A stretch of 64,000 nt of DNA from contig NZ_ARQM01000010.1 in assembly GCF_000385135.1 (NCBI RefSeq), forward strand, positions 1,922,001 to 1,986,000, given 5' to 3'. The DNA comes from Promicromonospora sukumoe 327MFSha3.1. Its GTDB lineage: Bacteria; Actinomycetota; Actinomycetes; Actinomycetales; Cellulomonadaceae. The notes under the pieces are model-generated. The model saw only the letters and a list, made by a program, of their open reading frames with translations, made no database searches and was not told where the DNA came from. Both the position numbers and the translations under genes were made by a program. Positions 1 through 64,000 of this stretch are shown here, one piece after another (position 1 is the first letter of the stretch; each line of letters begins with the position of its first letter).

Positions 1-1403
1 GTCGCGACCGCGCCCGCGAGGTCCTGGAGACGTCGTTCGCGCAGTTCCAGGCCGACCGGGGCGTCGTCGGCCTGGCCAAGCAGGCCCAGGCCCACGCCGA
101 GGCCCTCGACGGGTACGCCAAGGCCATGTCCTGCGACGTCGGGGACTTCGGCGAGTACATGGACCTGCGGCGCGCCATCAAGGACCGCGAGCGCGAGCTG
201 TCCCGCGCCGCGACCGGGGCGCGCCGCGCCGAGGTCGTCGCGTCCCTGGAGAAGCTGCGGCGCGGCGACGTCGTCGAGGTCCCCTCCGGGCGGCGGCGCG
301 GGTACGTGCTCGTGCTCGACCCGGGGGAGCCCGGCGGGTTCGACGGGCCGCGCCCCACGGTGCTGACCCAGGAGCGGCAGGTCAAGAAGCTGACCCTGGC
401 CGACGCGCCCGACGGCCTGGAGACCGTGACCACGGTCAAGATCCCCAAGGCGTTCAACCCGCGCAAGCCCGACGCGCGCCGCGACCTGGTCTCGTCCATG
501 CGCAACGCCCTGGGCGTCCTGGCTGACGACGTGCCCTCGGCGCACTCCACGACGTCCCCGTCGCGCGGTGCGGCCAACCGCGGCGGCAGGTCCCCCGTCG
601 GACGCCGCTCGGACGCGTCGACTGACGCCGAGCTCGCCCGCCTGCGCAAGGCGCTCAAGGCCCACCCGTGCCACGCCTGCCCTGAGCGGGACGACCACGC
701 CCGGTGGGCCGAGCGGTGGAACAAGCTCAAGCGGGAGCACGACCAGCTCGTGCGCCGCGTCGAGGGCCGCACCGGGTCCATCGCCCGCACCTTCGACCGC
801 ACCCTGGACGTGCTGCTCACCCTCGGGTACCTGCAGCGCACCGGCGGCGGGACCGAGTCCGGCGGCACCGGGAGCGGCACCGGCCGGATCCGGGTGACCG
901 ACGACGGCCGGTGGCTGCGCCGCCTGTACGCGGAGAACGACCTGCTGCTGGCCGAGTGCCTGCGCCGCGGCGTGTGGGACGGCCTCGACCCGGCCGGGCT
1001 CGCCGCTGTCGTGTCGACGGTCGTCTACCAGGGGCGGCGCGACGACGCCCCCGACCCGTACATCCCCGGCGGGCCCACCGGGCGCCTCGCGGGTGTGCTG
1101 GACGACACGCAGCGCGTCTGGTCCGAGGTCGACGACCTGGAGGAGGCGCACGGCATCGACGCGACCGGGGCCCTCGACCTGGGCCTGGTCGGCGCGATGT
1201 ACCGGTGGGCGTCGGGCAAGGGCCTGGACTCCGTGCTGCGCGGCTCCGACCTGGCCGCGGGCGACTTCGTGCGGTGGTGCAAGCAGGTCGTCGACGTGCT
1301 GGACCAGCTCGGCGGCGCCGCACCGTCGGAGAAGCTGCGCTCCACGGCCCGCAAGGCCCAGGACGCCGTCCTGCGCGGGGTCGTGGCCTACTCCAGCCTC
1401 TGA
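1..1403 (+). CDS. helY: HelY-type DEAD/DEAH-box RNA helicase, C-terminal part
   Basis: The reading frame is open from base 3, so this is the 3' end of a gene that begins before the window; an internal ATG at 126 is not the start. The product matches the C-terminal portion of actinobacterial HelY, a Ski2-like ATP-dependent RNA helicase: an SH3/KOW-like stretch (LRRGDVVEVPSGRRRGYVLV), a Cys pair (HPCHACPERDDHARW), and a DSHCT-type end domain (RTFDRTLDVLLTLGYL, then LYAENDLLLAECLRRGVWDGLDP). The helicase core with Walker motifs lies outside the window. A strong terminator follows at once, so it ends its transcription unit. Family assignment is firm; RNA substrate is unknown. Confidence 0.85.
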   Translation, partial: RDRAREVLETSFAQFQADRGVVGLAKQAQAHAEALDGYAKAMSCDVGDFGEYMDLRRAIKDRERELSRAATGARRAEVVASLEKLRRGDVVEVPSGRRRGYVLVLDPGEPGGFDGPRPTVLTQERQVKKLTLADAPDGLETVTTVKIPKAFNPRKPDARRDLVSSMRNALGVLADDVPSAHSTTSPSRGAANRGGRSPVGRRSDASTDAELARLRKALKAHPCHACPERDDHARWAERWNKLKREHDQLVRRVEGRTGSIARTFDRTLDVLLTLGYLQRTGGGTESGGTGSGTGRIRVTDDGRWLRRLYAENDLLLAECLRRGVWDGLDPAGLAAVVSTVVYQGRRDDAPDPYIPGGPTGRLAGVLDDTQRVWSEVDDLEEAHGIDATGALDLGLVGAMYRWASGKGLDSVLRGSDLAAGDFVRWCKQVVDVLDQLGGAAPSEKLRSTARKAQDAVLRGVVAYSSL

Positions 1404-1408
1404 GGCCA

Positions 1409-1441
1409 CCGGGTCCGGCACCTGCGCGGTGCCGGACCCGG
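1409..1441 (+). terminator. Hairpin terminator after helY
   Basis: A perfect 14-bp stem (1409-1422 pairing with 1428-1441) closes a 5-nt loop (TGCGC) six bases after the helY stop codon. There is no U-tract, which is usual for actinobacterial hairpin terminators. Confidence 0.8.
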
Positions 1442-1519
1442 GTGAGCAGCGGGTGACTGTGCTCTTGGTCGCCTCCCTGACCAGGGCACCGACCGGCCGC
1501 ATCGTTTACAGTTCCCACC

Positions 1520-3313
1520 GTGAGCCACCCCGCCCGATCCATCCTTTATCGCAACGGAGTCGTGCACTCCGCTGCCGACCCGTTCGCCGAGGCGATCCTC
1601 GTCGACGACGGCGTCGTGGCCTGGATCGGGGCCGACGACACCGCGGCCGGGCTCGCCGCCCGCGCCGACCGCGTCATCGACCTGGACGGAGCGCTGGTCA
1701 CCCCCGGGTTCGTCGACGCGCACGCCCATGTCCTGGAGACCGGCCTTGCCACCGACTCCGTGGACCTCACGCCCGCCGGCGGCGTGCACTCCTTGGCCGA
1801 CGCGCTGGCCGCCCTGCACTCCGGCGCCCGCAAGCTCGCGGCGGCCGACCCGTCCGGCGAACAGGTGCTGCTCGCGTTCGGCTGGGACGAGCAGGCCTGG
1901 CCCGAGCGGCGCGCGTTCACGCGCGCCGAGCTGGACGCCGCCTGCGACGGCCGCCCCGTGTACGCCGCACGCGTCGACGTGCACTCCGCCGTCATCTCCA
2001 GCGCCCTGGCGAGCCGCGCCGGCATCGAGCGCGACCCCGCCTGGACCGGCACCGGCCTGTCCGGCTCCGGCTGGTCCGACGCACCCGCCGACACCGGCCT
2101 GGTCACCGCCGACCTGCACCACACCGTGCGTGACGTCGCGCACGCCCTCTCGCCCGAGCGCCGCACCCGCCTGTACCGCGAGACGCTGGCCGCGTGGGCC
2201 GCCCGCGGCATCGTGTCCGTGCACGAGATGAGCGGCGAGCACCTCGACACCCGCGCCGGCCTGGCCGAGCTGCACGCCCTGAGCACCGCCTCGGTCACGG
2301 CCGACGCCCTGGCCGAGCCGGGCGCGCTGGGCCTGCCGCACCTGGCCGCTTACCGCGGCGAGCTGTGCACAGGCGCCGACGACGCCCGCGCCCTCCTGGA
2401 GGAGCTGCCGTTCCTGACCGGGATCGGCGGCGACCTCAACGTCGACGGGTCGATCGGCTCGCGCACCGCCGCGATGCGCAGCCCGTACTCGGACCTGCCC
2501 AGCGACCCGTCGTCGGGCTCGTTCGCCGGCGCCCTGACCAACCCCGACGGCTCGCCCTGGACCGGGAACCTGTACCTGACCGCCGACCAGATCGCGAACC
2601 ACCTGGTCGCCGTGCAGACCGCCCGCGGCACCACCGGGGTGCAGGCCGCGTTCCACGTCATCGGCGACCGCGCCATGGACGAGACCGTGCTCGGCCTGCA
2701 GATCGCCGCGCAGCTGAGCGGCGAGTCCACGCTGCGCGCCGGGCACCACCGCATCGAGCACGCCCTGTTCGTCGACGCCGTGACCCTAGCTGCCCTGCTG
2801 GTGCACGGCATCGGCCTGTCGGTGCAGCCCGCGTTCGAGTCGTCGTTCGGCGGCAGCAAGGGCGTCTACGCCTCCCGGCTCGGCGCCATGCGGGCCGGCT
2901 CGATCATGCCGTTCGCCGACCTCGCCCAGGCGGGCGTGCCCCTCGCGTTCGGCTCCGACACGCCCGTCACGCCGGCCGACCCCTGGCAGGGCGTGCGGGC
3001 CGCGACCACCCACGAGGACCCCGACCAGCGCATCTCCGCCGGTGCCGCGTTCCGCGCCCACACCCGCGGCGGCTGGCGCCTGGCAGGCCTCGACCACACC
3101 GGCGCCGGGCAGCTGCGCGTCGGCGCACCCGCCCACCTCGCCGTCTGGCGGGCCGAGCACCTCGGCGTGCAGGCCGCCCCCGGGCGGCTCAGCTCCTGGA
3201 GCGAGGAGGCGCGCGCCGGCACCCCGCTGCTGCCCGACCTCTCGCCCGACGCCGTCCAGCCCGAGTGCCTGCACACGCTGCGCGACGGCGCGGTGCTCCA
3301 CGACACGTTCTGA
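1520..3313 (+). CDS. YtcJ-type amidohydrolase (amidohydrolase family 3)
   Basis: A 597-aa metal-dependent hydrolase of the amidohydrolase superfamily. An N-terminal beta-sandwich segment (residues 1-60) leads into the first metal motif VTPGFVDAHAHV (HxH); later metal/catalytic positions include AAFHVIGDRA, HHRIEHALFV and the C-terminal Asp in FGSDTPVTPADPW. Length and motif order fit the YtcJ/N-substituted formamide deformylase-like group, which hydrolyses amide bonds of unknown small molecules. No signal peptide is seen, so it should be cytosolic. GTG at 1520 is the first start that keeps the whole N-terminal domain. It stands alone between helY and lnt. Substrate cannot be predicted. Confidence 0.85.
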   Translation: MSHPARSILYRNGVVHSAADPFAEAILVDDGVVAWIGADDTAAGLAARADRVIDLDGALVTPGFVDAHAHVLETGLATDSVDLTPAGGVHSLADALAALHSGARKLAAADPSGEQVLLAFGWDEQAWPERRAFTRAELDAACDGRPVYAARVDVHSAVISSALASRAGIERDPAWTGTGLSGSGWSDAPADTGLVTADLHHTVRDVAHALSPERRTRLYRETLAAWAARGIVSVHEMSGEHLDTRAGLAELHALSTASVTADALAEPGALGLPHLAAYRGELCTGADDARALLEELPFLTGIGGDLNVDGSIGSRTAAMRSPYSDLPSDPSSGSFAGALTNPDGSPWTGNLYLTADQIANHLVAVQTARGTTGVQAAFHVIGDRAMDETVLGLQIAAQLSGESTLRAGHHRIEHALFVDAVTLAALLVHGIGLSVQPAFESSFGGSKGVYASRLGAMRAGSIMPFADLAQAGVPLAFGSDTPVTPADPWQGVRAATTHEDPDQRISAGAAFRAHTRGGWRLAGLDHTGAGQLRVGAPAHLAVWRAEHLGVQAAPGRLSSWSEEARAGTPLLPDLSPDAVQPECLHTLRDGAVLHDTF

Positions 3314-3423
3314 GGCTGGGCGCCCGGGCCGGCTCCCTCGGCGCTCTGCTCGCCCCGCGGTCGTCTGCCCGCCGGCGGTCCGGCGCCCGGCCGGGCGGGT
3401 GAACCCGCCGGTAGGCTGCGAGC

Positions 3424-5136
3424 GTGCGCCTGCGTGAGCCGTCCCGGCTGCTGACCCTGTTCCTCGCGGTGCCCGGCGGCCTCCTCCTGTGGTCCGCGTT
3501 CCCGGACGCGGGTTTCTGGCCCGCCGCCTTCGTCGCGGTCGCCGTCCTGTACTGGGCGCTGGCCCGCGACGACGCCTGGTGGAACCTGCTGATGGGCTTC
3601 CTGTTCGGCCTCGCGTTCTTCCTGCCGCACCTGTGGTGGGCGCACGAGTCCACCGAGACCGCGCCGTGGGTCGCGCTGTCCGCGCTGGAGGCCCTGTTCC
3701 TCGGCGCGTTCGGCGCCCTGTGGACCTGGGCCCGCCGCGCGCCGTTCGTCCGCCGCCGCGGCTGGCGGCTGGCCGCCGTGTTCGCCGTGCTGTTCGTCGC
3801 CGTCGAGCAGTGGCGCGCCGAGGTCCCGTTCGGCGGGTTCCCCTGGGGCCGCCTCGCCTGGGCCATGGCCGGCACCCCGACCGGACGCGCGGCCTGGCTC
3901 GGCGGCACCGTCGCCGTCAGCCTCCTGGTCGCCTTCGCGGGCGCGCTGCTCGCCCTGGCCGTGGCAGGCCTGGTCCGGGCCGTCCGCATCGCCCGGGCGG
4001 CGCGCGCAGCCGGGGCTGTCACAGCCGGCTCCGCGACCGTCCGTTCCTCGGCCGGCCGCGCCGTCGGGGCCCTCGCGCTGGGCGCCGTCGTCGTCCTGGT
4101 GCCGCTCGTGCTGCCGGTACCCACGTCCGCGAGCGCCGGACCCGTCGAGACGCCGGAGGGGGACGAGGTGTACGACGCGGGGAGCGACCTGGCGGAGGAC
4201 GGGCAGCTGTGGGCGGGCGCCGTGCAGGGCAACGTGGGGGAGCCGGGGCTGGGGGCGTTCGCGAACCGGGCGGAGGTGCTGAACAACCACCTGGAGGGCA
4301 CGTACGTGCTGGCGGAGGACTACGCCGGCGAGCTGGACGTGGTGCTGTGGCCGGAGAACGGCAGCGACCTGGACCCGCTGACGGCGCCGGACGTCGCGGA
4401 CGGGCTGGACGCGGCGTCCGCGGCGGTGGGTGCGCCGATCCTGGTGGGCGCGCAGGAGTTCCCGGAGACGGGCGGCCGGTACAACGTGTCGCTGCTGTGG
4501 CAGGCGGGGCAGGGTGTGATCGGCCGGTACGCGAAGCAGCACCCGGCGCCGTTCGGTGAGTACATCCCGCTGCGGTCGGTGCTGCGGGTGTTCTCGGACC
4601 AGGTGGACCGGGTGACCACGGACATGATCGCGGGGGTGAACCCGCCGGTGATCGACGTGCCGAGCCGGCTGGGGCAGGGCGCGTACCGGCTGGGGACCGT
4701 CATCTGCTTCGAGGTGGCGTACGACGAGATCGTGCGCGACGCCGTCGAGCAGGGCGCGCAGGTGCTGGTGATCCCGACGAACAACGCGTCGTTCGGGTGG
4801 ACGGCGGAGTCGACGCAGCAGCTGGCGATGTCACGTCTGCAGGCGGTCACGACCGGGCGGGCGGCGGTGCAGATCTCGACCGTGGGGGTCTCGGCCGTGA
4901 TCACGCCGGACGGGAGTGTGGTGCGCTCGACCGACCTGTTCACGGCCGACGAGTTCGTGGCGAACCTGCCGCTGCGGTCCTCGGTCACGCCCGCGGTGGC
5001 GGCGGGGTACTGGCCGGGCTGGGTGGTCGGTGGTCTCGCCGTCCTGCTGGTGGCGGCCGGCGTCGTCGGCCAGGTCGGGGCGCGGCGCCGGGCGCGCGGC
5101 CGGGACGAGAGCGAGGCGGCGGCGTCGGGCCGGTAG
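3424..5136 (+). CDS. lnt: Apolipoprotein N-acyltransferase
   Basis: Transfers the third acyl chain to the N-terminal Cys of diacylated lipoproteins in the cytoplasmic membrane. The 570-aa protein has about seven hydrophobic segments in residues 10-235, a nitrilase-like domain at roughly 260-510 and a last membrane helix near 530-555. The Lnt triad is visible: Glu311 (WPENGSD), Lys371 (YAKQHPAPFGE) and Cys428 (VICFEVAYD). GTG 3424 lies directly before the conserved membrane start. The window also encodes lipobox lipoproteins that could be clients. Codon choice changes sharply near base 4140: C-ending codons dominate the membrane half, G-ending codons the catalytic half. Confidence 0.93.
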   Translation: MRLREPSRLLTLFLAVPGGLLLWSAFPDAGFWPAAFVAVAVLYWALARDDAWWNLLMGFLFGLAFFLPHLWWAHESTETAPWVALSALEALFLGAFGALWTWARRAPFVRRRGWRLAAVFAVLFVAVEQWRAEVPFGGFPWGRLAWAMAGTPTGRAAWLGGTVAVSLLVAFAGALLALAVAGLVRAVRIARAARAAGAVTAGSATVRSSAGRAVGALALGAVVVLVPLVLPVPTSASAGPVETPEGDEVYDAGSDLAEDGQLWAGAVQGNVGEPGLGAFANRAEVLNNHLEGTYVLAEDYAGELDVVLWPENGSDLDPLTAPDVADGLDAASAAVGAPILVGAQEFPETGGRYNVSLLWQAGQGVIGRYAKQHPAPFGEYIPLRSVLRVFSDQVDRVTTDMIAGVNPPVIDVPSRLGQGAYRLGTVICFEVAYDEIVRDAVEQGAQVLVIPTNNASFGWTAESTQQLAMSRLQAVTTGRAAVQISTVGVSAVITPDGSVVRSTDLFTADEFVANLPLRSSVTPAVAAGYWPGWVVGGLAVLLVAAGVVGQVGARRRARGRDESEAAASGR

Positions 5137-5150
5137 GGCGTGGGCGTGCG

Positions 5151-5198
5151 ACAACGACCGCCGGCCCGGACCCTGAGGTCCGGACCGGCGGTCGTTGT
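5151..5198. terminator. Bidirectional terminator between lnt and rbpA
   Basis: A 22-bp stem (5151-5172 with 5177-5198, one mismatch) with a 4-nt loop lies between the two convergent genes lnt (+) and rbpA (-), and can end transcription from either side. Confidence 0.85.
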
Positions 5199-5238
5199 GC
5201 TATTCCTGCTGCTGGGCGGCGTGCCCCCCGGGGAGGGG

Positions 5239-5583
5239 TCAGGCCGAGCGGCGCAGCTTGCCGGCGCGCAGCAGCTCGAGGCGCTCGTCGAGCAGGTCCT
5301 CGAGCTCCTTCACCGTGCGGCGCTCGAGCAGCATGTCCCAGTGGGTGCGCTGCGGCTTGGTCGCCTTCGGCTCGGGCTTCTCGGCGTCGCGGAGCAGCGC
5401 CTCCTCGCCACAGCGGCACTCCCAGATCGGGGGTACGTCCGCATCGGTGGCGAAGGGCAGGATGATGGTGTGGCCGTTGGGGCAGTCGTAGTAGGCCTGG
5501 AACCGAGGGGCGAAGTCCACGCCCTCGTCAGACTCCATGCTCTTACTACCGATGCTCATACCGCGCAGGGACCGGTCAGGCAC
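5239..5583 (-). CDS. rbpA: RNA polymerase-binding protein RbpA
   Basis: Actinobacterial RNA polymerase accessory factor that binds the group I/II sigma factor and stabilises the open complex. The 114-aa product contains the RbpA core barrel with metal-binding type residues (CPNGH, WECRCGEE), the basic linker (PEPKATKPQRTHWDMLLERR) and the C-terminal sigma-interacting helices (ELEDLLDERLELLRAGK). The frame is open further upstream, but GTG 5583 is chosen because a GGAGGA Shine-Dalgarno sits five bases ahead and the product then begins DRSLRG as in relatives. A SigR-type promoter lies about 55 bp upstream, consistent with rbpA being a SigR target in Streptomyces. Confidence 0.95.
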   Translation of the reverse strand: MPDRSLRGMSIGSKSMESDEGVDFAPRFQAYYDCPNGHTIILPFATDADVPPIWECRCGEEALLRDAEKPEPKATKPQRTHWDMLLERRTVKELEDLLDERLELLRAGKLRRSA

Positions 5584-5636
5584 GATGTCCTCCAGAGGGT
5601 TGTCGGGATAGGTGGCGGAAAAAGGTCCGTATAGCC

Positions 5637-5662
5637 AACGCAGGGACCCTCTGTGATGTTCC
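5637..5662 (-). promoter_or_regulatory. SigR/SigH-type promoter of rbpA
   Basis: On the minus strand GGAAC (5662-5658), exactly 18 bases, then GTT (5639-5637). This fits the GGAAT/C-N18-GTT consensus of the SigR/SigH (ECF12) thiol-stress sigma factors. It lies about 55 bp before the rbpA GTG. Confidence 0.6.
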
Positions 5663-5805
5663 AGCCCATGTTTCAGCGGTCTGACGACCAGCCGTGCCAA
5701 ACCAGGCTACCGATCGGACGTGCGGCCGCAAGCGCACTCCGGGCAAACTGGGTGTGTATGTGCGCGATCTCACGCACGTCGAGGCAGGTGACCGTGTTCG
5801 CGGCG

Positions 5806-5831
5806 GGAACAATCAGCACGGGTCGCCGGTT
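5806..5831 (+). promoter_or_regulatory. SigR/SigH-type promoter of the flavin monooxygenase operon
   Basis: GGAAC (5806-5810), 18 bases, GTT (5829-5831) on the plus strand, the same architecture as the rbpA promoter facing the other way. The expected transcription start is near 5838-5842, overlapping the palindromic operator that follows. Confidence 0.55.
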
Positions 5832-5840
5832 GAGACCCAT

Positions 5841-5860
5841 GTTCATGCAGATGCATGAAC
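5841..5860. promoter_or_regulatory. Palindromic operator before the flavin monooxygenase operon
   Basis: A perfect 9-bp inverted repeat (GTTCATGCA, 2-nt spacer GA, TGCATGAAC) at or just after the predicted transcription start. Size and symmetry fit a dimeric MarR- or TetR-type repressor. No regulator gene is adjacent, so the binding protein is not identified. Confidence 0.6.
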
Positions 5861-5911
5861 GGCGCGAGCGGCGACCCGCTCAGGAGCACCACGATCGAGG
5901 AGCACAGCATC

Positions 5912-7066
5912 ATGCAGTTCGGGATCTTCAGTGTCAGCGACGTGACGACGGACCCGACGACGGGGCACACCCCGGACGACACCGAGCGCGTCCGCGCCAT
6001 GCTCACCATCGCCAAGCACGCGGACGAGGCAGGCCTCGACGTCTTCGCGACCGGCGAGCACCACAACCCGCCGTTCGTGGCCTCGAGCCCGACGACGATG
6101 CTCGGCTACCTCGCGGGTGTCACCAAGGACATCACCCTGTCCACGGCGACCACGCTGATCACCACGAACGACCCGGTCCGCATCGCCGAGGAGTACGCGA
6201 TGCTCCAGGTCATCAGCAACGGCCGCATGGACCTCATGATGGGCCGCGGCAACACCGGCCCCGTGTACCCGTGGTTCGGCCAGGACATCCGCCAGGGCAT
6301 CCCGCTCGCGATCGAGAACTACGCGCTGGTGCGCCGCCTGTGGACCGAGGACGTCGTGGACTGGGAGGGCAAGTTCCGCACCCCGCTGCAGGGCTTCACC
6401 GCCACCCCGCGCCCGCTGGACGGCGTGCCGCCGTTCGTGTGGCACGGCTCGATCCGCAGCCCCGAGATCGCCGAGCAGGCCGCCTACTACGGTGACGGGT
6501 TCCTGCACAACAACATCTTCTGGCCCATGAGCCACACCAAGCAGATGGTGGCGTTCTACCGCCAGCGGTTCGAGCACTACGGCCACGGCCGCGCCGACCA
6601 GGCGATCGTGGGCCTCGGCGGCCAGGTGTTCATGCGCAAGAACAGCCAGGACGCGATCACCGAGTTCCGGCCGTACTTCGACAACGCGCCCGTCTACGGC
6701 CACGGCCCCACCATGGAGGACTTCACGCGCGACACGCCGCTCACGGTCGGCTCCCCGCAGGAGGTCATCGACCGCTACGGCTCGTTCATCGACGACGTCG
6801 GCTACTACCAGCGCCAGATGTTCCTGATGGACCACGCCGGCCTGCCGCTCAAGACGGTCCTGGAGCAGATCGACATCCTCGCCACCGAGGTCGTGCCCGA
6901 GCTGCGCAAGATCGCCGACGCCAAGCGTCCCGAGGACGTGCCGGCCAACCCGCCGACGCACGCCGAGCGGGTCGCCGCGGCCCAGGCCAAGGGCGAGGCC
7001 GGCGCCACCCACGTGGGTGACGGCGGCGACGAGTTCACCGGCAAGCGGGCAGAGGAGGCGCTCTGA
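5912..7066 (+). CDS. Luciferase-like FMN-dependent monooxygenase (CE1758-type)
   Basis: A 384-aa class C flavin monooxygenase of the bacterial luciferase fold, which would use reduced FMN and O2 on an unknown small substrate. MQFGIFSVSDV opens the TIM barrel; GLDVFATGEHHNPPF, MLGYLAGVTKDITLSTATTL and the GRMDLMMGRGN glycine-rich segment are characteristic. ATG 5912 is preferred over ATG 5855 because GAGGAG lies nine bases before it and the barrel begins there. The stop overlaps the next start by one base, so it is coupled to an FMN reductase that can supply its reduced flavin. Expression is probably from the SigR-like promoter and gated by the palindrome upstream. Confidence 0.88.
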   Translation: MQFGIFSVSDVTTDPTTGHTPDDTERVRAMLTIAKHADEAGLDVFATGEHHNPPFVASSPTTMLGYLAGVTKDITLSTATTLITTNDPVRIAEEYAMLQVISNGRMDLMMGRGNTGPVYPWFGQDIRQGIPLAIENYALVRRLWTEDVVDWEGKFRTPLQGFTATPRPLDGVPPFVWHGSIRSPEIAEQAAYYGDGFLHNNIFWPMSHTKQMVAFYRQRFEHYGHGRADQAIVGLGGQVFMRKNSQDAITEFRPYFDNAPVYGHGPTMEDFTRDTPLTVGSPQEVIDRYGSFIDDVGYYQRQMFLMDHAGLPLKTVLEQIDILATEVVPELRKIADAKRPEDVPANPPTHAERVAAAQAKGEAGATHVGDGGDEFTGKRAEEAL

Positions 7067-7731
7067 TGACGGGGATCGTCCCCACCGAGGACCGGCCCCG
7101 GCGCACCATCGCCGTCGTGCACGCGGGGCTGGGCCAGCCCTCCTCCACGCGCCTGCTGGCGGACCGCCTGGCGGACGCCACCGCGCGCGAGCTGAAGGCG
7201 CTCGGCCACGACGTGACCGTCGAGGTCGTCGAGCTGCGCGACCACGGCCACGCGATCATCGACGCGATGCTCACCGGGTTCCCCACGGGTGACCTCGCCG
7301 CTGACATCGAGACGATCACGCAGGCCGACGGCATCATCGCCGTCTCGCCGCTGTTCACCACCACCTACTCGGGGCTGTTCAAGTCGTTCGTCGACATCCT
7401 CGACAAGGACGCCCTGACGGGCATGCCCGTGCTGCTCGGCGCGACCGGCGGCACGCCGCGGCACACGCTCGCGCTCGAGTACTCGATGCGCCCGCTGTTC
7501 ACGTACCTGCGGGCCGACGTCGTCACGACGTCGGTCTTCGCGGCCACGGACGACTGGGCGCAGGCCGGGGACCGCACCCGGCGCGACGACGGCGCGAGCT
7601 CGCTGCCGGAGCGCATCGAGCGGGCCGGCCGGTCCCTCGCGGCGACCATGGCGGCGCGCGGGGAGCACACCAAGCGGGACGACCCGTTCGCCAGCACCCC
7701 CAGCTTCCTGGACCTGCTCGGCGGCGACTGA
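7066..7731 (+). CDS. NAD(P)H-dependent FMN reductase (CE1759-type)
   Basis: A 221-aa flavodoxin-fold reductase: IAVVHAGLGQPSSTRLLADRL resembles the phosphate-binding start of the family, VSPLFTTTYSGLFKSFVDIL matches the flavin-binding SPxYxxSxPGxLKNxxD region, and LLGATGGTPRH is the second flavin loop. It reduces FMN with NAD(P)H and, coupled by a one-base overlap to the monooxygenase before it, should form a two-component monooxygenase system. A 16-bp hairpin terminator follows, so the operon has two genes. The partner pairing is strongly supported by context; the oxidised substrate is unknown. Confidence 0.87.
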   Translation: MTGIVPTEDRPRRTIAVVHAGLGQPSSTRLLADRLADATARELKALGHDVTVEVVELRDHGHAIIDAMLTGFPTGDLAADIETITQADGIIAVSPLFTTTYSGLFKSFVDILDKDALTGMPVLLGATGGTPRHTLALEYSMRPLFTYLRADVVTTSVFAATDDWAQAGDRTRRDDGASSLPERIERAGRSLAATMAARGEHTKRDDPFASTPSFLDLLGGD

Positions 7732-7755
7732 CCAGCCGTCATGACCGCACCATGA

Positions 7756-7797
7756 CCCTGTCCTGCCCGGGGCTTGCACGTCCCGGGCAGGACAGGG
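7756..7797 (+). terminator. Terminator of the monooxygenase/FMN reductase operon
   Basis: A perfect 16-bp stem (7756-7771 with 7782-7797) and a 10-nt loop, 24 bases after the reductase stop codon. Confidence 0.8.
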
Positions 7798-7855
7798 AAC
7801 ATATGGGACAGCACCGCAGCGGGTCGCGGGCAGTCGATGGTGAGGGAGCGCGGTC

Positions 7856-8788
7856 ATGGCGGACGGCACGACGGACGGTACGCAGGACCAGGTCCCGGAC
7901 GAGACCCAGGTGGAGACGCCCCGGGCTGCCGGGCCGGACGCGGGGGAGAGCGAGACCTCGCCGGTCGGGGCTCCTGGCGCGGAGGCTGCCGGCGCGGAGG
8001 CTGCCAGCGCTGAGAACGCTGGTATCGAGACCGCCGTCGAGACTGCCGTCGCCCAGGCTCCCGATGCACCCGCTGTCGTCGCCGTTGAAGGCGACCCGGC
8101 CGCCGAGACAGCCCCTACCAAGACGGCGCCCGCCGAAACGGCGCCAGCCGAGACCGCGCACGCCGAGACCGGCCTGCGGGCCGACACCGGACGCGTCGCC
8201 CGGATCGTCGCCGCACTGCGGCAGGCGCACGCCGAGCAGGCCGCACGGACCGCCACTGCTGCCGAGTCGTCGGAGACCTCCGCGCTCCCCGAGCCCCCGG
8301 CGCTTCCTGAGACCGCTGCCCTTTCTGAGACCGCTGCCCTCTCCGAGACCGCCGAGCCCGCGGACCCGCCGGCTCCCCGCCGGGAGAGCAGCGGGGTGCG
8401 GCACACCCCGCCGGCCATGCCCACGCTGCGCTGGAACCCTGGTGCCCGCTACCGTGCCTCGCAGCTCGCGAGCCAGGTCGCACCGCCCGAGCCGAACGCA
8501 GCGGTGCCTCCCGTGCCACTGCCTCCGGTGCCTCCGCCGCCGGCCCCGCTGCCGCCCGTTCCCGCACCCCCGGCCGGCGCCCCTCCCGCACTGGCCGGGC
8601 GCCTGTTCCGCGGCCCGGCCCGCCGGACCGCCGTCTTCGAGCGCGAGATCTGGCATCCGACGGCGCCGTCCTCGCGCATCCCGAGCGACGTCGGCGAGGC
8701 GCTGGTCGCCGCGGTCGAGCGCTACCGCAAGGGCTCGATCTCGACGTCGGGCCTCGTGCGCGCGATCGCCAGCACCCACGCCGCCTGA
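7856..8788 (+). CDS. Ala/Glu/Pro-rich hypothetical protein
   Basis: A 310-aa protein of unknown function. Residues 1-120 are acidic and rich in Ala, Glu and Thr with short repeats (TKTAPAETAPAETAHAETG); residues 140-180 contain repeated ETAALSETAALSETAEP; residues 205-255 are Pro-rich. Only two short pieces look folded: a helix near 105-125 (GRVARIVAALRQAHAEQA) and the C-terminal 60 residues (FEREIWHPTAPSSRI, then VGEALVAAVERYRKGSISTSGLVRAIAS). No signal peptide or membrane helix is seen. A terminator precedes it and another follows, so it is monocistronic. The GC-ending codon bias supports real coding despite the low complexity. Confidence 0.6.
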   Translation: MADGTTDGTQDQVPDETQVETPRAAGPDAGESETSPVGAPGAEAAGAEAASAENAGIETAVETAVAQAPDAPAVVAVEGDPAAETAPTKTAPAETAPAETAHAETGLRADTGRVARIVAALRQAHAEQAARTATAAESSETSALPEPPALPETAALSETAALSETAEPADPPAPRRESSGVRHTPPAMPTLRWNPGARYRASQLASQVAPPEPNAAVPPVPLPPVPPPPAPLPPVPAPPAGAPPALAGRLFRGPARRTAVFEREIWHPTAPSSRIPSDVGEALVAAVERYRKGSISTSGLVRAIASTHAA

Positions 8789-9196
8789 CGGCGGCCCGGC
8801 CACCCGCGCCCGCCGACCAGCGCCCGCCCACCGGGACAAGTCGTTCGACGTCCGCCGTCCGCCTCCCCGAGGTCGGACGGCGGACGTCGTGCTGCACGGC
8901 GCCGTCGGTCACGGCCTCGCCGGTCACGACCCCGCCCGTCACAACCCCGCCAGCCCCGTCCGCTGACCGTTTTTCGCCGGTTCTGCGCCGTGTTTTCAGA
9001 TAGTGGGAAATCACAAACCTGATCCGCGCGGGTTCGCCCGGGTGAACCCTTGTACCCGCTTCTCGCAGCGGGGGACCATTCGTTGCACTGCAAGCGAGTA
9101 CACGAAGCAGACGCCCCGCGCGCCGCGACCTGTCGCTCTCTCTCAGTGGGTGCCCACCGGCACCTGATGACCAGGACGACAGGGGGTGAACGGCTG
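8789..9196. other. Intergenic region with terminator and lipoprotein promoter region
   Basis: No convincing gene is seen in this 408-bp gap. It holds a hairpin terminator (8846-8889), short GGTCACGACCCCGCC-like direct repeats near 8918-8955, an A/T-richer stretch near 8990-9020 that may be the promoter of the next gene, and a small hairpin CCCGCT/AGCGGG near 9055-9072. Confidence 0.45.
8846..8889 (+). terminator. Terminator after the Ala/Pro-rich gene
   Basis: A perfect 16-bp stem (8846-8861 with 8874-8889) around a 12-nt loop, 58 bases after the stop codon. Confidence 0.78.
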
Positions 9197-9757
9197 ATGC
9201 GTGCACGGGTCGGGGCGTCGCTGTTCGGCGTCCTGCTGGTGGGCGGACTGCTGGGCGGCTGCGCGCGCGAGGCGAGCGTCGCGAACTTCACCGTCCCCGA
9301 GAAGTACACGACCGTCGAGCAGCTGGTCGCCGACGCCGACGTCGTCGCGCTGGTGCAGGCCGGCCGCTCCGGGGTCGACGTCGTGGACCGGGTGCCCTGG
9401 ACGCGCACCGAGCTGGAGCTGCGCAAGGTGATGCTCGGCGAGGTCGAGAAGGACGCGAGCCTGGTCGTCACCCAGGTCGGCTCGGCGTCGTCGCCGCCGG
9501 GGGCGAACCTGGCCTCGATCCTGCGCAGCGACCACGAGTACGTCGTGATGCTGCACCGCACCGACGTGGGCGAGTACGAGGTGGTGGGCACCGGCGTCTG
9601 GCGGGCCGACACCCTGGGCGCCAGCCTCACCCTGCACACGGCCAAGCCGTCCTGCGTCCCGTCCGCCATCCCGCACGTGACCACGCCCTGGGAGCTCGAG
9701 ATGGAGCTCGGCAAGGTCAAGACGGTGCTCGGCACCGGCGTCATCGGTAAAGACTGA
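9197..9757 (+). CDS. Putative lipoprotein
   Basis: A 186-aa secreted lipoprotein of unknown function. The N-terminus MRARVGASLFGVLLVGGLLGGC has a basic n-region, a hydrophobic stretch and the lipobox LGGC, so the mature protein should be lipidated at that Cys and finished by Lnt. The rest (FTVPEKYTTVEQLVADADVVALVQ, then LVVTQVGSASSPPG) looks like a small beta-rich extracytoplasmic domain. The frame is open upstream, but ATG 9197 is chosen because it starts the signal peptide and follows an AGGGGGTG ribosome site. No family could be named. Confidence 0.75.
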   Translation: MRARVGASLFGVLLVGGLLGGCAREASVANFTVPEKYTTVEQLVADADVVALVQAGRSGVDVVDRVPWTRTELELRKVMLGEVEKDASLVVTQVGSASSPPGANLASILRSDHEYVVMLHRTDVGEYEVVGTGVWRADTLGASLTLHTAKPSCVPSAIPHVTTPWELEMELGKVKTVLGTGVIGKD

Positions 9758-9811
9758 GGTCAGAGGCTTGTTTGGTCCCACGCGGGCCATCGCTGCGCCA
9801 GACTGGACCGC

Positions 9812-10624
9812 ATGACGCGCAGCCTCGTCCTCACCGCCGACGACGCCGGGACCGATCCCGACGCGGACCGCGAGATCGCCGCCCTCCTGGCCGGATCGCC
9901 GCTCACCGCGGTCTCCGTGATCACCGCCGACCCGGGCGCGGGGCCGGGCGGCCCGCCGGAGAACCCGGGTGCGGCGCGCGCCGTCCGGAAGGTGGCCGAG
10001 GCGGCGCCCGACGTCGCGCCCGGAGTGCACGTCGTGCTCCCCACGCCCGCGCCGGAGGGCGGGTTCGACGACGTCACCGACCGGATCGGCGCCCAGGTCG
10101 ACGCGCTGACGCGTGCCGCCACGGCCGCGGGCGCGCCGTCGCCCGGCCGGCTCGACTCGCACCAGGGCAGCCTGTACGGGCTCCTGGGCCGCTCCTACCT
10201 CGCCGAGTCGATCGCGTTCTGCGCCGCGCACGGGCTGGCGTTCCGCATGCCCCGCGGCCTGGAGCTCTACGGCGACGGCGACCCCCTGCTGGCGAGCGCC
10301 GACGTCCGCACCCGGCACGCGAGCGCCGTCGCGGCCGCGGACGCCGCCGGGGTGCGCCTCCCGCGGGTGATCGCGACCCTGCGCGGCGGCGACGCGGAGG
10401 CCAAGGACTACCCGACGCTGCGGGAGCACTACCTGGGTCTGCTGCGCCGCCTGCCCGAGGGGGCGAGCGAGATCTTCCTGCACCCGGCGCCGGACACCCC
10501 GCGGCAGCGGGAGGTCTCGGCGACGTGGTGGCGCAAGCGGGTGTGGGAGCTGCGGCTGCTGGGCGACCCGGTCTTCATCCGGGAGATCGAGCGGGAGGGC
10601 ATCGACCTCGTCAGCGGGTGGTGA
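9812..10624 (+). CDS. ChbG/HpnK-family (YdjC-like) deacetylase
   Basis: A 270-aa carbohydrate deacetylase of the ChbG/HpnK family, which removes N-acetyl groups from sugars or hopanoid precursors with a divalent metal. MTRSLVLTADDAG carries the metal-binding/catalytic Asp pair, GVHVVLPTP replaces the usual GLHL-type motif, LDSHQGSLYG is the second metal motif and EIFLHPAPD is the C-terminal His motif. It overlaps the following symporter gene by four bases (GTGA), so the two are translationally coupled and the enzyme probably acts on the imported glycoside or amino sugar. Confidence 0.87.
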   Translation: MTRSLVLTADDAGTDPDADREIAALLAGSPLTAVSVITADPGAGPGGPPENPGAARAVRKVAEAAPDVAPGVHVVLPTPAPEGGFDDVTDRIGAQVDALTRAATAAGAPSPGRLDSHQGSLYGLLGRSYLAESIAFCAAHGLAFRMPRGLELYGDGDPLLASADVRTRHASAVAAADAAGVRLPRVIATLRGGDAEAKDYPTLREHYLGLLRRLPEGASEIFLHPAPDTPRQREVSATWWRKRVWELRLLGDPVFIREIEREGIDLVSGW

Positions 10625-12096
10625 GTAGGCTCACCGGCGTGGAGGCCGAGGACGCCGTGGACGCGCCGCAGGCAGGATCCCCGCCGCGGGGTGCCCGCGG
10701 GACGTCGCCGCTGCGCTACGGCGTGGGGATGTTCGGCACGTCGCTGCCGATCAACCTGGTCAAGGGCTCGATGCTCTACGTGTACGTGGAGCTGCTCGGC
10801 CTGGACGCCGTCGTCTACGCGACCGTGTACGCGGTGTACGGGGTGCTGGACGCCCTGGACAACCCCGTGTTCGGGTACCTGTCGGACCGGACGCGCTCGC
10901 GCTGGGGGCGGCGTCGGCCGTATCTCGTGGTCGGCGCGCTGGTGCTCACGCTCACGACGATCGCGCTGTTCACGGTGCCGGGCGCGGTGGCGGACTCGGC
11001 GGTCGGGCTCGCGGTGTGGTTCGCGGTCTTCGCGATCACCACGGAGATGGCCGACTCCCTGATCAACGCCAGCTACGGCGCCCTGCTGCCGGAGCTGTTC
11101 ACCCACGAGCGGCGCCGGGCGACGGCGAACGCGGTGCGGCAGGGCGCGCAGCTCGTCGCTCTGGTGGTCGCGCTGGCGCTGACGCCGGTCCTGGCGCGGA
11201 ACGTGCTGGGCGCCGAGGGCTCCGCCGTCGGCTACGGGCGGCTGGCGATCATCTTCGGCGTGGTCTCGGCGGCGGTCATCCTGTGGACCGCGCTCGGCGT
11301 GCGGGAGGACCCGGCCCTGGACGCGGAGCCCAAGCCGCAGTTCTTCCGGTCCGTCGGGCAGATCCTGTCGACGGCGCACTTCTGGACCGTGGGGCTGGTC
11401 AACGCCTGCTACGGCGCGGCGATGGCCCTGGTGCTGGGCGGGCTGCAGCTCTACGTGGCGCACACGCTGGGCGGCTCGGCGCTGGACGCGAGCATCCTGC
11501 AGCTCGTGGTGATCGCCGTGTCGATCGGCATGTTGAGTGTGTGGGCGGCCGTGGTGCGGCGCAAGGGCGCGGCCTGGACGTGGCGGCTCGCGCTGCCGGT
11601 CGCCGCCGTCGGGTTCGTGCCGCTGTACTTCGCGACCGACCTGATCACGGGCATCCTCGCCGGGCTCGCCGTGGCCGTGGGCTACTCCGGCGTGCTCGCG
11701 ACCAACGACCTGGTGATCGCCCGCGTGCTCGACGCCGACGCCGCACAGCACGGCACGCACCGCAGCGGCCTGTTCCTGGCCGCGTTCGGGGTGCTGGGCC
11801 GGCTCAACGGCCTGCTGACGGCGGCGGCGCTGGCCTCGCTCGCGCTGTGGTTCGGCTACCGCTCGGGCGCCGACCCCGGACCGGACCCCGGGCAGGCGTT
11901 CCGCGTGTACCTGTCGGTGTACCCGCTGGTGCTGCTGACGATCGGCACGGTCGTGTCGCGGTTCATCCGGCTGCCGGCGGCGCCGCAGGACACGGGCGCC
12001 GGGGGAGGCGCGTCGGCCGGGGTCGATCCTGCTGACGACCCCGCGGACGACCCTGCTGCCGACGACGGCGCCGGCAGCAGGCCGGTCACGCGCTGA
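10621..12096 (+). CDS. GPH-type glycoside:cation symporter (MFS)
   Basis: A 491-aa membrane protein of the glycoside-pentoside-hexuronide:cation symporter group (MelB-like). YGVGMFGTSLPINLVKG starts helix 1, and the loop GYLSDRTRSRWGRRRPYL matches the MelB DPxxxxxxDRTRTRWGRFRPY signature. About twelve hydrophobic segments follow, then an Asp/Ala/Gly-rich tail near 460-491. GTG 10621 is chosen for its GTGA overlap with the deacetylase; GTG 10639 is an alternative. Context suggests import of a sugar that the deacetylase then modifies. It converges with the CehA/McbA gene and overlaps it by 11 bp. Confidence 0.85.
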   Translation: MSRLTGVEAEDAVDAPQAGSPPRGARGTSPLRYGVGMFGTSLPINLVKGSMLYVYVELLGLDAVVYATVYAVYGVLDALDNPVFGYLSDRTRSRWGRRRPYLVVGALVLTLTTIALFTVPGAVADSAVGLAVWFAVFAITTEMADSLINASYGALLPELFTHERRRATANAVRQGAQLVALVVALALTPVLARNVLGAEGSAVGYGRLAIIFGVVSAAVILWTALGVREDPALDAEPKPQFFRSVGQILSTAHFWTVGLVNACYGAAMALVLGGLQLYVAHTLGGSALDASILQLVVIAVSIGMLSVWAAVVRRKGAAWTWRLALPVAAVGFVPLYFATDLITGILAGLAVAVGYSGVLATNDLVIARVLDADAAQHGTHRSGLFLAAFGVLGRLNGLLTAAALASLALWFGYRSGADPGPDPGQAFRVYLSVYPLVLLTIGTVVSRFIRLPAAPQDTGAGGGASAGVDPADDPADDPAADDGAGSRPVTR

Positions 12097-13429
12097 TCGC
12101 GAGCAGGGTCCGGTCGGCGGCCTCCAGCCGGTAGGGGCCCTGCCCGGGCGGCGCGGCGAACGTCACGCGGTCCCCACGGACCCGCCGCCTGCGGTCGGTG
12201 CCGCCGTCGGGCAGGCCCTCGACCAGGACGGTGCCGTTCGCGTCGACCGCGACCAGGTCCTCGCCCACGCGCACCAGGACCGGCTCGCCCAGCCCCGGGA
12301 AGCGGCTGATGGCGGTGCGGCCGTGGCGGATCGCGTCCAGGATCGCCTCCGGCGTGCGGTCGGTCGCCGCGACCCAGGTCGTGGGCGTGCCGGGCGGGTA
12401 GCCCTGGTCGGGCGTGTGGAAGTCGCTGCCGCCCAGGAACACGGGATGCCCGCCTGCGGCGCCGCCCGGCAGGCCCGGTCCGCCCTCCGGCGAGCCCTCG
12501 AGGCCCCGCAGGTACGCCCACGGCCCGGTCGCCGTCAGGTCGAGGAACCACGAGATGTGCCACAGCTCCAGGAACCCGGTCCGCACGGGGAACTGCCAGC
12601 CGCAGTCGTCCTGCAGCGGGTGGTTCACGGACAGCAGGCCGCCGCGCGCCTCGACGTCGGACAACCACTGCCGCGCCGGACGCCGGAAGTCCACCCAGCC
12701 GATGTCCCCGAACGCGTTCGCGTGCCCCGCGTGCGTGGTGACCTCCTGCCCGGGGAGCAGGGCCAGGTCGTACGCCGCGCCGACGCCGGGCAGGTGCGCG
12801 TGGTGCGAGACGGTGTTGTGGTCGGTCACGGCGAGGAAGTCCAGGCCGCGCCCGACGGCGGCGGACGCGAGCTGGGCGATGCTCAGCGTCCCGTCCGAGT
12901 GCGTGGTGTGCGCGTGCAGGTCACCCGCGTACCAGGTCAGGCCGTCGGGCGCGGGCAGGTCCCGCCCCAGCCGGGTACGGCTCGCGCCGGCCGAGCCCGA
13001 GCCGGTCCCGCTGCCCGACTGCGGGGGCGGCGCCGGCGGCTCGTCCTCGACCGGCCCGGCGTCGGACCCGGTGGCGATGGTGACCGTGACGTCGATCGGC
13101 TCGGCGGGCAGCTTGTGCAGGCCGAGCACCACGGCCCAGGCGCCCGGGACGAGCTCACCCGGCTCGTACCCGGGCGTGGCCGCGCCGGAGCCGGAGACGC
13201 CGGCACCTCCCGGGTCGATCGCGAACTGGGACCGCGCCCCGCCCGACCAGCCGCGCCAGCGCTCCGGGTCCCTGCAGCCCAGGTCGATCACGGCGGCGTC
13301 CCGGTCGTACGCGAGCGTGACCTCGAGGGCGTCCGCGCCGCGCCCCGGGATCTCGAACGGCACCTCGAGGTACCGGCCCTCGATCTGGTCGTCGACGGAC
13401 AGGCGCAGGCGGCGCTCCTCGAAGGTCAC
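12086..13429 (-). CDS. CehA/McbA-family PHP metallohydrolase
   Basis: A 447-aa protein with an N-terminal beta-sandwich-like region (1-165) and a PHP phosphoesterase domain (166-430). Metal ligands are visible: His172 and His174 (LHAHTTHSDG), Asp203/His204 (VTDHN), Glu229 (LPGQEV), His270 (VNHPL), Asp335/His337 (GGSDFH). CehA/McbA are carbaryl hydrolases of this group, but most members have unknown ester or phosphoester substrates. It starts with GTG 13429, seven bases after the S9 peptidase stop, so both form one operon. The Ser/Gly-rich linker at 139-150 looks disordered. Confidence 0.85.
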   Translation of the reverse strand: MTFEERRLRLSVDDQIEGRYLEVPFEIPGRGADALEVTLAYDRDAAVIDLGCRDPERWRGWSGGARSQFAIDPGGAGVSGSGAATPGYEPGELVPGAWAVVLGLHKLPAEPIDVTVTIATGSDAGPVEDEPPAPPPQSGSGTGSGSAGASRTRLGRDLPAPDGLTWYAGDLHAHTTHSDGTLSIAQLASAAVGRGLDFLAVTDHNTVSHHAHLPGVGAAYDLALLPGQEVTTHAGHANAFGDIGWVDFRRPARQWLSDVEARGGLLSVNHPLQDDCGWQFPVRTGFLELWHISWFLDLTATGPWAYLRGLEGSPEGGPGLPGGAAGGHPVFLGGSDFHTPDQGYPPGTPTTWVAATDRTPEAILDAIRHGRTAISRFPGLGEPVLVRVGEDLVAVDANGTVLVEGLPDGGTDRRRRVRGDRVTFAAPPGQGPYRLEAADRTLLAISA

Positions 13430-13436
13430 GGTGCGC

Positions 13437-15296
13437 TCACCGCCCCAGGATCTCGGTCAGGAACGCGATCGCGGCGGGGTAGGCATCCTTGCGGTTGGCC
13501 CGCTTGGCCAGGCCGTGCCCCTCGTCGTGGTAGACCCGCAGCTCGTGCCGGATGCCGCGGTCCGCGAGCGCCGCGGCGATCTGCTCGGCCTCGGAGAGGG
13601 GGACGCGGGGGTCGTTGGCGCCGTGGATGACGAACAGGGGCGCGCGGAGCTGGTCGAGGTAGGTGATGGGTGAGGCGGCGACGAGGAGGTCGCGGTGGTG
13701 CTCGAGGCTGCCGTACTCGCGCTCACGGGCGGCGCGGCGGTACTCGGAGGTGTTCTCCAGGAAGGTGACCAGGGAGGACATGCCGACGATGTCGACGCCG
13801 GCGGCCCAGAGGTCGGGCTGCATGGTGGTGCCGGCGAGCACCATGTAGCCGCCGTAGGACCCGCCCCACAGGGCGCTGCGCTCGGGGTCGAGGCCGAGGT
13901 CGGGCAGCCAGGCGCGCAGGGCGGCGAGGTCGGCGACGGAGTCGAGCCGCTTGTCGACGTCGTCGAGGCTGACCCAGCGCTTGCCGTAGCCGGCGGAGCC
14001 GCGCACGTTGGGCACCAGCACGGTGAACCCGGCACCGGCGAGGGCCTGGATGACGGGGGAGAACAGGCGGGTGGCCTCGCCTTCGGGGCCGCCGTGCACG
14101 AGGACGACGGACGCGCCGGCGACGGGGGTGTCGGTGGTGGCGGGCCGGTAGACGAAGCAGGGGATCTGCTCGCCGTCGGGCGTGGGGACGCGGTGCACGG
14201 TGGGCAGGGCGACGGGCAGGCCGTCGGGGATCTGGGCGCGGCCGTCGACCAGGGTGGTGGCGGTCCCGGTGGTGGCGTCGACGAGGTGGATGGAGCCGGG
14301 GTCGCCGGAGGTGGTGAGGTGCACCGCGAAGCGTGAGGAGTCGGGGGCCCAGACGACGGTGGGCACCCCGGTGTCGGGCAGGGTGACGTCGCTGCGGTGG
14401 GTGCCGTCGGGCTCGTGGACGGCGAGGGTGGTGACGCCGTCCTGGTGGTGGCCGACGACCATGGCGGAGCCGTCGGGGGAGAGGACCACCTCGAGGTCGT
14501 GGTCGGCGGCCTCGACGAGGGTCTCCCAGGTCGTCCCCCCGGCCCCGCCGGCTGTGTCGGCTCCGGAGCGGACCCGGACGACGGCGGCGTGCTCGCGCTC
14601 GTGGTCGGAGGCCATGACCAGGGCGTCGTCGCCGGCCGTCCAGGAGACGTGCGTGTGGTGGGCGTGCTCGTCGGCCGCGGTGACCGTGCCGGTGACGGCG
14701 GCTGGGCCGGCGGCGGTGCCGGTGCCCGCGACGAGGATCTGCGTGGAGCGTGGCCGGCTGCTGAGCACGGTGATCGCCACGGAGCGCCGGTCGTGGGAGG
14801 CGACCGCGTCGACGAGGTACCCGCCGCCGTCGTACAGCGTGGTCTGGGTGCCGGTCGCGAGGTCGTGCACCACGACGTCGAAGTCGACACCGTCGCGCCG
14901 GTTGGTCAGGAACACCACGGACCCGGCGGAGACGTCGGCCAGGTCGTGCTTGTACGCGGGGTCGTGGACCAGGGGCGTGAGGTCCCCCGCGCCGGCGGGC
15001 GCCGCGCCCGGCGTGATCTCCAGGAGGCTGAGCTGCATCTGCTCGTCGCCGCCGTTGTCGTGCTGCACTACCACGCCGCGGGTGCCGGGCACGTAGCGGC
15101 CGGAGCAGCGGGACGGCAGCGCCGTGAGCTGGGTGCGGCTGCCGTCCGGCGTGATCTCGACGAGCTGCATGCTGCCGGACTCGTCGTTCCCGGCCAGGAT
15201 GCGGCCCTCGGGGTCGACGTCGAAGACGGTCCATGCGGTCAGGTCAAGGAGCGAGCTGATGATCTCGGGCGCGGAGGTCAGGGGTGCGGAAGTCAC
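13437..15296 (-). CDS. S9-family serine peptidase (acylaminoacyl/prolyl oligopeptidase type)
   Basis: A 619-aa cytosolic peptidase with an N-terminal beta-propeller (about 20-360) and a C-terminal alpha/beta-hydrolase domain (about 375-619). The triad is Ser480 in WGGSYGGY, Asp562 in HGANDPRVP and His594 in DEGHG. The propeller limits entry to short peptides, so the likely role is oligopeptide or acylaminoacyl-peptide hydrolysis. It is the first gene of a two-gene operon with the PHP metallohydrolase. GTG 15296 is the only start that keeps the propeller complete. The catalytic half uses more G-ending codons than the rest. Confidence 0.9.
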   Translation of the reverse strand: MTSAPLTSAPEIISSLLDLTAWTVFDVDPEGRILAGNDESGSMQLVEITPDGSRTQLTALPSRCSGRYVPGTRGVVVQHDNGGDEQMQLSLLEITPGAAPAGAGDLTPLVHDPAYKHDLADVSAGSVVFLTNRRDGVDFDVVVHDLATGTQTTLYDGGGYLVDAVASHDRRSVAITVLSSRPRSTQILVAGTGTAAGPAAVTGTVTAADEHAHHTHVSWTAGDDALVMASDHEREHAAVVRVRSGADTAGGAGGTTWETLVEAADHDLEVVLSPDGSAMVVGHHQDGVTTLAVHEPDGTHRSDVTLPDTGVPTVVWAPDSSRFAVHLTTSGDPGSIHLVDATTGTATTLVDGRAQIPDGLPVALPTVHRVPTPDGEQIPCFVYRPATTDTPVAGASVVLVHGGPEGEATRLFSPVIQALAGAGFTVLVPNVRGSAGYGKRWVSLDDVDKRLDSVADLAALRAWLPDLGLDPERSALWGGSYGGYMVLAGTTMQPDLWAAGVDIVGMSSLVTFLENTSEYRRAAREREYGSLEHHRDLLVAASPITYLDQLRAPLFVIHGANDPRVPLSEAEQIAAALADRGIRHELRVYHDEGHGLAKRANRKDAYPAAIAFLTEILGR

Positions 15297-15483
15297 TCAG
15301 GCAACCTAACGGGACTCCTGCCTCGGTGTCCCGGACACGAGCCCCGGCGGTGGCGTCGGGCGAAATGTGGTTGCGCGCGTGACCGTACCCGGGACAGGGT
15401 GCGGTCACCGTCGGATCCGGTTTCCGCGAGCCGATCCTCCCCGGTCTGCCCGTCCTGCCGATCTCGTCCCGCGAGGAGCCGCC

Positions 15484-16377
15484 GTGCACCGTCCCCCAGT
15501 CACGACCATCACCGAGGTGCCGGTGGCGGACGCCGCGGCAGCGCCCTATGGCGTCACCGCGGGCCCGGACGGGGCGCTGTGGTTCACGCTGGCGCAGGGC
15601 GGGCGGATCGCGCGCCTGACCCTGGACGGTGAGGTCACCCAGTACCCGCTCGACGCGTCTGGGTGCCAGCCCACGGTCATCACCCCGGGACCCGACGGTG
15701 CCCTCTGGTTCACGCGGACCCAGGACCACCGGGTCGGCCGCATCGGTCCGGACGGGACCGCACGGAGCTTTCCCGTGCCCACCCCGGACAGCGCACCGTA
15801 CGGCATCACCGCGGGCCCTGACGACGCGCTGTGGTTCACGCAGATGGCGGCGGACCAGATCGGCCGCATCACCGTCGACGGCCAGGTCACGGAGTTCGAG
15901 GTGCCCGTCCCCGGTGCCATGCCGTCGGCCATCACGGCAGGACCGGACGGCGCCCTCTGGTTCACCCTCAACCAGGCGAACGCCATCGGCCGGATGACCG
16001 TCGGTGGCGAGGTGACCGTCCACGCGCTGCCCACACCCGGCGCGGCACCCGTCGGCATCACCAGCGACGGGAAGGACCTGTGGTTCGCCGAGATCGCCGC
16101 GGGCCAGGTCGGCCGGATCTCGACCGGTGGTGAGATCCAGGAGTTCCCGCTCCCGGACCGGGACGCCAGACCGCACGCCGTCGTCGCGACCGCCGTCGGC
16201 GAGTGCTGGTTCACGGAGTGGGGTGCCAACCGCATCGGCCACGTGACGGGGGACGGCAAGGTCACCGAGCACGACCTGCCCACGGCGTCGTCCGAACCCC
16301 ACGGCATCACGGTGGGGCCGGACGGCGCCGTCTGGGCCGCCCTGGAGATCGGCGCCGCCGTACGGATCACTCCGTAG
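15484..16377 (+). CDS. vgb: Virginiamycin B lyase (streptogramin B inactivation)
   Basis: Linearises streptogramin B antibiotics by an elimination at the ester bond, needing Mg2+ but no water. The 297-aa product is a seven-bladed propeller made of repeats of the type GPDGALWFTxxxxxxIGRIT. Residues equivalent to those of Staphylococcus Vgb are all present: His231 (ARPHA), Glu271 and His273 (EPHGI), Glu288 (AALEIG); length is close to the 299 residues of the reference enzyme. GTG 15484 is chosen because GAGGAG lies five bases upstream. It is monocistronic and overlaps the convergent VOC gene by 11 bp. In environmental actinobacteria this is usually chromosomal intrinsic resistance. Confidence 0.9.
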   Translation: MHRPPVTTITEVPVADAAAAPYGVTAGPDGALWFTLAQGGRIARLTLDGEVTQYPLDASGCQPTVITPGPDGALWFTRTQDHRVGRIGPDGTARSFPVPTPDSAPYGITAGPDDALWFTQMAADQIGRITVDGQVTEFEVPVPGAMPSAITAGPDGALWFTLNQANAIGRMTVGGEVTVHALPTPGAAPVGITSDGKDLWFAEIAAGQVGRISTGGEIQEFPLPDRDARPHAVVATAVGECWFTEWGANRIGHVTGDGKVTEHDLPTASSEPHGITVGPDGAVWAALEIGAAVRITP

Positions 16378-16786
16378 GCCCGACCTGCTCCAGGTAGTGC
16401 GGGTTGTACATGACGCCGAGCACGTTCCCGAACGGGTCCACGACGGAGGCGGTGACGAAGCCCAGGTCACCGCGCGGCGTGACGGGCTGGTACTCGGTGG
16501 CGCCCAGCTCCAGCAGGCGGGCCACGAAGCCGTCCAGGTCGTCGACGTGCCAGTACATGAGCGCGCCCCCGGGCTGGTCGGGCAGGCCCGGGGGCGCGAA
16601 CGCACGGCTGACGAGGCCGAGCTCCGCCTCGTTGTCCCCGATCCGGAACTCGGCGTAGGCCGGCTTCCCGTCCGGTCCGGGGCGCTGGAAGTACGGCTCG
16701 ACGCCGAGCACCTCGGAGTACCAGTCGGCGGCCGCGCCGACGTCGTCGGCCCAGTAGTTGATGGTGGCGAATCCTCGAAGGCTCAT
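16367..16786 (-). CDS. VOC-family (glyoxalase/bleomycin resistance fold) protein
   Basis: A 139-aa vicinal-oxygen-chelate fold protein with two beta-alpha-beta-beta-beta halves: FATINYWADDVGAAADWYSEVLGVEPYF opens the first, ALMYWHVDDLDGFVARLLELGA the second, ending in SVVDPFGNVLGVMYNPHY. Such proteins bind metals or drugs, and function cannot be assigned from sequence. ATG 16786 follows a RecA-NDp/PafBC-like promoter with only six bases between the -10 hexamer and the start, so the mRNA may be leaderless and induced by DNA damage. Confidence 0.85.
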   Translation of the reverse strand: MSLRGFATINYWADDVGAAADWYSEVLGVEPYFQRPGPDGKPAYAEFRIGDNEAELGLVSRAFAPPGLPDQPGGALMYWHVDDLDGFVARLLELGATEYQPVTPRGDLGFVTASVVDPFGNVLGVMYNPHYLEQVGPTE

Positions 16787-16792
16787 GCCGCC

Positions 16793-16815
16793 ATCACAGC
16801 ACCCGCCACTGACAC
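16793..16815 (-). promoter_or_regulatory. PafBC (RecA-NDp)-like promoter of the VOC gene
   Basis: On the minus strand GTGTCAGTG (16815-16807), 8 bases, TGTGAT (16798-16793), six bases before the ATG. The consensus is TTGTCRGTG-N8-TANNNT, so two positions differ. The same GTGTCAGTGG string starts two other promoters in this window. Confidence 0.5.
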
Positions 16816-16837
16816 TCGCCGGGGCTCGCGGGTGGAG

Positions 16838-17818
16838 TCAGGCGCCGGGCGCGGCTTTCACCTGGTCTTTCGCCCCGGCCTTCGTTCCTACCTCGGTCTT
16901 CGCGCCGGCGGCGACCGACTCCGTGACAGCGTCCAGCGCCTCCCGCAGCCCCGCGGCCGCACCCTCGGCCTGCGCCTGGGCCGCGATGGCGGCGACGCGG
17001 GCCTGCTCGGCCTCCGCGGCCTGCCCGCGTGCGGCCTCCAGCGTGTCCCGCGAGGCGGTGAGCTCACCCTCCAGCCGGGCGACGGCCGCCTCCGCGGCGG
17101 ACCGGCCGGTCTCCGCTGCCGCGCGGTCCCGGTTCGCCTGCGCGACGTCGCCCCGGGCGGCCTCCAGCGCGGCGCGCACGTCCGTCAGCGACTCCCGCAG
17201 CCCGACGGCGGCGCCCTCGGCCTGAGCGCGGGCTGACTCGGCCTCGGACCGGGCACGCTCGGCGGCCGTGGCCGCGGCCCGGTCCCGCGCGAGCTCCTCG
17301 CGCACCGCCTCCAGCGCCTGCTGGGCGGCGGCGAGCTCACCCTCCAGCCGGGCGGCCGACGTCGCCGCCTCGGTGCGGGCCTCCTCGGCCGCGGCCCGCT
17401 CGTCCTGGGCCGTGCGTACGTGCTCCCGCGCGGTCTCCAGGAGCGCACGGAACTGCGCGAGCTCGGCGTCGGCCTCGTCCACGCGCGCCGCCAGGGCGTC
17501 CGCCTCGCCCACGACGGCACTCAGCGCCTCCTCCGACGCCGCGGTGGCCGCCTCGTGCTCCGTGCGCGCCGCCTCGATCGCCGCACCCCACAGGGCCTCC
17601 AGGCCCCGGTCCGCCAGAGAGCTCACCGCGGCGGGCAGCTCAGGGAGCGCCGAGCGTGCGTCGCTCTCGGCGGCCCTCGTCTCGCGCCACTCCCGCAGGT
17701 ACTTCGTGGCTGTCGCGTTCGAGCACCCGGCGCGCTCGCGCACGTTGGTCACCGTGACCGCCACCCCGTCGGCCGCCAGGGCGTCCGCCGCCTGGAAGAC
17801 CCGTTCCTTGTCCCGCAC
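16838..17818 (-). CDS. KfrA-like DNA-binding coiled-coil protein
   Basis: A 326-aa protein with an N-terminal KfrA-type winged helix domain (MRDKERVFQAADALAADGVAVTVTNVRERAGCSNATATKYLREWRE split over residues 1-46) and a long Ala/Glu/Arg-rich coiled coil (about 85-300), then a Lys/Ala-rich tail. KfrA proteins are autorepressing DNA-binding proteins best known from plasmid maintenance regions, where the coil promotes filament-like assembly. The repeated pattern RxAAExxRxEAxxxxARLEGELxA suggests internal duplication of the coil. GTG 17818 follows GGGGAA. A repeat-rich candidate operator lies about 105 bp upstream. No parA/parB partners are seen, so the role here is open. Confidence 0.75.
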   Translation of the reverse strand: MRDKERVFQAADALAADGVAVTVTNVRERAGCSNATATKYLREWRETRAAESDARSALPELPAAVSSLADRGLEALWGAAIEAARTEHEAATAASEEALSAVVGEADALAARVDEADAELAQFRALLETAREHVRTAQDERAAAEEARTEAATSAARLEGELAAAQQALEAVREELARDRAAATAAERARSEAESARAQAEGAAVGLRESLTDVRAALEAARGDVAQANRDRAAAETGRSAAEAAVARLEGELTASRDTLEAARGQAAEAEQARVAAIAAQAQAEGAAAGLREALDAVTESVAAGAKTEVGTKAGAKDQVKAAPGA

Positions 17819-17919
17819 GTTGTTCCCCGCTCAAGTCGTCGTGTCGATGTCCGCGATCGGACGGCAGCCGATCTCCAGCCCCATGTTTTTCGCCGCCGTA
17901 GCGCTCCTCGTAGTAGTAC

Positions 17920-17941
17920 GAGTAGTAGCGTAATACTACTC
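17920..17941. promoter_or_regulatory. Candidate KfrA-type operator
   Basis: An 8-bp inverted repeat GAGTAGTA-N6-TACTACTC, preceded on its left by further TAGTAG units (17911-17916) and followed by CCTAC. The repeated AGTAGT units look like multiple half-sites for an autoregulating repressor. Confidence 0.5.
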
Positions 17942-17963
17942 CTACTTTCGCTCCGCAAACTAC

Positions 17964-17988
17964 GCACCCGCTTTCCTGAAGCGGGTGC
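17964..17988 (-). terminator. Hairpin between the PPOX operon and the KfrA-like gene
   Basis: A perfect 10-bp stem (17964-17973 with 17979-17988) and a 5-nt loop, 150 bp after the PPOX gene stop on the minus strand; it probably ends the NmrA-like/PPOX operon before the KfrA-like promoter. Confidence 0.5.
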
Positions 17989-18139
17989 GCAGAGAGTTCG
18001 AAAATGGCTGAGTAGCAACGATCTGAGCCGCTCGGAGAGGCACTACTCCGCGCTCAGAGAGCAGATAGTGAGCACAGAATCCACGACGAATCCTGCTCGG
18101 ATCCCCGGCCGGGTCGGTCGTGACTCCCCGTGCGTCACA

Positions 18140-18565
18140 TCAGGACGCGTACCGGCGCACGCTCTCCGGGTGGATGACGACGCGCAGCAGGTCGACCCGC
18201 AGCATCCCCGCGAGAGCCTCGGCCCGGGCGGGGTCCCCGAGGTCCCAGTAGCGGGCCGCGAGGCGGGACGCCAGGTCCCGGGCGCCGTCGGCCTCCACCG
18301 TGGCGCGGCCGGCGACGGAGACCCAGTGCTCGCCCTCGCCCACGGGGGCCGCGACCACGAGCGACGCACGCGGGTCGCGCTCCAGGCGCCGCACCTTGAG
18401 CGAGTCCCGCTCCGTGAAGAGCTGGACGGTCCCGTCCGCGGCGGCCTCGAACCAGACGGGCCGCGGCTGGGGTGGCTGAGCCGGTCCGGCCACGGAGAGG
18501 AACCCGTGCAGGGGACGGGCGAGGAGCTCGAGGTCCTCGGTGGTCAGCAGGCTGGTGTCGCTCAT
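18140..18565 (-). CDS. PPOX-class (pyridoxamine 5'-phosphate oxidase fold) oxidoreductase
   Basis: A 141-aa split-barrel flavin- or F420-binding protein: HGFLSVAGPAQPPQPRPVWFEAAADGTVQLFTERDSLKVRRLERDPRASLVV is the typical core, followed by GEHWVSVAGRATVE. Members reduce quinones or other electrophiles with F420H2 or FMN; cofactor choice cannot be told here. ATG 18565 follows GAGAGGAC at a good distance. It lies 41 bp behind the NmrA-like reductase and both are probably controlled by the divergent AraC-type regulator. Confidence 0.82.
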   Translation of the reverse strand: MSDTSLLTTEDLELLARPLHGFLSVAGPAQPPQPRPVWFEAAADGTVQLFTERDSLKVRRLERDPRASLVVAAPVGEGEHWVSVAGRATVEADGARDLASRLAARYWDLGDPARAEALAGMLRVDLLRVVIHPESVRRYAS

Positions 18566-18606
18566 GGCAGTCCTCTCAGGAGATCTTCGGATGGTCGTTC
18601 GGGAGG

Positions 18607-19443
18607 TCAGGAACGCCACGCACCCGCCGCCGCGGCCCGCACGACGTACTCCTCGAAGGCACGGGGCGGCCGCCCCAGCACCGTCTCGACGTCGCCGGTC
18701 GGCCCGGCCAGCAGCCCGCGTTCCATCAGCACGAACATCTCGGCGACGTGGTGGGCGTCGTCCTCGCCCAGGCCCGCCTCGACGAGCGCCGCACGGTACG
18801 CGGCGGGGGAGACCTGCCGGTAGGTGACGGGCAGGTCGGCCGCCCGGGCGATCAGGTCGACGGCCTCGGCGAAGGTCACCCCGCGCGGCCCGGTCAGCTC
18901 GTAGGTGCGCCCGGCGTGCCGTCCGGGCTCGGTCAGCACCGCCGCCGCGACGTCGGCGACGTCCTCGAGGTCGACGAAGGGCTCCGGGACGCTCCCTGCC
19001 GGGAGCGCCAGCTCGCCGGCGACCAGCGGGGCGTGGAAGAGGTCCTCGTCGAAGTTCTGGTCGAAGTTCGACGCGCGCAGCACCGTCCATTCCAGGGCCG
19101 AGCCCCGTACGGCGTCCTCGGCCGAGCGCATGTCCAGCCCGAACGGGGAGTCGCCCCACGTGTCGGCGCCGCGGCCCGAGAGCAGGACCAGGCGCCGCAC
19201 GCCGGCGTCCTCGGCGCGGGCCACGAACTCGTGGACCGGTCCGGGCACGGACGGCGGCACCACGTAGACGGTGCCGATGTCGTGCAGCACCTGCTCCCAG
19301 CCGTTCGGGTCGGACCAGTCGAAGCGCGCCCGGCTGGACCGTGAGGCGGCACGTACCTGCGTGCCGGCCAGCCGCAGCCGGGCCGCGACCCGTCGGCCGG
19401 TCTTGCCGGTGGCGCCGAGGACGAGGGTGGTGTCGTTGCTCAT
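18607..19443 (-). CDS. NmrA-like NAD(P)-binding protein
   Basis: A 278-aa atypical short-chain dehydrogenase. The Rossmann fingerprint LVLGATGKTGRRVAARL opens the protein, then VYVVPPSVPG and LVLLSGRGADTW; the family's active-site YxxxK is absent as usual for NmrA/NAD(P)H azoreductase-like proteins, which act as redox sensors or reductases. ATG 19443 starts the Rossmann strand directly. The frame is open upstream but that part would lie inside the AraC gene. It forms an operon with the PPOX gene and faces the AraC gene across 82 bp holding a direct repeat. Confidence 0.83.
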   Translation of the reverse strand: MSNDTTLVLGATGKTGRRVAARLRLAGTQVRAASRSSRARFDWSDPNGWEQVLHDIGTVYVVPPSVPGPVHEFVARAEDAGVRRLVLLSGRGADTWGDSPFGLDMRSAEDAVRGSALEWTVLRASNFDQNFDEDLFHAPLVAGELALPAGSVPEPFVDLEDVADVAAAVLTEPGRHAGRTYELTGPRGVTFAEAVDLIARAADLPVTYRQVSPAAYRAALVEAGLGEDDAHHVAEMFVLMERGLLAGPTGDVETVLGRPPRAFEEYVVRAAAAGAWRS

Positions 19444-19476
19444 GCCACCGATCCAACGGCACCCGTTCGGACGAAT

Positions 19477-19505
19477 CCATGGGTAAAGCGCCAGATCCCA
19501 TGGGT
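19477..19505. promoter_or_regulatory. Direct-repeat operator for the AraC-type regulator
   Basis: CCATGGGT occurs twice in direct orientation, at 19477-19484 and 19498-19505, exactly 21 bp apart, that is two helical turns. This is the geometry of AraC-family half-sites, and it lies between the divergent NmrA-like and AraC genes. Confidence 0.55.
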
Positions 19506-19525
19506 GATCGTCTAGCCTCGGTGGG

Positions 19526-20490
19526 ATGGACGCCTTCAGTGACCTGATCCGCGGGGTGCGCGCCCACGGCTCCCTGTTCGGCAGCTCGACCCTGACCCCT
19601 CCCTGGTCCCTGCACTTCGTGGACGGCGCGCCGCTGACCCTGTGCACGGTCCTGGGCGGCGACGGGTGGGTCGTCCCCGAGCAGGGTCCGGCCGTGCTGC
19701 TGCGCGCCGGGCAGACGGTCGTCGTGCGCGGCCCCGAGACGTTCACCTTCGTCGACGAGGTCGGGACGTCGGCCGAGCCGGTCGCGTGCGGCGAGTTCTG
19801 CGCGACGCCCGAGCTGGGCGGGACCCGGCACCGGCTCGGCTGGCACGACGACGTCGACACCCCGGGCAGGCCCGGCGCGACCACCCTGATCGTCGGCGCC
19901 TACCCGGTCCGCGGCGAGATCAGCCGACGCCTGCTGGACGCGCTGCCCCGGTGCTGCGCGTGGGCGCCGGGGGCACCTCCGACGCCGTCCTGGAGCACCT
20001 CGCTGCCGAGCTCGCCGTCGACACCCCGGGCCAGCAGGTGGTGCTCGACCGGCTCCTGGACTGGATGCTGGTCTGCACGCTGCGCGACTGGTTCGACCGG
20101 CCCGGCGGCGAGCCCCCGCGCTGGTGGGCCGCGCAGCGGGACCCGGTGGTCGGCGACGCGCTGCGCCTGCTGCACGCCGAGCCCGCGGCGCCCTGGACGG
20201 TCGGCTCGCTGGCCGACCGGACCGGCGTCTCGCGCTCCACCCTGGCCAAGCGGTTCGCCGACCAGGTCGGCGAACCGCCGCTGACCTACCTGACCCGCTG
20301 GCGCATGACGCTCGCGGCGGACCTCCTGACCGACCGCGAGGCGGCGACCGTGGCCCAGGTCGCGCGCGCCGTCGGCTACACCGACGCGTTCGCGTTCAGC
20401 GCCGCGTTCAAGCGGACGCGGGGCATGAGCCCGAGCGTCTGGGCCGCCCGCGGGTTAGACCCGGCGCCTACCGGTGCGGGACGTCCCTGA
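19526..20490 (+). pseudogene. AraC-family regulator with cupin domain, broken by a one-base frameshift
   Basis: Together two frames encode a full AraC/XylS regulator: residues 1-140 form the AraC-type cupin ligand domain (MDAFSDLIRGVRAHGSLFGS to RGEISRRLLDALP), and the second frame carries the rest (PVLRVGAGGTSDAVLEHLAAEL) and two helix-turn-helix motifs (GSLADRTGVSRSTLAKRF; VAQVARAVGYTDAFAFSAAFKR). The frames meet at a run of four C at 19946-19949; one extra C would restore DALPPVLRVGAG. Either the gene is inactivated or the assembly lost a base. It lies divergent from the NmrA/PPOX operon, its likely target, and overlaps the convergent esterase gene by 23 bp. Confidence 0.8.
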
Positions 20491-21688
20491 CGAACACGAT
20501 CGCGTCGGTCTCTGCGAGGTCGGCCGGGTCCAGGGGCGCGTACCCGAACCAAGGGGAGACGCGGGCCGCGAGCGCCGCCCCGCCGTCGGCTCCCGCGCGG
20601 TGCAGCGCTGCCGGCCCACGCGGATCCACGAGGACCTCGTCCCGGCCGAGCCCGTACAGCAGCCCCTCGACCGTGTCCGGCTCCGGCGCCTCCACGCCCT
20701 GGTCCCGCAGCGTCCCGAGCGCCGTGGCCACGAACGCGTACCGGTCGCCGAGCCGGGTGCTGACGAGTGCGCCGGCGCCCCACCACTCCAGGCGTGGGTG
20801 GTCCCACATGGCCATGGTGCTGCGTCCCCGCTGCAGGTGGCTGTTGTGGGCGCTCACCAGCGCGGGTCCGCGTTCGGCCAGGGCGAGCAGGTTGTCGGCG
20901 ATCATCGCGTCGCGGATCCCGAGCAGGCGGGTCATGCGGGCGGGCGACGGGTCTGCCATCCAGAAGTGGTAGCGCAGCAGGCCGGTGGCGGTGCGTGCGT
21001 ACAGGTGGGCCCGGTCCCGCTCCTGGGGCGTGGAGCCGGCCAGGAGCTGCGGGGCGTGCGTCTCCAGGAGGGTCGCCAGGTCGTCGGCGAGCAGGCGCAG
21101 CTCCCTCGCCTCGGCGGACTGTCCCACCGACCGCGCGGGGTCCATCATCGCGGCGGGCTCGGTCCAGCGGTCGTCCGGGCCGATCATGCGGTCCAGGACG
21201 TCGGCTGTGCAGGGCAGCAGGTCGGCGTCCACGCGGGCGGACAGGTAGTCGTGCAGCGCGACGAGGGCCGCGCGGGGGCTGGCGGCCGCCGAGATCTCCA
21301 GCGGCCCGTCGGCGCCGGCGAAGCGGACGTGCTCCGCGGCCGGCCGGCCCTCGTTGTGGGCGCGCATCCAGGCCACGAGCTCGCGGTTGCCGGGGTACGC
21401 GCCCCACTCGTGGCTCAGGCCGCGCGCCAGCACGTCGTCGAGGTCGCCCCGGCCGGTCGTCACGTAGTCGTCGACGAGCAGGCCGGCGAGGCAGTCGGTC
21501 TCCAGGGCGATCGTGCGGTAGCCGTGCTGTTCCACGAGCTCGCGGAACAGGGCGTTGCGCGTCCGAAGCAGGTCCGGCGCGCCGTGGGTGGGCTCGCCGA
21601 GGGCCAGGATCCGGGGCCGGTCCCTCAGCAGGGCCAGCACGGAGGCGGCGTCGACGGGATGAACGGTGTCCTCGATGTCTCTCACCAT
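20468..21688 (-). CDS. Erythromycin esterase-like hydrolase
   Basis: A 406-aa member of the erythromycin esterase family, enzymes that open the macrolactone ring of 14-membered macrolides; related proteins act on other substrates. Family landmarks are present: Glu32 and His35 in LGEPTHG, Glu63 in ALETD, VRFAGADGP near 121-129, RDAMIADN near 259-266, and His281/His284 in SAHNSHLQRG. The gene is divergent from a double-MerR regulator across 58 bp that hold an inverted repeat. Whether erythromycin is a substrate cannot be decided from sequence, so the resistance role is inference. Confidence 0.83.
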   Translation of the reverse strand: MVRDIEDTVHPVDAASVLALLRDRPRILALGEPTHGAPDLLRTRNALFRELVEQHGYRTIALETDCLAGLLVDDYVTTGRGDLDDVLARGLSHEWGAYPGNRELVAWMRAHNEGRPAAEHVRFAGADGPLEISAAASPRAALVALHDYLSARVDADLLPCTADVLDRMIGPDDRWTEPAAMMDPARSVGQSAEARELRLLADDLATLLETHAPQLLAGSTPQERDRAHLYARTATGLLRYHFWMADPSPARMTRLLGIRDAMIADNLLALAERGPALVSAHNSHLQRGRSTMAMWDHPRLEWWGAGALVSTRLGDRYAFVATALGTLRDQGVEAPEPDTVEGLLYGLGRDEVLVDPRGPAALHRAGADGGAALAARVSPWFGYAPLDPADLAETDAIVFVRDVPHR

Positions 21689-21692
21689 TCCC

Positions 21693-21708
21693 TCAACGGT
21701 ATCGTTGA
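21693..21708. promoter_or_regulatory. Inverted repeat between esterase-like and MerR genes
   Basis: TCAACG-N4-CGTTGA forms a perfect palindrome in the 58-bp divergent promoter region, followed by CTCAGTTGAG. This is the expected place for the MerR-type regulator to act on both genes. Confidence 0.5.
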
Positions 21709-21746
21709 AGGCTCAGTTGAGACCTGGCCCTGGAACGGAGCGTTGG

Positions 21747-22526
21747 GTGGCGCAGAACTTTCAAACGGGTGTCCGGCTGCGGCCGGTCGACCTGGCCCGT
21801 GGGCACGGTCTGTCCACGCAGGCGGTCCGCAACTACGAGGACGCCGGCATCCTCCCCGCCACCGACCGCACGCCCGCCGGCTACCGCGCCTACACGCCCC
21901 GGCACGCCCGGGCGCTGCGCGCCTTCCTGGCCCTGGTCCCCGGGCACGGCCACCCGGTCGCGGCCGCGATCATGCGTGCGGTGCACGACGGCGCCGTCGG
22001 CGAGGCCTTCCGGCTGATCGACGAGAGCCACGCGCTGCTCCTGGAGGACCGCCGGACGCTCCGCGCCGTCGAGGACGCCCTGCGCGACCTGGACGCCACG
22101 ACTGCCGGACCGCCGTCCGCCCGGCCGGCCCCGCGGACCGAGCCGCAGGACACGTTCATCGGCCCCCTCGCGGCGCAGTTGCGCATCCGGCCCGCCACCC
22201 TGCGCACCTGGGAGCGCGCGGGCCTGGTGCGCCCGCGCCGCGACCCGCAGACCGGCTACCGGGTCTACGACGCCGCCGCGGTGCGCGACGCCCGCCTGAC
22301 GCACCAGCTCCGCCGCGGCGGCTACCTGCTGGAGCAGATCGTGCCGCTGATCGAGCGGGTGCGGACGGCCGGCGGCCTCGCGCCCCTGGAGGCGACCCTG
22401 GCGGAGTGGCAAAGCCGCCTCACCGACCGCGGCCGGGCCATGCTCGCCGGGGCCGCCGCCCTGGAGGCCTACCTCGCCGCAGGAACCGGCCTCACCGGCC
22501 GGCCCGCAGCCGCGCCGCCTGCTTGA
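21747..22526 (+). CDS. Double-domain MerR regulator (TioE-like)
   Basis: A 259-aa regulator with two MerR-type DNA-binding domains: LRPVDLARGHGLSTQAVRNYEDAGILP (about 10-36) and LRIRPATLRTWERAGLVRPRRDPQTGYRVY (about 148-178), each followed by helical segments. Two MerR domains in one chain is the architecture called TioE in actinobacteria. GTG 21747 is chosen for the CGGAG sequence before it and because upstream codons would run through the divergent promoter. It probably controls the erythromycin esterase-like gene. It overlaps the convergent sigma gene by 35 bp. Confidence 0.82.
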   Translation: MAQNFQTGVRLRPVDLARGHGLSTQAVRNYEDAGILPATDRTPAGYRAYTPRHARALRAFLALVPGHGHPVAAAIMRAVHDGAVGEAFRLIDESHALLLEDRRTLRAVEDALRDLDATTAGPPSARPAPRTEPQDTFIGPLAAQLRIRPATLRTWERAGLVRPRRDPQTGYRVYDAAAVRDARLTHQLRRGGYLLEQIVPLIERVRTAGGLAPLEATLAEWQSRLTDRGRAMLAGAAALEAYLAAGTGLTGRPAAAPPA

Positions 22527-23661
22527 TCAGGTGCGTGCGCTCGGCGGCGCTGGTCGCCCGGTCCGCGGCGGACGTGTAGTGGCGCACCGCAAGCTCGGTG
22601 TCGTCGGCGCGCTCGTACAGGTGGGCCGCGACGGCGTCCCACCGGGACAGGCCCGGGTCGACGTCGGCCAGCGCGGCCAGGCCGGCGCGCGGGCCGTCCA
22701 CCTGCCCCACGGCGACGGCGCGGTTGAGCGCGACGACGGGGCTGTCCGTGAGCCCGGCGAGCTCGTCGTACCACTGCAGGATCTGCGGCCAGTCCGTCTC
22801 GGCGGCGACGGGGGCGTCGTCGTGCAGGGCGGCGATGGCCGCCTGGGCCTGGTACTGGCCGAGGTGGTCGCGGGACAGGGCGGTCTGGAGCACGTCGACG
22901 CCCTCGGTGATCATCGCCGTGTCCCACAGCGTCCGGTCCTGCTCGTCGAGCGGCACCAGCTCGCCGGACGCGGTGTACCGGGCGCCGCGTCGCGCGTGGT
23001 GCAGCAGCATCAGGGCCAGCAGCCCGGCGATCTCGGGGTCGGCCCCCTCGGGCCGGGCCGCCGAGGACACGGTGAGCTGGCGGGTGAGCCGGATCGCCTC
23101 GTCGGCCAGCGAGATCTCGCCCGTGAAGCCCTCGTTGAAGATCAGGTACAGCACGTGCAGCACCGCGCGGACGTCGCCGGGCGTGTCGAACCGCTCGCCG
23201 GTGATGGTGCGCTTGGCGCGCGAGATCCGCTGCGCCATCGTGGCCTCGGGGACCAGGAACGCCCGCGCGATCTGCGCCGTCGTCAGCCCGCCCACGGCCC
23301 GGAGCGTCAGCGCGATGGCCGACGCCGGGCTGAGCGCCGGGTGGCAGCAGCGGCTCAGGAGCAGCAGCGTGTCGTCCGACTGCTCGGTGGGGCCCTGCGG
23401 CGGCTCGTCACCCAACCGTTCCTCGCGGCGCCGCCGGGCGGCCTCGGACCGCTGGAGGTCGATCAGCTTGCGGCCGGCCACCCGCAGCAGCCACGCCTTG
23501 GGGTCGTCCGGCGCCTCGTCGGGCCAGTGCCGCACGGCCTCGATCAGGGCCTCCTGGACGGCGTCCTCGGCCGTCGCGAAGTCTGCTCCGCGACGGACGA
23601 GGACGCCGAGGACCTGCGGTGCGAGCGTCCGCACCCGGTCGTTCACCGCGTCGTGGTCCAC
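22492..23661 (-). CDS. ECF42-type RNA polymerase sigma factor with C-terminal TPR-like domain
   Basis: A 389-aa extracytoplasmic-function-like sigma factor. Region 2 is visible in FATAEDAVQEALIEAVRHWPDEAPDDPKAWLLRVAGRKLIDLQR, region 4 in LTLRAVGGLTTAQIARAFLVPEATMAQRISRAKRTI, and a long C-terminal extension (about 190-389) ends in helical repeats (AVAAHLYERADDTELAVRHYTSAA). This arrangement defines group ECF42, which lacks an anti-sigma factor and is instead linked to DGPF-domain proteins; one is encoded 25 bp upstream in the same operon. GTG and ATG alternatives are not needed, as the start gives the usual length. Confidence 0.9.
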   Translation of the reverse strand: MDHDAVNDRVRTLAPQVLGVLVRRGADFATAEDAVQEALIEAVRHWPDEAPDDPKAWLLRVAGRKLIDLQRSEAARRRREERLGDEPPQGPTEQSDDTLLLLSRCCHPALSPASAIALTLRAVGGLTTAQIARAFLVPEATMAQRISRAKRTITGERFDTPGDVRAVLHVLYLIFNEGFTGEISLADEAIRLTRQLTVSSAARPEGADPEIAGLLALMLLHHARRGARYTASGELVPLDEQDRTLWDTAMITEGVDVLQTALSRDHLGQYQAQAAIAALHDDAPVAAETDWPQILQWYDELAGLTDSPVVALNRAVAVGQVDGPRAGLAALADVDPGLSRWDAVAAHLYERADDTELAVRHYTSAADRATSAAERTHLIKQAARLRAGR

Positions 23662-23686
23662 GTCCAGCCTTCCTCGGCCCGCCGGC

Positions 23687-24103
23687 TCACTCGGAGATCG
23701 TCAGGTCCTCGCCGAGGAACGGCCGCACCTCGAGCCACTCGTAGATCGGCTTGCCGCCGACGCCGGGCGCTGCGGACAGCTCGGCCGCCGCCTCGTAGGC
23801 GCGCTCCTGGGACTCGACGTCGATGATCATCCAGCCGGCGATGAGGTCCTTGGTCTCCGCGAACGGCCCGTCCGTCACCGGCGGGCGGCCCTCGCCGCCG
23901 TACCGCACGAACGTGCCCTCCGGCGAGAGCGCGCCCTCGCCCACGAACTCACCGCTCTCGGTCAGCTTCTCGGCGAACCGGCGCATGTAGTCGATGTGCT
24001 CGGTGATCTCCTGCGGGCTCCACTGGTCCATCGGCACGTCCGTGCCGGGCACCCACTCGGGGCCGCCGCGCCGGTAGTGCTTCAGCAGCAGGTACTTCGC
24101 CAT
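23687..24103 (-). CDS. DGPF/YciI-family protein
   Basis: A 138-aa YCII-related ferredoxin-like fold protein with the diagnostic PVTDGPFAETKDLIAGW motif (about 81-97). DGPF proteins are the conserved partners and targets of ECF42 sigma factors; their biochemical activity is unknown. The ATG at 24103 is preceded by GGGAGA. It is first in a two-gene operon with the ECF42 gene, and an ECF42-type promoter sequence is found about 83 bp upstream, so positive autoregulation is likely. A 16-bp GC palindrome (24123-24138) lies in its leader. Confidence 0.88.
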   Translation of the reverse strand: MAKYLLLKHYRRGGPEWVPGTDVPMDQWSPQEITEHIDYMRRFAEKLTESGEFVGEGALSPEGTFVRYGGEGRPPVTDGPFAETKDLIAGWMIIDVESQERAYEAAAELSAAPGVGGKPIYEWLEVRPFLGEDLTISE

Positions 24104-24185
24104 GGTTGTCTCCCTGGGTCACGGGCCCCGCGGGGCCCTGCGTCGTGGACGCGGTACGGACGCGGTTCCGCGCCCTCGACCCTAG

Positions 24186-24212
24186 GACGGAGCCCTCGTC
24201 GGGTTCTCGACA
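24186..24212 (-). promoter_or_regulatory. Predicted ECF42 promoter
   Basis: On the minus strand TGTCGA (24212-24207), 17 bases, CGTC (24189-24186). Published ECF42 promoters have TGTCGA at -35 and CG[A/T]C at -10, so the match is complete. It drives the DGPF-sigma operon. Confidence 0.6.
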
Positions 24213-24246
24213 TCAGGATCACCGATTCCCGAGAAAAAAGTTCGGG

Positions 24247-25710
24247 TCAGCCCGCGCGGGTGCGCGCGGCCCGGATCGGCGTGACGGCCGCAGGCCCCTG
24301 GGCCGCGTCGCCCGTGACACCAGGCCCGGACCCGGGCACGACGGCGGACGCCTGGAACGCCGCGCTCATCGTCTCGCCCAGGGCGTCGAGGTCGTCCTCG
24401 AACAGGCCCGCGTACGTGGACAGCGTCAGCACCGGCGACTCGTGCCCGAGCATGCGCTGCACCGCCTTGACCGTGGCCCCGCCGGAGATCGCCAGCGACG
24501 CCGCGGTGTGCCGCAGGTCGTGCAGCGTGAGCGTGTCGAAGTCCTCGGCGCCCGGCGCGAGCGTGGTCCGCGACAGCGCCGCCAGCAGCCGGGTGCGGCT
24601 GACCTTCTCGCCGCGCGTCATCCCCGCCCGCGCCCGGTCGCCGGCGGCCACCAGCGCCCACGTCTCGGGGTCGGTCACGCCCGTCGCCTCCACGCCGCCC
24701 TCGGACTGGAGGCGGCGGACCGCGGCGACCACGCCGTCGTCGTACAGGCCCGGGGCGGGCAGACCGAGGGCCTGGCGCAGCGTGCGGACGGCGCCGCCGG
24801 CCGCGTCGACCGCGGGCCGGAACGCGGAGCGGTCGAAGCTCTCCCGGCGCAGCGGTCCGCCGCGGGTCCCGGTGAACAGCAGGTCGCCGGGCGCGCGCCC
24901 CGCCGCCTGGTCCGCCACGGCGTCCACCAGGGAGGACGGCAGCGGCACCTCGCGTCGCGCGTGGGTCTTGGTGTCGCCGAGCAGCAGCGTGCCGTCGTCC
25001 AGCCGGGTGTAGGCCTTGGTCACGTGCACGCGGCGGCGCAGCGGGTCGACGTCGGCCACCGTCAGCGCGCTGACCTCGCCCCAGCGCAGGCCCGTCAGGG
25101 CCGTGAGCAGCACGAGCGTGCGCGTCTGTGCCGACGTCGTGGCGTCCGCGACGCGGCGCAGCTGCTCGTGGGACAGGTACCGGTGCGGCTTGGTCTTCGG
25201 TGCGCGGGGCAGGGCCGGCACTTTGCCCGACGGCGTCCGCGCGGGATTGGTGCGCAGCCGGCGCGCGTCCACCGCGGCATCCAGGAGGGCCACCAGGAGC
25301 CGGGCCGCGTCCCGGCGTCGGGCGGGCGAGGCGGTCTCGCCGGTGGTGGGGGAGGTCATGGTGGCGGCCCAGCGGGCGACGTCCTCGTGGGTGACCTGGC
25401 GCAGCGGGCGGTCCCCGAACGTGGGCGCGACCAGCGACCGGAAGCGTTCGTGCTCGGCCTCGACCGTGCGGGGCGCGCGGTCCACGCGGGCCTCCTGCCA
25501 GGTGGCGAACCACTCGGACACGGTGACGCGGCCCGCGGCCGGGTCGACCCACTCGGCGTGCTTGCCCGCCTCCTCCTGCCGCCGCGCCTCCGCGAGCGCC
25601 TCGCGCCGGACCGTGAAGCGACGCGTGCTGCGCAGGCGCCCGTCGACGCGGTATCGGCCGACGTAGCCGGTGCGGCCCTCGGAGTCGGTGCGCTGCTCGG
25701 TGTACGCCAC
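24247..25710 (-). CDS. Tyrosine recombinase (phage-type integrase) with inserted peptidoglycan-binding-like domain
   Basis: A 487-aa integrase. Residues 10-60 are an AP2-like arm-binding domain (GYVGRYRVDGRLRSTRRF), 62-160 a SAM-like core-binding domain, and the catalytic domain carries Arg209 (TGLRWGE), Lys248 (GDTKTH), His397/Arg400 (LHDLRHT), His423 (LGHE) and nucleophile Tyr433 (LSTYAG). Between Lys248 and His397, residues 308-356 read VRTLRQALGLP then AAVRRLQSEGGVEATG and DPETWALV, which looks like a PG_binding_1 three-helix module inside the catalytic domain. No tRNA, excisionase or phage genes lie nearby, so it is either a remnant or a stand-alone recombinase. Confidence 0.85.
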   Translation of the reverse strand: MAYTEQRTDSEGRTGYVGRYRVDGRLRSTRRFTVRREALAEARRQEEAGKHAEWVDPAAGRVTVSEWFATWQEARVDRAPRTVEAEHERFRSLVAPTFGDRPLRQVTHEDVARWAATMTSPTTGETASPARRRDAARLLVALLDAAVDARRLRTNPARTPSGKVPALPRAPKTKPHRYLSHEQLRRVADATTSAQTRTLVLLTALTGLRWGEVSALTVADVDPLRRRVHVTKAYTRLDDGTLLLGDTKTHARREVPLPSSLVDAVADQAAGRAPGDLLFTGTRGGPLRRESFDRSAFRPAVDAAGGAVRTLRQALGLPAPGLYDDGVVAAVRRLQSEGGVEATGVTDPETWALVAAGDRARAGMTRGEKVSRTRLLAALSRTTLAPGAEDFDTLTLHDLRHTAASLAISGGATVKAVQRMLGHESPVLTLSTYAGLFEDDLDALGETMSAAFQASAVVPGSGPGVTGDAAQGPAAVTPIRAARTRAG

Positions 25711-25770
25711 GGTGGCAGCGTAGTCGGGGCGTTCGGCCTGGTCGTGGTCGCGCGGGGCGTGTCGACGACG

Positions 25771-27024
25771 TCACGGCGCGACGGGCTGCAGCGCGCTCTT
25801 GTGGTCCTCCAGGTTCCGCAGGCGCCGTACGGGGCTCGCCGCGAGGAGCGCGGGCCCGAGGAGCAGCACGAAGGCCGACCCGAGCAGCACGGCACGGGTC
25901 CCGGCCGTCTCGGCGACCGCGCCGGCGATCAGCCCGCCGAGGGGGATGCAGCCCCAGGACACGAAGCGGACAGTGCCCATGACGCGGGACAGGAGCTCGG
26001 GCGGGCTGGCGACCTGCCGGTAGGTGCGCGTGACGACGCTGCCGGGGACGACGCTGGCCGCGAAGACGAGGTTGCCGACAGCGAAGCAGAGCCAGCCCCA
26101 GTGGCCGGCGCCGGCGGGGATCAGCAGGGCACCCGCGAACCCGACGAGCCCGTCGAACAGCACGACGCGCGCCGAGCCGAACCGCCGCACGAGCCAGGGC
26201 GTCGCCCAGGCCGCGAGGAGCGCCCCGACACCTTCGGTCGCCAGCAGCAGCCCGACCACGGCGGCGGGTGCGTGCAGCTCGCGCACCAGGTAGATCGCGA
26301 ACAGGGCGAGCTGGGCGCCGCAGACCGTGTTGACCACGCACGCCCACCAGGTGCACGGCGCCAGGACGGGGTGGGTGGTGACGAACCGCCAGCCCTGGGC
26401 GATCCGGCGGCGCAGCGGGGTCGGGTCGTCGTCGCCGGGCTGGCGGCGTTCGGGCAGGGTGCGCAGCAGCACGGCGGAGGCGACGTAGGACACCGCGTCG
26501 AGGAGCAGTGCGGGCGCGGCGCCGACGAGCTGGACGACCAGCCCGCCCAGCGAGGGTCCGCCGAGCTCGGTCACCGCGTGCGTGCCGGACATGAGCGAGT
26601 TGCGGCTCGTGAGCTGGTCGCGCGGCACCACGGAGGTGATGAACGTGGTGCTGGCGCTGAAGAACAGCACCTCAGCGAGGTTGAGCGTGAGCGCCACGGC
26701 GAACAGCTGGGCGAGCGTCAGGTGTCCGGTCCACCAGGCCAGGGGCACCGACACGATGGCGAGCGCCCGGACGAGGTCGGTGCCGATCTGGGTGGCGCGC
26801 AGCGGCCAGCGCTGCACGATCGCGCCGGCGGGCAGCCCGATCACGATCCAGGCCAGGTAGGACGCCGCCGCGAGCAGTCCGGTCTCGAACGGTCCGGCGT
26901 CGAGCACGAGCACGGCGGTCAGGGGCAGGGCGATCTTCGTGACCGCGGAGCCCATGTTGCTGGTGGTCGTGGCCGCCCAGAAGGTCCAGAAGGAACGTGC
27001 CGCGGTCGGTGCGGTCGTCGTCAT
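25771..27024 (-). CDS. MFS exporter
   Basis: A 417-aa major facilitator with about twelve hydrophobic segments, of the short drug-exporter type seen in actinobacteria (FWAATTTSNMGSAVTKIALPLTAVLVL at the start; GLLLATEGVGALLAAWATPWLVRRFG in the second half). Proton-driven efflux of an unknown compound is the family role. ATG 27024 is preceded by GGAGA; longer frames run into the divergent promoter. It faces the HxlR-peroxiredoxin gene across about 140 bp with an inverted repeat, so that regulator probably controls it. Confidence 0.82.
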   Translation of the reverse strand: MTTTAPTAARSFWTFWAATTTSNMGSAVTKIALPLTAVLVLDAGPFETGLLAAASYLAWIVIGLPAGAIVQRWPLRATQIGTDLVRALAIVSVPLAWWTGHLTLAQLFAVALTLNLAEVLFFSASTTFITSVVPRDQLTSRNSLMSGTHAVTELGGPSLGGLVVQLVGAAPALLLDAVSYVASAVLLRTLPERRQPGDDDPTPLRRRIAQGWRFVTTHPVLAPCTWWACVVNTVCGAQLALFAIYLVRELHAPAAVVGLLLATEGVGALLAAWATPWLVRRFGSARVVLFDGLVGFAGALLIPAGAGHWGWLCFAVGNLVFAASVVPGSVVTRTYRQVASPPELLSRVMGTVRFVSWGCIPLGGLIAGAVAETAGTRAVLLGSAFVLLLGPALLAASPVRRLRNLEDHKSALQPVAP

Positions 27025-27050
27025 GGTGTGTCTCCGTGGTGGGCGAGTGG

Positions 27051-27065
27051 GTTCCATTTTGGAAC
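27051..27065. promoter_or_regulatory. Operator between MFS and HxlR-peroxiredoxin genes
   Basis: GTTCC-N5-GGAAC is a perfect inverted repeat located 27 bp before the MFS ATG in the divergent promoter region, a plausible site for the HxlR-type regulator. Confidence 0.5.
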
Positions 27066-27167
27066 TGACTGGCCGTACAGTGGCAGAAGGACGGCTGCGG
27101 GCGCAACGTCCTGGCACCGGCGCCGCGTGAGGGCGCCCGGACGGAGACCTGCGAGAGGATGGCGCGC

Positions 27168-28055
27168 ATGCGCAAGGAGGATCTGGCCGACGCCGACTGC
27201 GGGATCGCGCAGTCGCTCGGCGTCATCGGCGACTGGCAGAGCCTGCTGATCGTGCGCGAGGCCGCGGCCGGCGTCTCACGCTTCGACGCGCTCGCCCACG
27301 AGCTCGGGTTCAGCAGGCGCGCCCTGACCGAGCGCCTCGGCCGGCTCGTGGACGACGGCGTCCTGGAGCGGGTCCCGTACTCGGCGCACCCGCCCCGGTT
27401 CGACTACCGGCTCACCCGCCGCGGCGAGGGGCTCGTACCGGTGCTCGTCGCGCTGCAGGAGTGGGGGACGCGCCACGTGATGGGCGACGGCACCGTCTCG
27501 GGCGCCGTCGGGGACGCCGAGGCGCGACGGGTGCACGCACTGGTCGGCACGCGGGTGCCGGACGTGACGCTCACGGCCCACGACGGCGCCGCCGTCAGCC
27601 TCGCGAACCCCGACCGCTGGACCGTGCTGTTCTTCTTCCCGGGTGCCTACGCTCCCGACACGGACGGGTACCCCGCCGGCTGGAGCGACATTCCCGGCAC
27701 CCGCGGCTGCACGCTGGAGTGCGTCACGTACGCCGGGCGCACCGCGGCGCTCGCCGACGCCGGCGCGCGGGTGCTCGGCGTATCCACGCAACGCCCCGAC
27801 CAGCTCGCCGCCTTCGCCGCGCACGCGGGGCTGCCCTACGCGCTGGCGTCGGACCAGGACGGACTGGCGGCGTCCGCCCTGCGCCTGCCCGTGTTCCGGG
27901 CCGCCGGGACGGACCGGCTCAAGCGGACCACGCTCCTGGTCGCGCCCGACGGCACCGTGCGCCGGGTCCAGGCGCCGGTGACCGACCCGGCCGGCTCCGT
28001 GGACGACATGCTCGACGCGCTCCGCGCCGAGATCGGGCAGACCGTGCCCGGTTGA
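27168..28055 (+). CDS. HxlR-type regulator fused to a peroxiredoxin domain
   Basis: A 295-aa two-domain protein. Residues 1-105 are an HxlR winged helix (CGIAQSLGVIGDWQSLLIVREA, FSRRALTERLGRLVDDGVLERVPY) with Cys11 at the place used for redox sensing in HypR-like members. Residues 123-295 are an AhpC/TSA-Bcp-type thioredoxin fold (VGTRVPDVTLTAHDG, WTVLFFFPGAY, RGCTLEC, RVLGVSTQRPDQLAAFA) with Cys181 in the peroxidatic position and Cys185 nearby, and a 14-residue insertion before the active site. ATG 27168 is preferred to ATG 27159, which touches the AGAGG ribosome site. It could sense peroxide directly and control the divergent MFS gene. The stop codon lies in a 15-bp tandem repeat. Confidence 0.83.
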   Translation: MRKEDLADADCGIAQSLGVIGDWQSLLIVREAAAGVSRFDALAHELGFSRRALTERLGRLVDDGVLERVPYSAHPPRFDYRLTRRGEGLVPVLVALQEWGTRHVMGDGTVSGAVGDAEARRVHALVGTRVPDVTLTAHDGAAVSLANPDRWTVLFFFPGAYAPDTDGYPAGWSDIPGTRGCTLECVTYAGRTAALADAGARVLGVSTQRPDQLAAFAAHAGLPYALASDQDGLAASALRLPVFRAAGTDRLKRTTLLVAPDGTVRRVQAPVTDPAGSVDDMLDALRAEIGQTVPG

Positions 28056-28085
28056 GTCGTGCCCGGTTGAGTCGTGCCCGGTGAG
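28044..28085. repeat. 15-bp tandem repeat across the stop codon of the HxlR-peroxiredoxin gene
   Basis: GTGCCCGGTTGAGTC occurs at 28044-28058 and 28059-28073, with a partial third copy at 28074-28085. The TGA stop codon is inside the first unit and is repeated in the others. Confidence 0.9.
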
Positions 28086-28092
28086 GCGGCCG

Positions 28093-28788
28093 TCAGAGCG
28101 GGCGGGCCTGCCCGGTCAGGGCGTTCCACCCGATGCGGCCGCCGAAGCCGAGGAGCACGACGCCGGTCACGCGGTCGGTGACGCGGGCGATCGCGCGCCC
28201 GGACAGCCAGCGCTTGGCCAGGCCCGCGGCGTGGATCAGCAGGCCGAGCCAGGCCAGCCCGAGGACGTTGTGCTCGGTCGCCAGGAGGACGCCCATGAGC
28301 AGGTGCGGCACGCCGTCGGGCAGGAACTGGGGGATCGTGGCCAGGTAGAACACCCCGACCTTGGGGTTGACCAGGTTGGTCGTGGCGCCGACCGCGAAGG
28401 AGCGCCACCGGGACCGGGTCACGACCGGCAGGGCGGCATCGGACACGACTGTGCCGGACGGGACGGCGCCGTCGGGCAGCGCGTCGTAGCGTCCCGGGCG
28501 GAAGCTGGTCCACAGCAGCCGGCCGCCGAGCCAGGCGAGGTAGGCCGCGCCGGCCAGGGTCAGCGTCCGGTAGGCGGTCTCGGAGGCGGCGAGCACCGCC
28601 GTCGCGCCCACGGCGGCGGCCACGCCCCACGCCAGGGTGCCCACGTTGATGCCGAGGGCCGTCGCGTAGGCGTGCGCGCGGCCGCTGACGACGGCGGTGC
28701 GCAGCACGAGCGCGCTGTCCAGGCCCGGCATGATCGTCAGGGGGATCGCGACCAGCGCGAACAGGAGCATCGCCTCGGGCACCGTCAC
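28093..28788 (-). CDS. LysE-family amino acid/metabolite exporter
   Basis: A 231-aa inner-membrane translocator of the LysE/RhtB family. MTVPEAMLLFALVAIPLTIMPG holds the conserved PGP-like turn (here IMPGLD), followed by GINVGTLAWGVAAAVGA, YLAWLGGRLLW and the FAVGATTNLVNPKVGVFYLATIPQFL signature. About six helices are expected. GTG 28788 is chosen because helix 1 starts there; no good ribosome site is seen, so translation may be leaderless. Substrate is unknown. It is divergent from galE with only 55 bp between starts. Confidence 0.83.
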   Translation of the reverse strand: MTVPEAMLLFALVAIPLTIMPGLDSALVLRTAVVSGRAHAYATALGINVGTLAWGVAAAVGATAVLAASETAYRTLTLAGAAYLAWLGGRLLWTSFRPGRYDALPDGAVPSGTVVSDAALPVVTRSRWRSFAVGATTNLVNPKVGVFYLATIPQFLPDGVPHLLMGVLLATEHNVLGLAWLGLLIHAAGLAKRWLSGRAIARVTDRVTGVVLLGFGGRIGWNALTGQARPL

Positions 28789-28843
28789 GCGCGCGAACGT
28801 ACCAGTGCCCGGACCGTGCGGCCGAGCCGGTATTTTGGAAGCC

Positions 28844-29866
28844 ATGCGCGTTCTCGTCTCAGGTGGGGCCGGCTACATCGGCTCGCACACCGTCCTTGCC
28901 CTGGTCGCCGCCGGTCACGACGTCATCGTGGTCGACGACTTCTCCAACTCGAAGCCCTCCGTCCAGGGTCGCCTGGAGGCGCTCGCGGGCCGGGCGATCC
29001 CGTTCCACGCCTTCGACCTGACCGACGCCGACAAGACCGAGCGGCTGTTCGCGCACGAGCACATCGACGCCGTGATCCACTTCGCGGGGTTCAAGGCGGT
29101 GGGGGAGTCGGTGGCCCGGCCGCTGGACTACTACCGCAACAACCTCGAGTCGACGTTCGCCCTGGCGGCGTCGATGGCCAAGTACGGGGTCACCAGGCTG
29201 GTGTTCTCCTCCTCGGCGACGGTCTACGGCGAGAAGGCCCCGGTGCCGTACACGGAGGACTACGAGTACCTGTCCTCGTCCTCGCCGTACGGGCAGACCA
29301 AGGTGATGATCGAGCGCGTCCTGTCGGACATCGCGCAGATCTCCGAGGGCTGGAAGGTGGCGCTGCTGCGCTACTTCAACCCGGTCGGGGCGCACGCGAG
29401 CGGCGACATCGGCGAGGACCCGCAGGGCATCCCGAACAACCTGATGCCGTTCATCGCGCAGGTCGCGGTGGGGCGCCGGGACAAGCTCACGGTGTTCGGG
29501 GGCGACTACCCGACCGCGGACGGCACGGCAGAGCGGGACTACCTGCACGTGACCGACCTCGCCGCCGGGCACGTGGCGGCCCTGGAGCACCTGGACGACA
29601 TGGCCGAGCCGGCGCGGGCGTTCAACCTGGGCACCGGTACCGGCACGTCGGTGCTGGAGCTGCTCAAGGCGTTCGAGCGAGCCGTGGGGCGCGAGCTGCC
29701 CTACGAGATCGGGCCGCGCCGCGCCGGGGACCTGCCCGCGTTCTGGGCCGACCCGACGCGCGCCAACACCGAGCTGGGCTGGCACGCCACCAAGACGATC
29801 GACGACATGTGCGCCGACACCTGGCGCTGGCAGTCGCAGAACCCCGAGGGGTTCCCGGGCAGCTGA
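28844..29866 (+). CDS. galE: UDP-glucose 4-epimerase
   Basis: Interconverts UDP-glucose and UDP-galactose with bound NAD. The 340-aa product has the Rossmann motif GGAGYIG (about 7-13), DLTDADK, the catalytic SSSATVYG and Tyr/Lys in SPYGQTK, and the substrate loop NPVGAH, as in standard GalE of the extended SDR family. ATG 28844 follows GGAAG. It is monocistronic, bracketed by a divergent LysE gene and a strong convergent terminator, so it serves sugar-nucleotide supply rather than a local gal operon. Confidence 0.95.
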   Translation: MRVLVSGGAGYIGSHTVLALVAAGHDVIVVDDFSNSKPSVQGRLEALAGRAIPFHAFDLTDADKTERLFAHEHIDAVIHFAGFKAVGESVARPLDYYRNNLESTFALAASMAKYGVTRLVFSSSATVYGEKAPVPYTEDYEYLSSSSPYGQTKVMIERVLSDIAQISEGWKVALLRYFNPVGAHASGDIGEDPQGIPNNLMPFIAQVAVGRRDKLTVFGGDYPTADGTAERDYLHVTDLAAGHVAALEHLDDMAEPARAFNLGTGTGTSVLELLKAFERAVGRELPYEIGPRRAGDLPAFWADPTRANTELGWHATKTIDDMCADTWRWQSQNPEGFPGS

Positions 29867-29894
29867 GCGTGCCCGCCTGAACACGACCGAACAC

Positions 29895-29933
29895 GACGTA
29901 GGGCCCGCAGCCACCGGCTGCGGGCCCTACGTC
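29895..29933. terminator. Bidirectional terminator between galE and the exonuclease-fold gene
   Basis: An 18-bp perfect stem (29895-29912 with 29916-29933) and a 3-nt loop between two convergent genes. Confidence 0.88.
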
Positions 29934-29941
29934 CTCCCGGC

Positions 29942-31288
29942 TCAGACCAGCGGGTTGCCGATCGGCGGTGTCTCCAGGCGGTCGAACTCGAGCTGCGGCA
30001 CGCCCTCGTCGGGGTCCGGGGTGCGCGACGGCCGCGGGTTGGCCCGGGGCGCCGGCATCGGGATGGGCCGCTGGTCGGGTCCCAGTGCGGACCGGGAGTC
30101 GTTGCGTGTCGCGCGCTCGCTGGCCGACGGCTCCTCCCGCACGGTCTGGCGCACCGTGCGGTCCACGGGCTCGGCGTGCGCCTCCTCGAAGGCCCGCACG
30201 ATCGACCACGGCAGCCGGATGTAGCCCTCGACGTCGAACCCGTTGGCGATGGCCCAGGCGCGCATCTGCGCCGGGGACGACGAGCGACGCCCGTCGGTCG
30301 GCTTCTTCGTCCCCGACTCGTCGACCAGCTTCGGGAACTCGACCGGCGTCGCCTCGACGATCGGCTCGATGACCGACTCCCGGGAGCAGCCGAGCGTGTC
30401 CGCGACGCGCCACAGCTCCTGGCGGGCCTCCAGGTGGTACCGGTCGGCCTCGATCGCCTGGTGCACCAGCGCGTCGAAGAACTTTTTGCGGATGTCGGCG
30501 GCCCCGTCCGGCGTCAGCCGGTACAGCGGCTCGGCCTCGGCCAGGCCCGACGACGTCTGCGGCGTCAGGCGGCCGTCCTGGAGCGTCTCGGCGATGAGCG
30601 ACAGGTAGCCGTTGGTACGCACGTCGGCGACGGCCGCGACCGCATCGGCCAGCGGCTGGCCGGCGAGCGTCGTCAGCACGCTCGGGCCGCGGCGGCCGGG
30701 CCACGGGCGCGGGGGCTCGGGCGTGCGGGTGGGGCCCTCGGGCCACGGGTAGACCCAGGCGCGCAGCGTGACCTGCAACAGCTCGGGCAGGTCCGGCAGG
30801 CCGCTCGCGCTCTGCACGAACCGGGCCAGCAGCCCGGCCACCGCCCGCGCCTCGTTGAGCGGGCCGGAGTTCGGCTGACCGCCCTCGAACGGCACGCCCG
30901 CCGCGGTGCAGCAGTCCGACAGGCGGCGGTGCACCAGGCCGGGCAGGTAGTGGTAGCTCGCGTCGATGATCGTCAGCTGCGCGAGCGTGGGCAGCTCCCA
31001 GCCCAGGTGCGACAGCTCCGCGCGCAGCACCTCGATGCCGAGCCGGCCGTTGTGCGTCACGATCGCCATCTGCGACAGGCGCTCGCGGAGGGTGGCGGCG
31101 ACGTCGGCCAGCGCGATCCACGCGCCGTCGGGGTGCAGCACCGCCGACCACTCGTCGACCACCGCGCCCCGCTCGTCGATCCGCACGACGGCGATCTCTC
31201 GCAGTCGTGCCCCGGCAAGCTGGATTCCGGTGATCCGGGTCGACACCGCTGCGTACGCGGGCTTGCCCACGCGTTCGTCCCTCGCCAT
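29942..31288 (-). CDS. Degenerate DnaQ-like exonuclease-fold protein with Lsr2-like C-terminal segment
   Basis: A 448-aa protein. Residues 10-157 follow the DEDD exonuclease fold, including REIAVVRIDERGAVVDEWSAVLHPDG, but catalytic positions are lost: DxE is Ser16-Thr-Arg18, the HNxxFD Asp is Gly84, and the HxAxxDA His/Asp are Ser141/Glu146. A middle region (210-325) is unassigned. Residues 338-371 (SPAQMRAWAIANGFDVEGYI, then PWSIVRAFEEAH) resemble the Lsr2 DNA-binding domain, without its RGR clamp. The tail is Pro/Arg-rich and disordered. ATG 31288 follows AAAGGA. It may be a DNA- or nucleoid-binding protein rather than a nuclease; that is inference. Confidence 0.7.
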   Translation of the reverse strand: MARDERVGKPAYAAVSTRITGIQLAGARLREIAVVRIDERGAVVDEWSAVLHPDGAWIALADVAATLRERLSQMAIVTHNGRLGIEVLRAELSHLGWELPTLAQLTIIDASYHYLPGLVHRRLSDCCTAAGVPFEGGQPNSGPLNEARAVAGLLARFVQSASGLPDLPELLQVTLRAWVYPWPEGPTRTPEPPRPWPGRRGPSVLTTLAGQPLADAVAAVADVRTNGYLSLIAETLQDGRLTPQTSSGLAEAEPLYRLTPDGAADIRKKFFDALVHQAIEADRYHLEARQELWRVADTLGCSRESVIEPIVEATPVEFPKLVDESGTKKPTDGRRSSSPAQMRAWAIANGFDVEGYIRLPWSIVRAFEEAHAEPVDRTVRQTVREEPSASERATRNDSRSALGPDQRPIPMPAPRANPRPSRTPDPDEGVPQLEFDRLETPPIGNPLV

Positions 31289-31496
31289 GCGCGTCCTTTC
31301 TCGACCGCCGTGCCGCCTTTGGCGCGACGACGCGCCACAGGGTGCCATCTGAGCGAGAGTCCTGAAAGTGGAGATCGTACGAATATGTCGGATTCTGTGA
31401 AAATCACTACCAAAGATAGCGGACCGCCCCCCGATTATTAACACTTACGGTGGGTGTTTGGCCACCGCCTGGGGCGGTGCACATGGGGAGGTCATG

Positions 31497-31832
31497 ATGC
31501 TGGCGAAGCTTTCGATCATGGACTGGCGCGCCGTCGCGGCGCTCGGGTTCGCTCTTCCGTACGTCGCGCTGGTCCTGTTCGGGGAACGGTTCGGCTGGCT
31601 CCAGCTGTCCACCTCCGACGCTCTGACCAGCCCAATCACCATTGTGGCACTCGGTTGCCTGCTCGCCGGTGCGGGCCTCGCGCTGACCCCGGTGATCCAG
31701 GGTGCGACCTACCCGATCCTCAACGTCCTGGTCGGCGGGGCCATGCTCGCCGGGTTCGGGTACGCCGTGCTGCTGCTCGCCCAGGCCCGGTACGGCTGCG
31801 ACCCGCTGAACGTCTTGCCCGGCTGCGGGTGA
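31497..31832 (+). CDS. Small three-helix membrane protein
   Basis: A 111-aa hydrophobic protein of unknown function with three predicted membrane segments: [18 protein letters not shown] (about 10-27), [20 protein letters not shown] (about 46-65) and [23 protein letters not shown] (about 71-93). ATG 31497 is preferred over ATG 31494 because GGGGAGG then sits five bases away. The leader contains two short hairpins that share bases. The region before the gene is A/T-rich for this genome. It may be cotranscribed with the RNase Z gene 79 bp downstream. Confidence 0.65.
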
Positions 31833-31911
31833 TCTTTGGAAAGTTAAGGACCTTGTCGTTATCGGGAGTTTTTCCCGTGCCGCGGGCCGCGCTCCGGGAC
31901 ACAATGCGACC

Positions 31912-32868
31912 GTGTTCCAGCGTCCGGCCAACCACCGCGTCTCGAGCCGTGAGCTCGTGGCCCTCGGCACCGCCAGCCAGGTGCCGACCCGTACCCGCAA
32001 CCACAACGGCTACGTGCTGTTCTGGGACGACGAGGTCATCCTGTTCGACCCGGGCGAGGGCTCGCAGCGCCAGATGCTGCACGCCGGGATCTCCGCGACG
32101 GCGCTGACCCGGATCGCGCTCACGCACCTGCACGGCGACCACAGCCTGGGCCTGGCCGGCGTGGTGCAGCGCATCAGCCTCGACGCCGTGCCGCAGACCA
32201 TCCCGATCATGTTCCCGGAGTCGGGCCGCCGCTGGGTCGAGAACCTGTGCGACGCCACCGCGTTCTACCACCAGGAACGCCTCGCGTTGCAGGGCATCAG
32301 GCGCGACGGCGAGGTGCGCCGCGTGCCGGGGGAGATGCACGGCCCGGCGGTGCTCAGCGCGGCCCGGCTGGACCACTCGCTGGAGGCGTACGGGTACCGC
32401 CTCGACGAGCCCGACGGCCGCCGTATGGTCCCGGAGCGGCTGGCCGCCGCCGGCATCGCGGGGCCCGACGTCGGCCGGCTCACCCGGGAGGGCACGCTGG
32501 AGACCGCGCGCGGCACGGTCCGGCTGGAGGACGTCAGCGAACCGCGGCCCGGGCAGTCGTTCGCGTTCGTCATGGACACCCGCATGTGCGACGCCGTGGG
32601 CCGGTTGGCCGACGGCGTGGACCTGCTCGTCATCGAGTCGACCTACCTGGACCGCGACCGCGGCCTGGCGCACGACCACGGGCACCTGACCGCCCTGGAG
32701 GCCGCGACCGTGGCGGCCCGGGCCGGCGTCCGCAGCCTCGTGCTGACCCACTTCTCGCAGCGGTACACCGACCCGGCCGAGTTCGAGCGCGAGGCCCGCA
32801 CGGTGTTCGACGGCGAGCTCACGGTGGCGGCGGACCTGGACCGGGTGGCGGTGCCACGGAGGCGGTGA
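31912..32868 (+). CDS. rnz: Ribonuclease Z (tRNA 3' processing)
   Basis: Cleaves the 3' trailer from tRNA precursors. The 318-aa metallo-beta-lactamase-fold protein has the motif [13 protein letters not shown], a second His near [12 protein letters not shown], Asp in AFVMDTRMC, and [21 protein letters not shown] near the end, the order expected for RNase Z. GTG 31912 gives the standard N-terminus ([21 protein letters not shown]). There is no clear ribosome site. A large palindrome starts 23 bp after the stop. Confidence 0.92.
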
Positions 32869-32891
32869 GGCGCTGCCGCGGCACGGGTCGC

Positions 32892-32987
32892 GGTCGGTAG
32901 TTCGGGGTGGTCGGTAGAACGTCAGGTAGTCGGCAACCCGGGTTACCGACTACCTGACGTTCTACCGACCACCCCGAACTACCGACC
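32892..32987. repeat. 96-bp near-perfect palindrome (42-bp stem)
   Basis: Bases 32892-32933 pair without mismatch with 32946-32987, and the centre contains the palindrome AACCCGGGTT (32935-32944). The arm itself contains two copies of GGTCGGTAG 17 bp apart. The stem is far longer than needed for a terminator, although it can end rnz transcription. It may belong to an interspersed palindromic repeat family or be a small non-autonomous element. Confidence 0.85.
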
Positions 32988-32997
32988 AGCCAACGGG

Positions 32998-33120
32998 GAC
33001 CGGATCGTGCTGACGAGCCCCGGCGACCCGGACGACGTCGCGCAGCGGATCGCCGACGCCGTCGAGGCCGCGGGCGCCCCGGACAACCACGCGCTCGTCG
33101 TCGTCGACCTGGACGCCTGA
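32998..33120 (+). pseudogene. C-terminal remnant of a PP2C-like phosphatase gene
   Basis: An open frame of 41 codons ending at TGA 33118 has a G or C in every third position and translates as DRIVLTSPGDPDDVAQRIAD followed by AVEAAGAPDNHALVVVDLDA. The end resembles the last strand and helix of PP2C phosphatases (AxxAGxPDNxTVVVVD). There is no start codon before the palindrome other than GTG 33007, which would give only 37 residues. It looks like a gene tail left after a deletion or insertion that brought in the palindrome. Confidence 0.45.
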
Positions 33121-33129
33121 CCAGGAGCC

Positions 33130-33173
33130 GGTGTCCACGGGCAGTTCTACCCGTTGACCTGCCCGTGGACACC
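33130..33173. terminator. 15-bp hairpin before the tyrosine phosphatase gene
   Basis: A perfect 15-bp stem (33130-33144 with 33159-33173) and a 14-nt loop directly after the gene remnant and eight bases before the next ATG. It can end upstream transcription or act in the leader of the phosphatase mRNA. Confidence 0.6.
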
Positions 33174-33181
33174 AACCCACG

Positions 33182-33943
33182 ATGCCGGGCATGAGCAACC
33201 CGGTGAACCTCCAGGTCTGGGACGGCGCCGTCAACCTCCGGGACCTCGGCGGCCTCCCGCTGGAGGACGGCGCGGTCACCGTGCACGGCCGCGTCTGGCG
33301 GTCCGGCGCACCGGAGCCGATGACGGCCACCGGCTGGGCCGAGGCGGTCGACGACGGGCTCACGACCGTCGTCGACCTGCGCAACCCCGCCGAGGTCAAG
33401 CAGGCGCGCGACCTCATGCCCGACGCCGAGCGGCCCCGCGAGGTCGTCACGCACCACACCCCGACCGAGGACCCCGGCGACCCGCACTTCCTGGAGACCT
33501 GCGGTCCCTGGCTGGACCACCCGCGCTCCTACGCGCCGAACATCGCGATGTACCCGCACCTGTTCGCCGGCGTCTTCCGCGCGGTCGCCGACGCCCCCGG
33601 GCCCGTGCTGGTGCACTGCGCCGCCGGCCGCGACCGCACCGGCATGATCACCGCCCTGCTCCTGTCCCTGACGGGCGTGGAGCACCAGGCGATCGCGCAG
33701 GACTACGAGCGCGCCTTCCGCGGCACCACGCACCGCGGCGGCGGCGTCGCCTACGACGTCGAGCGGGGCGCCTGGGTGCAGCACCGGGGCGAGACCTGGA
33801 CCGCCCGCCAGCTCGACGAGCGCGTCGGCGAGCGCCGCGCGGCCCTGCTGGAGTGGCTGGCCGACCTGGACCCGGTGGCCTACCTGCGGTACGCGGGGCT
33901 GGACCAGGCGCGGATCACGAGCCTGCGGACGCTCCTGCGGTAG
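33182..33943 (+). CDS. Protein tyrosine/serine phosphatase (MptpB-like)
   Basis: A 253-aa phosphatase with the signature HCAAGRDRTGM (HCxxGxxR P-loop with the extra Asp-Arg-Thr typical of the MptpB/DSP group, residues near 147-157). NLRDLGGLPLEDG and RVWRSGAPEPM at the N-terminus are also characteristic. Such enzymes dephosphorylate Tyr, Ser or phosphoinositides. ATG 33182 is used; ATG 33191 is equally possible since no ribosome site is seen. It overlaps the convergent acetyltransferase gene by 29 bp. Confidence 0.85.
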   Translation: MPGMSNPVNLQVWDGAVNLRDLGGLPLEDGAVTVHGRVWRSGAPEPMTATGWAEAVDDGLTTVVDLRNPAEVKQARDLMPDAERPREVVTHHTPTEDPGDPHFLETCGPWLDHPRSYAPNIAMYPHLFAGVFRAVADAPGPVLVHCAAGRDRTGMITALLLSLTGVEHQAIAQDYERAFRGTTHRGGGVAYDVERGAWVQHRGETWTARQLDERVGERRAALLEWLADLDPVAYLRYAGLDQARITSLRTLLR

Positions 33944-34436
33944 CCGGGCTCCCGCCCGCAGACCCGGCGGGCAGCCCCAGGGTCATGAACACGCTGTTCG
34001 GGTCCGGGACGTAGCTGCCGAACGGGTCGCACTCGACGAACCCGTGGCGCGCGTACAGGCGGCGGGCCGGTGCGAAGTAGTCCTCGGTCCCGGTCTCCAG
34101 GCTCACGCGCGGGTACCCCCGCCGTCCGGCCTCGGCCAGCACGGCGTCCAGCAGCGACGAGGCGACGCCGCGGCCACGCGCGGGGCCCGCGGTGCGCATG
34201 GACTTGACCTCGCCGTACGCGCCGTCGGGGCCGTCCAGCCGGCTCAGCGCACCGCACCCCAGGAGCGTGCCGTCGTCGTCCCGCGCGGTCCAGAACGTGA
34301 TGGTCGGCGCGAGCAGCGCCGTGTGGTCCAGTGCGTGCACGCTCTCGGCGGGCGAGGTGGCGAACATGTCGGCCAGGTGCTCGTCCAGCAGGCGCAGCAC
34401 GTCGTCACGGGCGGGGGAGTCGGGGGAGACGTTCAC
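33915..34436 (-). CDS. GNAT-family N-acetyltransferase
   Basis: A 173-aa acetyl-CoA-dependent transferase. The acetyl-CoA pyrophosphate-binding loop RTAGPARGRGVASSLLDAV (motif A, RGxGVA) and RLYARHGFVECDPFGSYVPDPNSVFM (motif B) are clear. GTG 34436 is selected because AGGA lies seven bases upstream and the fold begins there; codons upstream are open but lie in the malic enzyme promoter region. Substrate unknown. Confidence 0.83.
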   Translation of the reverse strand: MNVSPDSPARDDVLRLLDEHLADMFATSPAESVHALDHTALLAPTITFWTARDDDGTLLGCGALSRLDGPDGAYGEVKSMRTAGPARGRGVASSLLDAVLAEAGRRGYPRVSLETGTEDYFAPARRLYARHGFVECDPFGSYVPDPNSVFMTLGLPAGSAGGSPATAGASAGS

Positions 34437-34590
34437 GTGCCCATCCTGCGGGGCGCTCGCGGGTGCGCCGTCCGGATGGCGGGCTCGTGTGGCGCACGTC
34501 ACGTTCTGCGGGTAGGAATCTCCAGGTGCGCGCACGCCCGCGCGCCGCTTTCCCGGCCGATGGCGGCCGGAGGACCGAGGAGAAACGACG

Positions 34591-35967
34591 ATGTCGCTGC
34601 CCAGCCCGAGCTACACGATCACCCTGCGCGTGGAGGTGGCCGCCTCGCAGCGCGCCACGAGCACGGTGGTAGCGGCGGTAGCCGACGCCGGGGCCGCGGT
34701 GATGGGCGTGGACATCGCGCACTCGACGTCGCACGGCCTGGTCGTGGACGTCACGTGCGACACGATCGACGCGGAGCACGGCGAGCGGGTCGTGGCGGCC
34801 GTGAACGCCGTCGAGGGCGCGGAGGTGCTCAAGTCGAGCGACTCGACGTTCCTGATGCACCTGGGCGGCAAGATCGAGGTCACGAACAAGGTGCCGCTCA
34901 AGACGCGCCGGGACCTGTCGCGCGCGTACACCCCGGGGGTGGCGCGGGTGTGCCTGGCCATCGCGGACAAGCCCGAGGACGCGCGCCGCCTGACGATCAA
35001 GCGCAACACGGTGGCCGTGGTCACGGACGGCACGGCGGTGCTGGGCCTGGGCGACATCGGCCCGGCCGCGGCGCTGCCCGTGATGGAGGGCAAGGCGGCG
35101 CTGTTCAAGGAGTTCGGCGGCGTGGACGCCTGGCCGGTGTGCCTGGACACCACGGACACGGACGAGATCGTGCGGATCGTCAAGGCGATCGCGCCCGTGT
35201 ACGGGGGCGTGAACCTGGAGGACATCGCGGCGCCGCGCTGCTTCGAGATCGAGGCGCGGCTGCGGGCCGAGCTGGACATCCCCGTCTTCCACGACGACCA
35301 GCACGGCACCGCGATCGTGGTGCTGGCGGCGCTCGTCAACGCCCTGAAGGTGGTCGGCAAGGACCTCGCGGACGTGCGGATCGTGGTGTCCGGTGTGGGC
35401 GCGGCGGGCAACGCGATCATCCGGCTGCTCAAGGCGCAGGGCGCGCGGCACATCGTGGCGTTCGGCCGGGACGGCGCACTGCACCCGGGTGTGGTCACCG
35501 ACGACCCGCACCGGCGCTGGCTGGTTGACAACACCAACGTGGACGGGTTCTCCGGCACGCTGCAGGAGGGGCTCAAGGGGGCCGACGTGTTCGTCGGTGT
35601 CTCGGCGGGCGGCATCCTGTCGGGCGCGGACGTGGCGCAGATGGCGCAGGACGCGATCGTGTTCGCGCTGGCCAACCCGACGCCGGAGGTGGACCCGCTG
35701 GAGGCGGCCGAGACCGCCGCGGTGGTGGCCACGGGGCGCAGCGACTACCCCAACCAGATCAACAACGTGCTCGCCTTCCCGGGCCTGTTCCGCGGGCTGC
35801 TGGACACGGGGGCCACGGACATCACCACGGAGCTGCTGCGGGTGGCCGCGGTGGCGATCGCCGACGTCGTCGCGCCCGAGGAGCTGAACAGCGCCTACAT
35901 CATCCCGGGCGTGTTCGACCACCGGGTCGCGGACGCCGTGGCCGACGCGGTGCGCAAGCAGGTCTGA
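34591..35967 (+). CDS. NAD-dependent malic enzyme with N-terminal ACT-like domain
   Basis: Oxidatively decarboxylates malate to pyruvate. The 458-aa protein has an ACT-like regulatory domain at 1-85 (YTITLRVEVAASQRATSTVV), then the malic core: SRAYTPGVARVC with the catalytic Tyr, the Lys in GPAAALPVMEGKAALFKEF, metal ligands in NLEDIAAPRCFEIE and VFHDDQHGTAI, and the NAD Rossmann motif VVSGVGAAGNAI. ATG 34591 follows GAGGAG. It is monocistronic, with the stop codon inside a fourfold 14-bp tandem repeat and a terminator after it. Confidence 0.93.
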   Translation: MSLPSPSYTITLRVEVAASQRATSTVVAAVADAGAAVMGVDIAHSTSHGLVVDVTCDTIDAEHGERVVAAVNAVEGAEVLKSSDSTFLMHLGGKIEVTNKVPLKTRRDLSRAYTPGVARVCLAIADKPEDARRLTIKRNTVAVVTDGTAVLGLGDIGPAAALPVMEGKAALFKEFGGVDAWPVCLDTTDTDEIVRIVKAIAPVYGGVNLEDIAAPRCFEIEARLRAELDIPVFHDDQHGTAIVVLAALVNALKVVGKDLADVRIVVSGVGAAGNAIIRLLKAQGARHIVAFGRDGALHPGVVTDDPHRRWLVDNTNVDGFSGTLQEGLKGADVFVGVSAGGILSGADVAQMAQDAIVFALANPTPEVDPLEAAETAAVVATGRSDYPNQINNVLAFPGLFRGLLDTGATDITTELLRVAAVAIADVVAPEELNSAYIIPGVFDHRVADAVADAVRKQV

Positions 35968-36011
35968 GCAAGCAGGTCTGAGCAAGCAGGTCTGAGCAAG
36001 CAGGTCTGAGC
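35956..36011. repeat. 14-bp tandem repeat (four copies) over the malic enzyme stop codon
   Basis: AAGCAGGTCTGAGC is repeated four times without change at 35956, 35970, 35984 and 35998. The first copy encodes the last residues and the TGA stop; every copy carries a TGA. Confidence 0.95.
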
Positions 36012-36041
36012 CCAGGGCCGGGCGACCGTCCCGGCACGACG

Positions 36042-36081
36042 AAGGCCCGGTCGGACGGCGGTCGCCGTCGGGCCGGGCCTT
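36042..36081 (+). terminator. Terminator after malic enzyme
   Basis: An 18-bp stem (36042-36059 with 36064-36081) with one mismatch and one wobble pair and a 4-nt loop, ending in CCTT. Confidence 0.8.
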
Positions 36082-36107
36082 GTGCGCTGGGCGCCCCTGG
36101 GGGACGG

Positions 36108-36305
36108 TCAGCCGCCGATGCTGCCGATCGTCTGGTTCACGATGCCGCTGACGACGGCGGCGGTACCCATGACGAGGACGAGCAGAGCGCCGGTGGCGGC
36201 CACCAGGGGGATCCACCAGCGCACGGTCTCCGGCTGGGTGCGGCCGTAGAAGTGGCCGGGCTGCGCGGAGGTGGTGCGGTCGAGGAAGGCGTCGTTGTTG
36301 CTCAC
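36108..36305 (-). CDS. Small single-helix membrane protein
   Basis: A 65-aa hypothetical protein: a polar N-terminus (SNNDAFLDRTTSAQPGHFYGRT) and one membrane helix (WWIPLVAATGALLVLVMGTAAVV, about 29-51) with a short tail GIVNQTIGSIGG. GTG 36305 is chosen since longer versions would read through the promoter region. No ribosome site is seen. It is divergent from the luciferase-like oxidoreductase. Function unknown. Confidence 0.6.
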   Translation of the reverse strand: MSNNDAFLDRTTSAQPGHFYGRTQPETVRWWIPLVAATGALLVLVMGTAAVVSGIVNQTIGSIGG

Positions 36306-36417
36306 ACTGATACAGACGCCCGGGGACACCGAAACGATGCCCCGGTACCGATAACGGTTCGGGAACGTTCCTCTCGTCGCGGGACGGGACGGACATCCCG
36401 GGGGAGTTGAGGTCAGC

Positions 36418-37440
36418 GTGAAGAACATCGGGTTCCTGTCCTTCGGTCACTGGACACCGCACCCGACGTCGAGCACCCGCTCGGCGTCGGACGCGCTGCT
36501 GCAGTCGATCGATCTGGCCGTGGCCGCCGAGGAGCTGGGCGCCGACGGCGCCTACTTCCGCGTGCACCACTTCGCGCGGCAGCTCGCCTCGCCGTTCCCG
36601 CTGCTGGCGGCGGTCGGCGCGCGCACCAGCCGCATCGAGATCGGCACCGGCGTCATCGACATGCGCTACGAGAATCCCCTGTACATGGCCGAGGACGCCG
36701 GTGCGGCGGACCTGATCTCCGGCGGGCGGCTCCAGCTCGGCATCAGCCGTGGGTCACCCGAGCAGGTCATCGAGGGCTACCGGTACTTCGGCCACGAGCC
36801 CGCCCCGAAGGACGCCGGCGGCGCCGACATGGCGCGCGAGCACACCGCCCGGTTCCTCCAGGCGCTCGACGGCGAGGGCTTCGCCGAGCCCAACCCGCGG
36901 CCCATGTTCCCCAACCCGCCGGGCCTGCTGCGCATCGAGCCGCACTCCGAGGGGCTGCGCCGGCGCATCTGGTGGGGTGCGGGCTCCCGCGCCACGGCCG
37001 AGTGGACGGCGGCCCAGGGCATGAACCTCATGTCCTCCACGCTGCTGACGGAGGACACCGGCATCCCCTTCCACCGCCTGCAGGCCGAGCAGATCCAGCG
37101 CTTCCGCGACGCCTGGGCCGAGGCCGGGCACGAGCACACCCCGCGGGTGTCGGTCAGCCGCAGCATCTTCCCGATCACCGACCAGCGCGACCGGCAGTAC
37201 TTCGGCATGGAGGTCTACAGCGAGGACCAGGTGGGCCACCTCGACACGGGCCCGGCGCGGTTCGGCAAGACCTACGCGGGCGAGCCGGACGCCCTGATCG
37301 AGGACCTGCGTGCCGACGAGGCGATCGACGCCGCCGACACGCTGCTCCTGACGGTGCCCAACCAGCTCGGCGTGGACTACAACGCCCACGTGATCGAGAA
37401 CATCGTCAAGCACGTGGCGCCGGCGCTCGGCTGGCGCTGA
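36418..37440 (+). CDS. Luciferase-like flavin-dependent oxidoreductase
   Basis: A 340-aa LLM-class protein. MKNIGFLSFGHW starts the barrel, GADGAYFRVHHFARQLASPFPLLAAVGART and RIEIGTGVIDMRYENPLYMAEDAGAADLISGGRLQLGISRGSPEQ (positions 41-70 and 76-120) are the conserved flavin-binding regions. FMN or F420 use cannot be distinguished. GTG 36418 follows GAGG at five bases. A palindrome GGAACGTTCC (36362-36371) lies in its promoter region. It is followed 27 bp later by a CMD-family protein, so the two may act together in oxidative metabolism. Confidence 0.85.
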   Translation: MKNIGFLSFGHWTPHPTSSTRSASDALLQSIDLAVAAEELGADGAYFRVHHFARQLASPFPLLAAVGARTSRIEIGTGVIDMRYENPLYMAEDAGAADLISGGRLQLGISRGSPEQVIEGYRYFGHEPAPKDAGGADMAREHTARFLQALDGEGFAEPNPRPMFPNPPGLLRIEPHSEGLRRRIWWGAGSRATAEWTAAQGMNLMSSTLLTEDTGIPFHRLQAEQIQRFRDAWAEAGHEHTPRVSVSRSIFPITDQRDRQYFGMEVYSEDQVGHLDTGPARFGKTYAGEPDALIEDLRADEAIDAADTLLLTVPNQLGVDYNAHVIENIVKHVAPALGWR

Positions 37441-37467
37441 CCCGCGTTCGCGAGGACCGTGGCGGAC

Positions 37468-38055
37468 ATGAGCATCATCCGCACACCCGAGCCCGCCCAG
37501 GCGACCGGCGCCTGGGCGGAGCAGTACGCCGGGGACCTCAGGGCACTCGGCTACGTGCCCAGCCACACCCGGGTCATGGCCACCAGCCCCCAGGCGCACC
37601 AGGCGTTCGAGGACCTCACCGGTGCCATCGCGCAGAGCATCGGCCTGCGCCTGTACGAGCTGGTCACCCTCGCCGCCGCGGGCGCCATCGGCTCGCAGGC
37701 CTGCCGCCTGGCCCACGGCCGCAGGTCCCGCGGCGTGTTCGACGACGCCCAGCTCGAACGCATCGCGCTCGACTACCACGCCGCGGGCCTCACCGAGCTG
37801 GAGGTCGCGGCCATGGAGCTCGCCGAGAAGATCAGCGGCGACTCGGCCGCGATCACCGAGCAGGACACCCTGCGGCTGCGCGAGCTGGGCCTGGACGACC
37901 GGCAGATCGTCGACGTCGTCCTGGCCGCGGCGGCGCGCAACTACTTCAGCCGCGCGCTGCACGCCCTGGCCGTGGTGCCCGACGTGCCGCCGGACCTGCC
38001 CGACAGCCTCCGCGAGGCACTGCTCGACGGGCTGCCGACGGCGGGCGGCCGCTAG
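37468..38055 (+). CDS. Carboxymuconolactone decarboxylase (AhpD-like) family protein
   Basis: A 195-aa all-helical CMD-fold protein. The family motif CxxCxxxH appears as SQACRLAHG (near residues 72-80), so the first Cys is replaced by Ser while the second Cys and His remain. This argues against the two-Cys AhpD disulfide cycle, though a one-Cys peroxidase or a decarboxylase-like role stays possible. ATG 37468 is used; GTG 37459 is too close to GAGGA. It follows the LLM gene by 27 bp and overlaps the convergent P-loop kinase by 4 bp. Confidence 0.78.
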   Translation: MSIIRTPEPAQATGAWAEQYAGDLRALGYVPSHTRVMATSPQAHQAFEDLTGAIAQSIGLRLYELVTLAAAGAIGSQACRLAHGRRSRGVFDDAQLERIALDYHAAGLTELEVAAMELAEKISGDSAAITEQDTLRLRELGLDDRQIVDVVLAAAARNYFSRALHALAVVPDVPPDLPDSLREALLDGLPTAGGR

Positions 38056-38774
38056 GCCGCGCAGGGGTTGGCGGCCCGGCCACCGGACGGACCCAGCTCC
38101 GGCCGGCTCGCCGCCACCACGACCGAACGCCGCCGCACCAGCTCACGCACCTGCCCGAACGCGTCGCACCGCGCCATCAGGTGCACCGCCGACCACGGAC
38201 CTCGCGCACCTCCGCGCGCCCCCGCCAGCAGCGACCGCTGCGCCGTCCACCGCTCCCAGTGCCGCACGAACTCGTCCGGCTGCACCACGCGGCCCCGGTC
38301 CAGCTGCCCGTCCAGCGCCTCCGCCAACGACACGTCCACCGCCACCAGCACCGGGTCCCACCCGCCCAGCCGCGCCACCAGCCCCAGCAGCTCCCGACGG
38401 CGCTCGCGGGTGGCGGTGTCGTGCACCAGCAGCGGCCGGCCCGAGCGCGCACCGGCCACGAGGTACAGGACCGTCGCGACGGCGTGCAGGGTGTGCGTCA
38501 GCCAGCGGTAGGTGCCGTACGGCACCCAGGACGGCAGCCGGGCGGCGATCCGCCGCCGGTAACGGTCGGGGTCGAGCACCAGCGCGCGGGGCACGTCGGC
38601 GGCGACGTTGGCCAGCAGGGTGCTCTTGCCGGCCCCCGGGACACCGCCCACGACGATCATCAGGGGGCCGGAGGTGCGGCCCCCGGGGCGGTCAGGAACC
38701 GGCCCCGGCACGAGGCCGCGAGCGTCGTCGGGGGAGTCGGGGACAGGACGCAGGAGTGGGGCGGGTGTTGTCAC
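38052..38774 (-). CDS. P-loop kinase-like ATPase (AAA_33/zeta-toxin-like)
   Basis: A 240-aa soluble P-loop protein: Walker A GGVPGAGKSTLL (near 42-53), LVLDPDRYRRRIAARLP after it (kinase substrate region), and LLVHDTATRERRRELLGLVARLGG as the Walker B/lid area. This is the ATP-binding core of small kinases that phosphorylate metabolites or RNA ends. GTG 38774 is chosen because GGAGG stands five bases ahead; ATG 38786 overlaps that site. Substrate unknown and no antitoxin partner is seen. Confidence 0.75.
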   Translation of the reverse strand: MTTPAPLLRPVPDSPDDARGLVPGPVPDRPGGRTSGPLMIVVGGVPGAGKSTLLANVAADVPRALVLDPDRYRRRIAARLPSWVPYGTYRWLTHTLHAVATVLYLVAGARSGRPLLVHDTATRERRRELLGLVARLGGWDPVLVAVDVSLAEALDGQLDRGRVVQPDEFVRHWERWTAQRSLLAGARGGARGPWSAVHLMARCDAFGQVRELVRRRSVVVAASRPELGPSGGRAANPCAA

Positions 38775-39113
38775 GTGGTCCTCCATACGTAGGGGGCCGG
38801 GTGAGCAGCATCGCGCGAGCCGATCCGGAACCACCGGGAGCGCCCTGAGAGGGTGCTGGACGGGATCCACGGACCGAGTTGCCGAGCCAGGGAGAAACGG
38901 GTGCGCCGACGCACGCCAAAGGTTGGGGAGAGCCCTGGGCCACAGCCATCGGACAGTTGCTCATTGCTGCTCTCATAACGTGCGACACGGCCCGATTTGT
39001 TCCCGATCGGACGCTCTTACCTGCGGTGTTACCACGGACGAGTTGTGATGTTCCTGCGCTCGCGTCCGGCCTGCCCCCTGAGCCGGACGCCACGACGTGA
39101 CAGCATCGCCCCC
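38775..39113. other. Intergenic region between the P-loop kinase and AraC genes
   Basis: A 339-bp divergent promoter region. It is A/T-richer in 38955-39050 (for example TTGCTCATTGCTGC, GATTTGTTCC), where promoters are likely. A 73-codon open frame at 38879-39100 has no ribosome site or coding bias and is not accepted as a gene. Confidence 0.4.
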
Positions 39114-39578
39114 GTGACGAACACCGCCGTCGACGCCGACCACCTCCGCGACCTCGCGCTCCTGCGCCGGGTACGCGACCGCATGGACCGCGAGTACACC
39201 CAGCCCCTGGACGTCGCGGCGCTCGCGGCGGGGGTGCACATGTCGGCGGGGCACCTGTCGCGCCAGTTCAAGGCGGCCTACGGCGAGTCGCCGTACAGCT
39301 ACCTGATGACCCGGCGGATCGAGCGCGCCATGATGCTGCTGCGCCGGGGCGACCTGAGCGTGACCGAGGTCTGCTTCGCGGTGGGCTGCTCGTCGCTGGG
39401 CACGTTCAGCACGCGGTTCACCGAGCTGGTCGGCGTGCCGCCGAGCGTGTACCGCAACGACCCGCAGCTCGCGTCCACGGAGGTGGACCCGGCGGGCCTG
39501 CCGGCGTGCATCGCCAAGCAGGTGACCAGGCCGGTCAGGAATCGAGAAGCGCAACCCCCGCGCCCGGACCTAACGTGA
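39114..39578 (+). CDS. Short AraC-family regulator (HTH domains only)
   Basis: A 154-aa regulator consisting mainly of the AraC DNA-binding region: DVAALAAGVHMSAGHLSRQFKAAYGESPYSYLMTRRIERAM (first HTH) and VTEVCFAVGCSSLGTFSTRFTELVGVPPSVYR (second HTH). There is no ligand domain, as in small MarA/SoxS-like activators. GTG 39114 begins just before the domain. A VOC gene follows after 5 bp, so the pair is one operon and the regulator probably controls it and perhaps the UvrA-like gene downstream. Confidence 0.85.
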   Translation: MTNTAVDADHLRDLALLRRVRDRMDREYTQPLDVAALAAGVHMSAGHLSRQFKAAYGESPYSYLMTRRIERAMMLLRRGDLSVTEVCFAVGCSSLGTFSTRFTELVGVPPSVYRNDPQLASTEVDPAGLPACIAKQVTRPVRNREAQPPRPDLT

Positions 39579-39583
39579 CGCTC

Positions 39584-40015
39584 ATGAGCACACAGACGAG
39601 CAAGAGCACGGGCCTGACGATCCACCAGACGTTCCTGCCGCACACCGACCCGGAGGCGTCGCTGGCGTTCTACCGGGACGCGCTGGGCTTCGAGGTCTTC
39701 CTCGACGTCGGGCAGGGCGACATGCGCTGGATCACGGTGGGCCCCGCCGACCAGCCGGACACCTCGATCGTGCTGACCCCGCCGGGGGCCGACCCGGGGG
39801 TCACCGACGCCGAGCGCCGCACGGTCGCGGAGATGATGGCCAAGGGCACGTACGCGGCCGTGATCCTGGGCGCCACCGACCTGGAGGCGACGTTCGAGCG
39901 GGTGCAGGCCACCGGCGCGGAGGTCATGCAGGAGCCCGTGGACCAGCCCTACGGCTTCCGCGACTGCGCGTTCCGCGACCCGGCCGGCAACACCGTCCGC
40001 ATCAAGCAGCTCTGA
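39584..40015 (+). CDS. VOC-family protein
   Basis: A 143-aa glyoxalase/dioxygenase-fold protein: IHQTFLPHTDPEASLAFYRDALGFEVFLDVG starts the first half and YAAVILGATDLEATFERVQATGAEVM the second, ending CAFRDPAGNTVRIKQL. AraC-linked VOC proteins of this type are often annotated as glyoxalase or drug-binding proteins; activity unknown. ATG 39584 starts five bases after the AraC stop. Confidence 0.86.
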   Translation: MSTQTSKSTGLTIHQTFLPHTDPEASLAFYRDALGFEVFLDVGQGDMRWITVGPADQPDTSIVLTPPGADPGVTDAERRTVAEMMAKGTYAAVILGATDLEATFERVQATGAEVMQEPVDQPYGFRDCAFRDPAGNTVRIKQL

Positions 40016-40022
40016 GCACCGC

Positions 40023-40222
40023 ATGTGCGTCCCAGGGCTGGCGGCGTACCTCCGGGCGGCCGCGGCCGGCACGTCCGGCGCCGGGCCCCACGACACCGGA
40101 CCGGACAACACCGGACCGGACACCGAGCTGACCGACGGCACCAGGCCGGTCGACGACGACCGCCCCCTCGTGTCCGCAACAAGTACCACTGCAACAAGTA
40201 CCACTGTCACGGAAGGCCGAGC

Positions 40223-40226
<4 letters not shown>
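40023..40226 (+). CDS. Possible small leader ORF before the UvrA-like gene
   Basis: A 67-codon frame begins eight bases after the VOC stop and ends in an ATGA overlap with the UvrA-like start, which would couple the two. The product (MCVPGLAAYLRAAAAGTSGA, then THD/GPD-rich and SATSTTATSTTVTEGRA) resembles nothing known. GC-ending codon bias is good except over the 15-bp tandem repeat, which encodes SATSTTATSTT. It may be a leader peptide or chance. Confidence 0.35.
40176..40205. repeat. 15-bp tandem repeat upstream of the UvrA-like gene
   Basis: GCAACAAGTACCACT occurs at 40176-40190 and 40191-40205, 18 bp before the ATG. It could be a pair of regulator half-sites or an attenuating leader element. 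Confidence 0.85.
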
Positions 40227-42649
<2,423 letters not shown>

Positions 42650-42651
42650 CG

Positions 42652-42694
42652 TGTCAGACGTACAGGTCCCTGGAGGGGATCTGTACGTCTGACA
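42652..42694. terminator. Bidirectional terminator between the UvrA-like and response regulator genes
   Basis: A perfect 14-bp stem (42652-42665 with 42681-42694) with a 15-nt loop that can fold further, lying between convergent genes and touching the response regulator stop codon. Confidence 0.82.
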
Positions 42695-42696
42695 TC

Positions 42697-43383
42697 TCAG
42701 CGGCCGGGGCGGACCAGGCCGGACTCGTAGGCGCTGACGACCATCTGGGTGCGGTCGCGCAGGGCGAGCTTGTTCAGGATGCGGGAGACGTGCGTCTTGA
42801 CGGTCTGCTCGGCCAGGTGCAGGTCGGTGGCGATCTCGGCGTTGGACCGTCCGGCCGCGACGGCCTTCATGACGTCGATCTCGCGGTCGGTCAGCCCGGC
42901 GAGGGTGACCTCGGCCGAGGCGGGCACGGCGGGGCGGGCGGCGTAGTCGGCGATGAGGGCGCGGGTGACGCGCGGCGACAGGAGCGCGTCGCCCGCGGCG
43001 ACGATCCGGACGGCGTGGGTCAGCTCTTCGGGCGGGGAGTCCTTGAGCAGGAACCCGCTGGCGCCGGCGCGCAGGGCGGAGAAGACGTACTCGTCGGCGT
43101 CGAAGGTGGTCAGCATGATGACCTTGGGCGGGGTGCCGGGCAGGCCCATGACGGTGCGGGCGGCGTCCAGCCCGTTGACCTTGGGCATGCGGATGTCCAT
43201 CAGCACGACGTCGGGCTGCACGCGGCGTACGACGTCGGCGATGCCGGCGCCGTCGTCGCTCGTGCCGACCACGGTGATGCCCTCGTGCGCGTTCAGGAGG
43301 GCCTCGAACCCGGCGCGGATCATCGACTGGTCGTCGACGATCAGCACACGGATGTCGTGGGCGACGTCGGCTGGTGCTGGCAT
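42697..43383 (-). CDS. NarL/LuxR-type response regulator
   Basis: A 228-aa two-component regulator. The receiver domain (10-130) has DDQ near 17-19, the phosphoacceptor Asp in VVLMDIRMPK, Thr in MLTTFD and Lys in FLLKDSPPEEL; the output domain (160-225) is a LuxR helix-turn-helix (LTDREIDVMKAVAAGRSNAEIATDLHLAEQTVKTHVSRILNKL). It is divergent from the histidine kinase at 43475, its obvious partner; the target genes are unknown. Confidence 0.93.
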   Translation of the reverse strand: MPAPADVAHDIRVLIVDDQSMIRAGFEALLNAHEGITVVGTSDDGAGIADVVRRVQPDVVLMDIRMPKVNGLDAARTVMGLPGTPPKVIMLTTFDADEYVFSALRAGASGFLLKDSPPEELTHAVRIVAAGDALLSPRVTRALIADYAARPAVPASAEVTLAGLTDREIDVMKAVAAGRSNAEIATDLHLAEQTVKTHVSRILNKLALRDRTQMVVSAYESGLVRPGR

Positions 43384-43474
43384 GGGGACAACCTAACGGA
43401 GAGACGAAAGTATGACGGCGGGTCGCTCGTGGGAGGGACGCGCACGGCGGCGGGGACGGCATAGCCTGCGCGTG

Positions 43475-44779
43475 ATGGATCACCCACTCCCGACGCGGCG
43501 CCGACGGCTGCGCTCCCTGACCCGCCTGGACGTCAGCGCGGTCTCGATCGCGCGCCGTGAGGTCGTGTGGCTGTGGTCGCTGGTCTCGATCGCGGCGGTC
43601 ACGCTGGTCGCCGTCGGCTGGCCGGTCACCGCCTCCGGCTACGGCACCCACCCCGCCGCGGCGATGGCGTTCACGCTGGTCAACTGCGCCGCCGCGATCC
43701 TGGCGATGCGCTGGCCGTGGGCCGGGCTGAGCGCCTCGATCGCGGGGTCCGCCGCCCTGACGGTCGTCACCGCGGGGGCCGCCCCGGAGTGGCCGTGGCC
43801 GTGGCCGGTCACGGTGCTGCTGGCGCACTGCCTGACGGTGTTCGTGCTGGCGCTGCGCCACTCCTGGTACTGGGCGTCGTCCCTCTGGCTGGCCGGCGCG
43901 ATGCTGACGGTGCTGGCGCCCGCGGCGCTGAGTGACGGAGGACACCCTGCGGCGTTCGCCAACGGCGTCGTGCTGGTCTCCCTGTCCGGCGGTTTCGCCC
44001 TGTTCGGGGTGCTGGTGCGGCTGTGGAGCCTGAGCGTGCTGCGCATGGAGCAGGCCGAGCGGCTCAGCGCCACCGAGACGGGGCGCCGCCGGGAGCTCGA
44101 GGAGCGCAACCGGATCGCCCGCGAGCTGCACGACGTCGTCGCGCACAGCATGTCCGTCATCACGGTCCAGGCGTCCACGGCGCGCTACCGCCAGCCCGGC
44201 CTGGACGAGGCGGTGCAGCGCGAGTTCGAGGAGATCGCCGCCTCCTCGCGGCGCGCCCTGGGGGAGATGCGCGGCCTGCTGGGCATCCTGCGCGGCCACG
44301 ACACCGCGCCCACCGCGCCGCTGCCCACCCTGTCCGACGTCACGGGGCTGATCGAGTCGACGCGCGCGTCCGGCGTCGCGATCACCTACCGGGAGGCGCA
44401 CCCCGGAGACGCCGCCGGGGACGTCGGTGACGGCGCAGGCACCGAGAGCGCCGACGAGGGCGACGCCGTGCCCGAGGTCGTAGGCCTGACGGCGTTCCGC
44501 GTGGTCCAGGAGGCCCTGAGCAACGCCTTACGGCACGCCCCCGGGTCCGCGATCACCGTGACCGTCACCGACGACGGGCACGTGCTGCGCGTCGCCGTCA
44601 GCAACACCCCGCCCGACCGCGACGACGAGCCCACCCCCGGCGCCCGCCTGGGCCTGGCCGGCATCCGCGAGCGCGTCACCGCGCTCGGCGGCACCGTCAG
44701 CGCCGGCCCCACGCTCGACGGCGGCTTCCAGCTCACCGCGATCCTGCCCGTCGAGGACCCGGACCCGATACCTGCGTAG
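43475..44779 (+). CDS. Sensor histidine kinase (HisKA_3 family)
   Basis: A 434-aa membrane kinase with about five helices in residues 25-185, a dimerisation/phosphoacceptor segment (ELEERNRIARELHDVVAHSMSVI, His in HDVVAHS) and a HATPase domain with Asn in EALSNALRHAPGSAI and GLGL-type loop ARLGLAGIRERV. This is the NarX/DesK class that pairs with NarL-type regulators such as the adjacent one. ATG 43475 follows a TAGCCT -10-like hexamer by about eight bases, so the transcript may be leaderless; GTG 43472 is an alternative. An Asp/Gly-rich insertion (about 305-330) separates the two kinase parts. Confidence 0.9.
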   Translation: MDHPLPTRRRRLRSLTRLDVSAVSIARREVVWLWSLVSIAAVTLVAVGWPVTASGYGTHPAAAMAFTLVNCAAAILAMRWPWAGLSASIAGSAALTVVTAGAAPEWPWPWPVTVLLAHCLTVFVLALRHSWYWASSLWLAGAMLTVLAPAALSDGGHPAAFANGVVLVSLSGGFALFGVLVRLWSLSVLRMEQAERLSATETGRRRELEERNRIARELHDVVAHSMSVITVQASTARYRQPGLDEAVQREFEEIAASSRRALGEMRGLLGILRGHDTAPTAPLPTLSDVTGLIESTRASGVAITYREAHPGDAAGDVGDGAGTESADEGDAVPEVVGLTAFRVVQEALSNALRHAPGSAITVTVTDDGHVLRVAVSNTPPDRDDEPTPGARLGLAGIRERVTALGGTVSAGPTLDGGFQLTAILPVEDPDPIPA

Positions 44780-44841
44780 GGGGTGAGATTGGCTCCTGCG
44801 GGGGACGCGCCACCACAAGCCGGGTTCCTAGGTTGACGCCC

Positions 44842-45924
44842 ATGACGACCGAAGCCCCGCCCCGCCCGGCCCGCCAACGACGCACGGCCCGCAACGCGCA
44901 GACCAACGACTACTTCGATCTCGTCGAACGCGCCAACGCCGCCGGCCTCATGGAGCGCCGCGTCGGCTGGTACATCGGGCGGACAATCGCCCTGACCGCC
45001 GCCCTGGCGCTCGCGTTCGTGCTGCTGCTGACCCTGGGGCAGACCTGGTGGCAGCTCGCCGTGGCCGTGCTGTTCGGTGTCGTGTTCACCCAGGGTGCGT
45101 TCCTCGCCCATGACGGCGGGCACCAGCAGATCTTCGCCCACGGCCGGAACAACGAGTGGTTCTCCCGCATCGTGGGCAACCTCTTCGTGGGCCTGAGCAT
45201 CGGCTGGTGGAGCCGCAAGCACAACAAGCACCACGGCAACCCCAACGTCATCGGCAAGGACGGCGACATCGACACGGGGGCGCTCGTGTTCGTCCCGGGG
45301 GAGGAGGTGGGACGCACCGGGTTCCTGGGCTGGGTCACCCGCCGCCAGGGCTGGCTGTTCTTCCCGATGCTGGCCCTGTTCGGTCCCGTGCTGCACGCCA
45401 AGTCCGTGCAGACCCTGGCCACCACCCCGGCCATCAAGCACCGCCTGGTCGAGAGCGTGCTCCTGGCGGTCCGCCTGATCGGCTTCCCGGTCGTGGTGGT
45501 CCTCACCCTCGGCCCGGTCCTCGGCGTCTCGTTCCTGGCCGTGCAGCTCGCCGTCTTCGGCGTCTACATGGGCGCCACCTTCGCCCCGAACCACAAGGGC
45601 ATGCCGCTGCTGCCCAAGGACAACAGCATCGACTTCCTGCGCCGCCAGGTGCTCACCTCGCGCAACATCCGCGGCGGCCGCTTCGTCGCCTGGGCCATGG
45701 GCGGCCTGAACTACCAGATCGAGCACCACGTCTTCCCGCGGATGGCGAGCGTCAACCTGCGCCACGTGCGCCCGATCCTGGTGCAGTTCTGCGCCGAGCG
45801 CGACATCCCGTACACCGAGACCGGCCTGGTCGAGTCCTACGGCATCATCGTGCGCTACCTCAACCGCGTCGGCCTCGGCTACGCCGACCCCATGGACTGC
45901 CCGATCGTCGCGCAGTACCGCTGA
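44842..45924 (+). CDS. Membrane fatty acid desaturase
   Basis: Introduces a double bond into acyl chains of membrane lipids with O2 and a di-iron centre. The 360-aa protein has four helices and the three histidine boxes HDGGH, HNKHH and QIEHH, the last with Gln as in acyl-lipid/acyl-CoA desaturases of the DesA3/linoleoyl type. ATG 44842 is chosen over TTG 44833; TAGGTT about eight bases upstream suggests a leaderless mRNA. Electron donor genes are not adjacent. The histidine kinase immediately upstream, a DesK-class kinase, could plausibly sense the membrane and control it, but that is inference. Confidence 0.9.
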   Translation: MTTEAPPRPARQRRTARNAQTNDYFDLVERANAAGLMERRVGWYIGRTIALTAALALAFVLLLTLGQTWWQLAVAVLFGVVFTQGAFLAHDGGHQQIFAHGRNNEWFSRIVGNLFVGLSIGWWSRKHNKHHGNPNVIGKDGDIDTGALVFVPGEEVGRTGFLGWVTRRQGWLFFPMLALFGPVLHAKSVQTLATTPAIKHRLVESVLLAVRLIGFPVVVVLTLGPVLGVSFLAVQLAVFGVYMGATFAPNHKGMPLLPKDNSIDFLRRQVLTSRNIRGGRFVAWAMGGLNYQIEHHVFPRMASVNLRHVRPILVQFCAERDIPYTETGLVESYGIIVRYLNRVGLGYADPMDCPIVAQYR

Positions 45925-45948
45925 CCCCGGCAGCGGGGGCGGACGTCG

Positions 45949-46803
45949 TCAGGCAACGGGGCCGACGACGTCCGCCACTCCCAGCGGGACCCGTCCCGTC
46001 AGGCGCCGCACCTCGGTCGAGACGGCGCTCCACCGGTCCTGGCGCACGGACGCGAACATGCTGCCGTACGCGTACGTCCACCAGGGGTCCTCGCCCGCCC
46101 GCGCCAGGTCCTCGGCCAGTACCCCCGGCTCGACGTCGGTGTACCGCACCGGCCGCCCCGCGACACCGGTGAGGACCTGAGCGATACCGTCCGGCGTCAG
46201 CGACTCCGGGCCGGTGAGGTCGTGGTGCCGCCCACTCGGCGGCAACAGCGCCAGCGCGGCCAGGCACCGGCCCACGTCGGCCCGCGAGACCAGCGACACC
46301 CGGCCGTCCCCGGCCGGCACCCGCAGCTCGCCCGAGACCAGCGCCGGCCGCAGGAACGCCGCGAAGAACTCCGTGAACAGCGACGCCCGCGCGAACGAGA
46401 ACCCACACCCGCTCGCCGCCAGCAGACCCTCCGTGTACCCGTTGGTGAACGCGTAGCAGAACGGCGACGCCAGGTCCGCGTCCACCCCGCTCAGGTACAC
46501 CACGTGCCCCACGCCGGCGTCCGCCGCGGCACGCACCACGTTCCCGTGCTGCACCAGCATCCGCGCCGCCTCACCGTCACCCGAGACGAACACCAGGGTG
46601 TCCACCCCCACCAGCGCCGCCCGCAACGAGGCCGGATCGTCGTAGTCCGCGTACACCGCGGAGACCGGGCCGTGCGTACGTGACCCGGCGACCGCCTCCG
46701 GACGCCGGGCCAGCGCCACGACCTCGTGCCCGGCGCTCGCGGCCAGGAGCCGCACGACCTGACTGCCCACCGTGCCGGTCGAACCGGTGACCGCGATCTT
46801 CAC
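45949..46803 (-). CDS. NmrA-like NAD(P)-binding oxidoreductase
   Basis: A 284-aa atypical SDR beginning MKIAVTGSTGTVGSQVVRLL (GxxGxxG Rossmann motif), then DTLVFVSGDGEAARMLVQHGNVV and HVVYLSGVDADLASPFCYAF. It resembles the quinone oxidoreductase 2 (QorB/YtfG) and NmrA-like group; NADPH binding is likely, the substrate is unknown. GTG 46803 is the natural start at the first strand. It converges with the desaturase gene. Confidence 0.82.
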   Translation of the reverse strand: MKIAVTGSTGTVGSQVVRLLAASAGHEVVALARRPEAVAGSRTHGPVSAVYADYDDPASLRAALVGVDTLVFVSGDGEAARMLVQHGNVVRAAADAGVGHVVYLSGVDADLASPFCYAFTNGYTEGLLAASGCGFSFARASLFTEFFAAFLRPALVSGELRVPAGDGRVSLVSRADVGRCLAALALLPPSGRHHDLTGPESLTPDGIAQVLTGVAGRPVRYTDVEPGVLAEDLARAGEDPWWTYAYGSMFASVRQDRWSAVSTEVRRLTGRVPLGVADVVGPVA

Positions 46804-46847
46804 GCCGGTCAGGCTAGCGCCCTGGACGGTCGTGCTCCTCGTCCGGA

Positions 46848-46876
46848 GTGTCCGTCAGCCCTGTGTCCGTCAGCCC
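46848..46876. repeat. 15-bp tandem duplication over the lipoprotein stop codon
   Basis: GTGTCCGTCAGCCC appears at 46848-46861 and 46863-46876 (period 15). On the minus strand the lipoprotein TGA (46872-46870) lies in one unit and is copied in the next. Confidence 0.9.
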
Positions 46877-47556
46877 CGTGCCACGACGCGCAGGGCCTGC
46901 CGGGCCAGGTCCGCCGCGTCGGAACAGCCCTGCTCGAACGTCGTCCCGGCCGGGAACTGCCCGCCCCGGCTCCACGACACATACAGCAGCTGACCGTCGT
47001 GCACGTCCACCAGCACGCTGCACGCCCGCGCCGTCTCCGTGCGCAGCGCCCCGCGAGCGCGGTAGCCCTCCACCGTGAGGTCCTCGGCCGTCCATGTCGG
47101 GTCCTCGCCGGCCTCCAGGTACGCGTCCAGCCCCGTGCCGACCACCGCACCCACCGTGAACCCGATGTCCGTCGGGTCCGCGCCCGCCGCCGGGTCGTCC
47201 GGGTACCCGTCGATCCACCCGCACGCCGCCACCCGCGCCCCCGGGAACAGCAGCTCCCAGTACCCGTCCGTCCAGTCGTCCGCCGCCTCCGGGTGCACCA
47301 TGCCGATCGTCGTCCCGTCCAGCGCACCCCAGGTCGCGCACGGCTCCCGCACCCCGCTCAGATCCAGGTCGGCCGGCCGGGGCACCGCCGACGACGGCGC
47401 AGCCCCCGCGCCGGGCGAGTCCTGCCCGGTCGGTGTGCCCTGCCCCGCCGGCTCGCCCCGCCCGGTCGGCGCGGGGGAGCAGCCCGCGAGCGCCGCCACG
47501 AGCAGGACGGCGACGACGACGGTCGCCGGGCGACGAGAACCGGTGCACTGGATCAC
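46870..47556 (-). CDS. Putative lipoprotein
   Basis: A 228-aa secreted lipoprotein with signal peptide RRPATVVVAVLLVAALAGC and lipobox LAGC, a Gly/Pro/Ser-rich linker (about 30-60), and a folded domain that resembles DUF3558-type actinobacterial lipoproteins (CATWGALDGTTIGMVHPE, ACSVLVDVHDGQLLYVSW, EQGCSDAADLARQALRVV). Four Cys in the mature part may form disulfides. GTG 47556 gives a normal signal peptide. Function unknown. The stop codon is inside a 15-bp tandem duplication. Confidence 0.75.
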   Translation of the reverse strand: MIQCTGSRRPATVVVAVLLVAALAGCSPAPTGRGEPAGQGTPTGQDSPGAGAAPSSAVPRPADLDLSGVREPCATWGALDGTTIGMVHPEAADDWTDGYWELLFPGARVAACGWIDGYPDDPAAGADPTDIGFTVGAVVGTGLDAYLEAGEDPTWTAEDLTVEGYRARGALRTETARACSVLVDVHDGQLLYVSWSRGGQFPAGTTFEQGCSDAADLARQALRVVARG

Positions 47557-47660
47557 AGGGCGCACGGTACGTCGCCCACCCCCGACCCGGCGCGGTACTT
47601 CGGCGCTCCCCGAAGGCCCCGTCCGGGACTCCCGGGCACGCCCTCGCACGGGGCGCCCGG

Positions 47661-48578
47661 TCAGGCCACGGGAGTGATCCCGTCCAGCACCGCGAGCTCC
47701 TCGCCGCTCAGCCGGAGGGCGCTCGCGGCGACGTTCTCCTCCAGGTGCGCCACGCTGCCGGTGCCGGGGATCGCCAGGACGTGCGGGCCCCGGTGCAGGG
47801 TCCAGGCCAGGCGCACCTGTGCCGGGGTGGCGTCGTGCGCGGCCGCGACCGCGGCGACCTCTGCCTGCCCGGTCTCGTCGGCACCTCCGGCGGGAGACGC
47901 GCCGGGCACGGCCGCACCGACGGCGAAGAACGGCACGAACGCGATGCCGCGCTCGCCGCAGAGGGTGACCAGGGCGTCGTCCTCCCGGCTGGTCAGGCCG
48001 TACTGGTTCTGCACGCACACCACGGGCGCGATGGTCAGCGCCTCGGCGAGCTGCTCGGCCAGCACGTTGGAGACGCCGAGGTGCCGGACCAGCCCGGCGT
48101 CGCGCAGCTCGGCCAGGGCGCCGAAGTGCTCGGCGACCGAGTCGGCCGCCCGTCCCTCGCCCGCCATGCGGGTGCCCCAGCGCAGGTTGACGACGTCGAG
48201 GTGGTCCCGGCCGAGCTGGCGCAGGTTCTCCTCGACCTGCGCGCGAAGCTGGTCGGGGCGCGCCATCGGCTCCATCTGCCCGTCCCGCGACCGCGCGGGT
48301 CCCACCTTCGTGGTGATCACCAGGTCGTCCCCGTAGGGCTGCAGGGCGGTGCCGATCAGCTCGTTGGCCGACCGGGTGGGCGTGAAGTAGAACGCGGCGG
48401 TATCGATGTGGTTCACCCCGAGCTCGACGGCGCGGCGCAGCACCGCGAGCGCCGAGTCACGGCTGCGGGGAGCCGGGTCCCAGGGCATGCCCATCAGCCG
48501 CATGGCGCCGAGGCCGACCCGGTTGACGGTGCGGTCGCCGAGCTGCCAGGTGGTGGGGGTGGTCGTGTCTGTCGTCAT
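47661..48578 (-). CDS. Aldo/keto reductase
   Basis: A 305-aa TIM-barrel NADPH-dependent reductase. DTAAFYFTPTRSANELIG contains Asp and Tyr of the catalytic tetrad, Lys is in LVITTKVG, and the usual His is replaced by Arg in VNLRWG; LGVSNVLAEQL and VQNQYGLTSRE are family features. The missing His is common in AKR subfamilies with altered activity. ATG 48578 starts the protein. It is divergent from a LuxR-type regulator 97 bp away. Confidence 0.87.
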   Translation of the reverse strand: MTTDTTTPTTWQLGDRTVNRVGLGAMRLMGMPWDPAPRSRDSALAVLRRAVELGVNHIDTAAFYFTPTRSANELIGTALQPYGDDLVITTKVGPARSRDGQMEPMARPDQLRAQVEENLRQLGRDHLDVVNLRWGTRMAGEGRAADSVAEHFGALAELRDAGLVRHLGVSNVLAEQLAEALTIAPVVCVQNQYGLTSREDDALVTLCGERGIAFVPFFAVGAAVPGASPAGGADETGQAEVAAVAAAHDATPAQVRLAWTLHRGPHVLAIPGTGSVAHLEENVAASALRLSGEELAVLDGITPVA

Positions 48579-48675
48579 GCCGCCAGCCTGTCCCCGCAGC
48601 CGCGGATTCCCGGCCCGTTGGCAGGTTGTTGCCGCGGACGCCGTCCCGCCTGGTGCCCGGCCCGGCGCACGGGGC

Positions 48676-49347
48676 ATGATCGATGCCATGCGGACGGGCG
48701 AGATGGTCACCATCGTGCACGGCGAGCGCGAGCTCATGGAGCGCACGGCGCACCTGCTGGCCTCGGCCACCGACGTCGCCTGCGCCGCCAACGACCTGGC
48801 CACCTGGGCCCGCGCGCAGGCGTCGGGGGAGCTCGCCGACGCGCTCGGGAGCCGGCGGCCGGGAGACGCCCGCATCCGCAAGGTCTACCGGTCCGCACTC
48901 CTGCTGGACCCCGTGGCCGCCCAGGGCCTGGCCCGCGACCGTGACCGGCACGGCGCCCAGATCCGCATCACCGCCGACGAGATCAACGAGACGATCATCC
49001 TCGACCGCCGCCTCGTGATCCTCGCCGGCGACGTCCGAGCCGGGCAGCGCAGCTACAGCGTGATCACCCAGCCCGAGACCGTGCAGGGCGTCACCTCCCT
49101 GTTCGAGGCCGCCTTCCGGTCCGCCACCGACCTCGCCGTCTACGACACGCAGATCGCCGAGATCCGCCAGCTCGCACCCCAGGTCCTGGACCTGCTCGGC
49201 CAGGGCGTCAAGGACGAGACCGCCGCCCGCACCCTCGGGCTCGGCGTCCGCACCTACCGGCGGCGGGTGGCCGAGCTCATGGCCGCCCTCGGGGCGGAGT
49301 CCCGGTTCCAGGCCGGGGTACGGGCCCGGGAGCTCGGGCTGGTCTGA
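48676..49347 (+). CDS. LuxR-type transcriptional regulator
   Basis: A 223-aa regulator with a C-terminal GerE/LuxR helix-turn-helix (LLGQGVKDETAARTLGLGVRTYRRRVAELMAALGAESRFQAGVRA, about 170-215) and an N-terminal sensor region that resembles the TrmB/PLD-like part found in such actinobacterial regulators (RELMERTAHLLASATDVACAANDL). ATG 48676 and ATG 48688 are both possible; neither has a clear ribosome site. It probably controls the divergent aldo/keto reductase. Confidence 0.78.
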   Translation: MIDAMRTGEMVTIVHGERELMERTAHLLASATDVACAANDLATWARAQASGELADALGSRRPGDARIRKVYRSALLLDPVAAQGLARDRDRHGAQIRITADEINETIILDRRLVILAGDVRAGQRSYSVITQPETVQGVTSLFEAAFRSATDLAVYDTQIAEIRQLAPQVLDLLGQGVKDETAARTLGLGVRTYRRRVAELMAALGAESRFQAGVRARELGLV

Positions 49348-49378
49348 CCGTGCGACCGACCGGCCACTGATCAGGGGA

Positions 49379-49401
49379 GTGTCAGTGGCTGGTGCAAGAC
49401 T
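49379..49401 (+). promoter_or_regulatory. PafBC (RecA-NDp)-like promoter of the MmcQ/YjbR gene
   Basis: GTGTCAGTG (49379-49387), 8 bases, AAGACT (49396-49401), six bases before the GTG start. The -35-like part is identical to the other two sites in the window; the -10 differs from TANNNT at its first base. Confidence 0.45.
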
Positions 49402-49407
49402 CCCCAC

Positions 49408-49791
49408 GTGACCGAACGCGCCCCCGTACCCGTCGACGTCGTCCAGCGGATCGCCGCGATCCTCGAACGCCTGCCCGAGTGCACCGAGCGCGACGCCTGG
49501 ACCGGCGTCGCCTGGAAGACCCGCGACTCCACCGTCGCCCACGTCTTCGGCGGCGAGGACGGCCTCGTCCGCGTCACCTTCCGCGCCGACCCCGACGAGG
49601 TCCACGCCTTCCAGCACCTCGGCCCCCAGTACTTCAAGGCCGACTGGGGGAGCAACGTCGTCGGCCTCGTCCTGGACCAGCACACCGACTGGAGCGAGCT
49701 CACCGAGCTCCTCACCGACTCCTACTGCATCCAGGCACCCCAGCACCTCGCCGACCAGATCGACCGCCCAGGCGTGCCCGACGCCCCGTGA
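49408..49791 (+). CDS. MmcQ/YjbR-family protein
   Basis: A 127-aa CyaY-like-fold protein of the MmcQ/YjbR group, small DNA-binding-like proteins of uncertain role: VVQRIAAILERLPECTERDAWTGVAWKTRDSTVAHVFGGEDGLVRVTFRADPDE, then LLTDSYCIQAPQHLADQID. The GTG start is six bases after a RecA-NDp-like -10, so the mRNA is probably leaderless and possibly DNA-damage responsive. It is followed 13 bp later by an NTF2-like gene. Confidence 0.78.
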   Translation: MTERAPVPVDVVQRIAAILERLPECTERDAWTGVAWKTRDSTVAHVFGGEDGLVRVTFRADPDEVHAFQHLGPQYFKADWGSNVVGLVLDQHTDWSELTELLTDSYCIQAPQHLADQIDRPGVPDAP

Positions 49792-49804
49792 CTAGCCTCG
49801 AGGA

Positions 49805-50179
49805 ATGACGCACCGCACACAGGTCGAGACCTGGGTCCGCGACTACGAACGACTCTGGCGCACCGCAGGCACCGACGGCCTCGCCCAGCTCTTCACCACC
49901 GACGCCACCTACAAGACCTCACCCTGGGCACCACCCGTCGTCGGGCTCCCGGCGCTCGCGGAGCTCTGGGACGCCGAGCGCGACGGCCCGGACGAGGAGT
50001 TCACGCTCACCGCCCAGGTGATCGCCGTGGACGGGCCGACGGCGGTGGTCCGGGTGGACGTCGAGTACCTCGAGCCGGGCGACCGCTGGCGGGACCTGTG
50101 GGTCCTGGAGCTCGACGACGACGGGCTGTGCAGCGCCTTCGAGGAGTGGCCGTTCGCGCCGGGCAGGCACGCTCAGTAG
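49805..50179 (+). CDS. NTF2/SnoaL-like protein
   Basis: A 124-aa cone-fold protein: VETWVRDYERLWRTAGTDGLAQLFTTDATYKTSPW, VVGLPALAELWDAERDG and RVDVEYLEPGDRWRDLWVLELDDDGLCSAFEEWPF fit SnoaL-like domains, which serve as isomerases, hydrolases or ligand binders. No specific activity can be assigned. It lies 13 bp after the MmcQ/YjbR gene and overlaps the convergent dehydrogenase by 7 bp. Confidence 0.82.
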   Translation: MTHRTQVETWVRDYERLWRTAGTDGLAQLFTTDATYKTSPWAPPVVGLPALAELWDAERDGPDEEFTLTAQVIAVDGPTAVVRVDVEYLEPGDRWRDLWVLELDDDGLCSAFEEWPFAPGRHAQ

Positions 50180-51198
50180 CCGCGGTCCCGCACCACGGCC
50201 GACGACGGCCGGACCCCGGCGCGGATCTCGGTCAGCGCCGCGTCGAGCGCGCCCACGACGTCGGATGCCAGGGTGAGCCCCGAGATGTGCGGCGTGACCG
50301 TGACGTCCGGCCGGCGCCACAGGGGCGACGACGCCGGGAGCGGCTCCTGCTCGGTGACGTCCAGGGTCGCGTGCCGCACGTTCCCGGCGTCGAGCGCGTC
50401 TACCAGCGTGGCGGTGCGCAGGGCCGAGCCGCGGCCGATGTTCACCAGGTGCACCCCGTCGAAGGCCTGCAGCAGCGCGGGCGTGACCAGGCCGTCCGTC
50501 TGCGGGGTGTGGGGGAGCGCGAGCACCAGGACGTCGGCCTGGGCCGCGTCGAACGTCGTAGTGGGCTGGGTGCCGGGCTGTGAGGCAGACGGCGCGCCGG
50601 CCGTGCTGCCGAACGCCTCGTCGAGCGGCAGCACGACGTCGAAGGCATCGTCGGGCCGACCGGTCCGGCTCAGGCCCACGGTGCGGTACTCGAGCTGTCC
50701 CAGCGTTCGAGCGATCGCCGACCCCATCGCCCCGGTGCCGATCACGACCGCGTCCTGACGACGGGGCGGCAGCGGCGGTTCCGTGCGATCCCACGTCGCC
50801 GTCGCCGAGTGCGTGAGGTACCGCGCGACGTGCCAGCGCTCCGCGAGCACCCAGGTCAGCACGTACTCGGCGATGCGCGGCGGCATCGTGCCCGTCGTGC
50901 GCGTCAGGAGAGCGCTTTCCGAAAGTGCGGACGCCAGCCGTTCGACGCCGGCGTTGGGGGAGTGGACCCAGGTGGCGCTCCCGGCCTGCGCGGGGTCACC
51001 CGTGATCACGAGGGTCGCGTCCTGCGTGGTGACCTCCTCCAGTCCGCAGGAACTCGCCCAGGCGCCGAGCGCCTCGCACCAGCCGGGGTCGACGTCGTCG
51101 CCGATGCGGACGATGGGCCAACGGCGTAGCGCGTCGGCCACGGACAGCGCGTCGGCGGCTCGGGCGTCGCGTTCCCTGGCGTCGAGTTCAGGTGTCAT
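50173..51198 (-). CDS. D-2-hydroxyacid dehydrogenase-like NAD-binding protein
   Basis: A 341-aa protein of the D-isomer 2-hydroxyacid dehydrogenase family. The dinucleotide motif VVIGTGAMGSAIARTLGQLEYRTVGLSRTG (near 155-184), LVLALPHTPQTDGLV, VNIGRGSALRTATLVDALDAG with the catalytic Arg region, DVTEQEPLPASSPLW with Glu, and TPHISG with the catalytic His are all present. It most resembles the glyoxylate/hydroxypyruvate reductase side of the family. An insertion (about 206-220) is rich in Ser/Thr/Pro. ATG 51198 is chosen over the longer frame. Confidence 0.87.
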   Translation of the reverse strand: MTPELDARERDARAADALSVADALRRWPIVRIGDDVDPGWCEALGAWASSCGLEEVTTQDATLVITGDPAQAGSATWVHSPNAGVERLASALSESALLTRTTGTMPPRIAEYVLTWVLAERWHVARYLTHSATATWDRTEPPLPPRRQDAVVIGTGAMGSAIARTLGQLEYRTVGLSRTGRPDDAFDVVLPLDEAFGSTAGAPSASQPGTQPTTTFDAAQADVLVLALPHTPQTDGLVTPALLQAFDGVHLVNIGRGSALRTATLVDALDAGNVRHATLDVTEQEPLPASSPLWRRPDVTVTPHISGLTLASDVVGALDAALTEIRAGVRPSSAVVRDRGY

Positions 51199-52167
51199 GC
51201 GGCGATTGTGCCCTGCGGGCGGCATCGGCCCGGGCCTGCGTCTGTGTCGGGGACGGCGCCGGGAACTGGGCGCGGAGGACCGGTCACGGCTTCGTTATGT
51301 CAGCGAGCGTGGGTTGCGCCGGCGATCCTGGACTGACGTGGAGCCGACGTGCTCGACGGGCGCGACCAGCCAGTCGGCCAGCACGGGCTCGATGGCGGAG
51401 CGCTAGGTCGAAGCCCGAGGGCCGGCGGGCGTCGTCGGCTGGATGGCGATCAGATCCCGACGCGCCAAGCCGACCCAGCACGATGTCAACCCGACACGGC
51501 GCCGATTCGGTCTACGGACCGGCGCGAGTGCTGAGATACCGCGCTTCTGGTGTAGATCCGATAATGCACATTATGTCACTACGGCGCGGAGAACGCCCAG
51601 AAACCACGCCCCCAGGGAGCCGATGAGTGCCTCCGTGCGCCAAACGGGCGACCCGAAACACGGCAAAACCGTCCCTGAGCCTCGCCCAGCGGAGTCCGCG
51701 GCTGACCCATCTCCTTCGAGGTCTAGGTTTCTTCGCTTTGACGCGACCCAAAGCGAAGAAACTTAGGCCTCAAAGGAGAATCGGACGACGACGATCAGGC
51801 GACCGAGGCCACAGCCAGCCCTGGATCGTCGGGCCCTCGTGCCGCAGGTCCGTGTCCGGCCTCCGGGGCATGCAATGTCCCCAAACGGCAGCCTCCAGGG
51901 CGTGCCAGCTTGCCGATCGTCCGGATGCCGACGCAGTCTCCAAAGCGTGCAGCCTCGGGTACGAGTCGGTGGTTGTGTCAGCCGGCCCCGCCCTGGGCTC
52001 CTGGTCCCTCCGAGGCACCCCACCCCTACCGGCCCTCGGCACCCAGAAACCTAAAGCAGTGTGTATAGCGCAACACAACTGTCTTTCGACACCAAACAAG
52101 ATCATCACGGTAGCAGCCAGGATTTTCTGCGGCGCCGCCCCGCGCCCCGGGCATACGCTCCGAGACG
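51199..52167. other. Long non-coding tract of atypical composition
   Basis: About 970 bp with no frame that shows coding bias, A/T-richer than its surroundings. It contains ATAATG-N2-CATTAT (51561-51574), a 31-bp inverted repeat (51710-51779) and an A/T-rich promoter-like stretch before the TOPRIM gene (about 52050-52130). Possible explanations are a decayed mobile element or an untranslated RNA locus. Confidence 0.5.
51710..51779. repeat. 31-bp inverted repeat with 8-bp loop
   Basis: Bases 51710-51740 pair with 51749-51779 with one mismatch and two G-T pairs. The inner 18 bp are A/T-rich (TTTCTTCGCTTTG against CAAAGCGAAGAAA), unlike every other hairpin in the window. No gene ends nearby on either strand, so a simple terminator role is doubtful. 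Confidence 0.85.
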
Positions 52168-52764
52168 ATGAACCTTGCCGGGATACTCGCCGCCTCGACC
52201 AGCACCGCCGTGCTCGTCGAGGGCGAGAGCGACCGCGCGGCCGTCGAAGCCCTCGCCGCTCGACAAGGCCTCCCCCTCGCCGCCCTCGGCGTGCAGGTCG
52301 TCGCGATGGGCGGCATCACCAACATCGGTCACCACCTGGTCGCCCTCCTGGACTCCCCCGCCCGCACGGCACCGCCCCTGCGGATCGGCGGCCTGTACGA
52401 CGCCGCCGAGGAACGCTTCGTGATCAAGGGCCTGGACCGCGTCGGGCTGCGTCCTGAGGATGCGACCACTCCCCTGTCGGCGCACGGGTTCTTCCGCTGC
52501 GACCGGGACCTCGAGGACGAGCTCATCCGCGCCCTCGGCGTCGACGCGGTGACCGCACTGATCACGGCCGAGGGCGAGCTGCGCAGCCTCGAACGACTGC
52601 AGGGCCAGCCGGCGCAGCGCGACCGCACCACCGCCCAGCAGCTGCACCGGTTCTTCGGCAGCAGGGGCGGCCGCAAGGAGTACTACGGGCGCCGCCTCGC
52701 CGAGGCCGTCCCCCTGGGCCACGTGCCGCAGCCCCTGTCCGAGCTGCTCCGCTGGGCCACCTGA
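52168..52764 (+). CDS. Stand-alone OLD-like TOPRIM domain protein
   Basis: A 198-aa protein that consists of a TOPRIM fold of the OLD/ATP-dependent nuclease type without its ATPase. TAVLVEGESDRAAVEALAARQG has the TOPRIM Glu, VVAMGGITNIGHHLVALL the glycine segment, IGGLYDAAEERFV the acidic position and FFRCDRDLEDELIRALG the C-terminal family motif. It should bind Mg2+ and cut or bind nucleic acid, but activity is untested. ATG 52168 follows TACGCT by eight bases, possibly leaderless. No ATPase partner is adjacent; it sits directly after a 970-bp non-coding tract. Confidence 0.75.
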   Translation: MNLAGILAASTSTAVLVEGESDRAAVEALAARQGLPLAALGVQVVAMGGITNIGHHLVALLDSPARTAPPLRIGGLYDAAEERFVIKGLDRVGLRPEDATTPLSAHGFFRCDRDLEDELIRALGVDAVTALITAEGELRSLERLQGQPAQRDRTTAQQLHRFFGSRGGRKEYYGRRLAEAVPLGHVPQPLSELLRWAT

Positions 52765-52767
52765 CGC

Positions 52768-53814
52768 TCACTCCCGCGCCGGGTCCAGCACCACCATCCC
52801 CGCGCGGGGCGCGGTGTCCATCGTCGGCACGAGCCGGGCGGCCTCCGCCATGCCGACGACGCGGTCGAGCAGGTCCTGCGGGCGCAGGGCCACGGAGGCC
52901 ACGAGGTCGAGCATCTCCGGGTAGTCGGCGGCGGCCATGCCGTGGCTGCCGAGCAGGTCGAGCTCCCAGGCGATGACGCGGCCCATCGGCACGCGCGGTC
53001 CGCCGTCGACGGGCGCGAACAGGCCCACCTGGACGTGCCGTCCTCGGCGGCGCAGGCTCAGCACGGCGTCGGCGCACGTCTGCTCGCTGCCGACGGCGTC
53101 CACCGCGACGTGCGCGCCGCCGTCGGTCAGCTGGTGCACCACGGCGGGCACGTCCAGGCCGTCGGCCAGCACGGTGCGCTCGGCGCCGGCGCGGCGGGCG
53201 GCCTCCAGGGCGCCCTCGGACCGGTCGACGGCGACGACGCGCGCCCCGCGTGCCACGGCGATCATGACGGCGCTGAGCCCCACGCCGCCGGCGCCGACGA
53301 CCACCACCCACTCCCCGGCCCGGACCTGCGCCCGGCCGGCCACGGCCCGGTACGCGGTGGCGAAGCGGCAGCCCAGGCTCGCCGCCGCCTCGTACGACAC
53401 GTCCTCGGGGATGGCCACGAGGTTGGCGTCGGCCGCGTTCAGGACCACCAGCTCGGCGTAGGAGCCCCAGTGCGTGAAGCCCGGCTGGGTCTGGTCGGGG
53501 CAGACCTGCGCCTGCCCGGTGCGGCACCACTCGCAGGTGCCGCAGCCGCTCACGAACGGCACGGTGACCCGGTCGCCCTCGCGCCACCTCGTGACGCCCG
53601 CGCCGACCTGGGCGACGGTGCCCGCGAGCTCGTGGCCCGGCACGTGCGGCAGGGCGGGGATGTCGGTGTCGTGCCCGGCCCACGCGTGCCAGTCGCTCAG
53701 GCACAGCCCGGTGGCGTGCACGCGCACCAGGACGCCGCCGTCGGGGGCCGTCACGTCGGGCACCTCGCGCACGGAGACGGGGCCCTGGAACTCGTCGAAG
53801 AGGATCGCTCGCAC
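52768..53814 (-). CDS. Zinc-dependent alcohol dehydrogenase
   Basis: A 348-aa medium-chain dehydrogenase. Catalytic zinc ligands are in ATGLCLSDWHAW (Cys) and VPGHELAGTV (His/Glu), the structural zinc site is SGCGTCEWCRTGQAQVC with four Cys, and the NAD(P) motif is VVVVGAGGVGLSAVMIA. It fits the bacterial Zn-alcohol/threonine dehydrogenase-like group. GTG 53814 starts the usual N-terminus (MRAILFDEFQGPV). It lies 43 bp after the FAD monooxygenase and may be in its operon. Confidence 0.9.
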   Translation of the reverse strand: MRAILFDEFQGPVSVREVPDVTAPDGGVLVRVHATGLCLSDWHAWAGHDTDIPALPHVPGHELAGTVAQVGAGVTRWREGDRVTVPFVSGCGTCEWCRTGQAQVCPDQTQPGFTHWGSYAELVVLNAADANLVAIPEDVSYEAAASLGCRFATAYRAVAGRAQVRAGEWVVVVGAGGVGLSAVMIAVARGARVVAVDRSEGALEAARRAGAERTVLADGLDVPAVVHQLTDGGAHVAVDAVGSEQTCADAVLSLRRRGRHVQVGLFAPVDGGPRVPMGRVIAWELDLLGSHGMAAADYPEMLDLVASVALRPQDLLDRVVGMAEAARLVPTMDTAPRAGMVVLDPARE

Positions 53815-53857
53815 CAGCGGATTCAACCACGCGCCGCCGACACCGGACCCGCCCCGC

Positions 53858-54967
53858 TCAGCGCGCCACCCGCAGCAGCAGGTCGCGAACCCCGACCAGG
53901 CGCCGTGCGTGCGCCACGCGGCCCATGCCACGGGCCAGGCTCTGCAGGCGCTGCGTCGGACGACGGCGCAGGCGGTCGTACCGCGCGAGCGCACCGTCGA
54001 CGTCGCCCGCCCGCGGGCGCCCCTCGGCGCCCGTCAGGCACCGGGTCAGCGTGACGGCGTCCACCAGCGCCTCGCACGCGCCCCGGCCGAGGTCGGGGGT
54101 CATGCCGTGCGCGGCGTCGCCCACCAGGACCGCACGTCCGGCCACGTAGGTGGGCAGGTGCGGGTGGACGTCGTACAGGTCGTGCCGCATGACGTCGTCC
54201 TCGGTGATCGCGTCGAGGACCTGCCCGATCGGGTCGTGCCACCCGGCGAACAGCTCGCGCAGCAGCGCCACCTCTCCCCCGGCGGCGCGCTGGCCGCGCG
54301 GGGCGTCGAGGGACGCGTACCAGTTGGTGGTGCCGTCCCGGTAGGGCGTGACGCCGAACCGCCGTCCCGGACCCCAGGTCTCGCTCACCTCGTGGGTGAC
54401 GACGGCGACGCGCCCGCGCAGCGCGCTCTGGCCCGTGTACCGGGCGCGGTAGCGCTCCCCCAGCAGGGCGGTGCGGTGCGCGCTGAACACGCCGTCGGCC
54501 ACGACGACGACGTCCGCGAGCGCCGAGCCACCCGCCGTGCCTCCGGTCTCCGCGCCCACCCGGCCGCGTGCGACGTCGTCGGCGGATCCCTGGACGGCGC
54601 GGTCGTAGCGGATGGTCCCTGCGGGTAGTGCGGTGCCGAGGATGTGGGCGAGGTCGCGGCGGGCGATGAGCCGTACGTGGTCGCCGGGGTGGCGGGTGAT
54701 GTGTTCGGCGTCGAGCGTGGCCAGGGGGGTGCCGTCGTGGCGGCGGACGGTGCCTGCTCGTTGTGGGGTGGCGGCGGCGCGTGCGGCCTCCCCTACGCCG
54801 AGCTGGTCGAGGGCGGTGATCGCGGTGGGCCACATGCCGAGGGCTGCGCCGCTGATCTCGGGGTGGGTGGCGCGTTCGTGGAGGGTGACGTCCCAGCCGG
54901 CGCGGGTGAGGCCGATGGCGGTGGCGGTGCCGGCGATCCCGGCGCCGATGATGTGGGCTCGTGGCAT
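53858..54967 (-). CDS. FAD-dependent monooxygenase (PHBH-fold)
   Basis: A 369-aa class A flavoprotein monooxygenase. MPRAHIIGAGIAGTATAIGLTRAG carries the GxGxxG FAD motif, DVVVVADGVFSAHR the DG motif, and VLVGDAAHGMTPDLGRGACEALVDAV the GD motif with the conserved Pro. It resembles HpxO/salicylate hydroxylase-like enzymes acting on aromatic or drug substrates. ATG 54967 begins the Rossmann strand. The gene is divergent from a TetR repressor with two matching operators between them, so it should be induced by its substrate. Confidence 0.88.
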   Translation of the reverse strand: MPRAHIIGAGIAGTATAIGLTRAGWDVTLHERATHPEISGAALGMWPTAITALDQLGVGEAARAAATPQRAGTVRRHDGTPLATLDAEHITRHPGDHVRLIARRDLAHILGTALPAGTIRYDRAVQGSADDVARGRVGAETGGTAGGSALADVVVVADGVFSAHRTALLGERYRARYTGQSALRGRVAVVTHEVSETWGPGRRFGVTPYRDGTTNWYASLDAPRGQRAAGGEVALLRELFAGWHDPIGQVLDAITEDDVMRHDLYDVHPHLPTYVAGRAVLVGDAAHGMTPDLGRGACEALVDAVTLTRCLTGAEGRPRAGDVDGALARYDRLRRRPTQRLQSLARGMGRVAHARRLVGVRDLLLRVAR

Positions 54968-54979
54968 GCTCTCGACGCT

Positions 54980-54993
54980 ACTACAGATGTAGT
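54980..54993. promoter_or_regulatory. TetR operator copy 1
   Basis: ACTAC-N4-GTAGT inverted repeat 13 bp before the FAD monooxygenase ATG. Confidence 0.65.
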
Positions 54994-55000
54994 GCGGTTG

Positions 55001-55014
55001 ACTACAGCCGTAGT
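55001..55014. promoter_or_regulatory. TetR operator copy 2
   Basis: ACTAC-N4-GTAGT inverted repeat nine bases before the tetR ATG. Its centre is 21 bp from copy 1, so two dimers could bind the same DNA face. Confidence 0.65.
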
Positions 55015-55022
55015 GTGAGGTC

Positions 55023-55607
55023 ATGCCCTCCCGTTCGGACACCCTGCTCGACGCAGCGATCCACGTCGTCGGCACCGACGGCATGCGCGCGCTCACCCAC
55101 CGCGCCGTGGACGCCGCCGCCGGGCTGCCCACCGGCTCCGCGTCCAACCTGTTCCGCACCCGTGAGGCGCTGCTGCGGGCGATGGTCGTGCGGATGATCG
55201 ACACCGAGGTCGACGGCTGGACCCGCCTGGCCGGCACCACCCCCGCGCCCACCACCCCCGACGCGCTCGCCGACACCCTCGCGAGCATGGTCGCCACCCT
55301 CACCGGAGAGCTGCGCACCCTGACCGTCGCGCGCTACAGCCTGTTCATGGAGGCCGCCCGGGACCGGGACCTCCAGGCGGAGATGGGCCGGGGCGCGGCC
55401 CGCGTCGCCGCGATCGGCCGGCAGTGGCTGACGGCGGCGGGCTCACCCGACCCGGCCGCGCACACGGCCCTGCTGATGGCCCACCTGGACGGCGCCGTCG
55501 TGCACCGGCTCGCCTTCCCCGACGCCCCGCCCGCCTCCGACGACGCCGCGGCCGGGCTGCGCACCCTCCTGGGCGCCCTCGTCCCCGCGCCCCACCCGCA
55601 CTCCTGA
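55023..55607 (+). CDS. TetR-family repressor
   Basis: A 194-aa regulator with the N-terminal TetR helix-turn-helix (TLLDAAIHVVGTDGMRALTHRAVDAAAGLPTGSASNLFRTREALL, about 6-50) and a helical ligand domain with a TetR_C-type core (RYSLFMEAARDRDLQAEMGRG). It is divergent from the FAD monooxygenase, and the two palindromes between them overlap both promoters, so it represses the enzyme and itself until a ligand binds. Confidence 0.9.
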   Translation: MPSRSDTLLDAAIHVVGTDGMRALTHRAVDAAAGLPTGSASNLFRTREALLRAMVVRMIDTEVDGWTRLAGTTPAPTTPDALADTLASMVATLTGELRTLTVARYSLFMEAARDRDLQAEMGRGAARVAAIGRQWLTAAGSPDPAAHTALLMAHLDGAVVHRLAFPDAPPASDDAAAGLRTLLGALVPAPHPHS

Positions 55608-55619
55608 CACCCGGGCCCC

Positions 55620-56522
55620 TCACTCCCCCGACAGGATCCGCAGCACCGGGGTGAACGCGTCCATCAGCTCCTCGGAGACCACGAAGTAGGAGATGCCCAG
55701 GCGCTCGCGGCGGTCCCGGAGCTGGTCGGCCATCTGCTGCGGCGACCCGGTGACCACGGACACCGCCCCCGAGGCCGCGAGCGCCGCCGGGTCGATGCGG
55801 TCGGCGAGGTAGCGGGGTACGGCGTCGCCGACGGCCATGAGGTTGACGTTGAGCTCGAGGGGTTTGTCGCGGCCCGCCGCGGTGGCGGCGTCGCGCAGCA
55901 CCTTGACGAGGGCGCCGGCCGCGGCGTCGTCGGCGTCGAGCGGGATGCCGAGGGCGACGGTGTCGGCGTTCTGCCCGGCGAGGGTGATCATGCGTGGTCC
56001 TCCGGCGCCGATCAGGAGCGGGACGTGGGGCAGGCCGGTGCCGCGTGGGACCACGCAGGCGTCGGTGGTGGCGTAGTGCTCCCCCGTGGTGGTGACGGTC
56101 TCGCCGTCGAGCAGGCGGCGGATGATGCGGACGGACTTGGCCAGGCGGGACACGCGCACCCGGGGCCGGTCGAACGTACGTCCGAGCATGGCGTTGTCGG
56201 GGCCGGTGCCGGGGTGCCCGGCGCCGATGCCGAGCTCGAAGCGCCCGTCGGACAGCACGGCGAGGGCCACGGCGTCCTTGGCGACCAGCACGGGGTGGCG
56301 GAAGTCGTTGGCCAGCACGTAGGTGCCCAGGTGCAGGCGGGTGGTGACGGTGGCGGCCGCGGCGAGCATGGGCAGCACGGACAGGCCGTGGGCGATGCTG
56401 TCGGGCGCGACGAGGGAATCGAAGCCGAGGCGCTCCACGTGCCGGGCGTGGTCGAGCCAGGCGGTGCCGGTGCGGGCGGGCGTGGCGACGACGCCGAAGC
56501 GGAACGACGTGCTGGTGGTCAT
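55620..56522 (-). CDS. LLM-class F420-dependent oxidoreductase (TIGR03621-like)
   Basis: A 300-aa luciferase-like protein. FRFGVVATPARTGTAWLDHARHVERLGFDSLVAPD opens the barrel; LHLGTYVLANDFRHPVLVAKDAVALAVLSDGRFELGIGAGHPG (about 70-112) is the conserved cofactor region of the F420-binding group. Ligand and reaction are unknown. ATG 56522 follows GGAGAG; codons upstream are open but non-coding in character. It converges with tetR. Confidence 0.85.
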   Translation of the reverse strand: MTTSTSFRFGVVATPARTGTAWLDHARHVERLGFDSLVAPDSIAHGLSVLPMLAAAATVTTRLHLGTYVLANDFRHPVLVAKDAVALAVLSDGRFELGIGAGHPGTGPDNAMLGRTFDRPRVRVSRLAKSVRIIRRLLDGETVTTTGEHYATTDACVVPRGTGLPHVPLLIGAGGPRMITLAGQNADTVALGIPLDADDAAAGALVKVLRDAATAAGRDKPLELNVNLMAVGDAVPRYLADRIDPAALAASGAVSVVTGSPQQMADQLRDRRERLGISYFVVSEELMDAFTPVLRILSGE

Positions 56523-56687
56523 GGGTCTCTCCGTCCTGGGCGTGGCTCTCGGTCCAGGCAACTGTGGGTACCCGGAGGGCACAAGCACATTCGCCCGTGG
56601 ACGAAGCCGCGTGTACGCAAACCTGCGTAGTGCGGTGTCGCTCCCGGGCGGACGCCGGGCACCGGGGCGCGGGGCGACGGTGAGGTC

Positions 56688-57629
56688 ATGGACACGACGA
56701 GCGAGACCGACAGAGACCTCGTGCTGCGCACCGACGGCCTGACCAAGCGCTACGGCGACCGCACCGCCGTGGACCGGGTGAGCATGGGCGTGCGGCGCGG
56801 CGAGGTGTACGGGTTCCTGGGCCACAACGGCGCGGGCAAGACCACCACGCTACGGATGGTGCTGGGCCTGGTGCGCCCCACCGCCGGTCGGGCCACGGTG
56901 CTCGGCCGGCCGGCGGGCCGCCCCGAGGTGACGGCACGGGTCGGCGCCCTCGTGGAGGGCCCCGGCTTCTACCCGTACCTGTCGGGCCGGGACAACCTGC
57001 GCACCCTGGCCCGCTACCGGCATCTCCCACGCCGCGAGGTGGAGCGGGTCCTGGACCTCGTGGACCTGACCGGGCGCGGCGGCGACGCCTACCGGGGCTA
57101 CTCCCTGGGCATGAAGCAGCGCCTGGGCGTGGCCGCGGCCCTGCTCGGCGACCCCGAGCTGGTCATCCTCGACGAACCCACCAACGGCCTGGACCCCGCG
57201 GGCATGGCCGACATGCGCGACCTCGTCGTCTCCCTGGCCCGCGACGGCCGCACCGTGGTGCTGTCCAGCCACCTGCTGGCCGAGGTGCAGCAGATCTGCG
57301 ACCGCGTCGGCATCATCGACCACGGCCGCCTGCTGCGCGAGGCCCGCGTCGCCGACCTGCGCGGCGGCGTCACCGTGCGCGTGCGCGCCACCCCGCCCGA
57401 CGCCGCCCTCGCGGTCGCCTCCCGCATGGCCGGCCCGGACGCCGTCCGCCCCCTGCCCGACGGCGCGCTCGGCGTCGACCTGCCCGCGAGCGCCGCCCCC
57501 GACCTGACGCGGGCGCTGGTCGCCGCTGGGGCCGACGTGCACGAGGTCGCCCCCAGCGAACGCAGCCTCGAGGAGGTCTTCTTCGAGATGACCACAGAAA
57601 GTCCTACGACGAAGGAGCACGTCTCATGA
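56688..57629 (+). CDS. ABC transporter ATP-binding protein
   Basis: A 313-aa ATPase of the drug/bacitracin-type exporters. Walker A is GHNGAGKTT (45-53), the signature YSLGMKQRLGVA, Walker B LVILDEPTNGLD, and the H-loop VVLSSHLL. The C-terminal extension (about 225-300) with LEEVFFEMT is typical of export ATPases. It overlaps the permease start by ATGA, but that permease is broken, so this ATPase may have no membrane partner here. Confidence 0.9.
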   Translation: MDTTSETDRDLVLRTDGLTKRYGDRTAVDRVSMGVRRGEVYGFLGHNGAGKTTTLRMVLGLVRPTAGRATVLGRPAGRPEVTARVGALVEGPGFYPYLSGRDNLRTLARYRHLPRREVERVLDLVDLTGRGGDAYRGYSLGMKQRLGVAAALLGDPELVILDEPTNGLDPAGMADMRDLVVSLARDGRTVVLSSHLLAEVQQICDRVGIIDHGRLLREARVADLRGGVTVRVRATPPDAALAVASRMAGPDAVRPLPDGALGVDLPASAAPDLTRALVAAGADVHEVAPSERSLEEVFFEMTTESPTTKEHVS

Positions 57630-57993
57630 GCGCCGTCCTGCACGCCACCCGTGCCGAGCTGCTGCGGCTGCGCAGGTGGCCCGCGGTGTGGATCACCGTG
57701 GGCGCCTGGGCCGCCCTGGCCCTGACCTTCGGGTACGTCTTCGACTACGTGTCCTGGGCCACCGGCACCGAGAGCTTCGCGAGCGACCCCGGCACCGGCC
57801 AGGCCGCCCGCGACGCCTCCTGGCGGGGACGGCGGCCGGGTCCCTGGTGGGTGCGCTGACGGGTACCGGGACGGGCACCCCCGGCGTGCTGGACGTCCTG
57901 CCGGGCGACCGGGCGGTGCTGACCGTGGCGGCCTACGTGGTGGGGCTGTGCGCCGTGGTGGTGGTCGTGATGCGGCGTCGCGACCTGGCCTGA
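57626..57993 (+). pseudogene. ABC transporter permease with internal deletion
   Basis: The first 60 codons (from ATG 57626) encode a normal ABC-2 permease start (LHATRAELLRLRRWPAVWIT, then helix VGAWAALALTFGYVFDYVSW), but the frame shifts near 57814-57826 and ends at 57859. The C-terminal part continues in another frame (GTAAGSLVGALTGTGTGTPG, last helix LTVAAYVVGLCAVVVVVMRR) and stops at 57993. About 120 residues of a protein expected to have 250-300 remain, so the middle helices have been lost. A recombinase gene lies 77 bp downstream. Confidence 0.75.
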
Positions 57994-58040
57994 GCGCCGC
58001 GCCCCGTCGCAGGTCAGCGGCACATTCCGGCAAATCGGGA

Positions 58041-58063
58041 GTGTCAGTGGTCGCGCTTAGGGT
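58041..58063 (+). promoter_or_regulatory. PafBC (RecA-NDp) promoter of the tyrosine recombinase
   Basis: GTGTCAGTG (58041-58049), 8 bases, TAGGGT (58058-58063). It matches TTGTCRGTG-N8-TANNNT except at the first base. The ATG begins seven bases later, giving a leaderless transcript. Confidence 0.65.
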
Positions 58064-58070
58064 GGCGGAC

Positions 58071-59102
58071 ATGGTCGCTCCTCCGCGCCTCGAGCGCATC
58101 ACCGTCGACGAAGCCGCACGCCGCTACCTGGCAGCGGTCGAGGTCGAGACGATCCGCGGTGTCCTGTCCCCCGCCACGGCGCGCAGCTACACGCGTGACG
58201 TGACGGAGTTCGGGCGCCTGACGGGCCGCGAGCGCATCCTGGACGACGTGACGGGCTCCGACGTCGACACCGTGCTGGTGCGGTACCAGTCCGCGCCGGA
58301 CGCCCGGTACACCGACCCCGACCGCAAGGCCGGTCCCGGGCGCAGCACGGCGACCGTCAACCGGTTCCGGCAGTCGGTGACCCGGTTCTTCGCCTACGCG
58401 GCCCGGGAGTGCTGGGTGCAGGCCGACCCCATGCAGTGGGCCGCGCCGCCCGCCAAGGTGCGCGGCACCCTGCGCACCGCCCGGACCGCCCTGTCGGCGG
58501 GCGCGGCGCGCAGCCTGCTGACGACGCCGCCGTCGGACACCCCGGCGCGCACCGACCAGGACCTCGCGCTGCGCGACCGGCTCGTCGTCGCGCTCCTGCT
58601 GGTCCTGGGCCCGCGCGTCTCGGAGCTGGCCCGCACCGACGTGGACGACGTCGCCCGGGAGCCCGAGCGCACCACGTGGCGCATCCGCGGCAAGGGCGGC
58701 AACACCCGCACCGTGACCCTCTCGGCTCCCCTGGCCCGTGCCCTGGACGACTACCTGACCCGCCTGCGCCCCACCCTGGCCGCCAAGCGCCCCCAGGACG
58801 ACGACGCCCAGCGCGCCCTGCTGCTGTCCTGGCGCGGCCGCCGCATCGACACCCAGGCCATCCGCGCCCTGCTGGCCCGTGCCGTGCGCCGCATGCCCGC
58901 GCCCTACCAGCGAGAGGCCACGCCGCACGCCCTGCGGCACACCACGGCGACCCTGCTGGTGGCCGACGGGTGGGACGTCAAGGTCGTCGCCGAGCTCCTC
59001 GGCCACGCCTCGATCGCCACCACCGGCGTCTACCTCGACCGCATCGAGGGCGAGCTGGCCGCCGCCATCCGCTCCCACCCCCTGGGGGCCGCCATCGAGT
59101 GA
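58071..59102 (+). CDS. Tyrosine recombinase (XerC/D-like)
   Basis: A 343-aa recombinase with an N-terminal SAM-like core-binding domain (10-125) and a complete catalytic domain: Arg in LGPRVSELARTD, Lys in GKGGNTRTV, HxxR in PHALRHTTAT, His in LGHAS and nucleophile Tyr in TTGVYLDR. It is longer than Xer proteins by an insert near 80-95. No att site or accessory genes are seen. The DNA-damage-type promoter suggests induction with the PafBC regulon. ATG 58071 is set by that promoter. Confidence 0.87.
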   Translation: MVAPPRLERITVDEAARRYLAAVEVETIRGVLSPATARSYTRDVTEFGRLTGRERILDDVTGSDVDTVLVRYQSAPDARYTDPDRKAGPGRSTATVNRFRQSVTRFFAYAARECWVQADPMQWAAPPAKVRGTLRTARTALSAGAARSLLTTPPSDTPARTDQDLALRDRLVVALLLVLGPRVSELARTDVDDVAREPERTTWRIRGKGGNTRTVTLSAPLARALDDYLTRLRPTLAAKRPQDDDAQRALLLSWRGRRIDTQAIRALLARAVRRMPAPYQREATPHALRHTTATLLVADGWDVKVVAELLGHASIATTGVYLDRIEGELAAAIRSHPLGAAIE

Positions 59103-59209
59103 CGCACCCCTGACGCCCTCCTGTGACCACGGGTTCCGAGTGCGCCCCCACCAGCGGCGGGCGAGACTCGGACTACCCGGACGAGGAGCCTGCCGATGCG
59201 GACAGATCT

Positions 59210-60295
59210 ATGACCACCGTGCTGGTGACGGGCGCGGGCGGCCCCGCGGGCCGTGCGCTCGGCAGCCAGCTCGCCGCCCGGGCCGCCGCGGGCGCCGACC
59301 TCACCTGGGTCGGGGTCGACATCACGCCCGTGACCGACCCGAACTACCCCGCCACCGACCGGGCACCCCGCGCCGACGCCTGGGACTACGCCACCGGCAT
59401 GCGGGACCTGATCCTCAAGCACGCCCCCGACCTCGTGCTCCCCACCGTCCAGGACGAGCTGCCGCAGGTCGCCGTCCTGGCCAAGGCGCTCGACCGGTCC
59501 TTCGACGCCGACGGCGCCACCGGGATCATCGGCACCACCGGCACCGCGAGCGCCGTGCCGGGACCCTCCACAGCGCCGTTCCCCGACGCCGTCGGCCCCG
59601 TGCTGACCCCCGACCCGGGACCGGCCGCCATCGCCGCGGACAAGCTGCTCACCATGCTCGCGCTCGACCTCGCCGGCGTGCCCGTACCGCGCTTCGCCCT
59701 GCCCACCGACTTCGGCGGCGTCGCCGAGGCCCTGGCCTGGGCGCGCGGACCGATCGTGCTCAAGCCCCGCGTCTCGCGCGGCGGGCGCGGGGTGCGGCTC
59801 GTCGAGTCCCCCGCGGACCTGGGCGGCACAGACCTGCCCGGCACGGCCGGCACGGACAGCTCCGCGGAGGGCGGCTGGGGCGCCCTGGACGCCTCCTGGA
59901 TCGTCCAGTCCTTCGCCCCCGGCACCGAGTACTGCCCGCAGCTCTACCGCCCCCGTACCGGCACCGGCACGATCACCGCCGTCGTCCTGGAGAAGACCGA
60001 GCTCAAGCAGGGCCGCGTGGGCAACGCCGCCGCCGTCGTCCGCCCCCGGGCGGGCACCCTGCTCGACGTCGAGCACGTCGCCCGTCGCGCCGTCGAGGCC
60101 CTGGGCCTGACGGGACCGGCCGACCTCGACATCCGCCGCGACCCCACCGGCGCACCCCTCGTCCTGGAGGTCAACGGGCGGTTCGGCGCCAACAGCGACC
60201 ACGCCCCGGAGCTGCTCGACGCGGCACTGACCCACGGGCAGGCACACGCGCACGCACACGGGCAGCACCCGCACACCCGGCAGGCCACCCGATGA
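59210..60295 (+). CDS. ATP-grasp ligase-like protein
   Basis: A 361-aa protein with an N-terminal Rossmann-like pre-ATP-grasp domain (MTTVLVTGAGGPAGRALGSQL; VLPTVQDELPQV) and an ATP-grasp core (KLLTMLALDLAGVPVPRF; GPIVLKPRVSRGGRGVRLV; LVLEVNGRFGANS with the Mg-binding Glu/Asn). It resembles carbamoyl-phosphate-synthase-like ligases that join a carboxylate to an amine. It is first in an operon coupled by ATGA overlaps to a GT2 synthase and a lipoprotein, so it may modify a polysaccharide or its precursor. ATG 59210 is preferred to GTG 59123. The C-terminus is His-rich. Confidence 0.8.
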   Translation: MTTVLVTGAGGPAGRALGSQLAARAAAGADLTWVGVDITPVTDPNYPATDRAPRADAWDYATGMRDLILKHAPDLVLPTVQDELPQVAVLAKALDRSFDADGATGIIGTTGTASAVPGPSTAPFPDAVGPVLTPDPGPAAIAADKLLTMLALDLAGVPVPRFALPTDFGGVAEALAWARGPIVLKPRVSRGGRGVRLVESPADLGGTDLPGTAGTDSSAEGGWGALDASWIVQSFAPGTEYCPQLYRPRTGTGTITAVVLEKTELKQGRVGNAAAVVRPRAGTLLDVEHVARRAVEALGLTGPADLDIRRDPTGAPLVLEVNGRFGANSDHAPELLDAALTHGQAHAHAHGQHPHTRQATR

Positions 60296-61614
60296 ACGAG
60301 GCCCTGGCCGCCGCCGTCCTCGTGTTCGGCGTGACCATCCTCGTCGTCGGCCTCGCGCGGCTGCTCATCGTGCCCTGCGCCCTGTGGTTCGAGGCGCGCC
60401 ACCGCCGCCCGCCCGCCGGCACCCCGCCCCACGCCGCGACGATCTTCGCGCCGCCACCGGCCGCCCCGCCGGCGGTGTCCGTCATCGTCCCCGCCTACAA
60501 CGAGGGTGTCGTCCTGGACGCCTGCATCCGGTCCATCGCCCGCAGCGACTACCCCGACTTCGAGATCGTCTGCGTCGACGACGGCTCCACCGACGACACC
60601 TTCGCCCAGCTCCAGGCGCTCGCGGCCGAGCTGCCCCGGGTACGCGCCCTGACGCAGCCCAACGCCGGCAAGGGCGCCGCACTCAACCGGGGCCTGCAGC
60701 ACGCCCGCGGTGAGGTGCTCGTGCTCGTCGACGCCGACGGCGTGTTCCGGCCCGACACCCTGAGCGAGATGGTCCGCGCCTTCGCCGACCCCCGCATCGG
60801 CGCCGTGTGCGGCGACGACCGCACGGTCAACCTCGACCGCGTCCAGACCCGCTACCTCGCCCTGGTCAGCCACGTCGGCACCGGGCTCGTGCGCCGCGCC
60901 CTGGACGTGCTGCGCTGCCTGCCCATCGTCTCCGGCAACACCGGCGCGTTCCGGCGCGACGTCCTGGAACGCACCGGACCCCTGCGCGAGGACACCGTCG
61001 GCGAGGACCTGGAGCTGACCTGGCGCGTCTACCGCGCCGGGTACCGCGTCGCGTTCGCGCCCCGTGCCCTGGTGCACGCCGAGTCGCCGTCGACCCTGCG
61101 CGGCCTGTGGAAGCAGCGCGTGCGCTGGGCCCGCGGCCTGCTCCAGTCCGTGCGGCAGCACCGCGACATGGTCGGCAACCCCCGCTACGGCGTCTTCGGC
61201 CCCTACCTCGCCCTGACCGTCGCCACCCAGGTGCTGCTGCCCGTGGTCCAGGTCGCCGCGTTCGTCGTCCTCGTGGTCCTCGCGTCCCTGGGCGACACCA
61301 GCGCCCTGCCCGGCACGGTCTGGGGCGTCGTCCTGTTCACCGGGCTCGCCCTGTCCGTCGTGCTGCTCCTGGTCGCCGTCCTGCTCGACCGCTCACCCGG
61401 CGACCTGCGCCACGCCTGGACCCTGCCCCTGTGGCCCTTCTACTCGGCCATGATGAGCCTGGTCATGCTCAGCGCGCTGTGGCTGGAGCTGCGCGGCGCC
61501 GACAACCGGTGGAACAAGCTCGACCGGACCGGCACCATCTCGATCGACACCTCCGCGGGCACGCCCCTCGACCCCGCCGCGGACACCTCCGCGGACACGA
61601 GGCAGGACCGATGA
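60292..61614 (+). CDS. Processive GT2 glycosyltransferase (PgaC/chitin-synthase-like)
   Basis: A 440-aa membrane glycosyltransferase. One helix at 8-30, GT2 domain 58-310 with VPAYNEG, DDGST, DAD (VLVDADG), GNTGAFRR, ED (VGEDLELTW) and QRVRW, then three to four helices (about 300-415). The DxD and QxxRW motifs mark processive beta-linked polymer synthases such as PgaC or hyaluronan synthase. ATGA overlaps on both sides place it in the middle of a three-gene operon. The polymer is probably an exported N-acetylhexosamine or related glycan; sugar identity is inference. Confidence 0.88.
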   Translation: MNEALAAAVLVFGVTILVVGLARLLIVPCALWFEARHRRPPAGTPPHAATIFAPPPAAPPAVSVIVPAYNEGVVLDACIRSIARSDYPDFEIVCVDDGSTDDTFAQLQALAAELPRVRALTQPNAGKGAALNRGLQHARGEVLVLVDADGVFRPDTLSEMVRAFADPRIGAVCGDDRTVNLDRVQTRYLALVSHVGTGLVRRALDVLRCLPIVSGNTGAFRRDVLERTGPLREDTVGEDLELTWRVYRAGYRVAFAPRALVHAESPSTLRGLWKQRVRWARGLLQSVRQHRDMVGNPRYGVFGPYLALTVATQVLLPVVQVAAFVVLVVLASLGDTSALPGTVWGVVLFTGLALSVVLLLVAVLLDRSPGDLRHAWTLPLWPFYSAMMSLVMLSALWLELRGADNRWNKLDRTGTISIDTSAGTPLDPAADTSADTRQDR

Positions 61615-62816
61615 ACCAGCGCCCCGCACGTACCGTCCCGGCCGCGCTCGCCGGGCTTGCCACGGCCGCCGTCCTCGCCGCCTGCACCGCCGACCCGATC
61701 CCGCCCACCGTGGACCGCCCCCTGGTCCAGGCGGACGAGGTGCACTCCATCAGCCTCGGCATCGAGGACATCACCGACCCCGAGCAGGACTGGGACGCCG
61801 TCCGCGAGCGCCTCGACGCCGCCCACGTGAACATGGTGACCCTCGCCGCGGGCCGCGTGGAGTTCGTCGCGTTCGACTGGGAGGCGCACCCCGACGCCGT
61901 CGCCGAGGAGGGCACCGACCACCTCGCCCGGGCGATCGACGAGGTCGCCGAGGGCCCCGACGGCGAGCTGCGCCGCGTCGACCTCCTGATCGACGCCCTG
62001 ATCCCGGCCTGGATCAAGGAGGACCCGTCGGTGGGCGGCGTCGGCGAGGACGGCTCCCGCTCCGAGTACACGCCGTCCGCGTCCGCGATCCACGACGGGC
62101 CCGTCGGCGCCCGGTTCCTGGAGCTCGTCGAGGAGCTCGCCCGCCGCTACCAGCCCGACCAGATCACGTTCAGCGAGCTCAAGTTCGACGACGAGACGTT
62201 CGGCGAGGACGACGCCGCCCTGTACCGGGAGATGACCGGCGAGGACGACTGGCCCCGGGAGGCCGACGGCAGCATCCACCAGGACGCCCCGGAGATCGGA
62301 GAGTGGCGCTCGCAGGTCCTGGCGGACTTCCTGGACCAGGCCTCGGCGGTGCTGGACGAGGTCGCGGCCGACACCGGCAAGCGGACCAACCTGGGCATGG
62401 ACGTGCTGATCAACTGGGAGGACCCGGTCACGGGCGTGCCGGACGCGGGCCTGAGCTACCCGGTGCTGGCCGGGTCCGCCGACCGGCTGGTGCTGTGGGG
62501 CTACCTCGGTATCGGGGACCACAGCCCGCAGGAGCTGGAGCAGGTCCTCGCGGAGCTGGCGGGCTCCGACATCCCGATGGAGCAGCTCATCGTCTCGGTG
62601 GGCCTGTGGGACCTCAGCCAGCCCGACGACTCGATCTCGGCGGGGCTGATGGCCCGCGGCGTGCGCGCGGCGAGCACGAACGGCGTCACGGCGGTCAACG
62701 TCACGCCGTTCACCCTGATGACCCCGGAGCACTGGACCGCCCTGAACGAGGTGTGGACGACGCTTCCCCCGACGACGCCGTCGGTGGAGACCAGCGGGTC
62801 GGCAGGGTCAGGCTGA
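61611..62816 (+). CDS. Lipoprotein with hydrolase-like TIM-barrel character
   Basis: A 401-aa secreted lipoprotein: signal ALAGLATAAVLAAC with lipobox LAAC at about residue 25. The mature part (HSISLGIEDITDPEQDWDAV, NMVTLAAGRVEFVAFDWEAH, QITFSELKFDD, GMDVLINWED, RLVLWGYLG) resembles the C-terminal glycoside-hydrolase-like barrel of PgaB proteins, with many acidic residues on strand ends. It overlaps the GT2 gene by ATGA and likely trims or guides the glycan outside the membrane. Its last 107 bp overlap the convergent kinase gene. Confidence 0.72.
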   Translation: MNQRPARTVPAALAGLATAAVLAACTADPIPPTVDRPLVQADEVHSISLGIEDITDPEQDWDAVRERLDAAHVNMVTLAAGRVEFVAFDWEAHPDAVAEEGTDHLARAIDEVAEGPDGELRRVDLLIDALIPAWIKEDPSVGGVGEDGSRSEYTPSASAIHDGPVGARFLELVEELARRYQPDQITFSELKFDDETFGEDDAALYREMTGEDDWPREADGSIHQDAPEIGEWRSQVLADFLDQASAVLDEVAADTGKRTNLGMDVLINWEDPVTGVPDAGLSYPVLAGSADRLVLWGYLGIGDHSPQELEQVLAELAGSDIPMEQLIVSVGLWDLSQPDDSISAGLMARGVRAASTNGVTAVNVTPFTLMTPEHWTALNEVWTTLPPTTPSVETSGSAGSG

Positions 62817-63501
62817 CGCGAGTCCCTGCCCCGGGGGCTCCACCGTCGGGAGCGTGGTCGGGAGCGCCGTCCACGGTCACCGTGCCGCCGTGCGCGGTCA
62901 CGACCGCGGTGACGACGGGCAGGCCGAGCGTGATCCCGGGGACGGCGCGTGGCGTGCGGCGGCCGAGCGCCTCGGGCGGCAGGGTCACCCCGGTGTCGCT
63001 CACCTCGACGACGGCGTCCGGGCCCGCGGCGTGCACGCCCACCGTGACGGCACCGCCGCGGGGCGTGCGCTTGATCGCGGCGCCCAGGAGGCTGTCGATC
63101 GCGAGCGCCAGGACGTCCGGGTCACCCGGTACCTGCACCGGCCCGGGCGCATGGACGGTCAGCGTCACCCCGGCGGCCCGCGCCGTCGGCGCCAGGTCCG
63201 TGACGCAGGTACCCGCCAGGGCCGCGAGGTCCGTGTCGGCGCGGTCGAGGCCGAACGTGCCGGCCGCGAGCCGTGCGCTGACCAGCAGCTCGTCGACCAG
63301 GCGCAGCATGCGCCGCCCGTTGCGCTCGATGACCTCCACGTGGCGGCGCTGCTCGTCGTCCAGGGAGCTGATCCCGAGCAGCTGGGCGTACCCGATGACG
63401 GCGGTCAGGGGCGAGCGCAGCTCGTGACCGACGACGCCGAGGTCGGCGTCCGCCGGGTTGTCGCCCGTGCTCGCACCGGGGGTGTCGCCGGGGACGCTCA
63501 C
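62710..63501 (-). CDS. Degenerate soluble histidine kinase
   Basis: A 263-aa cytosolic protein with a HisKA box (VVGHELRSPLTAVIGYAQLLG, His26) and a HATPase domain that keeps the G1 Asp (VSDTG) but has lost both N-box Asn residues: SLLGAAIKRTP instead of NLLxNAxKxTP. It has no sensor, membrane or receiver part. Without the Mg2+-binding Asn, ATP use is doubtful, so it may be a scaffold or inactive relative. GTG 63501 overlaps the PIG-L stop (GTGA). Its Ser/Pro-rich last 37 residues extend into the convergent lipoprotein gene. Confidence 0.75.
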   Translation of the reverse strand: MSVPGDTPGASTGDNPADADLGVVGHELRSPLTAVIGYAQLLGISSLDDEQRRHVEVIERNGRRMLRLVDELLVSARLAAGTFGLDRADTDLAALAGTCVTDLAPTARAAGVTLTVHAPGPVQVPGDPDVLALAIDSLLGAAIKRTPRGGAVTVGVHAAGPDAVVEVSDTGVTLPPEALGRRTPRAVPGITLGLPVVTAVVTAHGGTVTVDGAPDHAPDGGAPGAGTRVSLTLPTRWSPPTASSGEASSTPRSGRSSAPGSSG

Positions 63502-64000
63502 GCGTGCCCCAGCCCGCCGGCGACGTCGTCCGCCGTCACGGCGTGCGCCGGGGTCAGGCGCATCGTGGACCGAATGGTCTCCAGGGGTTCGGCGTACCGG
63601 CCGCTCGTGAACCGCGACCAGTAGCGGGCGGTGGCCCGTACGACGTCCTCGTCCATGTAGTCGCGGTGCGCCTGCGACGCGAAGGCGCGCAGCATGAGCA
63701 GCTTGGTCTCCAGGTGCTCGTCGATGTCGATGAACCGGTTGGGCTGGTACGCGATGGTGCACGACGGGCTCTGGAAGCACGCGAGGTCGGCCACGGCGCG
63801 GGAGGCGACCTGCACGGCCTGGTGCACGGCGCGGTGGTCCTGGTGCCGGTCGTGGTTGCTGTGGGTGTAGACCTGGTCCGGGCGGAACTCGCGGATCACC
63901 TCCTCGACGGCGGTGATCGGTCCCGAGGCCGGGTCCAGGTGCGTGTCCTCGAACCCGAGGTGGATCAGCTGGGCGCCGACGATCTCCGCGGCCTCCAGGG
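63498..64000 (-). CDS. PIG-L/LmbE-family deacetylase, C-terminal part
   Basis: The frame is open to the edge of the window, so the start and the first metal motif (usually AHPDD) lie outside; an internal ATG at 63899 is not the start. The visible 166 residues begin LEAAEIVGAQLIHLGFEDTH and include VYTHSNHDRHQDHRAVHQAV, the second metal motif HxDH of PIG-L N-acetylglucosamine deacetylases. Family members deacetylate sugars in mycothiol, GPI or glycan synthesis. It is coupled by GTGA to the degenerate kinase and lies beside the glycan operon, so it may modify that product. Confidence 0.85.
   Translation of the reverse strand, partial: LEAAEIVGAQLIHLGFEDTHLDPASGPITAVEEVIREFRPDQVYTHSNHDRHQDHRAVHQAVQVASRAVADLACFQSPSCTIAYQPNRFIDIDEHLETKLLMLRAFASQAHRDYMDEDVVRATARYWSRFTSGRYAEPLETIRSTMRLTPAHAVTADDVAGGLGHA

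Follow-up and report, generated by a model that had tools for sequence, protein, structure and literature searches.

The window (the whole 64-kb stretch of DNA that was analysed) carries on its reverse strand, at positions 24247-25710, an open frame that starts with GTG and encodes a protein of 487 amino acids. The protein matches Pfam PF00589 (Phage_integrase) with an E-value of 3.6e-21 and, over its whole length, the PHROGs integrase family phrog_1 with an E-value of 2.2e-59. Predicted N-terminal strands and a helix (residues 3-51), read as an arm-binding domain, are followed by predicted core-binding helices (residues 64-148) and by a predicted catalytic domain from about residue 178; judged from hydropathy alone, there is no hydrophobic stretch at the N-terminus. 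The core-binding and catalytic folds are present in the AlphaFold model (24 sequences; mean pLDDT 84.2), for which the nearest solved structures are tyrosine recombinases. The top match is the arm-domain tyrosine integrase Tn1549 Int (6emz/6emy; residues 61-452, VIA Z 21.8, rmsd 3.2, 298 residues aligned), with which it also has the active site in common.

The active site is complete, as had been claimed in the original prediction. R209, K248, H397, R400, H423 and Y433, making up the R-K-H-R-H-Y set, are invariant in all 20 aligned recombinases. This alignment contains the window and 19 of 26 relative loci, the other seven being a further full-length carrier (L006), three fragments (L019, L021 and L023) and three loci without the insert described below (L024-L026). 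In one of the fragments, L021 from P. kroppenstedtii DSM 19349, a recombinase start of 35 residues (4582-4686) lies between runs of N, detached from the rest of the gene, which is likely to be a scaffolding artefact. By its active site and modelled fold the protein is a member of the tyrosine recombinase superfamily, with strand exchange as its putative activity. The structural matches also include 8a0a and 9rgl, of the MrpR/SroF-type repressors, in which the recombinase fold has been reused in regulation; as described in the available passages on MrpR, that protein is without the active-site residues (PMC10516654), whereas all six are kept here. A second, distinct tyrosine recombinase is encoded in the window on the forward strand at 57948-59102 (PF00589 at 96.4 bits, with Phage_int_SAM_1), and in the genome as a whole PF00589 has seven matches, of which two fall inside the gene at 24247-25710, giving about six genes.

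Between Lys248 and His397 the original prediction had placed a PG_binding_1 fold (residues 308-356), and profile, model and structural comparison all bear this out, locating it at residues 306-358 (24637-24795, reverse strand) with helices at 307-314, 325-337 and 348-359. Pfam PF01471 (PG_binding_1) matches residues 318-352 with 28.5 bits (E-value 1.7e-6; cut-off 23) and the isolated 60-residue piece with 31.7 bits, and PHROGs groups the insert with endolysins (phrog_1224, E-value 2.5e-5). All 20 aligned sequences match PF01471 when E-values up to 1 are counted, in place of the curated cut-off, the best being 2.9e-11. In the recombinase model the ten-residue blocks over 301-380 have pLDDT values of 88-97, and modelled alone (residues 303-393) the insert reaches a pLDDT of 91.4 and a pTM of 0.81. 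The predicted fold spans about residues 304-363 and is followed by an extra helix at 366-379 and then by patch III. Alignment, model and charge together delimit this basic helix, which contains the invariant K369, and its linker as residues 359-391 (24538-24636, reverse strand).

Foldseek on the insert alone gave weak matches, none with an E-value below 0.001. Among 206 chains aligned with VIA, eight entries lead with Z-scores of 5.3-7.1, the next standing at 3.1: SleC (9h68), CtpB, 4xxt, phiKZ gp144 (3bkh), the AP3 endolysin, 5tv7, a Zn DD-peptidase (1lbu) and EpsAB. SleC is the closest (Z 7.1, rmsd 1.8 over 60 residues). Going by their names, six of the eight are enzymes of the cell wall or bind peptidoglycan, and the other two, CtpB and EpsAB, we take to carry a PG-binding domain. 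According to the tool's own note a Z-score below 8 can mean a common arrangement, and absence from its lists excludes nothing, so that the case for the fold leans on profile, model and match list jointly. On this footing the insert is a three-helix PG_binding_1 fold, placed in the loop that runs from the last helix ahead of patch III to the HxxR helix. A chance match, or the misreading of ordinary recombinase helices that would have refuted the original prediction, was ruled out by the PF01471 profile, the insert model, the structural matches and the bimodal spacing given below. The PF01471 domains of SleC, the Zn DD-peptidase and gp144 are like the insert in profile and fold but belong to cell-wall enzymes, whereas here the domain lies inside a DNA recombinase.

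In integron integrases the I2 segment lies nearer to the catalytic lysine than to patch III. Insertions in the catalytic domain are already known, such as integron I2 and the Tn916-type β-insertion (PMC8138268, PMC5871717, PMC7790495, PMC4792948), and as far as the available passages of these papers show they have other folds and, apparently, other places than the PG-binding insert. Integron integrases likewise possess an extra segment in the catalytic domain that was acquired late (PMC7790495, PMC4792948); compared by description only, I2 is an α-helix of about 20 residues and differs in fold from the insert. The β-hairpin insertion of Tn1549 Int sits in the small β-sheet according to the passages available (PMC8138268, PMC5871717), whereas here a stretch of 89 residues with a PG-binding fold precedes the HxxR helix. 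Among the matches listed from the open-access literature none described a tyrosine recombinase with a PG-binding domain, and the word peptidoglycan is absent from the main text of PMC8138268.

Across 72 unique recombinases the distance between the positions that match residues 302 and 392 has a bimodal distribution, with 3-23 residues in 44 of them and 74-136 residues in 28. The survey of other integrases proposed with the original prediction found the insert in recombinases beyond the Promicromonosporaceae-type clade as well. A profile built from the insert and patch III gave matches across the insert in 15 genomes out of 396 from the order, of which nine belong to family f1 (one of these, G283, matches only from position 45), one to f3 and five to f7, and in 2 of 394 genomes of the class, both in f1; the remaining listed matches begin at position 67 or later, most of them after 90. 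Carriers L039, L041 and L048 lie above the PF01471 cut-off, as does the copy in G382 (L113, 44.8 bits), while L042 and L044 do not exceed it. The Myceligenerans-type carriers L010, L011, L014 and L038 have 15-46 extra insert residues, located in the first loop.

Viral relatives appear to be without the insert. None of the 387 phage records matching the recombinase has a single place that covers 80% of the query, and of the viral-contig relatives 80 were measured (80 of at least 379 matches), none with the insert and all with a spacing of 3-25 residues. Five of eleven earlier viral loci (L060-L064), the other six being duplicates or left out of the measurement, also have no insert. With L048 as the query no viral-contig relative was found; 57 phage records, judged like all the phage matches by coverage only, cover 80% of this query at low identity, and among the top rows the phage sequence falls short of the matched part of the query by about 57-80 residues. 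A phage origin of the insert was rejected for the lack of any phage record covering 80% of the recombinase query and of any insert in the 80 viral relatives measured.

To follow the insert relative to the rest of the protein, quick trees were built from the backbone with the insert removed. In these, 23 Promicromonosporaceae-type rows group with a support of 99, forming the main clade, and L041 falls among insert-free integrases. A single origin of the insert together with its backbone was rejected, as one clade of all carriers fails the AU test on 72 rows (p 0.007) and does so again when eight long rows are left out (p 0.0002). One group of the main clade with L041, named after the tree was seen, is also rejected (p 2.5e-5); the main clade with L048 (p 0.35) and L041 with L048 (p 0.25) are not rejected, so that the rejection of a single origin depends on L041, and these tests as a whole depend on few rows. 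On a profile of the main-clade insert L041 scores 48, L113 43 and L048 37 bits, against 30 bits for the best other PG_binding_1 domain from the same genomes, and L042 and L044 score only 17 bits, below several other PG_binding_1 domains. The simplest reading of these sequence comparisons may be that one integrase-type PG-binding module has moved between backbones; separate captures by different integrases are possible.

The recombinase gene is found in all 13 Promicromonospora genomes, in two of them as a partial match, and stands there without a recognised mobile element. It occurs in 8 of 18 Isoptericola genomes and is thus dispensable in that genus. The first gene after it in Promicromonospora encodes a YCII-domain protein (23687-24103, reverse strand in the window), and a galE-like epimerase gene (28697-29866, forward strand) lies within the fetched 6-kb flanks of 19 of the 20 loci of full-length carriers, the exception being L022. 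Another neighbour is found at 16838-17818 on the reverse strand. This gene, of 326 codons, scores 64.7 bits on the KfrA_N domain PF11740 (cut-off 26.1) and by this score is of the KfrA type, with autoregulation and filament formation as putative properties.

In a family draw of 121 genomes both genes are present in 24, the recombinase alone in two (G292 and G799), the kfrA-type gene alone in one (G835) and neither in 94. A kfrA-type gene thus accompanies the recombinase in 24 of 26 carriers, a linkage inflated by relatedness; the two surveys of this draw list the same genomes where visible. All seven Isoptericola carriers in the draw hold both genes, and the draw supersedes an earlier count, without a positive control, in which none of eight Isoptericola genomes lacking the recombinase had a kfrA-type neighbour. 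Wherever both genes share a contig (23 cases), kfrA lies downstream of the recombinase and in the same orientation. In six Isoptericola loci and in Antribacter soli its frame opens 70-132 bp past the stop codon of the recombinase, and further away elsewhere. In the window the gap is 6.4 kb and across Promicromonospora it is 4-21 kb, so that the link may be a relic in this genus. Compared with about 100 bp in Isoptericola, the interval at 17818-24247 has grown to hold the YCII gene and others, presumably sigma-factor-like and esterase-like genes.

AGTAG/CTACT repeats lie upstream of kfrA at 17909-17946 on the reverse strand and form a putative KfrA operator. The available description of KfrA from plasmid RA3 gives its operator as a set of five repeats of 9 bp that occur in both orientations (PMC7783346), a likeness to the window gene that extends to the KfrA_N domain. 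The RA3 gene is borne on a plasmid, whereas the kfrA-type gene here is chromosomal and linked to a recombinase. No description of KfrA paired with an integrase was found among the matches listed from the open-access literature.

Close before kfrA stands a palindrome of 31 bp, TGCGCACCCGCTT-CAGGA-AAGCGGGTGCGTA (17961-17991, reverse strand), with 13-bp arms and, in the window strain, one outer mismatch, which is a putative core site of the recombinase. It is present in all 17 relative loci that reach kfrA, as well as in the window, where it has one copy and where shuffled sequences yielded none. Across 21 aligned loci CACCCGC and AAAGCGGGTG are invariant and the inner arms nearly so, and in the 18 loci measured 103-219 bp separate the palindrome from the kfrA coding motif that follows it. 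The outer six pairs show double changes, with a covariation score of 0.189 against 0.125, above all 500 shuffles. The covariation is nevertheless mixed, since two of five measures, the number of pairs with double changes (185 of 500) and that of pair types (175 of 500), do not rise above the shuffles, and at every one of the six outer pairs 3-8 of 20 sequences fail to pair. It is possible that the palindrome functions as RNA, forming a hairpin. A separate motif, TGACCTGC, was considered as an arm site and dropped, being patchy among the loci and absent in the window.

The palindrome resembles the anticodon arm of a tRNA-Arg(CCU) gene in a mobile relative. This gene stands directly after the recombinase in L022, L129 and L162; L162, which has the sequence of L022, probably comes from that genome, leaving two cases of such adjacency. 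In L022 (Micrococcales bacterium KH10) a 5-kb stretch at 2441-7530 is bounded by a perfect 49-bp direct repeat of one tRNA half and is apparently an element integrated in tRNA-Arg(CCU); a second att copy or a repeat of this type was found in neither L129 nor L162. The palindrome of L009 is identical to the anticodon arm of the L022 tRNA at 20 of 21 bases and that of the window at 18 of 20. A further insert-bearing integrase (L041, from G179), at 8470-9967 of L124, has its end 66 bp away from a gene for tRNA-Ser(CGA) and an HTH_17 gene in its vicinity, from which it follows that the insert does not occur with tRNA-Arg only.

These relatives raise the question of whether the window gene is simply the integrase of a mobile element, the locus still being a small integrative element whose insert tunes the choice of att site as other accessory segments do. 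The tRNA genes next to L022, L129 and the L124 integrase and the 49-bp repeats of L022 would fit this, as would HTH_17 excisionase-like genes near several relatives (above the Pfam cut-off in L124 and L128, below it in L127 and L129). The window locus, on the other hand, has no tRNA att site or flanking repeat of the kind seen in L022: there is no tRNA gene in the 64 kb, the other Promicromonosporaceae loci among the 26 relatives have none except for a tRNA-Ser in L009, and no direct repeats at 23000-29000 were judged convincing, general repeats around the recombinase gene being dismissed as GC-rich noise. The gene is moreover retained throughout Promicromonospora with common neighbours. An ordinary mobile integrase therefore seems rather unlikely here, although the chance of it is a real one.

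It is about as doubtful that the palindrome serves only as an operator for KfrA, or as a terminator, and is unrelated to the recombinase. Its position ahead of kfrA would be expected of an operator, but this would leave the likeness to the tRNA-Arg arm unaccounted for. It would also leave unexplained that in six Isoptericola loci and Antribacter soli the palindrome lies 24-48 bp past the stop codon of the recombinase, which is where the mobile relatives have their tRNA. Two kfrA genes without a linked recombinase, which are distant (44-45% identity), also have no palindrome, allowing up to four mismatches, but do have AGTAG/CTACT repeats. The palindrome thus seems to be tied to the recombinase and the AGTAG repeats to KfrA. 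The palindrome pattern was not found in IMG/VR.

Selection on the recombinase differs markedly between its parts. As medians over 12 chosen ortholog pairs, dN/dS is 0.084 for the arm- and core-binding parts and 0.128 and 0.055 for the two catalytic parts. The lowest value is that of residues 392-456, containing the stretch from patch III to the nucleophile (H397-R400-H423-Y433; 24412-24522, reverse strand), and purifying selection on a complete active site is supported. The helix and linker have 0.217 and the PG-binding fold the highest value, 0.384, which is 3-7 times that of the recombinase parts. In 19 of the 20 aligned sequences the fold has a net negative charge and in one it is neutral (median -3.5), while the helix and linker are basic (median +4.5). 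Six carriers outside the clade, which lack the basic helix or differ in charge, have fold charges of +3 (L042), 0 (L041) and -1 to -4 (the others).

The suggestion in the original prediction that the insert is a new module for regulation or DNA contact is only half borne out. Regulation is a possible, putative function; as for DNA contact, the PG-binding fold does not look the part and only the added helix is basic. If the insert were a DNA-contact domain, it would widen the footprint next to the recognition helix in the manner of the β-hairpin of Tn1549 Int or the integron I2 helix. Its location right before the HxxR helix and the basic residues 359-391 would agree with this, and catalytic-domain insertions elsewhere shape or bind DNA as far as the available passages describe them (PMC5871717, PMC4792948). 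The fold itself, however, is positively charged in none of the 20 sequences, and it evolves fastest and its loops can be longer by as many as 46 residues, in contrast to the putative core site, which hardly varies. A DNA-reading surface is expected to be neither acidic nor fast-evolving and we think such a role unlikely; from charge and rate alone, docking or positioning is favoured for the fold in the main clade. It is very improbable that the insert still binds a ligand, senses cytosolic muropeptides and couples recombination to cell-wall turnover: the fold is kept, with T41, G42, T48 and W49 (insert alignment numbering) invariant in 15 insert sequences, but these residues may serve the fold alone and a DNA enzyme in the cytosol would meet the ligand only through recycling.

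Taken together, it is probable, if only just, that the gene encodes a domesticated chromosomal integrase with a PG_binding_1 fold in its catalytic domain, which would act at the palindrome and control kfrA or nearby DNA, with the insert serving in docking or positioning. The catalytic domain of a tyrosine recombinase would have acquired the fold before the HxxR helix. The order of recombinase, core site and kfrA without a tRNA matches the circular attP form, suggesting the fixation in the chromosome of an element, or of an integrative plasmid, with its attP intact. The recombinase would bind the palindrome as a symmetric dimer and would still cut and join DNA there, and recombination at this site could control kfrA or the surrounding DNA. 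The PG-binding fold would no longer serve the wall and may instead dock or be positioned beside the active site, touching another subunit or an accessory protein, while the basic helix at 366-379 may touch the DNA backbone in the main clade. A bolder version of this domesticated integrase, in which a host-fixed active recombinase employs the captured wall-binding fold for docking or as a switch in the cytosol and works on a perfected tRNA-derived palindrome so as to control a DNA-organising gene of the kfrA type, the module itself being passed between integrase backbones, we regard as improbable as a whole.

If this bolder version holds, this would be a chromosomal locus run by a recombinase, of a kind for which no description was found in the literature searched. 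The integron I2 helix indicates, in the passages available, that an insertion in the catalytic domain has given recombinases a new substrate at least once (PMC7790495). An insert that is larger, recurs and has a fold known for quite another job makes it testable how recombinases come by their control domains. The locus also gives an example in which a bacterial genus has retained an integrase along with a putative core site and a partner gene, and the tRNA-associated relatives are available for comparison.
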